Below, piece after piece: positions 1-64,000 of a stretch of 64,000 nt of DNA. The stretch's first letter is position 1. Each line of letters starts with the position of its first letter. This stretch comes from Branchiostoma lanceolatum. Taxonomy: Eukaryota > Chordata > Leptocardii > Amphioxiformes > Branchiostomatidae. A program made the position numbers and the translations under genes. The stretch covers positions 8,561,501 through 8,625,500 of the forward strand of contig NC_089726.1 of assembly GCF_035083965.1 (NCBI RefSeq), in the 5' to 3' direction. Below the pieces are notes generated by a model. That model was not told the origin of the DNA. It searched no databases and saw only the letters and a program-made list of their open reading frames with translations.

Positions 1-692
1 GCTCGGTTTATAATTACGGTGCGGAATCTATCGTCACCAGATCAGGTTTGCCACAACGGAATATTTGTCAATGGTTTTCCAGCTCCGCCGGTACTCTAAT
101 GATCTCTCATCTCTCGGTTTCCAGTGATTCCAGTAACGAAGTCGCGTCATAATTTTTGCTGGACGCCCACAGATGACAAAACTTCATCATCACTGGAAGT
201 CTAGCGATGAAGGCACCTTCGGTGCTGGACACCGAGTGATTACTAAGGAACTCGTGACCCCGGTACTTTTGCCACACAAATTATGGCTATCGTAAAACAT
301 GGACCGGAAGCTGTACATCATAAAATGAATGGATGAAGCCGGCCGCCCCCCTCCCCTTTCTGCAACCAGCCCTGTCGTCGCGTCGTGACTTGCCCACGAT
401 CAAATTATAAAGTTACACAACAAACTCATAATCAATAGTCAAAAACAAACCTTTAACTGCTTGAAGTTCTCCGGCCAGTCTCCAGAACTGACAAACGATG
501 ACATGATTTCTTCTGAGTACACGGAACAATCTTGAGATTACCTAACCGGCCCAAGTGTCTTCTGTGTTCAGCTCCTACAAAATTTGGCGCGAGATCTCAG
601 CTCAAATTTGTGAACTCTCGTCTTGACATCTCGCGATTTTTTGTCACGGCGAGACTCGCAATGAATGCAGGGAGTTGCGTAAGGTCACCAAG
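1..692. other. 5' flank and probable promoter of TIMM17
   Basis: No coding exon is supported here. The stretch ends at the TIMM17 start codon at 693, so its last part should hold the promoter and 5' untranslated region. There is a GC-rich patch near 338-375 (a CGGCCGCC-type run followed by C-rich sequence). I see no TATA box in a convincing position. Short reading frames in this stretch have no family resemblance. Confidence 0.5.
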
Positions 693-3112
693 ATGGAGGA
701 ATATGCACGTGAGCCATGGTGAGTTCGAGTTACATTTTCCACTTTTCCTACCGATAGAAATGATGTTTCAGAAATGTTGTTTATACGGAAAATAGCCAAG
801 GTAATAGGGATGAAACCTAAAGAATTTTGGGTCATCAGACTTCGTGGATATTGAGTAAAACCGGTTCGGAAGTCGTGATGTTTGGTGACCTGACGGGAGA
901 ACATGTACATGACGTCAGGGCAAGGAGGACTCAGGTTATAAATTGCCCATAAATTTTCTGTTGCAACCATGTGAAACCAAACATATGACAATAAATAAGG
1001 GCCGGTATTTTTATGTACAGCTCGTTTTTTATTATTGTCAGACTGGGTATCTTCCATGTCAATTTATGGTAATGTCTGGCCCAGATAAATTATTTGAGTC
1101 CCAAACACATGTAACGTAACTTATGTAGACTATAATAAAATAATTGTAGTGATCATGATCAGTTAAAACATGTTCGCTCCTATTTTTTCCCAGCCCGTAC
1201 AGAATCGTAGATGACTGTGGTGGTGCCTTCACCATGGGGGCCATCGGGGGAGGGGTGTTCCAGAGTATCAAAGGCTTCAGAAATGCTCCAGCGGTGAGTA
1301 CTAGTACCGTCTGCTTCAGATCAACCTGTGTGTGATCGAACTAAGTAGAGTTGATTCAGCCACGTAGGAACTCTGGCTCCAGTTTAGGCCACTCTTCAAT
1401 TCAGCTCACTGTCATCGCTGGTTTCTGGGGATGGTCCAGAGCCCAGTAAATGCTGAAATGTTTTGCGGTGCAGTGGTTAAATTTAACGTTTGTGGTTTTC
1501 ACAGTAACCTCTTCACCGAGACCTTAAAACTGTTCTGTCTTCTGCCTGTCTACTGGCATGATTTAACCATGAAGTAAAAGTAAATAAAAACTACCATGTA
1601 CACTCCATTTTCTTCCTACCACGAAATCAAATAGACATTTACAGTACTTGGTTATGTGCATGATCTGGCGTCCAATGCAAATTGTCCTGACAAATATGGG
1701 GTACCATTTATGGCAATGATCTAGTAATTGATTCTTTAAGCCTTTACCTTTAAAAGCTATCATGCCGATTTGAGCTCCTCATGAATAAACAAAGTTTCTA
1801 ACAAAATCGTGAATCCTCAAATTTTAAAGAAATTTATGTAGCAGAAGGTACTAATGTGCTCTCATGATGATGATGCAAGCTGCCATTATAATGATGTGAG
1901 GTGCCGTGGTAAGGCTCTAACATTGTGAAAGCGGTATGCTGTCTATAAGGATGTATTTTTCACACTGCTTGTTTGGTTGTCAGGGCTGGAGGCACAGAGC
2001 ACTGGGGAGTCTGACAGCTGTGAAGATGAGGGCACCAATTACAGGGGGTGAGTAAGGAAACTTGGGCTAGGTAACCTGCATGTTCAAAGCGTTGACATGT
2101 AGCAGACAAGAACCATATATATAGTTCCATATAGTTTGTGTTGTGCCTTTATTTAATCTAGGCACCTTTAAATATTTCATCCTGTCACAACATGTTTTTT
2201 TGTATTGCTTCAAAAGCAAAGATCAATACTGACAACTATTGTATTGATCTTTGCTTACAGTCATGGTTTTGGTAGCTAGAATGACAGTAACAAATAATTA
2301 AGACATGTATCTCATTTTTTATGTTTTTGTGTTATTTTCAGGAAACTTTGCCATCTGGGGTGGGCTGTTCTCAACGTTTGACTGTGGCATGGTGTATCTC
2401 AGAAAAAAGGAGGACCCATGGAACTCTATAGCTAGTGGTGCAGTCACAGGGGGAGTGCTGGCAGCAAGAAGTAAGTTGTCTGTCTGAAGTCAAATTGTGG
2501 AGAATTTTCCTGTTAGTGTAGTTAGCACATACAGGTATTGTTGATCTAAGTTACATATATGATGTACTTAGGATGACACACTTCGGCTGTTGGTTCAACA
2601 ATGACTGTAGTCAGGGTTTTACCAGGTTATGCACAGAAATTTGGAGTGCATTGTTTTAGACAACATCATTTCTAAAGGGATACAATCTTTAGCTAAGGCA
2701 TTTTAAGTTACTTGTGTTGGGATGATGTACATAAATGGACACTTTATGTGCTGCAGGGTAAAAGTAAAGTCCTATATAACACTTAATTAACAGGAAGTGC
2801 TTTTTCTTGCTTTCTCTTTACACATGTTGCCATACTTAGTCCAAGAGGTTGGGCAGCCAAGCTGTATCAGTCTGTTTCTTGTTTTCACACATCTAACATC
2901 TATTCCTACCCTTAACCTCAGGTGGTTGGGCAGCCATGGCAGGGTCAGCTGTGATTGGTGGAGTGCTGCTGGCGTTGATAGAAGGCGTGGGTATCCTCAT
3001 CACCAGGATGTCGGCAGAGCAGTTTAAACCCATCAGTCCAACCGAGATGGAGGATCCCTCCCAACTGCCACCCAAGGCACCGCCCTTTGGAGGGCAGCCG
3101 GCGTACCAATGA
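693..3112 (+). CDS. TIMM17: Mitochondrial import inner membrane translocase subunit Tim17
   Basis: Tim17 is a core subunit of the TIM23 complex, which moves presequence-bearing proteins across or into the mitochondrial inner membrane. Five exons join in frame: 693-718, 1194-1293, 1984-2047, 2342-2470 and 2922-3112 (510 nt, 169 residues, the usual length for animal Tim17). The product starts MEEYAREPC and carries the family's hallmark stretch around residues 13-43 ([29 protein letters not shown]). It also has the loop cysteine C78 that is expected to pair with C9, and glycine-rich hydrophobic segments fitting four membrane helices. The C-terminal tail is short and proline-rich and ends PAYQ. 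The second codon-pair break falls inside the C9 codon, and all splice sites are GT-AG. A polyadenylation signal AATAAA lies at 4030-4035. I see no damage. Assignment to the 17A or 17B type is not meaningful in an invertebrate. Confidence 0.96.
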
Positions 3113-4035
3113 TCACTGAACTGTTAGGGTTTTAACTAAAGGGATTAGGGAAAGGCTTTGTGTATAGATGTCAGATTCAACAAATGCTGAAAGAACGTCT
3201 CCATGTTCAGGAAAATTTGTTACTAGTAAATACAAGGACACTGTCACAAGCTTTGTGGATAGATATCTGATTAAACAAATGCAGAAAGAATATGTCCATG
3301 TTCAGGAAAATTTGGTAGAGACAAGGACATGAGCTTTGTGGATAGATGTCAGATTCAACAAATGCTGAAAGAACGTCTCTACGTTCAGGAAAATTTGGTA
3401 GATACAAGGACATGAGCTTTGTGGATAAACGTTACATTTAACAAATGCTGAAAGCACATTCACATTCAGGAAAATGTGTTAGAGATGGGGCGTGCAGCTT
3501 TCGAGTTGTTCTGTGTATTAGACGAAATGTGTGTGGTCACTTAAACCCTTATGCATTTTGATGTGAAATGCTAAACAGAAACATTCTCCCCATTCCTTGG
3601 TACCTTACCAGTTCTGCTGCAAAGTTTGGTCACCATTGCTATTAGAGATTGCTGTAGTACAAGCTTTCTTCTGTCTATGCGACGTATTGTAAAGTAGTCT
3701 TATTCTTTTGGAAGAGAAGGAACACTTGTATTCATCAAAGTTAATATTTTCTGTTTTTCTCACTTGAATGCATGCAGTGAATGTACAAAAGGTGTACTTG
3801 CTATAATGATATACATAGCATTTTGTATACAAAGAATCTGAAACTAAAACCTTAAAAAATATCTAGGTAGCTGATAATGTTTTATTCAAAATATGACACT
3901 GTGCATACAAAAGTGTAATTGACCAATTCTAATACACGAACATATTGTACAAAATCACATTGTATACTAGTCATGAACATGTGAAATTAGTACATCAGAT
4001 CTTGCTTAGTCTGAAAACAACAAAAGTACAATAAA
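3113..4035 (+). other. TIMM17 3' untranslated region and polyadenylation signal
   Basis: The stretch after the stop codon at 3112 has no coding support. It includes a small minisatellite (3155-3486, listed separately) and ends with AATAAA at 4030-4035. The next signal, on the other strand (AATAAA read from 4079 down to 4070), belongs to the convergent oxidoreductase gene, so the two transcripts should end within about 50 bp of each other. Confidence 0.6.
3155..3486 (+). repeat. Four-unit minisatellite in the TIMM17 3' UTR
   Basis: Four diverged copies of an 83-95 bp unit start at 3155, 3250, 3333 and 3416, each opening GCTTTGTG and containing CAGATTCAAC-like and TTCAGGAAAAT blocks. Copies 2 and 3 are the same length (83 bp). 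The unit has no convincing reading frame; the minus-strand frame through it is a by-product of the repetition. Confidence 0.85.
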
Positions 4036-4102
4036 GTTTCATTTAACTCAGTGCAATGCTGGAATTTACTTTATTTATTTCTTCATTTTGGGTACTGTCA
4101 AG

Positions 4103-4402
4103 CTAGACTGACTCCCAAGGGAGTCCAAATACATAAAGTACTCCCCGCACCGAAGGTGCATAAGGCGGCGCCCATCTCCGTTTCTGCAGCCCTGGGCCAC
4201 ACAACTTTGTGCAAGTCACTACAGCTAGTCCACTGGTAGTGGAGTGTGTAACTTCCATACGCTTTCTCAAATGCTGAGTGCTAAGCAGAGAAAGCATGTA
4301 TGCACCATTTTTTTAGTCTTTGGTATGACCCGGCCGGGGTTTGAACTCACGACCTACCGCATGCAAGGCGAACACTCTACCCACTAGGCCATTGCACCTG
4401 TC
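4103..4402 (-). mobile_element. tRNA-derived SINE-like element
   Basis: Read on the minus strand, the element starts near 4402 with GGTGCAATGGCCTAGTGGG. This is a recognisable RNA polymerase III A box, followed by a B box (GAGTTCAAACC, about 4355-4345) and a tRNA-Ala-like anticodon region with TGC in the loop position. The stem pairs imperfectly and there is no free tRNA end; a roughly 200-bp non-tRNA body follows, so this is a SINE and not a tRNA gene. The body contains GACTTGCAC and GTGTGGCCC, vaguely like the conserved core of some ancient SINE classes; that similarity is weak. It lies in the 3' untranslated part of the oxidoreductase gene, same strand. Confidence 0.7.
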
Positions 4403-4621
4403 CATGTATATACATCACACAAATTGAGAAAATAAGTTTAATTCCTACTCATTCCTTTGAAGATTATTAAGTGCACAACAGAATAATTGATTTGAACTAT
4501 CACTGCAGATCATGTCCTGTTTGGCCATAAGAAACTAGTTTGTAAAAATTTACACTTATGGCTCACTTCAGACTCTAATTATACAGACATGACGTTGCTG
4601 TTTCTCTGACATGTCTGACTT

Positions 4622-7600
4622 CTATCTAACCTCCAACACTACTTTGCCGGTTGATTTTCTGTCCATGATGAACTTGAAGGCCTCGTTGACCTGTGGAAAC
4701 AATTACAGAATTCCATCAGCATCAGGAATCTTATTAAACCTCCCTGCTATGGGCTTGATCATGCACCATGTTTGTACTGGTTTTTGTATAAGTTGGCAGA
4801 AAAGGCGTTAAACATAGTTTCAAAGCACAATCTATCTAAATAACTTTTCTGTCTGCAATATTCTATGGTAGGACCAGTGTATTAGGGAGCTTTAGGCATC
4901 AGCATCAAACACGTTAAAGTACCCAACACACTAATCGAGAAGAGTATGGGTGACCCTGTGTGCTTCACTAAATACGCAGGTCTTTGCAAAGCCGCCTTTG
5001 AGATGAAGGTGAACAAGGTGAAGACTATAAGCTATCGAAAAAGCAGTATGCTTCATCTCAAGAATTATTCTTTTGAGTTCAACTGAAGAAGAAGACATAA
5101 ACAAATTAGACTTTCGAAAATAATGGATTAATAGATAAAATGTGTATATAAGTACCTGCTCCAGCTTTAATGTTGTTGGCTGTGGTGGCCCCTTTATTTT
5201 CCGCTCTTCCATAAGCGCCAAAGAATCTTTCACTGTCTGCCGTAACACTCCAGTATTTTTTCTGTGTGTATGAAACATGCAGCATTATAAAAAGACATTT
5301 GCAGGGTCAAATCATTCATTCATCTAATCAACAGGAAGTGCTGTGTGATTCATTGAAGTTTCTACTTTGCTTTACTTAAGGATGTATCTCACAGGACTGC
5401 CCAAAATGCATTCTTAAAGTTAGCGCAAACTGGCATGTAGTCAAGTGAGATACCTGTCAAATCCCACATGCCTTTGGAAACAAAAACCAACTCCCCTATG
5501 GAAAGACCGTAAGTGTGCACTCTCATCACTTCTAAATGTATACAAAATGAAGGACATCTGCGTAGGTCTCAGTTCAAATACCAACTTTACTGCCTTAAAC
5601 TCACATGGCATATTTTCCCCAGTACAGTCCCGATGCACTTATGTTCTTCACCAGTAGGATGTTGGCTGGGATTTTGGGGATGTCTCCTCCAGCGAACCCT
5701 GCCACCAAAATACGACCCTCCCAGGCTAGGCTGCAGGAAATAGTATTAAAATTAAACTTTTCGTGTTTTGAAACATTCTCTGCAAGTTTGTTATAAAGTA
5801 AAACTGATTGCAAAGACCAATTGACAAATTCAATTCCAGACCTGTAGGTTTGGCATTTTAAGTGCACGTTACATCAAAATCTTCTGTTACAGAGCTACAG
5901 TCTTGGACTCAAAAAAGGCATTTTAATACGAAACTTTCTTGACCACTTCCTAGTACAATGTATTTGAGTTTGCCGTGGCTTTGATCTATTATAAAATGCT
6001 ACGTTAAAAACGTTTACCTTTCTTGCCTTAAGGTAGCATGTCCTTAGGAAGAATAGACTACAACTTTTTGCAACTGACCTGAATCAACTAGCTTGCAGGC
6101 CCACACTCTCTTGCAAAAATATAATTCACCAATGTATCCTAAGAGATGACAAATCAAAACTATTCATTGTCAAAAAGGAATATCGTGTAAGATGAAGCAT
6201 ACCTTTTCAGACTATCTTCAAATACTTTTCCGCCGACTGCATCTAAGGCGACGTCACACCCCCTCCCCTGGGTGATCTCCTTCACCCTGTCCCTGATGCT
6301 GTCCTGACTGTAGTCGATGGTGTGCTGTGCACCTCTGCTGACCACAAACTCACACTTCTCCCTGCTCCCTGCTGCTCCTATCACCTGGTCGAGGGGTTAC
6401 ATGGACTGAAAAGTTGTTGGTATGCTTTTTCAATATAGCGTCATGTGTTGATGCTGTATTGAGGCACTCTTTATTTCAATGGTGCTATATTCTATTGACT
6501 CTACAGTTGCATGGGCTCTATCTTAACACATTTCTGTATGTCAGCTAAGATGTATCCACACATTTGCAATGGTTGGAATTAATATCCACTGCATATTCAA
6601 ATGTCCCTCTCAACTTCTTAACTGTCACTTTTCTGAAATATTAGAAAGAACTAGATGTTCAGCAAAGTGTGAATCATTGCAGAATAATCTAACATGGTTT
6701 GAAGACTTACAGTAGCACCTAGAGCGTGTGCTGACAGGTCCACCACAGCTGTACCCAGAGCACCTGCAGCAGCTGTCACTAACACGGTCTCTCTGGAACA
6801 AACAAACAACAAACAATGATTACCTGCATAAAAATGAGAGGTATTGTTTTAACTCCGTTTTTTGTGTGCATGCGCAATATCCCATGACCCTCAGGATGGA
6901 TTGCAATGACATTTGGTAGGTGTGTCTCCTGGTGGCCAACCTTGGTACTGCAGCAGAATTTTTGTCCTGGACATAATGTTACTTGTGTGTTGTCATGACA
7001 TGTGGTGCTTCTCAGCCATCTCATTTCACAGCTCTTCTTCAGAACACTGATTACTTTGCTAACACATTGATTAGTTTGCTAACACATGGATTACTTTACC
7101 TGTATAGCAATGAAAAAGGAAATGTGTATTACCCTGGTTGTAAGTTTGCTCTTCTGGTCAGACCCATGAATGCTGTTCCGTAGGAAACTGGCACAGCAGC
7201 TGCTGTGGTGTATGTGACTGAGTCAGGTAGGTGGAACAGAGTCTACATGGTAAAGAGATGGTAAACATGATACAGAACAGTTAGGACACTGCACATTGTC
7301 TTGCATATACATTATACATGTACTGCAGCATATATACACATGTATCAAACTTCTGCAACATTGCAGCAGCCCTTTCTGGTGTGTTGGGTAAGTGAATTTG
7401 TTACACTACTCAAAGCCAACTCAGTATAAAGGGGACTGAAATAGTATGATGTGGTATTACCTCAGTATTAAGCACTGTTGTATGTTTGTAAAGACTTAAA
7501 TATCTTAAGATGGATCATACTTTCTTTACAGTGTCTCTCACCGTATTATTTTTTATCATGGGAAGTGTCATTATTGAAATACAATATAGAACATAACCAG

Positions 7601-8835
7601 AAGTTATGTGTAAGTATGGAAAGTTTCATACCTTCTCATTGACCAGGCACTCTTCTGCATAACTGCCACTGGGCGTGGGCATTCCTACCACTCTGTCTCC
7701 CTTAGTTAAAGTTAAAAACATATATAAAGAACATTTTCTTATGCAGAAAGACATCAGCATTCAGCAATGATAAGCATTTCTAAGCACTGTAAGGAAAACT
7801 ATACTGGGAGTTTCCTTGTACTTGGAGACATAACTTGCACAATGCCTCTTAAAATCCTAATGAAACAAGAAACCTTCACAAGAACATGTGAACGCTTTAG
7901 AAGATGCATGGGAACTTTCCAAGTTAACAAAATTCTGTAATTTGTATAAGCTGGTATGTGATTAATCACACACTTAGTCATACCTCCTTAAAAGCTGTCA
8001 CACCCTCTCCAACTGCCATGACATCTCCAGCCATTTCAAACCCTGGAAGCAAAAACATACAATGTGTATCATTGCATCCAGGTCTGAACAATTGTAGGTA
8101 ATTGAAGTACATGTAATACATCTTGACTGATGACATGATGAAAAAACTATGTGTTCACTGCTGTAAAAATTATACATACAGCCGATCACTGTTAAGCGAA
8201 AAAAGTTGACAACTAGCATTTGTTAAGTATCCAGAGAGCATACAAGGTGAAATGAGCATTTCAAATATGTAAAAGTTTATAGAAAATAAGATGATTCTTG
8301 TACTGATTTACCTGGTACAAAGGGCAGTTCAGGTCTCTCCTGGTATGCACCAGCCACCATCAAGATGTCTGCAAAGTTGATGCCAGCACTGTGGACTGCA
8401 ACTTTCACCTGTAACATTATAATACAATACAATACAAGGAAAGGCTTTCCCAATTGTACAACTACAACTATAAGTTATACTAGAGTATAAGTGGGAAATA
8501 TTGAAGGACGCAAAATGATAAAAGCTGAAAGTCATACCATGCCTTTTGGAAGTTTTCCCACAGGTGGAAGGTCCTGTACTTCCATTGGAGACTTGAGTTT
8601 GTGGCAGACAGCTGCCTTGTACCCCCTCTGCTGTAAGGCGAATGGTTTCACCCATCTTTGGTCTCTGTACTGCTGCTTGCAACTTTGCAAGGACCTGGAA
8701 GGCCAAAGGAAAACATAGAATAACTTGCAATTTCAGATCGATAAAAGGTTTATTTAGCGGTTGTTCATAAAGTAAGACGAGCAGTAGCTGTGGCAACTGC
8801 TGGAGGGTCTTATACTTAAGCACCAGTACTCACAT
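4622..8835 (-). CDS. Quinone oxidoreductase, zeta-crystallin type (MDR superfamily)
   Basis: This is a predicted NADPH-dependent quinone/enone reductase closest to quinone oxidoreductase-like protein 2. Exons on the minus strand: 8835-8834, 8694-8538, 8408-8312, 8042-7984, 7700-7632, 7242-7133, 6792-6711, 6384-6203, 5730-5605, 5261-5156 and 4690-4622 (1059 nt, 352 residues, matching the family). Visible motifs are the GroES-like substrate domain ([10 protein letters not shown] near residue 65), the Rossmann-fold loop [10 protein letters not shown] at about 172-181, and the family run GGRILV-like/[13 protein letters not shown] in exon 9. No zinc ligands are seen, as expected for this branch. 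The ATG is split by the first intron (AT at 8835-8834, G at 8694); residues 1-28 are basic and could be a mitochondrial targeting peptide. Start choice is the least certain part. A minus-strand AATAAA lies at 4079-4070. Confidence 0.9.
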
Positions 8836-9059
8836 TGTTGGCAGGTGTAGATATTAGATTCAGGTGGGAGGGGGGCGTGGTACCAGTAACCCTTACCATG
8901 AAACCAAGAGTCAAGTCAAACCCCTTTTCCAAGCAGAGCAGCCGCTTAAACTGATACAAACTATGTGTACAAATATCTTGGACACGGGGTCCTCATGTTT
9001 GGATAATAAATCATGCACAAACCTCAGAACACACACTTGTGACCGTGCAGCCGAAAAAC
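8836..9059. promoter_or_regulatory. Oxidoreductase-side half of a split bidirectional promoter
   Basis: This short gap lies between the proposed oxidoreductase start (minus strand) and the target duplication of the 21-kb foldback element. The reading frame through it has no family match. Together with 30111-30390 it would have formed a gap of about 0.5 kb between two divergent genes before the element inserted. No individual binding site is claimed. Confidence 0.4.
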
Positions 9060-9067
9060 TTCTTTGC
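9060..9067. repeat. Left target-site duplication of the foldback element
   Basis: The 8-bp direct repeat TTCTTTGC lies immediately outside the left terminal inverted repeat. An identical copy is at 30103-30110, immediately outside the right terminus. A perfect 8-bp duplication at both outer edges is strong evidence that the whole 21 kb between them moved as one unit. Confidence 0.88.
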
Positions 9068-9178
9068 GGTTACGGGAGCATAGAACTTGTACCATTTATG
9101 CAAATAATATCCTAATACATATGCAAATATTTATCTTCCTAATTGTAATGATAGTATATATTAACCGTCAACAACCTT
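9068..9178 (+). repeat. Left terminal inverted repeat of the foldback element
   Basis: Starts GGTTACGGGAGCATAG and is AT-rich afterwards. It pairs with the reverse complement of 29990-30102 with a few small gaps. It contains two exact ATGCAAAT octamers at 9098-9105 and 9121-9128, 23 bp apart. Confidence 0.85.
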
Positions 9179-12100
9179 TTGAATCATGAAGAAACCATGA
9201 AGAAACCTTGAGATTCATAGAGAAACCTTGAAATTCATGGAGAAACCTTGAGATTCGTGGACAAACCTTGAGATTCGTGGAGAAACCTTGAGAATCATGG
9301 AAAAACCTTGAGATTCATGGAGAAACCTTGAGATTCATAAAGAAACCTTGCGAAACCTTGAGATTCATGGAGAAACCTTGAGAAACCTTGAGATTCATGG
9401 AGAAACCTTGAGAAACCTTGAGATTCATGGAGAAACCTTGAGATTCATGGAGAAACCTTGAGATTCATGGAGAAACCTTGAGATTCATGGAGAAACCTTG
9501 AGAAACCTTGAGATTCATGGAGAAACCTTGAGATTCATGGAGAAACCTTGAGATTCATGGAGAAACCTTGAGATTCATGGAGAAACCTTGAGATTCATGG
9601 AGAAACCTTGAGATTCATGGAGAAACCCTGAGATTCATGGAGAAACCTTGAGATTCATGGAGAAACCTTGAGATTCATGGAGAAACCTTGAGAAACCTTG
9701 AGATTCATGGAGAAACCTTGAGATTCATGGAGAAATCTTGATATTCATGGAGAAACCTTGAGAAACTTGAGATTCATGGAGAAACCTTGAGATTCATGGA
9801 GAAACCTTGAAAACCTTGAGATTCATGGAGAAACCTTGAGAAACCTTAAGATTCATGGAGAAACCTTGAGAAACCTAGAGATTCATGGAGAAACCTTGAG
9901 ATTCGTGAAGAAACCTTGAGATTCATAAAGAAACCTTGAGAAACCTTGAGATTCATGGAGAAACCTTGAGAAACCTTGAGATTCATGGAGAAACCTTGAA
10001 ATTCATAGAGAAACCTTGAGATTCATAAAGAAACCTTGAGATTCATGGAGAAACCTTGAGATTCATGGAGAAACCTTGAGATTCATGGAGAAACCTTAAG
10101 ATTCATGGAGAAACCTTGAGATTCATGGAGAAACCTTGAGATTCATGGAGAAACCTTGAGATTCATGGAGAAACCTTGCGATTCATGGAGAAACCTTGAG
10201 ATTCATGGAGAAACCTTGAGAAAACTTGATATTCATGGAGAAACCTTGAGAAACCTTGAGATTCATGGAGAAACCTTGAGATTCATGGAGAAACCTTGAG
10301 AAACCTTGAGATTCATGGAGAAACCTTGAGATTCATGGAGAAACCTTGAGAAACCTTGAGATTCATGGAGAAACCTTGAGATTCATGGAGAAACCTTGAG
10401 ATTCATGGAGAAACCTTGAGATTCATGGAGAAACCCTGAGATTCATGGAGAAACCTTAAGATTCATGGAGAAACATTGAGATTCGTGAAGAAACCTTGAG
10501 ATTCATAAAGAAACCTTGAGAAACCTTGAGATTCATGGAGAAACCTTGAGAAACCTTGAGATTCATGGAGAAACCTTGAAATTCATAGAGAAACCTTGAG
10601 ATTCATAAAGAAACCTTGAGATTCATGGAGAAACCTTGAGATTCATGGAGAAACCTTGAGATTCATGGAGAAACCTTGAGATTCATGGAGAAACCTTGAG
10701 ATTCATGGAGAAACCTTGAGATTCATGGAGAAACCTTGCGATTCATGGAGAAACCTTGAGATTCATGGAGAAACCTTGAGAAAACTTGATATTCATGGAG
10801 AAACCTTGAGAAACCTTGAGATTCATGGAGAAACCTTGAGATTCATGGAGAAACCTTGAGAAACCTTGAGATTCATGGAGAAACCTTGAGATTCATGGAG
10901 AAACCTTGAGAAACCTTGAGATTCATGGAGAAACCTTGAGATTCATGGAGAAACCTTGAGATTCGTGGAGAGACCTTGAGATTCATGGAGAAACCCTGAG
11001 ATTCATGGAGAAACCTTAAGATTCATGGAGAAACATTGAGATTCGTGAAGAAACCTTGAGATTCATAAAGAAACCTTGAGAAACCTTGAGATTCATGGAG
11101 AAACCTTGAGAAACCTTGAGATTCATGGAGAAACCTTGAAATTCATAGAGAAACCTTGAGATTCATAAAGAAACCTTGAGATTCATGGAGAAACCTTGAG
11201 ATTAATGGAGAAACCTTGAGATTCATGGAGAAACCTTGAGATTCATGGAGAAACCTTGAGATTCATGGAGAAACCTTGAGATTTATGGAGAAACCTTGAG
11301 ATTCATGGAGAAACCTTGCGATTCATGGAGAAACCTTGAGATTCATGGAGAAACCTTGAGAAAACTTGATATTCACGGAGAAACCTTGAGAAACCTTGAG
11401 ATTCATGGAGAAACCTTGAGATTCATGGAGAAACCTTGAGAAACCTTGAGATTCATGGAGAAACCTTGAGATTCATGGAGAAACCTTGAGAAACCTTGAG
11501 ATTCATGGAGAAACCTTGAGATTCATGGAGAAACCTTGAGATTCATGGAGAAACCTTGAGATTCATGGAGATACCTTGAGACTCATGGAGAAACCTTGAG
11601 ATTCATTGAGAAACCCTGAGATTCATGGAGAAACCTTGAGACTCATGGAGAAACCTTGAGATTCATGGAGAAACCTTGAGAAACCTTGAGATTCATGGAG
11701 AAACCTTGAGAAACCTTGAGATTCATGGAGAAACCTTGAGATTCATGGAGAAACCTTGAGATTCATGGAGAAACCTTGAGAAACTTGAGATTCATGGAGA
11801 AACCTTGAGATTCATGGAGAAACCTTGAGATTCATAAAGAAACCTTGAGAAACTTGAGATTCATGGAGAAACCTTGAGATTCATGGAGAAACCTTGAGAA
11901 ACCTTGATATTCGTGGAGAAACCTTGAGATTCAAGGAGAAACCTTGAGATTCATGGAGAAACCTTGAGATTCATGGAGAAACCTTGAGAATCTTGGAGAT
12001 TCATGGAGAAACCTTGATATTCGTGCAGAAACCTGGAGAAAACTTGAGATTAATAGAGAAACCTTGAGAAACCTTGAGAATCATGGAGAAACCTTGAGAA

Positions 12101-15100
12101 ACCTTGAGATTCATGGAGTAACCTTGAGATTCATGGAGAAACCTTGAGAAACCTTGAGATTCATGGAGAAACCTTGAGATTCATGGAGAAACTTCGAGAT
12201 TCATGGAGAAACCTTGAGATTCATGGAGAAACCTCGAGATTCATGGAGAAACCTTGAGATTCATGGAGAAACCTTGAGATTCATGGAGAAACCTTGAGAT
12301 TCATGGAGAAACCTTGAGAAACTTTGAGATTCATGGAGAAACCTTGAGATTCAAGGAGAAACCTTGAGATTCATGGAGAAACCTTGAGATTCATGGAGAA
12401 ACCTTGAGAATCATGGAGATTCATGGAGAAATCTTGATATTCGTGGAGAAACCTGGAGAAAACTTGAGATTAATAGAGAAACCTTGAGAAATCTTGAGAA
12501 TCATGGAGAAACCTTGAGAAACCTTGAGATTCATGGAGAAACCTTGAGATTCATGGAGAAACCTTGAGAAACCTTGAGATTCATGGAGAGACCTTGAGAA
12601 ACCTTGAGATTCATGGAGAAACCTTAAGATTCATGGGGAAACCTCGAGATTCATGGAGAAACCTTGAGATTCATGGAGAAACCTTGAGATTCATGGAGAA
12701 ACCTTGAGAAACCTTGAGATTGATGGAGAAACCTTGAGATTCATGGAGAAACCTTGAGATTCGTGGAGAAACCTTGAGAATCATGGAGATTCATGGAGAA
12801 ACCTTGAGATTCATTGAGAAACCTTGAGAAACCTTGAGATTCATGGAGAAACCTTGAGATTCATGGAGAAACCTTGAGATTCATGGAGAAAACTTGAGAT
12901 TCATGGAGAAACCTTGAGAATCATGGAGATTCATGGAGAAACCTTGAGATTCATGGAGAAACCTTGATAATCATGGAGATTCATGGAGAAACCTTGAGAT
13001 TCATTGAGAAACCTTAAGAAACCTTGACATTCACCGAGAAACCTTCAGATTCATGGAGAAACCTTGAGATTCATGGAGATATCTTAAGAAACCTTGAGAA
13101 ATCTTGAGATTCATGGAGAAACCTTGAGAAACCTTGAGATTCGTGGAGAAACCTTGAGAATCATGGAGATTCATGGAGAAACCTTGAGATTCATTGAGAA
13201 ACCTTGAGAAACCTTGAGATTCATGGAGAAACCTTGAGATTCATGGAGAAACCTTGAGATTCATGGAGAAAACTTGAGATTCATGGAGAAACCTTGAGAA
13301 TCATGGAGATTCATGGAGAAACCTTGAGATTCATGGAGAAACCTTGATAATCATGGAGATTCATGGAGAAACCTTGAGATTCATTGAGAAACCTTAAGAA
13401 ACCTTGACATTCACCGAGAAACCTTCAGATTCATGGAGAAACCTTGAGATTCATGGAGATATCTTAAGAAACCTTGAGAAATCTTGAGATTCATGGAGAT
13501 TCATGGAGAAACCTTGAGATTCATGGAGAAACCTTGAGATTCATGGAGAAACCTTGAGAAACCTTGAGAGTCATGGAGAAACCTAGAGATTCATGAAGAA
13601 ATCTTGAGATTCATGGAGAAAACTTGAGATTCATGGAGAAACCTTGAGATTCATTCAGAAACCTTGAGATTCATTCAGAAACCTTGAGATTCATTCAGAA
13701 ACCTTGAGATTCATGGAGAAACCTTGAGATTCATGGAAAAAACTTGAGATTCATGGAGAAACCTTGAGATTCATGGAGAAACCTTGAGATTCATGGTGAA
13801 ACCTTGAGAAACCTTGAGATTCATGGAGAAACCTTGAGAAACCTTGAGATTCATGAAGAAACCTTGAGATTCATGGAGAAAACTTGAGATTCATGGAGAA
13901 ACCTTGAGAATCATGGAGATTCATAGAGAAACCTTGACATTCGTGGAGAAACCTTCAGAAGCCTTGAGATTCATCGAGAAACCTTCAGATTGATGGAGAA
14001 ACCTTGAGATTCATGGAGATACCTTAAGAAACCTTGAGAAACCTTGAGATTACTGGAGAAACCTTGAGAAACCTTAATATTCATGGAGAAACCTTGAGAT
14101 TCATGGAGAAACCTTGAGAAACCTTGAGATTCATGGAGAAACCTTGAGAAACCTTGAGATCCATGGAGAAACCTTGAGATTCATGGAGAAACCTTGAGAT
14201 TCATGGAGAAACCTTGAGAAACTTGAGATTCATGGAGAAACCTTGAGAAACCTTGAGATTCATAAAGAAACCTTGAGATTCATAAAGAATCCTTGAGAAA
14301 CCTTGAGATTCATGGAGAAACCTTGAGAAACCTAGAGATTCATGGAGAAACCTTGAGAAACCTTGAGATTCGTGAAGAAACCTTGAGATTCATAAAGAAA
14401 CCTTGAGATTCATAAAGAATCCTTGAGAAACCTTGAGATTCATGGAGAAACCTTGAGAAACCTAGAGATTCATGGAGAAACCTTGAGAAACCTTGAGATT
14501 CGTGAAGAAACCTTGAGAAACCTTGAGATTCATGGAGAAACCTTGAGAAACCATGAGATTCATGGAGAAACCTTGAGATTCATGGCGAAACCTTGAGATT
14601 CATGGCGAAACCTTGAGATTCATGGAGAAACCTTGAGATTCATGGAAGAACCTTGAGATTCATGGAGAAACCTTGAGATTCATTGAGAAACTTTGAGATT
14701 CATGGAGAAACCTTGAGATTTATGGAGAAACCTTGAGATTCATGGAGAAACCTTGAGATTCATGGAGAAACCTTGAGAAACCTTGAGATTCATGGAGAAA
14801 CCTTGAGATTCATGGAGAAACCTTGAGATTCATGGAGAAACCTTGAGATTCATGGAGAAACCTTGAGATTAATGGAGAAACCTTGAGATTCATGGAGAAA
14901 CCTTGAGATTCATGGAGAAACCTTGAGATTCATAGAGAAACCTTGAGAAACCTTGAGATTCATGGAGAAACCTTGAGATTCATAACGAAACCTTGAGATT
15001 CATGGAGAAATCTTGAGAATCATGGAGATTTATGGAGAAACCTTGATATTCGTGGAGAAACCTTGAGAAACCTTGAGATTCATGGAGAAACCTTGAGATT

Positions 15101-15410
15101 CATGGGGAAACCTCGAGATTCATGGAGAAACCTTGAGATTCATGGAGAAACCTTGAGAACCATAGAGAATCATTGAGAATCAAAGAGAAACCTTAAGATT
15201 AATGGAGAAACTTTTAGTTGACATTCGTGGAGAAACTTTGTAATTTGTGGAGAAACCTTGGCAATCATGGAGAAACCTTGAGATTTATTGAAAAACCTTG
15301 ATAATCATGGAGAAACCATGACATTCATGGAGATTCATTCCGAAGCATGGTGAAAATGCTTAAGATTAATGAAGAATTCGTTAGAGTCTATTGAGAAAGC
15401 CGTAGATTCG
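9179..15410 (+). repeat. Left satellite arm: 20-bp minisatellite, forward orientation
   Basis: About 6.2 kb of tandem units with consensus AGAAACCTTGAGATTCATGG. The unit is really two decamers, AGAAACCTTG and AGATTCATGG, and extra copies of the first decamer occur alone, so most of the array is a string of two ten-base words and keeps a ten-base register for kilobases. A higher-order repeat of about 560 bp is visible (markers such as AAACATTGAGATTCGTGAAG at 10471 and 11031, with a related copy near 9890). A 380-bp duplication links 13035 and 13415. The array decays near its inner edge (15150-15410), where units become unrecognisable. No gene lies inside. Confidence 0.97.
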
Positions 15411-15653
15411 TTAACCCTTAAGCTGCCAGGTTTTTTAGCCAAGTAAAAATCAAAAATGTTTGACCCCTGACCTCCCTCACGAAACCCGCGAAACACCCGG
15501 CGGCGTTAACTCCCCTAACTTCCCGGCTTCGCGCGCTACACGCACGCAAAGCTGTTTTGTTCTGGGGAATACCCTATCCCGGTTATAACCGGGTCCAGTA
15601 CACAAGGTATATTTCTGTATCCCTAATTAAGTCGGGACTGGCAGCTTAATTAA
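15411..15653. mobile_element. Nested MITE with TTAA target duplication
   Basis: A 243-bp insert flanked by TTAA (15411-15414 and 15650-15653). Its ends are inverted: CTTAAGCTGCCAG at the left and CTGGCAGCTTAA at the right. TTAA duplication and a CCC start on the left side fit a piggyBac-like or Kolobok-like non-autonomous element. The right end lacks the matching GGG. It sits at the inner edge of the left satellite arm, with short satellite remnants directly after it. Confidence 0.65.
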
Positions 15654-15802
15654 GATTCATGGAGAAACATGGAGATTAATGGAGAGACATGGAGATCAGT
15701 TTGGGTGGTAGCGCGTGTGCGGCGAGTGTTACCATCTATCCCTAATGAATATGACACCTCGGCTTGGATGAGAATTTATATCACCCCTACACTTCGGGGG
15801 TC

Positions 15803-16322
15803 TTAAAGGTGCCCTAAGCGATTTCAGCGGGTAAAACTTGAAATATTCTGGGGAAAACAATTCTGTTTGGTGAGGTTGAAATTTACATTTACTTCCCTAT
15901 ATTAGCACATCTGCATCATTATTTAATACTTTGGGCGTTTAAAAATGGCACAGAAGCAAGCCACAAAAGGAGCATTTTATTTATTGGGTCCCCCAAAAAA
16001 TCAGCCCAGAATCCAGCTGTAACCTTTTTCTGTTGACAATTTTCGGTAACTTCCAGCCGCATGGCGTCACAATGCCCAAGCACATTGAGCCATGACCATG
16101 TGATTATTACTTCGGAAGCGTTCGGGACTTATCGGTCAGAATCGTGTATGTTCGGAAGTTCGGACATCACATTTGCTCCATGATGGTCGATATGCGATAG
16201 GATAGTGGTCGATATGCGATAGGATAGTGTTATCTAAACTTACTATGGATAGAAATCAGAAAAAAAAATTGATTTTGAATATATGACTTTCAGCGCCCTA
16301 ATATTGCTTAGGTTGCCTTTAA
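15803..16322. mobile_element. Second nested MITE with TTAA target duplication
   Basis: TTAA at 15803-15806 and 16319-16322 brackets a roughly 512-bp insert. The ends are imperfect inverted repeats: AGGTGCCCTAAGCGATTTCAG on the left against AGGCAACCTAAGCAATATTAG when the right end is read inward. No reading frame is seen. This is another short non-autonomous element in the core of the foldback element. Confidence 0.6.
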
Positions 16323-17257
16323 TGTATGTAACCTATTTTGACAATTTTCTTACCGATCTTGCCCACACTTATTTGACTATTGCCCAATTTCTGCTTATCG
16401 CTGTGTAGCTCTGATTTATAGTTGGCTGTAGGAACATCGTGACACACTATCCTGGGTCAGCATAGCCTTGTTGGCGATGTCAGGATTGACTTTGAAAATT
16501 GAATACCTTTGCGCAATTCCTTTATTCTAAAGCTTTTCAGGTATGACTGTGGCCTTACAAAACTAACAAAGTAAAGTAAGAGGGTAAATGTGCTGAGGTA
16601 GACATGTTTTGTGTAATTTTATCATGCGATAGAAATGATGACATATGGATTTTGGCTTATTTCCTGACAATAATGGAGTCCCGTCCACCCTGTGTCAGGT
16701 CTTTAGTATCAGCCCTTGCGCCCTCGGTGAGACTGGAAATTCGTCGTATGGTAGCATATACAGATGACAAGTAAAAGGACAAGTGTTTGTTTTTTCTGTA
16801 AGCGTCAATTTCCTTGTCGTCTTTTTTTTGAGATCGACACGTCCAAGTACAGTCAAACCTGCCCAAAGCCACCACCGGGGGACCGAGCAAAACGGCCACG
16901 ATGGACAGGTGGTCACCATATGCATGCAGATGATTCCACTCACAGCATGTTTCCAGGTCGAGGTGTTCAAATACAGTGTACTACATGGATGGATGTTGTT
17001 GTTTTTTTTTTTCTTCATTTTAGACAGCATGACCCCCGCCAGGTTCAATTCTCGTTGACAGAAATATCCTACAAAAATTACGTTTGCCGTTATCGCTGTA
17101 GTTTGTGTATAACGTTACACCATGTACAAATTTTCGTCATAATTTGTACTACAGAAGCCAACATTTCCGCGAAATCCGACCGCAAAACACACTTGAAAAT
17201 GAGGCGGTCGCCATAGGAAGGGATAAGTATAATCTGTCTTTTTCTAAATGATGCAAC
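16323..17257. other. Non-satellite core of the foldback element
   Basis: Unique-looking sequence between the MITEs and the right arm. A stretch at about 16845-17215 begins TACAGTCAAACCTGCCC and includes CCACCACCGGGGGACCGAG and GACAGGTGGTCACC, a style common at ends of dispersed repeats in marine invertebrates; I could not assign it. Short overlapping frames on both strands (16657-17216) share no domain with known transposases. This is where any transposase relic of the parent element would be expected, and I see none. Confidence 0.4.
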
Positions 17258-17830
17258 ATGAATCTCAAGGTTTCTCCTTGAATCTCAAGGTTTTTCCTTA
17301 AATCTCATCGATCAAGGTTTTTCCATGAATTTCAAGGTTTCTCCAAGAATCTCAACGTATCTCCATGAATCTCAAGGTCACGGTTCTCAATATTTCGCCA
17401 TGAATCTCAATGTTTCTCCATGAATCTGACAGATTCTCCATGAATCTCAAGGTTCTCCTTTCAAGGTTTCTCCATGATTCTCAAGGTTTCTAAAGGATTC
17501 TCAAGGTTTGTCAATCATTGTCAATGTTTCTCCATGATTCTCAAGGTTTCTCCTTGAATCTCAAGGTTTCTCCACGAATCTCAAGGTTTCTCTTTGATTC
17601 TCAAGGTTTAGCGTTGAATCTCAATGTCTCTCTATGGTTCTCAAGGTTTCTCCATGAATCTCAAGTTTTCTCCGGGAATCTCAAGGTTTCTCCAGAAATC
17701 TCAAGATTTCTCCAGAAATCTCAAAAATTCTTCATGAATTTCAAGGTATCTCCATGAATCTCAAGGTTTCTTCATGATTCTCCATGAATCTCAAGGTTTC
17801 TCCGTGAATGGCAAGGTTTCCCCATGAACC
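17258..17830 (-). repeat. Inner segment of the right satellite arm (degenerate)
   Basis: Diverged units of the same 20-bp minisatellite in reverse orientation (CCATGAATCTCAAGGTTTCT). Most units carry one or more changes, as at the inner edge of the left arm. The plus-strand open frame 17518-17757 exists only because the unit repeats out of step with the codon and is not a gene. Confidence 0.9.
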
Positions 17831-17833
17831 ACA

Positions 17834-19468
17834 CGCTCGTTCTCATTTGAATGTACAAATTGCTGTCGTCAGCCTTTACGACTTGATATGAGCCAAATTA
17901 CGGGCACCATCGATGCTTTCTTCACTTTCCCACAACAAGTATCATGTTTCACGAAAAATGCACCTCAAAATTACTTATAGGTTTTGACTTAGAAAAAATT
18001 ATGGCAATGGGTGGCCCGAAGAGTCATAAAAAACGGCTGTCGCCTGCGGAGACATGCAAAATTTAAAAAGCAGCAGAGAATGTAACAATTCAGTTCAGAG
18101 AATGACCGGTTAACTGGTGAATCCAGCTACTAAGGCCCTCCGACAAATCACGTCAGATCGCTCCTGTCACTGTTCTTGTACGCTGTGCAAGGCGGTTTAT
18201 GCCTGTCGCCCAAAACGGTAAGTTCCGTTACCGTTTAAAGTAAGACGTTCCTGACATTTAGATATGCCACATATAAGGTGCCAACCTGTTGTTTTTATGA
18301 CGACTTAAAGCTTTTGTGGCTTTTAAAAGGAACAAATAAGAAGTGTTTGCTATCAGTTGTGAACCACCTCCTCGAACAAATGACAGTGCAGTGATGAACG
18401 TAATCTCCGTTACCATTGTTCGATGCTCTCTGTTGTTAACAAGACCTGGTGTAGGAACGCTGCCGATTTTCTAAATGCCCGTACAAACATCCTTTTAATA
18501 ATAAAAGATGGAACGCAAAAACGGAAATCCCTTTGAAGGAAAAGCCGAAGTTTTACTGTAGTAAGCTCCGTTACCGGTAACGGAGATTACACCTGTTGCG
18601 GAAAATACATAATCTGGCGCAGAACTTTTTGTAGTTGTGCACCAGAATGCAAAAGCGTTTGAACTAGAATAGAAAAGTATAGATTCAGGTGAGAGAAACC
18701 CCCTATTCCAATTTTCTACTCTTTCTTCCAAATTTTGTTTCCAAAGTTGAATTCTTTTTAAACCTCAAGACAATAAGTAATCTATAGCCTTTGATATGTT
18801 TGAAGAAGAAAAGAAATCAGAAGTCGATCAATTACAACTTGGCGACTTACGTCTGGTGAACATGTCTTTTGGCGACAGTATGTAATCTCCGTTACCGTTT
18901 TTCCGCGATCCCCCATCCGTTCCAAATGCTTTACTGCTCCTAAGCAGTATTAGTTCGCAACATTGAATATGTTATAGATGTTGTAAGACTTAAATTATTC
19001 GGATCAACGGAGGATGGAACGTTTTGCAAGAACAATCAGATTCCGTCTCTGGTAAATATCTCAAACAAGTCGAAATGCAAAAACAAATCCAGACAATATT
19101 AATCCTGAATGAAACAGTTATAAAGCAATCGTCAGCACGGCACTAAACTCGACAGACGCTTTGCCAGAGATACTGACTCTTCAACTAAAGGTTTTGAAGG
19201 CGATGTCACGACATGAAAGCTCCAAAATTGAAGTATCTTATTACTGATGTTCTGCATTTTTTCAGCAAAAATATGGATAAACTCCAAGGTCATCTTATCA
19301 AATCATAGAAATTTTCGGCATCTTCCCATGACAAATTAGCTGTAATATTTTGGGGATCATAAAAAGAGATGTTCAGCTAAAAAATGAGGTAGGTTTGCTT
19401 GGAAAATGAGCTGATCAATGTTTCGACCCTAAAAATCGCTATTTTGCACATTTCATTGAGAACGAGCG
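17834..19468. mobile_element. 1.6-kb transposon inserted in the right satellite arm
   Basis: The insert interrupts the satellite and has inverted ends: CGCTCGTTCTCA at 17834-17845 and TGAGAACGAGCG at 19457-19468, with similarity extending about 18 bp further inward. Inside are four sites built on CTCCGTTACC or its variant, at about 18218, 18400, 18561 and 18882. Two are palindromic: AACGGTAA...TTACCGTT at 18215-18235, and GTAAGCTCCGTTACC mirrored over 18561-18590. Repeated internal motifs of this sort can be transposase-binding sites. No transposase frame is present and no target duplication is clear. Confidence 0.65.
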
Positions 19469-22400
19469 CTCAATGTATCTCCATAAATCTCAAGGTATCT
19501 CCATTAACTTCAAGGTTTTGTCAATGAAGCTCAAGGTTTCTCAAGGTTTCTCCACAAATCTCAAGTTTTCTCCGTGATTAGCAAGGTTTCTCCATGAACC
19601 TCAATGTATCTCCATGAATCTCAAGGCATCTCCATGAATCTCAAAGTTTTGCCAATGAAGCTCAAGGTTTCTAAAGGTTTCTCCATGAATCTCAAGGTTT
19701 TTCCATGAATCTTAATGGTTCTCAATGTTTCTCCATGATTCTCCATGAACGTAAGGGTTTCTCCATGAATATCAAGGTTTCTCCATGAATCTCAAGGTTT
19801 CTCAAGGTTCCTCCACGATTCTCCGTGTTTCTCCACGGTTCTCAAGATTTCTCCACGATTCTCAAGGTTTCTCAATGAATCTCAAGGTTTCTCAAGGTTT
19901 CTCCATGAATCTCAAGTTTTCTCCATGAATCTCAAGGTTTCTCCATGAATCTCAAGGTTTCTCCAGGGTTCTCCATGAATCTCAAGGTTTCTCCATGAGT
20001 CTCCAGGTTTCTCCATGAATCTCAAGTTTTCTCAAGGATTCTCTATGAATCTCAAGGATTCTCCATGAATCTCAAGGTTTCTCCATTAATCTCAAGGTTT
20101 CTCCATGAATCTCAAGGTTTCTCCATGAATCTCAAGGTTTCTCCATAAATCTCAAGGTTTCTCAAGGTTTGTCCACGATTCTTAAGGTTTCTCCATGAAT
20201 CTCAAGGTTTCTCCACGAATCTCAAGGTTTCTCCATGAATCTCAAGGTTTCTCCATGAATGTCAAGGTTTCTCCATGAATCTCAAGGTTTCTCCATGAAT
20301 CTCAAGGTTTCTCAAGGTTTCTCCACGAATCTCAAGGTTTCTCCATGAATCTCAAGGTTTCTCTGTGAATCTCAAGGTTTCTCCATGAATCTCAAGGTTT
20401 CTCAAAGATTCTCCATGAATCTCAAGGTTTCTCAAAGATTCTCCACGATTCTCAAGCATTCTCCATGAATCTCAAGGTTTCTCCATGAATCTCAAGGTTT
20501 CTCCATGAATCTCAAGATTTCTCCATAAATCTCAAGTTTTCTCAAGGATTCTCCATGAATCTCGAGTTTTCTCCACGAATCTCAAGGTTTCTCCATGAAT
20601 CTCAGGGTTTCTCAAGGTTTCTCCATGAATCTCAAGGTTTCTCAAGGTTTCTCCATGAATCTCAAGGTTTCTCAAGGATTCTCCATTAATCTCAAGGTTT
20701 CTCCATGAATCTCAAGGTTTCTCCATGAATCTCAAGGATTCTCCATGAATCTTAAGGTTTCTCAAGGTTTCTCCATGAATCTAAAGGTTTCTCCACGAAT
20801 CTTAAGGTTTCTTTATGAATCTCAAGGTTTCTCCATGAATCTCAAGGTTTCTCAAGGTTTCTCCATGAATCTCAAGGTTTCTCCATGAATCTCAAGGTTT
20901 CTCCATGAATCTCAAGGTTTCTCCATGAATCTCAAGGTTTCTCAAGTTTTCTCCACGATTATCAACGTTTCTCCATGAATCTCAAGGTTTCTCCATGAAT
21001 CTCAAGCTTTCTCCATGAATATCAAGGTTTCTCAAAGATTCTCCATGAATAACAAGGTTTCTCAAGGTTTCTCCACGATTCTCAAGGTTTCTCCATGAAT
21101 CTCAAGGTTTCTCCATGAATCTCATGGTTTCTCCATGAATCTCAAGGTTTCTCCATGAATGTTAAGGTTTCTCCATGAATCTCAAGGTTTCTCCATGAAT
21201 ATCAAGATTTCTCAAGTTTTCTCCATGAATCTCAAGGTTTCTCCATGAACCTCAAGGTTTCTCCATGAATCTCAAGTTTTCTCAAGGTTTCTCCATGAAT
21301 CTCAAGGTTTCTCCACGAATCTCAAGGCTTCTCCATGAATCTCAAGATTTCTCCATGAATCTCAAGGTTTCCCAAGGATTCTCTATGAATCTCAAGGATT
21401 CTCCATGAATCTCAAGGTTTCTCCATGAATCTCATGGTTTCTCTATGAATCTCAAGGTTTCTCCATGAATCTCAAGGCTTCTCAAGGTTGCTCCATGAAT
21501 CTCAAGGTTTCTCAAGGTTTCTCCATGAATCTCAAGGTTTCTCCATGAATCTCAAGGTTTCTCCATGAATCTCAAGGTTTCTCTGTGAATCTCAAGGTTT
21601 CTCCATGAATCTCAAGGTTTCTCAAAGATTCTCCATGAATCTCAAGGTTTCTCAAAGATTCTCCACGATTCTCAAGCATTCTCCATGAATCTCAAGGTTT
21701 CTCCATGAATCTCAAGGTTTCTCCATGAATCTCAAGATTTCTCCATAAATCTCAAGTTTTCTCAAGGATTCTCCATGAATCTCGAGTTTTCTCCACGAAT
21801 CTCAAGGTTTCTCCATGAATCTCAAGGTTTCTCAAGGTTTCTCCATGAATCTCAAGGTTTCTCAAGGTTTCTCCATGAATCTCAAGGTTTCTCAAGGATT
21901 CTCCATGAATCTCAAGGTTTCTCCATGAATCTCAAGGTTTCTCCATGAATCTCAAGGATTCTCCATGAATCTTAAGGTTTCTCAAGGTTTCTCCATGAAT
22001 CTAAAGGTTTCTCCACGAATCTCAAGGTTTCTTTATGAATCTCAAGGTTTCTCCATGAATCTCAAGGTTTCTCAAGGTTTCTCCATGAATCTCAAGGTTT
22101 CTCCATGAATCTCAAGGTTTCTCCATGAATCTCAAGGTTTCTCCATGAATCTCAAGGTTTCTCAAGTTTTCTCCACGATTATCAACGTTTCTCCATGAAT
22201 CTCAAGGTTTCTCCATGAGTCTCCAGGTTTCTCCATGAATCTCAAGTTTTCTCAAGGATTCTCTATGAATCTCAAGGATTCTCCATGAATCTCAAGGTTT
22301 CTCCATTAATCTCAAGGTTTCTCCATGAATCTCAAGGTTTCTCCATGAATCTCAAGGTTTCTCCATAAATCTCAAGGTTTCTCAAGGTTTGTCCACGATT

Positions 22401-25400
22401 CTTAAGGTTTCTCCATGAATCTCAAGGTTTCTCCACGAATCTCAAGGTTTCTCCATGAATCTCAAGGTTTCTCCATGAATGTCAAGGTTTCTCCATGAAT
22501 CTCAAGGTTTCTCCATGAATCTCAAGGTTTCTCAAGGTTTCTCCACGAATCTCAAGGTTTCTCCATGAATCTCAAGGTTTCTCTGTGAATCTCAAGGTTT
22601 CTCCATGAATCTCAAGGTTTCTCAAAGATTCTCCATGAATCTCAAGGTTTCTCAAAGATTCTCCACGATTCTCAAGCATTCTCCATGAATCTCAAGGTTT
22701 CTCCATGAATCTCAAGGTTTCTCCATGAATCTCAAGATTTCTCCATAAATCTCAAGTTTTCTCAAGGATTCTCCATGAATCTCGAGTTTTCTCCACGAAT
22801 CTCAAGGTTTCTCCATGAATCTCAGGGTTTCTCAAGGTTTCTCCATGAATCTCAAGGTTTCTCAAGGTTTCTCCATGAATCTCAAGGTTTCTCAAGGATT
22901 CTCCATTAATCTCAAGGTTTCTCCATGAATCTCAAGGTTTCTCCATGAATCTCAAGGATTCTCCATGAATCTTAAGGTTTCTCAAGGTTTCTCCATGAAT
23001 CTAAAGGTTTCTCCACGAATCTTAAGGTTTCTTTATGAATCTCAAGGTTTCTCCATGAATCTCAAGGTTTCTCAAGGTTTCTCCATGAATCTCAAGGTTT
23101 CTCCATGAATCTCAAGGTTTCTCCATGAATCTCAAGGTTTCTCCATGAATCTCAAGGTTTCTCAAGTTTTCTCCACGATTATCAACGTTTCTCCATGAAT
23201 CTCAAGGTTTCTCCATGAATCTCAAGCTTTCTCCATGAATATCAAGGTTTCTCAAAGATTCTCCATGAATAACAAGGTTTCTCAAGGTTTCTCCACGATT
23301 CTCAAGGTTTCTCCATGAATCTCAAGGTTTCTCCATGAATCTCATGGTTTCTCCATGAATCTCAAGGTTTCTCCATGAATGTTAAGGTTTCTCCATGAAT
23401 CTCAAGGTTTCTCCATGAATATCAAGATTTCTCAAGTTTTCTCCATGAATCTCAAGGTTTCTCCATGAACCTCAAGGTTTCTCCATGAATCTCAAGTTTT
23501 CTCAAGGTTTCTCCATGAATCTCAAGGTTTCTCCACGAATCTCAAGGCTTCTCCATGAATCTCAAGATTTCTCCATGAATCTCAAGGTTTCCCAAGGATT
23601 CTCTATGAATCTCAAGGATTCTCCATGAATCTCAAGGTTTCTCCATGAATCTCATGGTTTCTCTATGAATCTCAAGGTTTCTCCATGAATCTCAAGGCTT
23701 CTCAAGGTTGCTCCATGAATCTCAAGGTTTCTCAAGGTTTCTCCATGAATCTCAAGGTTTCTCCATGAATCTCAAGGTTTCTCCATGAATCTCAAGGTTT
23801 CTCTGTGAATCTCAAGGTTTCTCCATGAATCTCAAGGTTTCTCAAAGATTCTCCATGAATCTCAAGGTTTCTCAAAGATTCTCCACGATTCTCAAGCATT
23901 CTCCATGAATCTCAAGGTTTCTCCATGAATCTCAAGGTTTCTCCATGAATCTCAAGATTTCTCCATAAATCTCAAGTTTTCTCAAGGATTCTCCATGAAT
24001 CTCGAGTTTTCTCCACGAATCTCAAGGTTTCTCCATGAATCTCAAGGTTTCTCAAGGTTTCTCCATGAATCTCAAGGTTTCTCAAGGTTTCTCCATGAAT
24101 CTCAAGGTTTCTCAAGGATTCTCCATGAATCTCAAGGTTTCTCCATGAATCTCAAGGTTTCTCCATGAATCTCAAGGATTCTCCATGAATCTTAAGGTTT
24201 CTCAAGGTTTCTCCATGAATCTAAAGGTTTCTCCACGAATCTCAAGGTTTCTTTATGAATCTCAAGGTTTCTCCATGAATCTCAAGGTTTCTCAAGGTTT
24301 CTCCATGAATCTCAAGGTTTCTCCATGAATCTCAAGGTTTCTCCATGAATCTCAAGGTTTCTCCATGAATCTCAAGGTTTCTCAAGTTTTCTCCACGATT
24401 ATCAACGTTTCTCCATGAATCTCAAGGTTTCTCCATGAATCTCAAGGTTTCTCCATGAATATCAAGGTTTCTCAAAGATTCTCCATGAATAACAAGGTTT
24501 CTCAAGGTTTCTCCACGATTCTCAAGGTTTCTCCATGAATCTCAAGGTTTCTCCATGAAGCTCAAGGTTTCTCCATGAATCTCAAGTTTTCTCAAGGTTT
24601 CTCCATGAATCTCAAGGTTTCTCCACGAATCTCAAGGTTTCTCAATGAATCTCAAGATTTCTCCATGAATCTCAAGTTTTCCCAAGGATTCTCTATGAAT
24701 CTCAAGGATTCTCCATGAATCTCAAGGTTTCTCCATGAATCTCAAGGTTTCTCTATGAATCTCAAGGTTTCTCCATGAATCTCAAGGTTTCTCAAGGTTG
24801 CTCCATGAATCTCAAGGTTTCTCAAGGTTTCTCCATGAATCTCAAGGTTTCTCAAAGATTCTCCACGATTCTCAAGGTTTCTCCATGAGTCTCAAGGTTT
24901 CTCCATGAATCTCAAGGTTTCTCAAGGATTCTTTATTAATCTCAAGGTTTCTCCACGATTCTCAAGGTTTCTCCATGAATCTCAAGGTTTCTCCATGAAT
25001 CTCAAGGATTCTCCATGAATCTCAAGGTTTCTCAAGGATTCTCTATGAATCTCAAGGATTCTCCATGAATTTCAAGGTTTCTTCATGAATCTCAAGGTTT
25101 CTCCATGAATCTCATGGTTTCTCAATGATTCTCCATGAATCTCAAGGTTTCTCCATGAATCTCAAGGTTTCTCCGTGAATCTCAAGGTTTCTCAAGGATT
25201 CTCCATGAATCTCAAGGATTCTCCATGAATTTCAAGGTTTCTTCATGAATCTCAAGGTTTCTCCATGAATCTCATGGTTTCTCAATGATTCTCCATGAAT
25301 CTCAAGGTTTTCCATGAATCTCAAGGTTTCTCCGTGAATCTCAAGGTTTCTCAAGGATTCTCCATGAATCTCAAGGATTCTCCATGAATCTCAAGGTTTC

Positions 25401-28400
25401 TCCATGAATCTCAAGGTTTCTCCATGAATCTCAAGGTTTCTCCATGAATCTCAAGATTTCTCCATGATTCTCCACGATTCTCAACGTTTCTCCATGAATC
25501 TCAAGGTTTCTCCATGAATCTCAAGGTTTCTCCATGAATCTCATGGTTTCTCCATGAATCTCAAGGTTTCTCCATGAATGTTAAGGTTTCTCCATGAATC
25601 TCAAGGTTTCTCCATGAATATCAAGATTTCTCAAGTTTTCTCCATGAATCTCAAGGTTTCTCCATGAACCTCAAGGTTTCTCCATGAATCTCAAGTTTTC
25701 TCAAGGTTTCTCCATGAATCTCAAGGTTTCTCCACGAATCTCAAGGCTTCTCCATGAATCTCAAGATTTCTCCATGAATCTCAAGTTTTCCCAAGGATTC
25801 TCTATGAATCTCAAGGATTCTCCATGAATCTCAAGGTTTCTCCATGAATCTCATGGTTTCTCTATGAATCTCAAGGTTTCTCCATGAATCTCAAGGCTTC
25901 TCAAGGTTGCTCCATGAATCTCAAGGTTTCTCAAGGTTTCTCCATGAATCTCAAGGTTTCTCCATGAATCTCAAGGTTTCTCCATGAATCTCAAGGTTTC
26001 TCTGTGAATCTCAAGGTTTCTCCATGAATCTCAAGGTTTCTCAAAGATTCTCCATGAATCTCAAGGTTTCTCAAAGATTCTCCACGATTCTCAAGCATTC
26101 TCCATGAATCTCAAGGTTTCTCCATGAATCTCAAGGTTTCTCCATGAATCTCAAGATTTCTCCATAAATCTCAAGTTTTCTCAAGGATTCTCCATGAATC
26201 TCGAGTTTTCTCCACGAATCTCAAGGTTTCTCCATGAATCTCAAGGTTTCTCAAGGTTTCTCCATGAATCTCAAGGTTTCTCAAGGTTTCTCCATGAATC
26301 TCAAGGTTTCTCAAGGATTCTCCATGAATCTCAAGGTTTCTCCATGAATCTCAAGGTTTCTCCATGAATCTCAAGGATTCTCCATGAATCTTAAGGTTTC
26401 TCAAGGTTTCTCCATGAATCTAAAGGTTTCTCCACGAATCTCAAGGTTTCTTTATGAATCTCAAGGTTTCTCCATGAATCTCAAGGTTTCTCAAGGTTTC
26501 TCCATGAATCTCAAGGTTTCTCCATGAATCTCAAGGTTTCTCCATGAATCTCAAGGTTTCTCCATGAATCTCAAGGTTTCTCAAGTTTTCTCCACGATTA
26601 TCAACGTTTCTCCATGAATCTCAAGGTTTCTCCATGAATCTCAAGGTTTCTCCATGAATATCAAGGTTTCTCAAAGATTCTCCATGAATAACAAGGTTTC
26701 TCAAGGTTTCTCCACGATTCTCAAGGTTTCTCCATGAATCTCAAGGTTTCTCCATGAAGCTCAAGGTTTCTCCATGAATCTCAAGTTTTCTCAAGGTTTC
26801 TCCATGAATCTCAAGGTTTCTCCACGAATCTCAAGGTTTCTCAATGAATCTCAAGATTTCTCCATGAATCTCAAGTTTTCCCAAGGATTCTCTATGAATC
26901 TCAAGGATTCTCCATGAATCTCAAGGTTTCTCCATGAATCTCAAGGTTTCTCTATGAATCTCAAGGTTTCTCCATGAATCTCAAGGTTTCTCAAGGTTGC
27001 TCCATGAATCTCAAGGTTTCTCAAGGTTTCTCCATGAATCTCAAGGTTTCTCAAAGATTCTCCACGATTCTCAAGGTTTCTCCATGAGTCTCAAGGTTTC
27101 TCCATGAATCTCAAGGTTTCTCAAGGATTCTTTATTAATCTCAAGGTTTCTCCACGATTCTCAAGGTTTCTCCATGAATCTCAAGGTTTCTCCATGAATC
27201 TCAAGGATTCTCCATGAATCTCAAGGATTCTCCATGAATCTCAAGGTTTCTCCATGAATCTCAAGGTTTCTCCATGAATCTCAAGGTTTCTCCATGAATC
27301 TCAAGATTTCTCCATGATTCTCCACGATTCTCAACGTTTCTCCATGAATCTCAAGGTTTCTCCATGAATCTCAAGGTTTCTCCATGAATCTCATGGTTTC
27401 TCCATGAATCTCAAGGTTTCTCCATGAATGTTAAGGTTTCTCCATGAATCTCAAGGTTTCTCCATGAATATCAAGATTTCTCAAGTTTTCTCCATGAATC
27501 TCAAGGTTTCTCCATGAACCTCAAGGTTTCTCCATGAATCTCAAGTTTTCTCAAGGTTTCTCCATGAATCTCAAGGTTTCTCCACGAATCTCAAGGCTTC
27601 TCCATGAATCTCAAGATTTCTCCATGAATCTCAAGTTTTCCCAAGGATTCTCTATGAATCTCAAGGATTCTCCATGAATCTCAAGGTTTCTCCATGAATC
27701 TCATGGTTTCTCTATGAATCTCAAGGTTTCTCAATGATTCTCCATGATTATCAAGGTTTTCCATGAATCTCAAGGTATCTCCATGAATCTCAAGGTTTCT
27801 CCATGAATCTCAAGGATTCTCCATGAATCTCAAGGTTTCTCACTGATTCTCTATGAATCTCAAGGATTCTCCATGAATCTCAAGGTTTCTCCATGAATCT
27901 CAAGGTTTCTCCATGAATCTCAAGATTTCTCCATGAATCTCAAGTTTTCTCAAGGATTCTCCATGAATCTCAAGTTTTCTCCACGAATCACAAAATTTCT
28001 CCATGAATCTCAAGGTTTCTCAAGGTTTCTCCATGAATCTCAAGGTTTCTCAAGGTTTTTCCGTGAATCTCAAGGTTTCTCAAGGATTCTCCATGAATCT
28101 CAAGGTTTCTCCATGAATCAAAAATTTTCTCCATGAATCTCAAGGATTCTCCATGAATCTTAAGGTTTCTCAAGGATTCTCCATGAATCTCAAGGTTTCT
28201 CCATGAATCTCAAGGTTTCTCCATGAATCTCAAGGATTCTCCATGAATCTTAAGGTTTCTCAAGGATTCTCCATGAATCTCAAGGTTTCTCCATGAATCT
28301 CAAGGTTTCTTCATGAATCTCAAGGTTTCTCCAAGAATCTCAAGGTTTCTCAAGCTTCTCCATGAATCTCAAGGTTCCTCAATGAATCTCAAGGTTTCTC

Positions 28401-29989
28401 CATGAATCTCAAGGTTTCTCAAGGATTCTCTACGAATCTCAAGGTTTCTCCATGAATATCAAGGTTTCTCCAGGTTTCTTCACGATTCTCAACGTTTCTC
28501 CATGAATCTCAACGTTTCTCCATGAATCTCAAGGTTTCTCCATGAATCTCAAGGTTTCTCAAAGCTTCTCCATGAATCTCAAGGTTTCTCCACGAATCTC
28601 AAGGTTTCTCCATGAATCTCAAGGTTTCTCAAGGTTTCTCCACGATTCTCAAGGTTTCTCCATGAATCTCAAGGTTTCTCCATGAATCTCAAGGTTTCGC
28701 CAAGAATTTCAAGGTTTCTCAAGGCCTCTCCATGAATCTCAAGGTTTCTCCATGAATCTCAAGGTTTCTTTATGAATCTCAAGTTTTCTCAAGGATTCTC
28801 CATGAATCTCAAGGTTTCTCCACGAATCGTAAGGTTTCTCCATGAATCTCAAGGTTTCTCCACGATTTTCAACGATTCTGAAGGTTTCTCCATGAATCTC
28901 AAGGTTTCTCCATGAATCTCAAGGTTTCTCCATGAATCTCAAGGTTTCTCAAAGATTCTCCATGAATCTCAAGGTTTCTCAAGGTTTGTCCACGATTCTC
29001 AAGGTTTCTCCATGAATCTCAAGGTTTCTCCATGAATCTCAAGGTTTCTCCATGAATCTCAAGGTTTCTCCATGAATCTCAAGGTTTCTCCATGAATCTC
29101 AAGGTTTCTCCATGAATCTCAAGGTTTCTCCATGAATCTCAAGGTTTCTCCATGAATCTCAAGGTTTCTCAAGGTTTTTCCATGGATCTCAAGGTTTCTC
29201 CATGAATCTGAAGGTTTCTCCATGAATCTCAAGTTTTCTCAAGGATTCTCCATGAATCTCAAGGTTTCTCCACGAATCTCAAGGTTTCTCCATGAATCTC
29301 AAGGTTTCTCAAGGTTTCTCCATGGATCTCAAGGTTTCTCCATGAATCTCAAGGTTTCTCCATAAATCTCAAGTTTTCTCAAGGATTCTCCATGAATCTC
29401 AAGGTTTCTCCATGAATCTCAAGGTTTCTCAAGGATTCTCCATGAATCTTAAGGTTTCTCCATGAATCTCAAGGTTTCTCCATGAATCTCAAGTTTTCTC
29501 AAGGATTCTCCATGAATCTCAAGGTTTCTCCACGAATCTCAAGGTTTCTCCATGAATCTCAAGGTTTCTCAAGGTTTCTCCACGATTCTCATGGTTTCTC
29601 CATGAATCTCAAGGTTTCTCCATGAATCTCAAGGTTTCTCCATGAATCTCAAGGTTTCTCAAGGTTTCTGCATGAATCTCAAGGTTTCTCAAGGTTTCTC
29701 CACGATTCTCAAGGTTTCTTCATGAATCTCAAGGTTTCTCCATGAATCTCAAGGTTTCTCCATGAATCTCAAGGTTTCTGCATGAATCTCAAGGTTTTTC
29801 AAGGATTCTCCATGAATCTCAAGTTTTCTCCATGAATCTAAAGGTTTCTCCATGAATCTCAAGGTTTTTCCATGAATCTCAAGGTTTCTTAAGGTTTCTC
29901 CATGAATCTCAAGGATTCTCCATGAATCTCAAGGATTCTCCATGAATCTCAAGGTTTCTCCATGGTTTTTCTATGTTTTCTCCATTAAG
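19469..29989 (-). repeat. Main right satellite arm with 2.2-kb higher-order repeats
   Basis: About 10.5 kb of the 20-bp minisatellite in reverse orientation relative to the left arm. Block 19981-22200 is repeated as 22201-24420 with no difference in the lines I compared, giving a 2,220-bp higher-order repeat. Partial further copies follow at offsets of about 2,199 (25481-27240) and 1,850 (27301-27720). Inside each block a 1,220-bp offset pairs 20341-20980 with 21561-22200. Single-base slips near 25304 and 27760 shift the ten-base register. Open frames here (for example 27933-28136) are repeat artefacts. Confidence 0.97.
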
Positions 29990-30102
29990 GTTTGTACACT
30001 ATTTGTTATATATTCTTTATATGTAATTAGAATAAATTATAATTTTGCATAAGTATTAAGAAATATTTGCATAAATGGTACAGATACTATGCTCCCGTAA
30101 CC
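29990..30102 (-). repeat. Right terminal inverted repeat of the foldback element
   Basis: Reverse complement begins GGTTACGGGAGCATAG and continues with TGTACCATTTATGCAAATA, matching the left terminus. One exact ATGCAAAT octamer is present on the minus strand at 30072-30065; the second octamer of the left end is altered here to ATGCAAAA. Confidence 0.85.
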
Positions 30103-30110
30103 TTCTTTGC
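30103..30110. repeat. Right target-site duplication of the foldback element
   Basis: TTCTTTGC, identical to 9060-9067, immediately after the right terminus. Confidence 0.88.
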
Positions 30111-30390
30111 AGGGCGGCCATGTTGCTACTGTGGACTGTACCATTCATGGACAATGGGTGAAACAGTTTATTATCAAAACATTAGGCCTAATCAGTTACT
30201 CTATTCAATGTGTAATAAGAAAATCATTTATACCTAATGCTGTCTTTATTGTTTATAATATAGAAGTTCAATGCTCCATATTTGTAAAAAAAATGCGGTT
30301 TTTACCTTTACTAGTTTTTCCGGACACCCCCATTACTGTTTATACTTACAAGCAACTTTTGACCCGACAGCTGACACATCAACTTCCAAA
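30111..30390 (+). promoter_or_regulatory. 5' flank of the RING-Rab gene
   Basis: 280 bp between the transposon's target duplication and the start codon. GGCGGCCATGTTG at 30113-30125 and AAAATGGAGGCG around the start codon both resemble YY1 core sites (CCATnTT / AAAATGGCGG), which are common just downstream of animal transcription starts. This is a motif reading only. A frame open upstream from 30271 has no family support; the RING domain begins right after the ATG at 30391. Confidence 0.4.
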
Positions 30391-33300
30391 ATGGAGGCGC
30401 TAGAGCGCGAGCTTTCCTGTCCGTACTGTCACAACCTGTTTTCCTCTCCGCTCCTCCTTCCCTGTGGACACAGTGTGTGCTGTAAGTGTGCCTACAATCT
30501 TCTAGCTTCCTCCGGGATAAGCAAGGTGACTGTTAACCCCGAATCGTCTGAGGAAACAGACCGATGTTTCAGCTGTCCCGAGTGTAAGAACGCGGTGTTT
30601 TTAGACGACAGGGGGTTGGGCTGCCTGTGCCCAAACCTTACCCTACAAAACATCATCGAAAGAGTGAAGGGGGTAGAAGCCGCCACCGCTCGCTCGGACG
30701 GGAACCTAGCCTGCGAAGTCTGCGAGAAAAGCCCAGCGGCAGACGCCGTGAAAACGTGCGTGACATGCGAGTTGTCCTTCTGCGACAAGTGTCTGACGGC
30801 GGTGCACTCCAGAAAGGCCTTCGTGAAACATCGCCTGGTGGATCCGCTGACCCGAACGATGCCGAAGACACCGAAGTGCCAGGACCACGCCGAGGACAAG
30901 CTGAGTCTGTACTGCGTGTCCGATGAGACCATCATCTGCCCGCGGTGCACCGAGCCCGACGGAAGGCACTCCGCCCACCCCGTGGTGGAACTGCCCGAGA
31001 TGTACCAGGAAATGAAGGTAACATGATATTCAGTGTATTTTATGTTTATGTAGAACCTCCTTGACTTAATTAACTACCATTACAAAGAACTGAACATACG
31101 GTTTAGTCGCGATGAATTATGACGGATATAATTGTGCACTTGCCACTCGACTGAGAATCCCACACGGAAGGTGATTGAAGAAAGAAAACAAAACACTTGA
31201 AACCCTGTTCAAAGTAATGTGTTGATTATCTGTAATTTTCAAACAGGCATAACTGCCCTATGGCAATACATTCTTTCTTTTGTGTTGGGAGGTCCCACGA
31301 CTGTGCTGCAGTCAGTATAAACTCCCAATGGAGGAGGGGGTGATAAGAGGACTGTAGTCTTTAGCTATTTATCTCTTGTCAAATATCTTAGACTAGCTGT
31401 ACTAGATAACCAGTGTATTCTAATTAATGCTATAACCATGCCTGTCTAGGGTAATCACCACGATTTTGCTTGTAATGACAGCTCATAATAATAGATGTAT
31501 TTTTCAGTGCCAAAACTATTAGCCATTGTTACACTTATTTCCTTAAGCACTATCATTAAGAAACTGTATTCCCAATCCAACAGGATATTCTACGGACCAG
31601 TGTAGAGAACCTGGCCTGGAGGATCACTGATTATGAGAAGGGAATACAACTGCTACAGGCCATGTACCAGCTCGTCTGTGTGAGTACTGGGACTTCTGGT
31701 GGACAGAGCGAGTCTAGATCTCTGCAAAACTCCCTTGGCTGGTTCCTGTAACTGTGGCTGGCTAACTTCTCTCATTATTCAGTCTATTTGCCCAATTTCT
31801 ACTATTCCAGCAACCTCAGGAGTCTGGTAGAGACTAGCTAGGACAAAGCTATTCAAACAATTAGCTGAGCTTTGCAATCAACTATTCTGTGAATCTTCAA
31901 ACCTTTGTCATTTTCTTTTTGCAAACTTTTAAATCAGAACAGGATACAATGACTATGGTAGAGATGCTGCCCTTAAGAATGGTATATGCTCCGTAATTGT
32001 GTTAAAATGTATCATTGGTATTGAAGCAAATTCCCAAAGGAGCAAAGTTCTTAAGTAACATAACTAATGAAGACTGATGGACAGATAGCATAGTGATAAA
32101 ATATCAATTTTCAGTAAAGAGCCTTGAACTCGATTATTGCAAACTACATGTACAAACCGCACAGTTGTAACGTTTTAGGCTAAATTGCTATAGATACAGC
32201 TATGTTTTAGTTTTCTATGAACGAACAAAATGGCAGAACATCAAGTAGAACACTGTTTTACAAGATTCAGATGTCATTATTGCAGCTAATGATGAAATAA
32301 TTGCATTACAGTCTCACTTAGAGAAGCTATTAATCCACTTTCCATTGATCTACAGGAGAACGCCTCCCGTCACAAGTCGTCACTATTCGTAGAGCTGGAC
32401 TCCCTCATCTCTACGCTACAGAAGAAGAAGCAGGTCCTCGGGGACACGATTGACCACGAGCGCAACGAGAAGCTGTCGGTGTTGAAGACGCACATCGAGC
32501 GTTACCAGGAGAAGATGGATCACGGGATCGGCGTGGTGGCGCTGGGAGGCATGGTTCTGAAGGAGAAGGACCCCGCATGTTTCTTACAGACAGCAGCTGC
32601 GGTCAATGGAAGGTGAGGAGGCATAGGGGAAAGTTTTTTACTCACTGGCTAGTACATTTATGGTTTGTTACTCATCAAACTATTGGAGAAAATTCTGTTA
32701 CATCACAGTAACCAAATGAGGATATAAACATAGTGGAGTAAGTTTATTATTTTCAAAACAAAAACATATAGCATTTTTTGACAATTAATGGTATACATTA
32801 TTTTTTCAGATCAATGATGATGTGTGTTTTTTTTACTTTCTGACCTCACAGCTTCAAGAGTTTATGTTGAGATTTCAAACTGGAATCATTTTCTACAACT
32901 TATAGCCATTATTTGCATCTTGATTTTTAAACATGTTCTTAAGAAGTCACAGCTAGAATATATCTTCTTATATTACAACTTCCCAGGATACTAGATGTGG
33001 CCTCCCCAGAGCCTCTGCAGGCTGGAATCACTGAACACTTCCGCCCTGTCAACGTGGACCTGGGGGAGGTCGGGGAGGTGTTGGACACACTGGACTTCAT
33101 GGAAGGTATGTTGGTTTGTATTGCATACTAGTACCCGGTAAATTGCCTCATGGCATAACACACCAGGTTTTTACTGAAGGGTATAAGTTGCATATCCGGA
33201 CAGATTCATTTTATTCACTCAGGATAGACCCCCGGGATGTCAGGGATTCACACTCAGTACCTCAATGCTTTGAGTCAGCAACCCTAACAACAAAGCCACA

Positions 33301-35288
33301 GTGCCACCACAGCCATCATGCCACCACATGGGGTGCTTGGATCTGATCTGTAGCTGTTGCACATTGAACTGCATTCATAATATATTGGGGAGTTCAAGTT
33401 TGGAGGGCAAAAATTTAACCCTAGGTGTATGTCAATATCATATGCTTACATACATGTACATGAAATGGTATTTTTTCCTTCCAGGTGAAATGCCTGAGGA
33501 TGAGGCAGTGGGACTTGAGTGGGACAACTCAGCTGTACAGAGTCCAGAGGAGCCAGCAGGTTAGACATACTTACCAATTTCTGCATTTGCCAATAAGCCT
33601 GGACTTGTGTTTTATAAGCAACTGTGCATGAACACTGCTGGAAATTCTTGCATGAAAACAATTTTATCAGTTCATGTACTTCAATTGGTAATGATGTACA
33701 TTTACCTTCTGTATGTAGAATCTGAGACAGCTGACTATGAGAACCCAGCACCACCGGAGCCTGATCACACCTTCAAGATAGTCATAGTGGGAGACTCAGG
33801 GGTCGGCAAGAGTAATCTTCTCTCAAGGTAACAACGTAATGCCAAGTTTGCTGCAGGCTTTCTGATCTTTGATTCTAATCTTTGTCTGTTGAAGCTTAAG
33901 TTATTGACTTTGTAATTGTCAGTATAGTGAACACAATGAATCTATTCAAGTACATGTGTAGGTACAATAGTTAATTTTCTACAGTATTTTGGAAACAGGA
34001 AAATAGCAAGTATGACTTTTTTTGTGATGTATTTTTGTGATATTTGTTAATGTTTGTATATAGTAATTTAAGATATTTCTGGCCACTATGTTTTAAGGTG
34101 CAGATTTATACATTTTTTGTTCTTTTGTCTAGATTTGCATTTAACAGGTATGACTCAGGTAGCAAGCCCACAATTGGGATAGAGTTTGCCACGAAGACGA
34201 TGAAGATAGAAGGGAAAACCATCAAGGCTCAAATCTGGGACACGGCAGGAGATGACAGATACAGGTCAGTCACACAGCTGTCACTCAACACTCGTGTAGG
34301 AATCAATAACTTGATCAAAATGATAGACCTCCACAATTGTGAATGATCTTTATCGTGATGCATGTAACTCCTGAGTTTAAGATTTGTAGCTTTGTTTAAT
34401 TTGTGTGCTGTTTTATTTTCATATTTCCACTTCTACCTGTCTACATATGACCAATTGTGTGGTATGCTGATCTTTGCCATGTGAGAGGAAATTGACCACA
34501 AACAATCTGAATGTTTTTAAGTTACATAGAATTTTCCTCACCCCCTAAATGTTTGGTAGCGAATTTCAGTCTTCTTAATGTAAGTATCCAAGTATGTGTA
34601 CAAGTACAAGTCACAGGAGATTGATATAAAGAATGCACTTGAATTCCAAATGTCTTTCATCCAACATTTATACAGCAGAACGTGCTTGAAAACTTATTTA
34701 TGGTTCATCATCTTCATCATTCCTGGGTGTTTTTCCAGTCTCTTCTTAGTCTTGCAGTTCTTGGCCATGTGGGGCGTAGGTGTTTAACTAGGTTTTCTCT
34801 CCATGTTATACAGGGCCACCCTCTGGTTAGTAATCTAAAATCTATGATTTTGTCACCTCTTCTATAGGCCGATCATCAGTGCCTGCTGCAGGGGAGCAGT
34901 TGGGGCCTTCCTGGTGTATGACATCACCAGACATGGAACATTTGAGCATGCTCAGAACAGACTAAAGGAGCTACAGGAGGACGCCGATGACCAGGGCATC
35001 ATGGTCATGTTAGGTAAGGGCTTCTTTCTTTTTGAGTGTACAGATAATATAGAATAGCTGAATTATGCTAGTTTTCTACTAAACAGTTGTCCTCGCTTAT
35101 CAGAAATTCTAGTATCTTCTTGAATCAGTCAGGTGAAATTGAAATGATGACACAGTTTTTAGCTACTTTTTGTCTGTGTGTGCATGTGTGTGTTTGTGTG
35201 TGTATGCCTGTGTGTGTGTTCATGTATGTGTGTCTGTGTGTCTGCACATGTGTGTGTCTGTGTGTCTAGATCTGTGTGTGTGCATTGT

Positions 35289-35324
<36 letters not shown>

Positions 35325-35652
35325 TGCATGCCTGTGTGCGTAGGTGTGTGTGTGTGTGTCTGTATATATTTTGTAATTCTCACACTGACATTTTAAAGAA
35401 AAAATTGAATATCCTATCTCCCTTTCCCCTGCAGTTGGGAACAAGTGCGACCTGTCCCACATCAGGACGGTGCCCATCAGAGAAGCCAGGGACTTTGCCA
35501 AGCAGAGATCCCTGCACTTCTTCGAGACCTCCGCGGCGGACATCAAGAACGTTGACGACGCCTTTGAGAGGCTGATGACAGAAGTGTACTATTCTGTGAC
35601 AGGCACCAAGCCTGAGGGGGACAGTGGGTCATCAGAAGAGGAGTTCTATTGA
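30391..35652 (+). CDS. RING / B-box / coiled-coil protein fused to a Rab11-like GTPase
   Basis: Nine exons join in frame: 30391-31017, 31584-31679, 32356-32612, 32987-33105, 33485-33559, 33719-33827, 34133-34264, 34868-35013 and 35435-35652 (1779 nt, 592 residues). The RING has ligands C10, C13, C25, H27, C30, C33, C62 and C65, with a long loop as in TRIM9/TRIM67. B-box 1 is at 108-147 and B-box 2 at 163-196. A helical, probably coiled-coil region follows (about 205-340), then an acidic linker. A Rab domain occupies about 410-575: P-loop GDSGVGKS (416-423), switch I threonine T441, WDTAG (463-467), GNKCDL and ETSA. Overall it reads most like Rab11. The switch-II glutamine is replaced by aspartate (D468), and the tail SSEEEFY has no prenylation cysteines. 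A likely role is a GTPase-regulated ubiquitin ligase, by analogy with the ARF-type fusion TRIM23; this is inferred. All splice sites are GT-AG. Confidence 0.9.
31725..31840. mobile_element. MITE fragment in intron 2 of the RING-Rab gene
   Basis: Contains CTCCCTTGGCTGG, TTCAGTCTATTTG, CCAATTTCTACTATT and AGGAGTCTGGTAGAGAC. These blocks recur in the same order in the element at 62596-62800, so the two are copies of one dispersed family. The left arm here is shortened. Confidence 0.6.
35165..35370. repeat. TG-rich microsatellite in the last intron of the RING-Rab gene
   Basis: About 200 bp of imperfect (TG)n with TGCATG, TGTCTG and TGTATG interruptions, inside the intron 35014-35434. The cysteine-rich and histidine/threonine-rich open frames over it on both strands are artefacts of the dinucleotide run. 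Confidence 0.95.
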
Positions 35653-36994
35653 TGAAAATTAAAACTATTGATCAATATTTGCCAAAAAGGGTGAATAATT
35701 TGCCAAAGGAGTTAGCTGGCTATTGAGTTACACATTGGCAGATCATGAGTCTATACGAATTGCAGATCATGAGATCTACATGTGTAAGCATGTAGAAGTT
35801 TGTTTTTGTATATCTATGTACAACTCAATTATCAATGAGATATGAATGCTACACATGTGTGTCTGTGTTTTTGTTATCTTCAAGGCAAACCACTAAGAAA
35901 CATTTTGAACTGTTTTGATGTAAAACAACAGATTTCATGACATCATTAAGGCCTATATCAGAGGGAGGTTAAAGGTTAAAGGCATGCTTCTGAATGACAA
36001 TAGATCGCTCTACTCCCTCCTGAGCTATGTTTCAGAACAGCTCTAACTATTTATAGTCAAACTATGCTGTACAGCATAACGAGAAGGACAGAAAGTTTGT
36101 GTTGTTGACATCTGCATGTGTCTCTTGTGATGTGTGTAGTTGATATCATTTTACATTCCCTCTTTGTGTCATTAGGGAATAGATAAAGTGTTTGTTCTTC
36201 ATTGATGTGTATACTTTTGGTGAAATCTAAAATTAAACTTTACACAGTGTAAGTTTTCACTTCATCTAAAGTGAATTGAATTAGCAGTAATTTCCATCTA
36301 GCGCATTGTACATTTTCCTCTACAAAAAGAAATTTTTGAAAAGTGCCTTCCTTCTCTTGATCAAAAGTCATTACAAGACTTAAAAAGCCAATACCAATGT
36401 CCGTTATACATTTACAAATGAAATCTACAATTCTACAACCTGAGTTGTAGTACATGTTTTGGTAATAGTTGGGTTTCTTGCTGCCTTTATGCTGGTGATG
36501 TTTGAGGAAGTGTCAATGTTTATTTATTCTGCCCTTTTTGGCATCATGTCTCTCAGAGGTGGCATAACCATGTCCCAGAATAATCAGAAACATACAGTAA
36601 CAATGAAGGATAGGTGTAGTAGGAATATGAAGTCAACATTGTGACCCAAAATTTACTTACAGCTTACATGTTCTGTATGTTACTATATGACTATGTATCC
36701 ATGACATCTATGTGCCAAAAAACAAAATTGGCTCTACAATCAATTTTTTACATGAAGAAGTAATTCAAATTTTTCATATTCTGCAGGTTAAACCTTGTGT
36801 TTGAACATTGCTGATGTTTTCATCTGCCATGAAACAATATTTCTTTATTTTTCTTAAATGTTTCCTCTAGTTAGAAAGTTTTGTTGTTTTTTGGCATTTG
36901 TGAGAAACTTTGCCAAAGAACCTTTCCAGATATTCTATATGCTGCAGCTCTAAGGAAAGAGCTATTATAATAACGTTTTGCTATGGAAATGTGG
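35653..36994 (+). other. 3' flank of the RING-Rab gene
   Basis: AT-rich non-coding sequence. An ATTAAA at about 36232-36237 is a possible polyadenylation signal. Short frames (36240-36455, 36459-36644) look like chance. Nothing else is recognised. Confidence 0.45.
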
Positions 36995-37717
36995 TAGAGT
37001 CAATTCCATGTCACCGAGAGGGTTTTCAGGTAATATTGCTAGTGAGTTCAAACAATTTTAGATAAAAGACTATTCCAGTCAAAATAGTTCTAAATTGTTC
37101 AAACAATCAAGAATGAAAGTTTGAACATGTTTGAACTTATATATATATGTTGGAACTATTGGGAAAATAATTGCACAAATATCTCTTTATTTAGAACAAT
37201 TTTCAAACATCTATGTGATTGTTTCACTGTTCGAACATGTTGGAACAATTTGCATCATTTTTCAAATGGTAGATTTGGGTTATTGCCCCCATAAAAGTAG
37301 GTGCTAATCGCACTCTATTGTCCGCCTCTGTATATTTTTAGATTTCACGTCTGGACCTTTCTCTTGAGGTGTCTATACATGGCACCCAGGCCTAATCCCC
37401 TATACTTTGAAGGGATGTGTGAATTGCCCTGTTCCCATCCCACTGACCCAGTTATACCATGTTGTTATAATGTTGGAACATGTAGGAACAAATGATCAAC
37501 CTATTTTCCAACAGTTTCGAAAATAATACAAATAACATGTGCAATGTTAGAAATTTGTCTAACATGTTGGAACACAGCAGAAACTATTTAGAACATCAAA
37601 TGAATGTTGGAAATTGTTCTAAACAGTCACTTATCTCCCTTAAATTGTTACAAAGGTTTTGCAAATGTTAGAACAAAAGGCAACAAACACCCTCTCGGTA
37701 ACGTGGAATTGACTCTA
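36995..37717. mobile_element. 0.72-kb inverted-repeat element flanked by TA
   Basis: TA at 36995-36996 and 37716-37717 brackets inverted ends: GAGTCAATTCCATGTCACCG at the left, and GAGTCAATTCCACGTTACCG when the right end is read inward. Both continue AGAGGGT. A TA target would fit a Tc1/mariner-like non-autonomous element. The interior is AT-rich and carries four GAACATGTnnGAAC-like sites (37123, 37233, 37476, 37561). No transposase frame is seen. Confidence 0.75.
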
Positions 37718-39281
37718 GTACGATATGTTTTCATTTTTGCCATATTGTGTCATACTTGTATTTGATTTGATAGTTGTGTGCAATAGAACCGTACGACTTG
37801 TGGAGCTCCCCCCTGTATGTGTATGCCAGACGTTGTGCCATAGGTTACGTATACTGCATGGCTGAATACTGTAACGTTACATCCTTTGAGCAAGGGTGTA
37901 GCTGTTTGTACAATATACCGCATTGATGATGACATAACTTTACGTATGTCTTTCTTGTGGTGGCTGTTACCATTGGTCTTTATTTGAGGTACAAATAATG
38001 TTCCCTTCTGGAGTCACTAAGAATCAATTATGTCCTAGCATGGAAATATACCTTAATAAAAGTATATTTAAAAGCTGTTGGTCGCAAACCGGCCGTGCAT
38101 CACTGTTCTTTTGATAAGGATTGTCCATTTTGAAAACTATACCTGTGCAACTGCCTGAAACACTTGGCGACATTAGCATGCCCGTGACATAAGTGCTTGA
38201 ACGTAACATTTTGCCGCACAATTGGTAAGAAATAAGGCACGTACTTTTTAAAGATCTTATCTCAAAGAGTTACCATCAAAACATACCTAACCACATTACA
38301 ATGGGCACCAATTTATTAGCAGCTTACACCCTTTCACCATTTAAACGTTTCTGTATTACGTTACATACGCGTAGCACATGTTTTGGTTCTAGCTACAATG
38401 TAGCTATCTGTGCAACATTCTATGGTCGCTACGCGTGTTTTGCCCGTCCATTCCGTGCCGAGTTGTATATATGTTCTGGGCGACTGCACCTGTAAGCGTT
38501 GTCACTAACAACGGAGTGGCCAGGGTCAACAAAAAGACGTATCAGATGTGGAACGTTTTAATACTTACTGAAGCGCGCAAACAGTGACATTGTGTTTTGT
38601 CCAAAGCATGAAGCACTCGCACGCCTCCGGAATTCTTAAGTACGACTTTCATTACGCTTACTTGTGAAATATATGCTACATTCAGTCTACAAGGCACCGT
38701 CATTTAATTTCTGAACAATCTTAAGCTTTCGTTAATCAATTATCTAATTGTAATTGTTCAAACACACTACGCCATTCTGTTCGTCGATTCTATCCTTTTC
38801 CTGAAATCTTATAAAGGTGCTTAATTGCTTCCACTGACATAAAATACGCTTTCAAATGAAAAAGATCAAAATGTTACCGTATGAACGCAACAGAACATTG
38901 CCACAGTGATTTTACCCAAAGAAAATACATTTGCTGGAAAGTCACACTATCAAAACACGGCCAATGTTAAAGCTTATACTATCCCGGCTGCCCCCGAGTC
39001 AACCAATCAAAGGCCTGGATAGAGAGAGGTTGAAAGGACCCCCTCTGACAGCGACTCACCCGTAACCAAACACCCTCTGCAATTACACCCCGTTACAGTC
39101 GCTTCAGTTGTAAAGCCTTTATGTGTTAGTAGCCCAGCGATCGCTTCCATTGCTTCATCCGGCCCATGGAACAACCGATGACCGCACGGGGAAGTTGCCG
39201 CGTGTCTTGACTAAGAGAAGTCGCGCGCATCACAGCTGTTTGTCTTCTTAAACGTTACTGAGTCGTGGGATGTAGAGAAAG
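37718..39281. other. Intergenic region upstream of the SAM/zinc-ribbon gene
   Basis: No coding exon is supported. The last 200 bp before 39282 are richer in GC and CpG (for example 39120-39240) and probably contain the promoter and 5' untranslated region. Small frames here have no family resemblance. Confidence 0.45.
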
Positions 39282-42200
39282 ATGGTCAAACTTGTGCCAA
39301 CCACGATCGGTACCTTCTACCACCATGCGAACACGAAAACTCCAGGCACTTACAGGTGAGGTTTTGCAAACTTTCTTTAGACCCCTGTCCTTTTTTGTTT
39401 CAACCTTAAAACCTGTTTGGTTGTTGTTAAGGTTTAACGATGGTGTTGAAAATGATCACGGCGACCTATTAAAGCATTGAACTTGGTTAATTTTTTGTCA
39501 GTGCACTTGGAGAGAGTTTGCGGGTGTTGACTTTGTAACATTTTCCAATCTCTGCGGGAACAATGTAAACACGGTGCAAGTGTGTCTGTTGTAAAAGTAA
39601 CTTAAACGACGTTGCTATTTTGTTTTGCATACTCGGGGGAGCGAGAAGTAAGAGTTCCCTCAAATTCCTGTTTAGCAAACAGAAGATTTCTTAGCTGACA
39701 TGCACAGCTGGATGGAGGGTCACGAAATTCGACCTCTAGCTGCGGCCCTTTATCTTGATGTTGCGTTTATCGCCTTGTTTACACCTAAACAAAACTACAT
39801 GAACGTACACAATCGACTATGATGATGATTTTTTGTCATCTCTCCCATTTATCAACAGCGTGGCCACGAATGGGAAACCTCGAGAACCCATCACCAGCTT
39901 ACGAGAATCTATGGTGCCGTCGGATATCCGAGGGAGTCACGCGTCCAAGAAGAGTTTAGGTCTACCGAACGCCGTACCAAATGGCCACGTCAGCGGACGG
40001 TTTGGGGACAGGTCCGTCTCACGGGGGTCATCCGTGTCCATCAAGCTGCCCGAAATGGTGACTAAGTACGAGAGAAAACAGCTCATGCACGCCGGAAAGC
40101 TGCTAAGATGTGAGTTGTTTTCTTTAAGAAGCCATTGACCAGCGTATTTTTCTCGGTGCGCAATGCGTTACCAGGACGAAGACTGTAAGAGTACGCCGAG
40201 GAACCATGCGCGTGTTGTTTACTATCCCTGTACGTTCTGTATATACTAGAAACTGGAACCCACCGGTCTTTAGAAACCCCCGGATCGCCCATTGTTCGGC
40301 CTCATCCAGACACAATTACGATCGCCTACGTTGAAGGCGGGCCCAGATTTTATCACACATCACACTCCGCCCCATTCGCGAGGAGCAAGTTTTTACAAGA
40401 AAGGTTTTTGATGGTGCAACACATTAACAAGACGCCACGTACCAGTGAAATCTCCGTAGCAATTTCATTCTTACAAAGTGATATCATCAGAACAAGTACT
40501 TCAATGAAAACGTACCTTTACAGGTGTTATAAACTCTATTGGAACCGTAAGCCAGCAAAGATTTGGCATCAATATTACAAAAGTAGAAACAAGAAAGCCA
40601 CCTGTTGAATGTGCTGCCATTGTTAGCATAAAAAAGATGGGATAAACATGCATCAAGATGTTAGACACGTACCGTGTACTAGTATTTGAGCTGTCGCGGA
40701 TATTCGCGGTTGCTACGGTATCTGTTACCTTAACTTATCTTGTAATTGATGAAACCATTTCTCGGGGCAGTACGGTAGTCTATGCTAATTAAATTGTACG
40801 CACTCATGTTTGAGTATCGTAAAGCACATGTCCAAGTTGCATATTTCACAGTGTCAGTCGCGAGATAAATGTTTTGTACAGGTCTGCAATGTATTTACTT
40901 GTACACATTTTATTGGACGATAAATCGACAATTAAAAAGAATAAACATACTCTAACTCCTATTCCTTCACCACCGGGGCGGACACGTACGTTGCCTAGTT
41001 ACCGAACACATGCATGTCGCACACTCTATCGGTATACTTGCTAGTTAATTCATCTGTACACACTTTGAATTAGAATATTCCGTAGATTCAGCGCGACCTT
41101 GCTGAGATGGGCTGCAGCTGGGAGGGGGTGCAGCGGGCGGCAGTAAATAAATCAAGGTGGAAAACAATGACGGCCTGCCTCAGTGTGAACTGAAAAGCGG
41201 CGAGGATGATGATGATGATTGCGTACATTCTACTTGAAGGTATAGTTGAGATGGTACGTGACCGGTAGAATTTATCTGAACTGTTGTCCCTCCAGGGACG
41301 GACGTTGCTAAGGGCGAGGCGGCGACTCTCCCCTCCAAGGTGGAGGACTGGTCGGCTAATGACGTCAGGACCTGGCTCACAGCCAACATGCAGGAGATAG
41401 GCGTCGGGGTGGCTGACGTCAATAGGTACGTTACCATGGTTACCACCAAGATTGGACATTTGTATCATTTGCCGGAAGCACGATTGTACTTCATTATATG
41501 TATATATGCTTAACAGCATTAAGAACACGCATGAAAAGGGAAAATGAAGGGATAGAAAGGCTGGTCTTCTTCACCCAAAAAATACGGAATTATTCCTTTT
41601 CCCCTATTGTGTTCGCTTTTTCTTAATATAATTACTTAACATCATTCCTTACATGAATCTTGTATTTTATTCACATTTATTTTATGACCATTGGATAAGA
41701 AGCAGAAAGTGCTTGTATTAATCCTTTGCTCATGAAATAACAAAATAATTAAGAACAATAACAACATAATTAAATTATAGTTACGTAAAAAAACAGGTTG
41801 AAACCAATCAACAAAAGATTAATATAGTATCTAAATGAATGTTGTATGCTTTGTTCATCACGTACTTTTTGGTATTTGAGTCACTATTCTTCTTCAATTG
41901 GCAAATATGATAATACTTGATGGAGCAAAATTGTGTGTCCCCAATCATTCATTTCATATCCTCCATCCACTTCTTCCATGCAGACTGTTCAGAGAAAGTG
42001 TGAACGGGGCAGCACTCCTGGCGTACGACAAGGAGACGCTGAGAGACGACTTCAAACTCAAGCTGGGACCGATCACCACGATTCTGAAAGCTGTTCGAGA
42101 ATACAAAACAAGTATGTTTTATTTATCTCTCAACAAATGCTGTATGTGTTAACGCTGTAGACTGCTATCCGACCGTCATGATGTTGAGTCAAATGTGTTT

Positions 42201-44027
42201 TGCGGGAACAAATGCGTATGTACATGTATTGGTATTGTTCCCATTCTTTGCACTAACGACGAAGAAAGACTATCAGCAGGTTTGATAGACAATTTTCGAT
42301 CAACCAACGTTAATTTCCCAAATTAGGCTTTTCGGACATCATCATTGCAATCAAAGAGTACAGTTCTTGTTTACCAAAAGCATCCAGTGTTGTGCTTTTA
42401 CCCCTTCTCCCACATTGTCCTTTGGGCAGCTCTGTGTTGCTCATTCAGATACATTGGAATTGTCTAACGTATAACTGCAATGATGTGCACTCTCTGTTGC
42501 CGATGTCTGAGGGTTTTCCAGAATCAATGACAATGTTGTTTGTGTGTAATTTGCCCTACCGCGGTCTTAGTTTTACCGTTTGCACTTCCCAGGTGAGCTG
42601 CACATGAGACCGCGCAGCCTGGCTAACGGCCTCCCGTCCCCGGCCCCTCTCCGGCGGGTGGGCACCGTGGGCAGTCTGAGCAGCAGACCCAGCAGCATCG
42701 GGCAGCTCCCAAAGATCGGGGTCAAACCGCCGTCAGAAGCAGGTAGGATAACGTGGAACTCACGCCGGTCAGGGGGGAGGTGACACTGAATTCAAAGATT
42801 GACAGAGCAGTGCTTAGATCACTGAGATAGTAACAAGGTGGTGCAGTACAATCATTCTATTTCTTAGCGAGGGCTCTGTGGACATAGCCGTTACTAGATA
42901 CATAATACAGTGGCCATTGACAAGAAGAATAGCTAAATGTATAGTTCTTGTTGTACAGTTTTCCATAATGTTAAACATTTATGCCTTAGACATTTCCTTC
43001 TTGGTTATGTCAAGCTTTATATATCAAAGGCAATGGGATTCTTTTCGGTCTAAATCAGACCTCCAAGGCACCTCCTGCTCAGTCCCGCACAGAACCTTAC
43101 TGTATGCCAGTATGGTATGATACGAGTTTTCAAGATTTTAAGTATTTTCGTTGCAACGTTCCCCAGGTTCTGCGGGCTCCCGTGTGCGGACGGCGGACAG
43201 TTTCTCGTCCTTCGGCACCAAGAGTACAGGAGACCCGGGCAGGATGGGCAACCTGGGCGGACACAAACCCGTCTTCGATAGGAACAAGGAATGCAAAGTA
43301 AGGACATCATATTAGACCTTTCTTGGTGTTGTTGTTCGTATCATTGCGTGCCTGCTGGTGTAAAGGGCAGCAAGTTATCCTGGCTGTTTTCATGACAGGG
43401 TTCAAGTGAAGAAACATTGGGAGGGGTTACGTTGCTAGAAAATATATACGTAAAGACCAAATGTGCATGACATTTGATCTTGATATAAAGTACGACATTA
43501 GGGAGGTATTCGCCTTCACAAAATCATCATGAAAATCTCATTATTCTTTATATTGAAGAGTTTTGATTCACCTCAGAAGCTATTATTGTAGTTTCAAAAG
43601 AGTTTAGAAGAGTTAAGTTGCAGAAGAGTTAAGTTATCACATGTTTATATTCTTAGACCAATATCACCAGGTTTTGCTAACTAAATGCATGTATGTTGAT
43701 GCATGTATCATGCGAATCTACACGAACATTATTTTTGTATGGATGATAAAATGAATAAATCTGACTATAACATCTGATTTTGTTGTTTTGTGAGCTAACA
43801 TTACGTCTCTGTCTTCTCTACATCAGGTATGTAATCGGCGCGTGCGCACTGACTACTTCAAGCAGTACGGGCACCTGCTGCAGGAGCAGCGACCGCGCAT
43901 GCCCCACATCCCTCGCAGCTGTCTGAAGTGCGGCACCTGTAACGTGCACCTGTGCGTCACCTCCAAGCGGAACTGCTGGAACGCCTGGCACGAGAAGGAA
44001 GACTATTGGAAGTACAACGGTTTCTGA
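39282..44027 (+). CDS. SAM-domain protein with a C-terminal piggyBac-type zinc ribbon
   Basis: Seven exons join in frame: 39282-39355, 39859-40109, 41296-41425, 41984-42111, 42593-42742, 43167-43297 and 43827-44027 (1065 nt, 354 residues). Residues 1-108 are low-complexity and polar. A SAM domain covers about 124-193 (VEDWSANDVRTWL to AVREYKT, split by one intron); SAM domains mediate protein or RNA binding. A serine/proline/glycine-rich linker follows. The last exon and the preceding codons encode C287-x2-C290, C320-x2-C323-x2-C326-x4-C331, C338 and H343. The run CGTCNVHLC and the ending CWNAWH match the cysteine-rich ribbon that closes piggyBac transposases (Tnp_zf-ribbon type). No DDD catalytic core is present, so this is not a transposase. 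Function is unknown; a nucleic-acid-binding adaptor is plausible. Polyadenylation AATAAA is at 45621-45626. Confidence 0.82.
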
Positions 44028-44067
44028 ACGATTATTGAAAAATATCAAATCTTAAGTATAAACATAA

Positions 44068-44265
44068 AGAGTATTGGAGATTCTTTTTACACAACCGATA
44101 ATTCTCACCTGCTAACGTTTCGATGTCTGTCAGACACCTTCATCAGAGCTTCTGACTGGAGTACTGCCTCTCAGCTATAAGTAGCTCTGATGAAGGTGTC
44201 TGACAGACATCGAAACGTTAGCAGGCGAGAATTACCGGTTGTGTAAAAAGAATCTCCAATACTCT
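44068..44265. mobile_element. Near-perfect 83-bp-arm hairpin (foldback MITE)
   Basis: Left arm 44068-44150 and right arm 44183-44265 are reverse complements at 81 of 83 positions, around a 32-bp loop. Arms begin AGAGTATTGGAGATTC and end at the loop with CATCAGAGCT. It probably inserted into the SAM gene's 3' UTR and would form a long double-stranded RNA stem in the transcript. Confidence 0.9.
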
Positions 44266-44329
44266 ATGTTCTACCAACCTGATGAAATTATTTTCGGATA
44301 TAAACATAAAGGTTTCCGCCATAACGTCT

Positions 44330-44880
44330 TTGGTGATGCCATTTTAATGTAAACGCACGGTACGAGAAGGAAGATTATCGGAAAATATTTTCAGTATAGC
44401 ATCATGAGAAATATATCAGATGCTACTGAATGTCTTAGCTATAATCTTTAGTTTTGTTATTTAGTCTCATTTGTAAACGCTTGTCACGATAGCGAAAAGG
44501 AAGATACTAAGAGAACGACTGAACGATTGTCGGGAAAGAGTTAAAGTAGATGATAAAGGCATTTACCATAGGTTACAGTAAAGACCTTAGCTGTTAAGTC
44601 TTCCATGATGACAAAGGTCTTTAGTGATGCCATGGTAGTGTCATCTGTAAACGTCTGGCATGAGATTGAAGACTACTGGAAGTACAACCACTGAACCACT
44701 ATAGGTTGGTAACTGAAACACTTAAGGTAAAGACTAAAGCTAAAATATATGTCACACGGGTCACCAAAAGTTTCAGCTTTACTGGTGACATTCTACTTCT
44801 AGTTCCATCTGACGCATGGAACAAAAAGAAGGACCCCTAGAAGTACACCTGAGCGATTGCGGAAAATTATAAAGTAGAGC
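44330..44880 (+). pseudogene. Four decayed tandem copies of the SAM gene's terminal exon
   Basis: The true exon ends TGGCACGAGAAGGAAGACTA and so on to the stop. Related blocks follow at about 44350-44400 (GTACGAGAAGGAAGATTATC), 44470-44545 (CACGATAGCGAAAAGGAAGA, then CTGAACGATTGTCGG), 44640-44705 (CATGAGATTGAAGACTACTG then GAAGTACAACCACTGA), and 44800-44880 (GCATGGAACAAAAAGAAGGA then GAGCGATTGCGG). Spacing is about 150-170 bp. They carry frameshifts and stops and lack splice sites, so they are relics. Order and spacing indicate tandem duplication, not retroposition. Confidence 0.7.
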
Positions 44881-45650
44881 TGAAAAAATTTATATTACAG
44901 GTCACCAAAGTTCTAAGCTACAGGTTGCATGTTTATTTGGTGATGCCATGTTAGTTTTATCCGTAGACCGCAGAGGTTTAAAAGCATGTCGACCTCCTTT
45001 AGATTTGTAGACAACTTAGAGTTGTAACAATATTTACGTGTCGCAGTCGCAGACATGTTCTTTCAATTGCCACAAGTAGAGTGAACCGTCCAATTACTGC
45101 TAGTGTACAATTGACAACTTTTAAGGCAGGGTACGACTTATAGAAGACAGAAGTGTTCTAAGTTTTACATATGTAAGATAAGAGTGTAGAAAACAATGAC
45201 ATAGTGTTGGAAGTTTGATATAGATTGGTGTTAGTAATATAAGGGTTCATTCGAAGTTGTCAAAAAGTAAAAATATCCGAAAATTTTGACCGTGCTCTAC
45301 AGCTACTACAAAATGTTTAGATTATACGATTGTTATGTAGTCACTTTTATTGTCATGACTTCAACTTAAATTTTAGAGTGGTCGGTATAGCCTTTTATTT
45401 CGGAAAAAAATCGGATTGTTGGTTAGTGTTGGAAGGTACATTTTCAGTGTACAGTTTATTCAGATGGCACAACAACAATGTCAAGTTCATCTTTCAAAGA
45501 GTCTCTGTGATTCTAGGCCGGTAACATCTTTTTTGACCTCGATTTTTTATCATGACGTACCACGATGTACATACATGTAAACAAGTTGTAGTGTTGTTTA
45601 TTTTCACTGTATGTTGTTCCAATAAAAGTGTAAATGTAGTATACTGTGTG

Positions 45651-46833
45651 GATACGTGTCTTAATTTTCGAAAGCCTTATCAATGGATAAAACTTGACAG
45701 AGAACTTTCTTAGTCAAAGGAGGCCATGCATAGGTTACAATGGCCATAGGTTAACAAAACACATGTATGTATCAACTTATTCAAATGTCGAATAGCGTTG
45801 GAGGTAGTCCAGCTAGTAGGGGTGCAGTCATTGGTAGGACCGCTAGGGAGCGGCTCAGGCACGCTCAGATTTTATGCTAAAACATTTCAGATAGTCCAAT
45901 TTTATCATTTAGCACCCAAATATTATATAAACAGCCACATTCAAAATGTTTCCGAGTACTAGTCATGTAGTCATGGCATGATAACAGAAAGATACTGTGA
46001 CGAAATGTTATGAAATACAATATGTTAATTTGATTATACGTGTCTGGCCTTAATGTTAAACGCAAGGCAAGAGTGTTCTAGCCACTAAAAGTAAAAGTAC
46101 ATTTTGCTCCAAACAATATCAATGTATTTCAAAAACATTTTCGTAACCTTTTCATGCTAAATCTTCATTTACAACGCCAACGTACTGTCTCATATCCGGT
46201 CCTTCCAGGTACCAGTACTGAAAACAGATAAACAAACAGGTCACATTTCTGCAGCGCTACGCACGATGGGTAACAGGTCCGGCCACTTGGGAGGTCGAAG
46301 GTTAACTTATATCAGCTTGTCGAGCGTCTCTTCCGGGTGTACCGAGTACCAAGCCGAGTATCCAAGTTTGGGTCTTTCATGTCGTCACATAACAGGTACG
46401 TAAGTGACGTTACACTATATGCTGCACGCCCATATGTCTGGGCAAGGCTGTGAAGTCAAACTAGTTTCGTCAGGACCGTGAGGACAGGTAGCGTTCTCAG
46501 TGACCTGTCTCGCCCGGTGACGGCAAGGTGTATCCAGGTTGCGTCAGTTCAGGACGTGTTCTCAGTTTACGAGGACACCGTCCACAATGTGCGTGGTCCG
46601 CACTATGGCATTGGGATCGTTTAAAGCCAAACTTCCTGAATTATATTTGTTTATCAGGGTGCAGTCCTGACGAAAGAGGAACAAGGGTGCAAAACTTGAT
46701 GATCCCAAAGGTGTGTGTTAGTCAATTGATAAATGGGAAAGGGGGCACCGGAAATACGCACTGGTGGGTCGCTTATTGATCCGATGGACTATTAAACTTT
46801 CAGTTTTACGTTGTCCTGACTTCAGGCTGTAAC
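45651..46833. other. Intergenic region upstream of the FN3-DED-NB-ARC gene
   Basis: No coding exon is supported. Sequence near 46250-46560 has higher GC and may hold the promoter or an untranslated exon; TTCAG at 46820-46824 could be an acceptor just before the start codon at 46834. Short frames have no family resemblance. Confidence 0.4.
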
Positions 46834-49800
46834 ATGGAGGGAGAACAGGCTGGGGACGAGGACGGTGTCTTTCCAGAACGAACACAAGACGAGACCACTG
46901 TCACTCAAGATGGCAACGACGCCACTCAGGGTGACAGTAGGCCACGGGTAAGAACTTTTATTGTAGAATGTCGGTATCAGGACAACTCGGCACTAAGTTA
47001 ATCAGGATATTACTCGACATCGTAAACCTGTCATACAAAAAGACGTTGATAGAACGTGTTACTGAGATCTGGGTTGAGAACAGGGGCCAGACATGCCTGT
47101 AACGATTCCAAACTTTCCAAGACAGGTCGAAATGCCAAGTTCAGATAGCACTGCCTGGAACTAGGTCACAGGCAATGTGCCAGCTTGTCACTTCTAGTCG
47201 TCCTTAATACCAGGTTTCAGAGGTGGCTGGAAAGAGTAGAAATTCGCCAAATAGACAGATCACATGCCAGGCAGAGGAAACAAGCTGTACTTTCCGGCCA
47301 ACTAACTCCTATGGTTTGTTATCTGTCTATCTGGTCAATTTCTATTCTTTCTAGCCACATCTGGAGCCGGCCTGGTAGAGGCAATAAAATAGTAGCAATA
47401 ATCAGAAGCGGTAGACATTCGTGAATGGTTTGTATTTGTCTCTATGCATTTAAATAAAGTTAGCTCTAATTGTTGTGATTCCAGGTACATTCCTTCAGAA
47501 CACCTTCTTACGAGAGAGCCGTGCACGGAGGGCAAGAGGAGGAAGACGAAAACACAGGTACAACAAGAAGTGATTTTACACGACCTTTATGACAGCCACT
47601 GTTATGTCCCTGTCAAGTCCAATTATTTATATAACGTTAAAGTGTTTAACGTTTCTTTCAAATGGCTATGGAAGTATTAGAAACGTCATGTTTTGTTGGT
47701 TTTTTTGCTTATTTGTTTGCACGTTAAAGATATAAATGCAAAACAATGAAATATGAATGAGATATAACAGTGTAAGAGAGGCCAAAAGCTTATGCTTATG
47801 TAAAGGCCTTCCTTTATCAACTTATAACAATCTAAATAATTCAATCAAACAAAAGAAATAAGATGGGTAGTAAATAAATGAAGCAATATAGTGAGAACAT
47901 AGTACAAGTCGAACATCCATTACTATTGTTTTATCTGGATACATCATCTTGCCCAATATAACTAGATTAAGTCCAAATATATCCAACGGAAATCCATTTG
48001 AAATATCTCAGAGCATTTATGTATCTATATCTGTAAAATTTTGCCCAATCAGCTGCAGCTTTTTATGACCTGTTGTATGTTTATTGTAATTTTCAGAGAA
48101 CAGTGGAATCAATGTGCCCCAGCAGACCACCCTGGACATCACGTTTTCCCGACTGACGTATTCTTCCGTCACCCTGACTGTTCTTGGAGCCGATAATTTC
48201 ATTCTACAGTACCGAAAGAGTGGCACTGTAGAATGGTGGGAGGTTCAACACACAGGTATGTACGACACACCTAATCTCCAAGCAGATGTTGGGTGGAAGA
48301 TTGAAACGTTTTCTGATCGCCTGGGTTTTCTGACAGCCCTTCACAATAAGTCAAGCCAAGGAGGTCTATATAACCTCCTTGGTCAAGCTGAGGGTTGTGG
48401 CAGTCAGGGAAGCCCGGCCAGTCAGAAACAATTTTCTACCCCCAACATCTGCTTGGAAAGTACGAAACGTCATCAGTCAGTCCAGCAAGTGAAATCTGTC
48501 TTGAAGTTTATACAATGTTGTCGAACATCTGCTTCTTCAAGTGCTTTAGAAACGCACACCCCCATTCCACAAGATTTCCCTCTGATCGCACTACGACCTA
48601 GAATTTGAAATATCGCGCAACAAATTTCATAAATAAAAAACGATTTTTTAACGCTTTGTATGTCTTGTTATCTTTTCAGTCATACATTTTGTATGATATT
48701 CCAATTATAAAATCAAAAGTTACACAAATCAAATTTAGGTCGAAGCGAGGTCGCAGCGCGATCGCCGACAAGTAAAATGGGTTTTGGGCACACCCAACAA
48801 GAAATTAAACTCTTTGTCTTTGTCACTTTACACCTTACCGCCCAATGACTGCGAAAAAAAAGATTTTGAAGGTTCCATGTGTGTTTTTGGACTGTAATAT
48901 TTGTCAATAGTCAAGTTGCATTATGATTGTGGCCTACTGACAGAAAAATGACTTGTTTCCAATGTTTGTATCCATGTGCGTGCACCCAGGGTCTAGTAAC
49001 GTCCGACTACAGAACCTGGAACCTGACGTCACGTATAGAGTACGAGCAGCGCGCAGGCGTGAAGGCGACACAGGGGAGAATATTTATTCTGAGGAGGCAT
49101 CCTTCAGGACGCTCAGCAACGGTAAATGTCCGAAATTAGAGACGATTGTTTACTGCACAGCATTTCAGCTGCACACATAGTATTTCTTGTATTCAAGTAA
49201 CAGTAACGACGTACATAAACTCTCAATGGTACGTGCTGTACAAACAGTCCTAGGAGGATAAGAAGAAAATTTTCATAATCAAGCTCGCAACTGTTGCCAA
49301 TCTTGAATACATCATACCTTTTCGCTTGAATAAATAGAATTACTGTCATCATATCAAGGTTTAAGCTTACGGTGTCAAAAATATAACAATTTTCAGTCTT
49401 TTCTGTCCGTTTTTTTTTTCAGATCGTCTTGGCGTAGTACACCTTCAGTACTCACCTTCAAGATCGCGGCCAGTCTCCTACAGGCTCTGTCTGGACTACA
49501 TCAGTAAGAACCTGACAAAGGAAGACTTCCAGAGACTCAAGTTCGTGTGTAAACCCCACCTGCACCTGGCTGAGTACGAGCGTGTGACCAACGGCAGGGA
49601 ACTGTTCGCCGAACTGGACAGGAAGGGCGTCATATCTGAGGACAACGTCTGCGAGTTAAAAACCACGTGTAGAGACTTGCGTCTAACAGTGCCGTTAGGG
49701 ACGTTGAAGAGATACGAGCGGGACTGGGGCCTGTCCGTCGCGACGGACGCAGCAGACCTTACCACGGACGCTGAGCCCGAGCTCTTACCAGAGGAGCTGG

Positions 49801-52800
49801 CGGAGCGCGAGGATGCTGCTGAGGGGGTCGTACCACTGCCAGCTGTCGAAAACGAGCCTCCCGTCGTCCCTGTCGTCCCTCCTGCCGCCCCTGTACCAGT
49901 GGACCCACAACCTGTTCCCAGTGCGCCCACTGTTCTGGGCGTGGTCCTCTTGTCGTTTCTTTCTGCTGTCGTGGTTGTCTGTTCCGTCTTCCTTATAGGG
50001 CGCTTCCTTCCCGAGGAGGAACGTCTGAGAAGTGTCTTAGGAGTTCCGAGAGGTACGTTAGTCGTTACTCTAACTACACCCCCTTTTCTACTAGAGGCTT
50101 TTACCACTGAGCGACGAAAGATTTGACAGATCGCGAGTGTCATAGATAAAGATAAATCATGATTTACATCTTTCATCATATCAAACTATCTGATGTGTTA
50201 CGCCGAAGGGCGGTTATAACGGCTATATAGATACAAATACAGGTACAGAAATGAAGGGTAACATACGTAAATCCAACTTTGGTCGCTGTACGGTCGCTTA
50301 GTGATCGTCGTCAAGTGGAAAGGGGGCCTAAAGAATCATGTAGAACTATTCGTTTGAAATGTGTTTTCTTTACAATCTGAGTACTTCTATAAATCTTCAC
50401 TTTCCTCACCGATGTAAGTAATTTTGATAAAACCACGCACCCATATCTCATGCAATTCCAGGTATCGGCATACCCTTCAGTGAAGTGCCCTATCCGACGC
50501 CCTATTTCACCGGCCACGAGGACTACCTCAGCAAGTTGCAGCTGGAGCACGATAGGTTCTCCTCCAGATGGTACGGGCCAATGAAAAGCCACACTTTAGT
50601 CCAGGTAAGACTTCTTGATTTTAACTTGTATTGAGTCGTTAAACATCTTTAGAATAAAAGTAAAGGCATGCCATAAACCCAAATAAAAGATCTAGATAGC
50701 AATGGATACACTGTAAAATTCAGATAAGTATAATTACAAACATTTGAAAATGAAAATGGGGAGAGGTGAGAAGATAAAAAGGCACACTCAAGGCGTTGTT
50801 TAAAGATACAATGTACCTAGTAGGAATGGCATCTTGGTTGGCGCTGCACCCGTCTTTCGGAAGGGACGTAAGATGGGGGTCCCGTGTTCTAGGAGGTGCC
50901 TCCAGCACGTAAAGGAGAAGGGCTAGCAACCCCTCCCTGTAAATATATACCCTGCTGCTGAAACAGCAAGGAAACTTGCCAACCTTTGAAACTCTAGGTG
51001 AACAGCAACAATAGAGAAGATGTACATGCCTCTACGTACTGTACAACACGCATTTGTAGACATAACACCGCGTCTTGTCTCTCCTCCAGGTGTTGACGGG
51101 TCTCCCCGGGTACGGTAAGACTGAGATCGCGATCCAGTACGCGCTGCAGTCCTACCACCAGGGCAGGTTCCGGGGAGGCATCTTCTGGCTCACCTGCTCC
51201 TCCAGGCAACGGCTCAACGTCGGGCTGGAGAAAATGGTAGGCCTATTTGAAACGTTGTCCTCTTAACTTGCTTTTTCATATGTAGCGGTGCCGAATACGG
51301 TCAAGTCAAGCTTTCTCAGTTACTAACGCAAGATAGTGGATGCTACTGGAAACGTCTGAACGTTTTCAAATCTATCCAGTTGCTTGAGTAAATCTTTGTA
51401 CCTTGCTAACCGGATGTCTAAGCTTCATCGACGTAATAATCAAACCTTGGAATAATTATCTATGAAATCAAGGAGGTTAAAACAGGATGAAATAACGCAA
51501 ATCAATAGATTTACTTGTTACAAACCTAAGGACTCAATGTATAGACCTTTCGAAATATCCATTTCCACTTGCAGAAAACTTGTTTGTCATTTTTACCGAA
51601 CCAAGCCATATTCATTGTTTACGTTTATTTTTTGTCCGTTACGTTAGATGGCCAATATCGGCCTCTCGCTGGAACTAAAAGACTACACCCACGAGAACAT
51701 CCTTCGGGTCGTGACGAAATGGTTGTGGACCAACCACAACTGGATGTTAGTCCTGAACGGCGTGCGCAGCCCCGACCTGGTCCGGGAGTACTTCCCTTCC
51801 CTGCCGAAGGGCGGGCACATCATCATCGCCTCCGACTACACGGACTGGAAACGCGTTTGGGACGGCACGGTGACTGCAGTGTACGACGTCACCGGCTTGA
51901 ACCAATCAGAAGCCGAGCTGTTCCTGATCCGACGCCGTTGGGACCTCACTCTCCTAGAGGCCGCATCCAAACGTACAGAACTGAAAGGGTCGAAATCGGA
52001 AGAATATCAAGCGTTACAGACTCTTGTAGGAAAAGATGGATTCGACGGACTGCCGCTAGCGTTAGAAAAAGCTGGTGCCTACATGAGGTACAACAAGTAC
52101 TCGTTCACGCGATATCTAGAGCTGTACCGAAGGAAAACGACGGGCCTTCTGGGCGAAGAACATGGCGATCTACCGATCAACGTGAAAAGCAGCATGCTGC
52201 TCAGCGCTGAGAAGGTACAGAAGGACCACCCGGCGGCAATCCAGTTGCTGGAGATCTGCTCCCTTCTCGACCTGGCCATTCCGGAGTGGATTTTCGTGCG
52301 CGCGGCGGTGAATCTGACTGACTCCAGACTCAGAGACGAGCTGCTAGGAGGAGAGAATAGCTCCTCTGTGTCGGAGATAGAGATATCCGACAACCTAAAC
52401 ACGATTTTGATGAGGCTAGAGAGGTACTCTTTGATCAAAAGGCACCAAGGAGAAGAAACGGGCGAGATGCTGGTAGAGGAAGACGAGGACATTCAAAGGG
52501 AAAAGATGTACTTCACTATCCCAAGACTATTACAGACTGTTGTTCGATCTGATCTCAAGGAAAAGCCACAGAAGATGACCCTGGCTCTGAGTAACGGCAT
52601 CCGAATCTTGAAGGCGATTTTCCCCAACGCCACGTCCGTGTCTCTTGGAATGTTCGTGTCCTTCAACGATCGCGACAAACACATCAAGTACAACTCCATC
52701 GTCACGAACACGCTCATCGTCGGGCAGACCGTCTCCGAAGTCGTCCGGAAATTCCCGAGGAAGAAAACGAGTACAGCCGACACCGAGACGTGCTCGAGGA

Positions 52801-55800
52801 AGGAGGACTGCCTGCAGCAGATCGAAGACCCGACTCCCCTGTTCAACGCTGTCGGGATGTACCTTAGAAGGGACGGGCAGTCGGAGCAGGCTTTGGAGAT
52901 CTTTCAACTGGCAGTGCGCGCTACCGAGGCTCTGAACAGAGAAGACAAGTATCAACTGGCAATCGGTAGGTGATATGCAACAAAGACGTACAATAGATGA
53001 ATGCCCCGCATGTGCCACAAAGCGGCACGCAATGACAGAGGTGTCTTGCTGAAATTTATTAGATTAACTCTGGGAAATGATTGTTGTCATTTTCAGATGT
53101 ATTTTTTCGACATATCAAGTATCCTGATCATATGAGCTTTTGCGACACAGGGGCTTAGAATATATATGCATATGCAGGGCTCGAAATTCATCTTTGGGAA
53201 TAGGTGCACTGGTGCACCCAACTCAAAAAATTGGGTGCACAGAAAGAATATTGGGTGCACCAGATAAAATAAAGTTGAATGTTCTTCAGAACATAATTAC
53301 AAAGTTTAACGCTGCTGCCTTTCTTAAGAATTTTCAAAATTTCAAACAAATAATACATTAAATAAAGTACAGCAAAAAACTAGAAAGGCCGTCATTTGCC
53401 CCTGAGCAAATACAGCATGTTTAGCCATACTCCTCCCCATGCAAGAAGTGGGCTGTCCCAAAATAACACCTGGGCAAATGGAAAGATGAACTGCATGTAG
53501 AAAGGCAACATTTGCGAGAGCATTATACTTCGACAATCTCCCTCCTGATGCATAAATGGACTGTTCCAAAATCACCCGTACAAAAACTCTCTCTACAAGT
53601 TCTGCGAGACCCCAAGAGCTTCTTACTGCAAAGGCTTGCGTGTGTTCCTGCAATATGACCTCAGGTAACCTAAATAGAACAGTGTTCTTTGGCCAGTAGC
53701 AAATGGAATGCGGGGATCCTTAGATAGAACATGGATTCCTTGGCCAGCAGCAAATAGAACATGGAACGTGGATACCACTTTTGGCCTGTTTTGGGTCTGA
53801 AAATGGGTCCAAAAGTCCCCAAAATGAAGCATTCTGAAGTGATGTACACCAGAAATGTGATTGAAGTCCTGTAGGGACATGTTCAAGGCACCCTTGTACT
53901 GAATTTCAGGTCACTTGCTTGCAATACCAGGGCACAGGAGCCCAAAATATAAAAATTGTCTAAAAATGCCCCAAAAAACCTGCATAAAAATGTTTTTAAG
54001 GCCTGTTTCGAAAGAAATGAAAAATCGCATAAGGGTATTTGCCATCTTTACCTACATGCCAAATTTCAGGTCGTTTGGCCCAAAAATGACGGAGTAGATT
54101 CCATTTGAAGATTTGGCAGGAGAAGAAGAACGTGAACAAAAACAATATGTTGAGCCATACTAGGTATGGCTAAACATAAATATCATGCTGTTTTTTATAC
54201 TTACATTTCAAGAATATTCTGTATACTAGTGTACAATAGTACCTTAACCCCATAGGCTACAAAAATATATAGGTGCACCAGTGCACCCACAGTCAAAAAT
54301 TAGGTGCACAGCTCCAATTTTGGGTGCACTGGGTGCACATGCACCCACTATTTCGAGCCCTGATATGCGTGTTCATCAAAATGAGTACTTTTAGGACATG
54401 CTAGCTACTTGCTAAAATGACAGGGCATTGACAACCAAAAGTTTAAATTTAAAACGTCTTACCTTAAATGGTCAGATTTAAGGTCATACGTATACGTTTG
54501 ATATTCGACGATATTGCGCCGTCTATCCTAAATGTTTCTTATCATTGTGCATTGGTTTTAATTCAATGGCAACACTGCGACTTCCAATGAAGGTATCTTG
54601 TATCTTGGAAACAGAGTCACTGATTTGCTTGTCTTTCTCTTCAGCGAAACGGTACCTTGGTAAGGCGTATTTTGAGCTGCTGGAGCTGGACAAATCTGAG
54701 CAGGAGTTTAAGGAGTCCCTGAGACTGATCAGAGAGCTGTATCCCCAGGACCATGTTGAAGTCGCTTGTGGTAAGAATAGCGTGCTGTTTACATAGATAA
54801 CCAACCCTCTGCTGTCTACATTTTATTACTTGTGCGTTACGACAGCTGAAGTGTTATACGCCATCTGGTGTTTTACGCCGGTGGTTATACCGGCTATACA
54901 AACACAGATACAGATGTTACCATAATGTTATTTTCATTCAATTATACCATATCTTTTCTTCCATACACCTTCACTTTTCTCCTACATATTTTGATTTTGA
55001 AGTCTTTTACTGTCCTTCATTTGACATTTGCTGCCTTTTTCAATTGAATGAATTGTGGGACAATTGTGTAACGTACGTTTTCATGCGTGTTTATTATTCA
55101 GGTATCCAAGCTGTAGCGCGTGCTCGGCAGAGGCGGAACTTAACTGAGATGGGCGAAGATTACGTCACGGAAACGGAGAGGATGCTACAGACAGCCCTCA
55201 GGTTGAAGAAAGCCTTCTACGAGAAGCGTAACATTTCCAATCACTACATGATCGCTGTTGGTGAGTTGCTTCTGTTAACAGTTTATCCATTTGTATCCAT
55301 GTATACTGATAGCGAACATTGCCTTTCCAAATAACCATTAAGTAGTGATAATGCTTTTAGAATCGTGTACCTAATACTTTTTTTTAACATATTCGTACAA
55401 TGTTGGTATTCCGAATTCCATGTTTTGATATTTGATGCCCTGCTATGTGATTTTGTGTGGGTATGCCACGGGGTATGCTTTTTGCGATGGCCTATAGCAA
55501 AATGAACAGTATTTCATTCTACATTTAAAGTATTAGAATAGAACAGATTCATACATTCGTATTTTAGAAATATTTTGGTTGTTTTCCAGCCTACAATAAC
55601 CTCGGCGCGCTCTACCAGGACCTCGGTCGTCTGGAGGAGTCGGAACAACTCATCAAAGCCAGTCTGAAGATGAAGCGGACAGTGTTTGGCGAGGAGCACA
55701 TCAGCGTCGCCATTGGTAAGAGTACTGTTCATCTTTACTGTACATCAGTCTCATTTTCTACATCATACATGTATACAAACATCATATATATACACCTACA

Positions 55801-56859
55801 GGCGTAGGTGTATATGTCGTAGGATTCTTTTGCCGTACGGATTTCAGCAAGGCCTATGACAGAACCGACTTTCGACAACCTATTGCGTCCCAAAATAGCT
55901 AAAATTTGTGCGACACATCCACAACTGTCCCAAGACTGTTCTCGATTCGCTGTAGTAAACCTATCGTGTGACATATGTGTTATACTGTTAACCTAAGATT
56001 CATTTCTGATATGATAGAACATCTGTTTTGTCCGCAGTACTGAACAAGCTGGCGAGAAACTACCTTCTCGGTGACCACCGTAACCTGACGGAAGCCGCCC
56101 GTCTGACCAAAATGTCTCTGGAGCTGAAGAAGAAGGTCCTCCCACAGAGGCACAGGGCGTGCCAACTAGGTGGGTTCTAATCTCCGAGCAGATCGTAACA
56201 TGTCCTTGCTGCTCTGTTTTTCAGCTAGTTTCCCTGTTAGTGAGCCAGATATTGTTACGAATTTTTGATGGGTTTTGTCTGCGAGTTGAATATTTTCCAG
56301 GGACAAATTCAAATATGTGATCATTTCCTGTCGAGTCAAATGCTTAGTACGCATTATGAAATACTCACCATCAGTAGCATACCCTTGACTTTCAGCAGAC
56401 TTGAATATTTGATATATTGGGTTTTGGTTGTTGAATGCGGTAACAGTGATATAAGGTAGCAGAATGTCATAACTTCATGTTTCATTGCCAAATTGTCTTA
56501 ATTACAAACATACATCTATATCCATATTCACATTTCCAGCCCTCTACTTTCTTGTACGGATCTACAAAGAGATGGGACAGGAAGCTACAGCCGGGGAGTA
56601 TCTAAAGGAACTGATGGAGTACGACCAGAACAACGAGTTCGTACAGAAACTGGAGGACAATACCTCGAATTTCTACGAACGTAAGTTGCCTGGAATTTTT
56701 GCCCTTCCTACTTATTTGTATCGGTATTTTCCATCGCACGTGTCCAGTGTTTTTGTGAAGATGTGTTTGACAGTGATATTTAATTTCCTTTTTTCACATT
56801 TCCTTTTTGTGTGTGTTACTTTTGCAGTTTATCCACATGATTGGACAGTGTGGCTATGA
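46834..56859 (+). CDS. FN3 / death-effector / NB-ARC / TPR protein with a probable membrane helix
   Basis: Fourteen exons join in frame: 46834-46947, 47485-47557, 48097-48255, 48990-49121, 49423-50052, 50462-50604, 51090-51236, 51648-52965, 54645-54770, 55102-55260, 55590-55715, 56038-56169, 56540-56680 and 56828-56859 (3432 nt, 1143 residues). An acidic N-terminus precedes a fibronectin type III domain (about 63-157, ending with LEPDVTYRVRAA and FRTL). A death-effector domain covers about 176-262 (FQRLKFVC, LFAELDRKGVISEDN). A Pro/Val-rich linker follows, then a 24-residue hydrophobic segment (329-352). An NB-ARC ATPase has P-loop GLPGYGKT (421-428), a Walker B-like MLVLNG with asparagine at 503, and GLPLALEKAGAYM. 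TPR-type helical repeats run from about 840 to the end. It is a STAND-class (NLR/APAF1-like) sensor candidate for cell death or immunity. All splice sites are GT-AG. Confidence 0.88.
47211..47372. mobile_element. Foldback MITE in intron 1 of the NB-ARC gene
   Basis: Arms 47211-47260 and 47321-47372 are inverted copies. The left reads GAGGTGGCTGGAAAGAGTAG then AAATTCGCC; the right, read inward, gives GATGTGGCTAGAAAGAATAG then AAATTGACC. Both end AGACAGAT. The GTAGAAATT core is shared with the elements at 31725 and 62596. Confidence 0.75.
48278..48456. mobile_element. Foldback MITE in intron 3 of the NB-ARC gene
   Basis: A 179-bp imperfect palindrome. It starts CCAAGCAGATGTTGGG and ends CCCAACATCTGCTTGG, with a centre at AGGAGGTCTATATAACCTCCT (about 48358-48378). 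The outer motif CTCCAAGCAGATG also occurs at about 60869-60881, suggesting a dispersed family. Confidence 0.8.
50815..50985 (+). mobile_element. SINE-like fragment in intron 6 of the NB-ARC gene
   Basis: Contains GTCTTTCGGAAGGGACGTAA followed by GGGGGTCCCGTG, a wording typical of the central domain of several metazoan SINEs, and ends in a TAAATATATACCCTGCTG-type tail. No A/B-box head is visible, so the 5' part is missing. Family not assigned. Confidence 0.45.
53175..54362. mobile_element. 1.2-kb hAT-like non-autonomous element in intron 8 of the NB-ARC gene
   Basis: Inverted ends CAGGGCTCGAAAT (left, from 53175) and ATTTCGAGCCCTG (right, ending 54362). CAGGG starts are typical of hAT elements. 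Just inside both ends are clusters of GGTGCAC or GTGCACC: five at about 53211-53260, and seven or so at about 54271-54347. An 8-bp target duplication is not clear (ATATGC occurs on both sides but is out of register). No transposase frame is seen. Confidence 0.7.
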
Positions 56860-57608
56860 CGACACGTTCCGGACAAGATTATCCAGTACTTTTTCATTTT
56901 TATCTGATTTATTTGCGCTTAAGCCTGGAATAATGTAACGTTATCAGTTACGTTACATAAAAGTGTGTTTTTGTACTGTGTAAATAGGCAGAAGTGATGA
57001 CCAAATGATGTCATACTTTTGAATAATGATATTTTAGTTTTATGTATCCCTACAAAAATTAGACAGATATCTAAGTTTATATGTTGTGTGCAATATATCT
57101 ACTACTGAAGCAGTTGAAATATATCGTGTCAGAAGATTTGTTTTCCTAGCCAGTCATTCTACAGTCCAATGTGTTGATTTGTAAAACAAATTCAGTATAT
57201 ATTACTGGTATTTCTTTTATGGATGGAGTGGAAAATGTCTTAGTGACTTTGATCCTTGTTTTCGCGTTCCTCTGCTTGCATTGTAATTGTTTATGTGTAT
57301 GTTTAGCAGTCTAGAATTGATAAGAGGTCTGCCTATGTTTTGTTGCTTTGTGTTTTTTTCGCATCCACAAACGTGACACTTTTGTTTGTATTTTTCTGTG
57401 TCTGGTTGGAAGTGAATTGGAAAGTTTTAAGGAGTCTTTTATCTATGCAAATAAACTACTTGACGACGAAATACAGTTTCTTACATAGTCCTCCCACACA
57501 GATTTATTAGTGAACGACTTGAATTAATAAAGACGTAAATCACGCAGTCGACATGATCAACAATTGCTTAAACTATGACTTGACTCTCAGTGAAGATAAG
57601 TAGTCTCA
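56860..57608. other. Convergent 3' ends of the NB-ARC and GH31 genes
   Basis: Non-coding. AATAAA on the plus strand at 57450-57455 suits the NB-ARC gene; AATAAA on the minus strand (57508-57503) suits the GH31 gene. The two signals face each other about 50 bp apart, so the transcripts probably meet or overlap slightly. Confidence 0.6.
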
Positions 57609-63670
<6,062 letters not shown>

Positions 63671-64000
63671 CTGAAAGAAAGCGGATACCAACTTAATTAA
63701 TCAGCTACCCATATTCATGGCAGATTCCACTTGATATGATGTTAAGATTGACTACGGTCAAAGATGACATTTTCAACAGCTATGTACAAAAGGTAATGAA
63801 AAACACAATTTAAGCATACATTGACACATGTAACTAACGGGTAGATAAAAACATGCATGTTACTCCTGGTGTTTTGCGGGCACAAACTATATATAGACGT
63901 GAACGTATGATTAATACTAGTAATAAAAGAGAAGAATGAGTTATCTCATTCGAGTGTGTATGTTCCAGAGCGCTACTGACATGGTAGTTTGACGGTATAC
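63671..64000. other. Intron of the GH31 gene at the window edge
   Basis: Follows (upstream on the minus strand) the CAG acceptor at 63673-63671. No further exon with GH31 similarity could be placed before 64000. Confidence 0.5.

Follow-up and report, generated by a model that had tools for sequence, protein, structure and literature searches.

A putative foldback DNA transposon with 20-bp minisatellite arms in Branchiostoma lanceolatum

Introduction

In the genome of Branchiostoma lanceolatum two arms of the same minisatellite face each other in opposite orientation and are enclosed by inverted ends. Such a locus raises the question of whether the structure moved as a whole or reached its present size where it now lies. 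We address it in a stretch of 64,000 nucleotides (assembly GCF_035083965.1, contig NC_089726.1, positions 8,561,501 to 8,625,500), hereafter the window; all coordinates below refer to it. The foldback structure spans 9060-30110, including both copies of a target-site duplication, and the element itself occupies 9068-30102, about 21 kb.

The reading that we favour, with a probability of roughly 0.8, is that of a non-autonomous foldback DNA transposon of the FB/TU/Tetris kind, whose arms lengthened independently of each other and which was probably shorter than 21 kb when it jumped. That the element was mobile is something we infer from the ends of a single copy. The locus is of interest as a case where a satellite array near genes is fully bounded, within the window, by transposon-like ends. 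Further, its two arms probably share an origin and lend themselves to direct comparison.

Inverted ends and target-site duplication

Read from left to right, the structure starts with TTCTTTGC, a 57-bp end, an AT-rich linker, plus-strand satellite with a MITE-like insert near its inner edge, and the core. After the core come 572 bp of minus-strand satellite, a nested 1.6-kb element, 10.5 kb of minus-strand satellite, a linker, the inverted end and once more TTCTTTGC.

The two 8-bp copies of TTCTTTGC, both on the plus strand, are located at 9060-9067 and 30103-30110 and abut the left and the right end exactly. Counting both orientations, the window contains this 8-mer at three places, the third being at 42244, and the chance of finding matching 8-mers at two ends is about 1.5e-5 (8 given bases). 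A perfect 8-bp duplication had been claimed in a preliminary description of this DNA, and this part of it stands.

The terminal inverted repeats (TIRs) begin with GGTTACGGGAGCATAG, which is perfect at 9068-9083 (plus strand) and 30087-30102 (minus strand). Allowing up to three mismatches, it has no further site in the window beyond these two; the shuffle control gives a mean of 0.11 sites, with at least two sites in 1 of 100 shuffles. When bases 1-57 of the two ends (9068-9124, plus; 30046-30102, minus) are aligned, 50 are identical, 6 are mismatched and there is one internal gap. The score of 42 compares with 8.8 +/- 1.7 in shuffles and was reached by none of 1000.

Aligned alone, bases 58-112 are not significant, as the observed score was reached in 198 of 1000 shuffles. 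These bases correspond to AT-rich linkers at 9125-9172 (plus) and 29993-30045 (minus) that have diverged from each other. A TIR of the full 110 bp was therefore rejected: the inverted ends described earlier are real, but only over about 57 bp, and the length of about 110 bp was an overstatement. The diverged linker would fit a history where drift acted on it while selection for transposition kept the ends.

Satellite arms and their outer junctions

The minisatellite unit, CATGGAGAAACCTTGAGATT, is 20 bp long and built of 10-bp half units (AGAAACCTTG). TRF reports a period of 20 at 9196-15333, 17257-17828 and 19469-29964. Based on TRF and unit matching the left arm runs on the plus strand from 9173 to 15407, 6235 bp in all, and its last units lie on the same strand past the MITE-like insert, at 15654-15697.

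The right arm lies on the minus strand and is divided in two. Its inner block (17257-17828, 572 bp; TRF and consensus identity) is more degenerate than the rest and is severed by the nested element, while the outer block (19469-29992, 10.5 kb; TRF and self-comparison) contains higher-order repeats of about 2.2 kb over about 19.7-27.7 kb. With nested DNA removed the satellite on the right measures 11096 bp. The arm lengths given earlier were 6.2 and about 12 kb; the first agrees with the 6235 bp found here, while the right arm amounts to 12.7 kb if the nested 1.6-kb element is counted and to 11.1 kb as satellite.

Polarity was counted in overlapping windows with at most 4 mismatches to the unit. 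There are 320 plus matches and 0 minus matches in 9068-15407, followed by a single plus match and no minus match in 15408-17256. In contrast, no plus matches occur in 17257-17828 or 19469-30102, where 22 and 530 minus matches are found, 552 together. At the same threshold the unit has 0 matches on either strand in the nested element, in 1-9067 and in 30111-64000. These counts bear out the earlier observation of two arms of one 20-bp satellite in opposite orientation.

Tiled without overlap, the left arm contains 267 units (86% of the array) and the right arm 483 (87%). The commonest spacing between successive GAAACCT anchors is 20 bp in both arms, followed in decreasing order by 10, 30 and 40 bp on the left and by 30, 10 and 50 bp on the right.

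An origin of the monomer in the TIR, the linker or the core was rejected. Against the TIRs and linkers it aligns no better than shuffles do (score reached in 114 to 200 of 200), and the score against the core was reached in 41 and 91 of 200 shuffles. Stable single-strand folding of four monomers was also rejected (z -0.63).

The inner edges tend to be more degenerate than the outer ones. Identity to the consensus is 0.75-0.93 in the inner 300 bp of the left arm, 0.83-0.95 in the right inner block and 0.83-0.92 in the 420 bp that follow. For the outermost 60 bp the values are 0.88 on the left and 0.92 on the right, and for the adjoining 60 bp 0.95 and 0.97; single 60-bp windows within the arms also drop to 0.88. 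In 200-bp windows the isolated inner right block has 0.86-0.89, against 0.93-0.98 over 19841-29641. For comparison, other DNA in the window has a mean of 0.71 and a maximum of 0.82 against the satellite consensus. It may be that the nested element severed the inner right block from homogenisation outside it, an order of events that is read from one locus.

Near the start of the satellite on both sides an ACCATG[AG]AG variant is found, followed by a regular unit. The motif ACCATG[AG]AGAAACCTTGAGATTC has a single occurrence per arm, at distances of 127 and 137 bases from the respective ends; as it was selected after inspecting the sequence, it counts as support and not as a blind test. Of the shorter motif AAACCATG there are 3 copies in the left arm and 12 in the right. 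An identical variant at the outer junction of both arms suggests that the TIR and the array start were probably inverted together, the ancestor carrying TIR, linker and first satellite units as one inverted unit.

An alternative is that a pre-existing satellite array was inverted in place, and that the ends and the duplication are coincidental or come from two small elements. Two arms that are very unlike in length and higher-order structure could be taken to favour this. However, no satellite match exists beyond the TIRs in 43 kb of flank (9 kb left, 34 kb right), the ends are inverted copies of each other (0/1000 shuffles) placed exactly on matching 8-mers (chance of about 1.5e-5, as above), and the junction variant is present at both outer edges and nowhere else in the arms. 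We consider inversion in place to be very improbable.

Opposed tandem-repeat arms, and inverted ends flanked by a target-site duplication, are the structural features of a foldback element, and both are present. With the exact match of the 8-bp duplication and the outer junction variant common to both arms, a foldback transposon, as already proposed in the preliminary description, is the best reading of the locus.

Core and nested insertions

The MITE-like insert at the inner edge of the left arm covers 15411-15653. It has TTAA at 15411-15414 and at 15650-15653, and 12-bp inverted ends, TTAAGCTGCCAG. The central core, 1.56 kb at 15698-17256, has no long inverted repeat of its own and no recognised coding region.

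A second, transposon-like element is nested at 17834-19468, where it splits the right arm. Its inverted ends are 26 nt long (85% complementary) and start with CGCTCGTTCTCA, and motifs like GTAATCTCCGTTACC occur in it four times; its edges showed no clear target duplication.

Within 15300-19500 there are 12 stop-to-stop frames of at least 60 aa. Ten of them were scanned against Pfam, two at E 0.01 and eight at E 1, with 0 matches, and thus no DDE_Tnp_IS1595 or MULE transposase was found among these ten. The two frames outside the scan are located in the MITE-like insert and in the satellite, respectively.

Separate lengthening of the two arms

The right arm contains long and nearly perfect copies of itself. 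An exact repeat search finds a perfect tandem duplication at 19969-24438 (minus strand), where 19969-22218 equals 22189-24438 over 2250 bp at a lag of 2220. A second one, at 23300-27226 on the same strand, matches 23300-25027 to 25499-27226 with one mismatch in 1728 bp at a lag of 2199, and has a private change of its own at position 25786. Compared with itself at an offset of about 2.2 kb, the right arm aligns over 7.9 kb with 92.4% identity. In the left arm the longest exact repeat is 374 bp, at a lag of 380.

The same is seen when the arms are cut into 1.1-kb blocks. The best non-overlapping match of a block is 85.3-92.5% on the left (n=19) and 87.1-100% on the right (n=35), where 14 of the 35 blocks reach 100%. 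The high block matches are confined to about 19.7-27.7 kb, and the last blocks near the right end have 87-90%. For exact repeats of at least 150 bp, the lag is a multiple of ten in all 4 distinct lags on the left and in 6 of 12 on the right; by arithmetic, the remaining six are 2199 or sums including 2199.

The idea that the arms are mirror images of each other was rejected, because repeats of about 2.2 kb are found in the right arm only, while the left has shorter duplications. Recent homogenisation between the arms was rejected as well. Considering only 20-base variants with 2-5 substitutions, 52 distinct ones are found on the left and 68 on the right, and the 7 that are common to both compare with 8.4 +/- 1.9 expected from column shuffling (of 69.7; 300 shuffles). 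Given the exact repeats within the arms and no excess of sharing between them, each arm seems to have lengthened and homogenised separately, by local tandem duplications in which up to 2.2 kb was copied at a time.

If the arms grew independently by local duplication, 21 kb is probably not the size that was transposed. The preliminary description saw here a single transposition unit of 21 kb, that is, the whole structure transposed at once with full-length arms and the nested elements included. A single perfect 8-bp duplication does enclose the entire structure, and the arm duplications carry no date relative to the insertion; arm growth or the nested insertions could have come before the insertion at this site. 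But the perfect 2250-bp copies and the 1728-bp copies with one mismatch mean that the right arm either changed very recently or was misassembled, and in general very long foldback structures make demanding substrates for transposition. We find it unlikely that the 21 kb moved as one, and with near-perfect copies of about 2.2 kb in the right arm and two nested elements the earlier claim goes beyond what the sequence shows. For the same reason the present length is at least partly due to local growth, or partly to an effect of assembly.

The latter deserves attention in its own right, as the long right arm with its perfect 2.2-kb repeats could partly be an artefact, with segments of the array falsely duplicated. 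Such tandem arrays are difficult to assemble, and 2250 bp without a difference is conspicuous where 200-bp windows mostly have 0.93-0.98 identity to the consensus. Against an artefact are the unequal lags of the two duplications (2220 and 2199), the private change in the second, and the further duplications of several sizes that are present in both arms. We regard a contribution of this sort as rather doubtful; the ends and the polarity of the element are in any case independent of arm length.

For the favoured foldback transposon the following history would account for the anatomy. A transposase from elsewhere would have recognised the ends of about 57 bp, starting with GG, and integrated the element, duplicating 8 bp of the target. 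The jumping element, with TIR, linker and first satellite units as one inverted unit in its ancestor, was probably shorter than 21 kb. After that, the arms would have lengthened and homogenised separately as blocks as long as 2.2 kb were duplicated in tandem, presumably by unequal exchange or replication slippage, and the right arm would have gained its higher-order repeats of about 2.2 kb while the left gained none.

Relation to known foldback elements

Foldback families are usually present in several copies; that one copy has been seen here, and that the linkers have diverged, counts against the favoured reading. The FB elements of Drosophila melanogaster have long inverted repeats of short tandem units with nested periods of 10, 20 and 31 bp, arms between a few hundred bases and a few kb long, and 9-bp duplications. 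Compared by description only, they resemble the present element in their short nested periods, as the 20-bp unit here is made of 10-bp halves, but differ in the duplication (9 bp against 8 bp) and in having shorter arms than the 6.2 and 12.7 kb found here. The TU elements of sea urchin have 8-bp duplications and long inverted repeats with an outer domain of short tandem repeats. As a comparison of descriptions rather than of sequences, their unit is 15 bp against 20 bp here and their arms are shorter.

The closest described case that we found is Tetris of Drosophila virilis. As described in PMC4079207, which also names sea urchin among the organisms with foldback elements, Tetris is a foldback element that is non-autonomous and has duplications of 8-10 bp. 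A flanking domain forms its outer part, each TIR contains tandem repeats, and the middle lacks apparent coding capacity. It is thus similar to the present element in its foldback structure, short duplication, tandem-repeat arms and a middle without recognised coding. The dimensions differ: the unit is about 220 bp in Tetris and 20 bp here, and the TIRs of complete Tetris copies are at most 1,735 bp long (PMC4079207), while the arms here measure 6.2 and 12.7 kb. Further, the Tetris repeat has 37 bp in common with the outer domain (PMC4079207), whereas here the repeat resembles TIR, linker and core no more than shuffles do, and the alignments do not show it to come in part from the outer domain of the TIR, as it does in the Tetris family (114 to 200 of 200 shuffles, as above).

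The internal repeats of Tetris expanded to form longer arrays of satellite, and one duplicated unit distinguishes two alleles (PMC4079207). As these arrays have up to 66 copies, which we calculate as about 14.5 kb, the array length seen here is not unparalleled. Growth from foldback repeat to satellite array is accordingly already on record in that paper. The idea that such elements offer a route for seeding satellites at new loci, put forward for this locus earlier, is plausible. A single locus is not enough to show seeding, however, and the amplification was published for Tetris before. More generally, a 2025 review describes the origin of satellites by expansion of short arrays internal to transposons (PMC12628747), and Tetris is tabulated among such cases in a 2022 review (PMC9659126).

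There are two candidates for the superfamily. The authors of the Tetris study proposed Mutator for their element (PMC4079207). The 8-bp duplication found here is compatible with the 8-10 bp of Mutator (MULE) elements, so that membership is possible. Merlin elements have TIRs of 24-462 bp with a conserved 5'-GG and duplications of 8 or 9 bp, and some members have internal tandem repeats and imperfect TIRs (PMC8101967). Both ends of the present element start with 5'-GG (GGTTACGGGAGCATAG) and its duplication is 8 bp, which is compatible with the Merlin superfamily. In contrast, described Merlin elements code for a transposase of the DDE_Tnp_IS1595 type, and the frames scanned here contained none.

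A more specific proposal is that this is a Merlin-type foldback family, whose 20-bp arms expand by themselves as satellites after insertion, and that the arms here then diverged, one of them gaining 2.2-kb higher-order repeats. We put this forward as a tentative possibility. If true, a family with self-expanding arms would be a natural paired experiment on the origin of higher-order satellite structure. If other copies with varied arm lengths exist, they would provide a direct test of whether satellite arrays and their higher-order repeats expand once a short foldback element has inserted.

Database searches and flanking sequence

Exact satellite and TIR patterns have 0 matches in viral_contigs, and the exact satellite pattern has 0 in genome_contigs; since neither collection is from the source organism, this says nothing against mobility. 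Among the matches listed for TIR and monomer fragments in the open-access literature there is only an 11-base TIR fragment, in papers that look unrelated by title. We found no prior report of this element in the open-access literature searched, which is not proof of absence.

When the two flanks are joined, a second copy of the insertion site is absent from the window. Four frames of 75-105 aa span the junction of the joined flanks. A flanking exon has 0 matches in PDB and 13 distant matches in the protein database, at 25-30% identity; several of these have TPR domains or a probable NB-ARC domain. TRIM-type and death-effector domains are also encoded in the window.

Repeats and insertions within and beside the putative foldback element

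The right arm of the 20-bp satellite in the putative foldback transposon holds a nested transposon-like element (17834-19468), which has inverted ends of 26 nt and carries four GTAATCTCCGTTACC-like motifs, one of them contained in a near-perfect palindrome at 18561-18590. A target duplication was sought for this nested element, and no clear one was found.

Satellite is the site of insertion of a MITE-like insert (15411-15653), which has 12-bp inverted ends, TTAAGCTGCCAG, and TTAA at either side. In the core, the centre of the foldback element between its satellite arms, a 22-bp unit is found as a perfect tandem copy (16184-16229). Another tandem repeat, with 2.9 copies of an 83-bp unit, is located at 3249-3485.

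Features to the right of the putative foldback element

A single open frame at 30391-31023 on the forward strand is TRIM-like, with matches to a RING-type and two B-box-type zinc fingers, and its first likely ATG lies about 280 bp rightward of the foldback insertion. Further on, at 49365-50123 (+), a Death effector domain match is followed by an apparent membrane segment, as judged by eye. A TPR match at 56473-56856 is weak and falls under the curated cut-off.

Two inverted-repeat features are also seen on this side. At 36995-37717, a segment of 723 bp has 32-nt inverted ends that are 91% complementary and start with TAGAGTCAATTCC. The other is a near-perfect hairpin (44068-44265; 86-nt arms, 97% complementarity, 26-nt spacer), which is perhaps a MITE.
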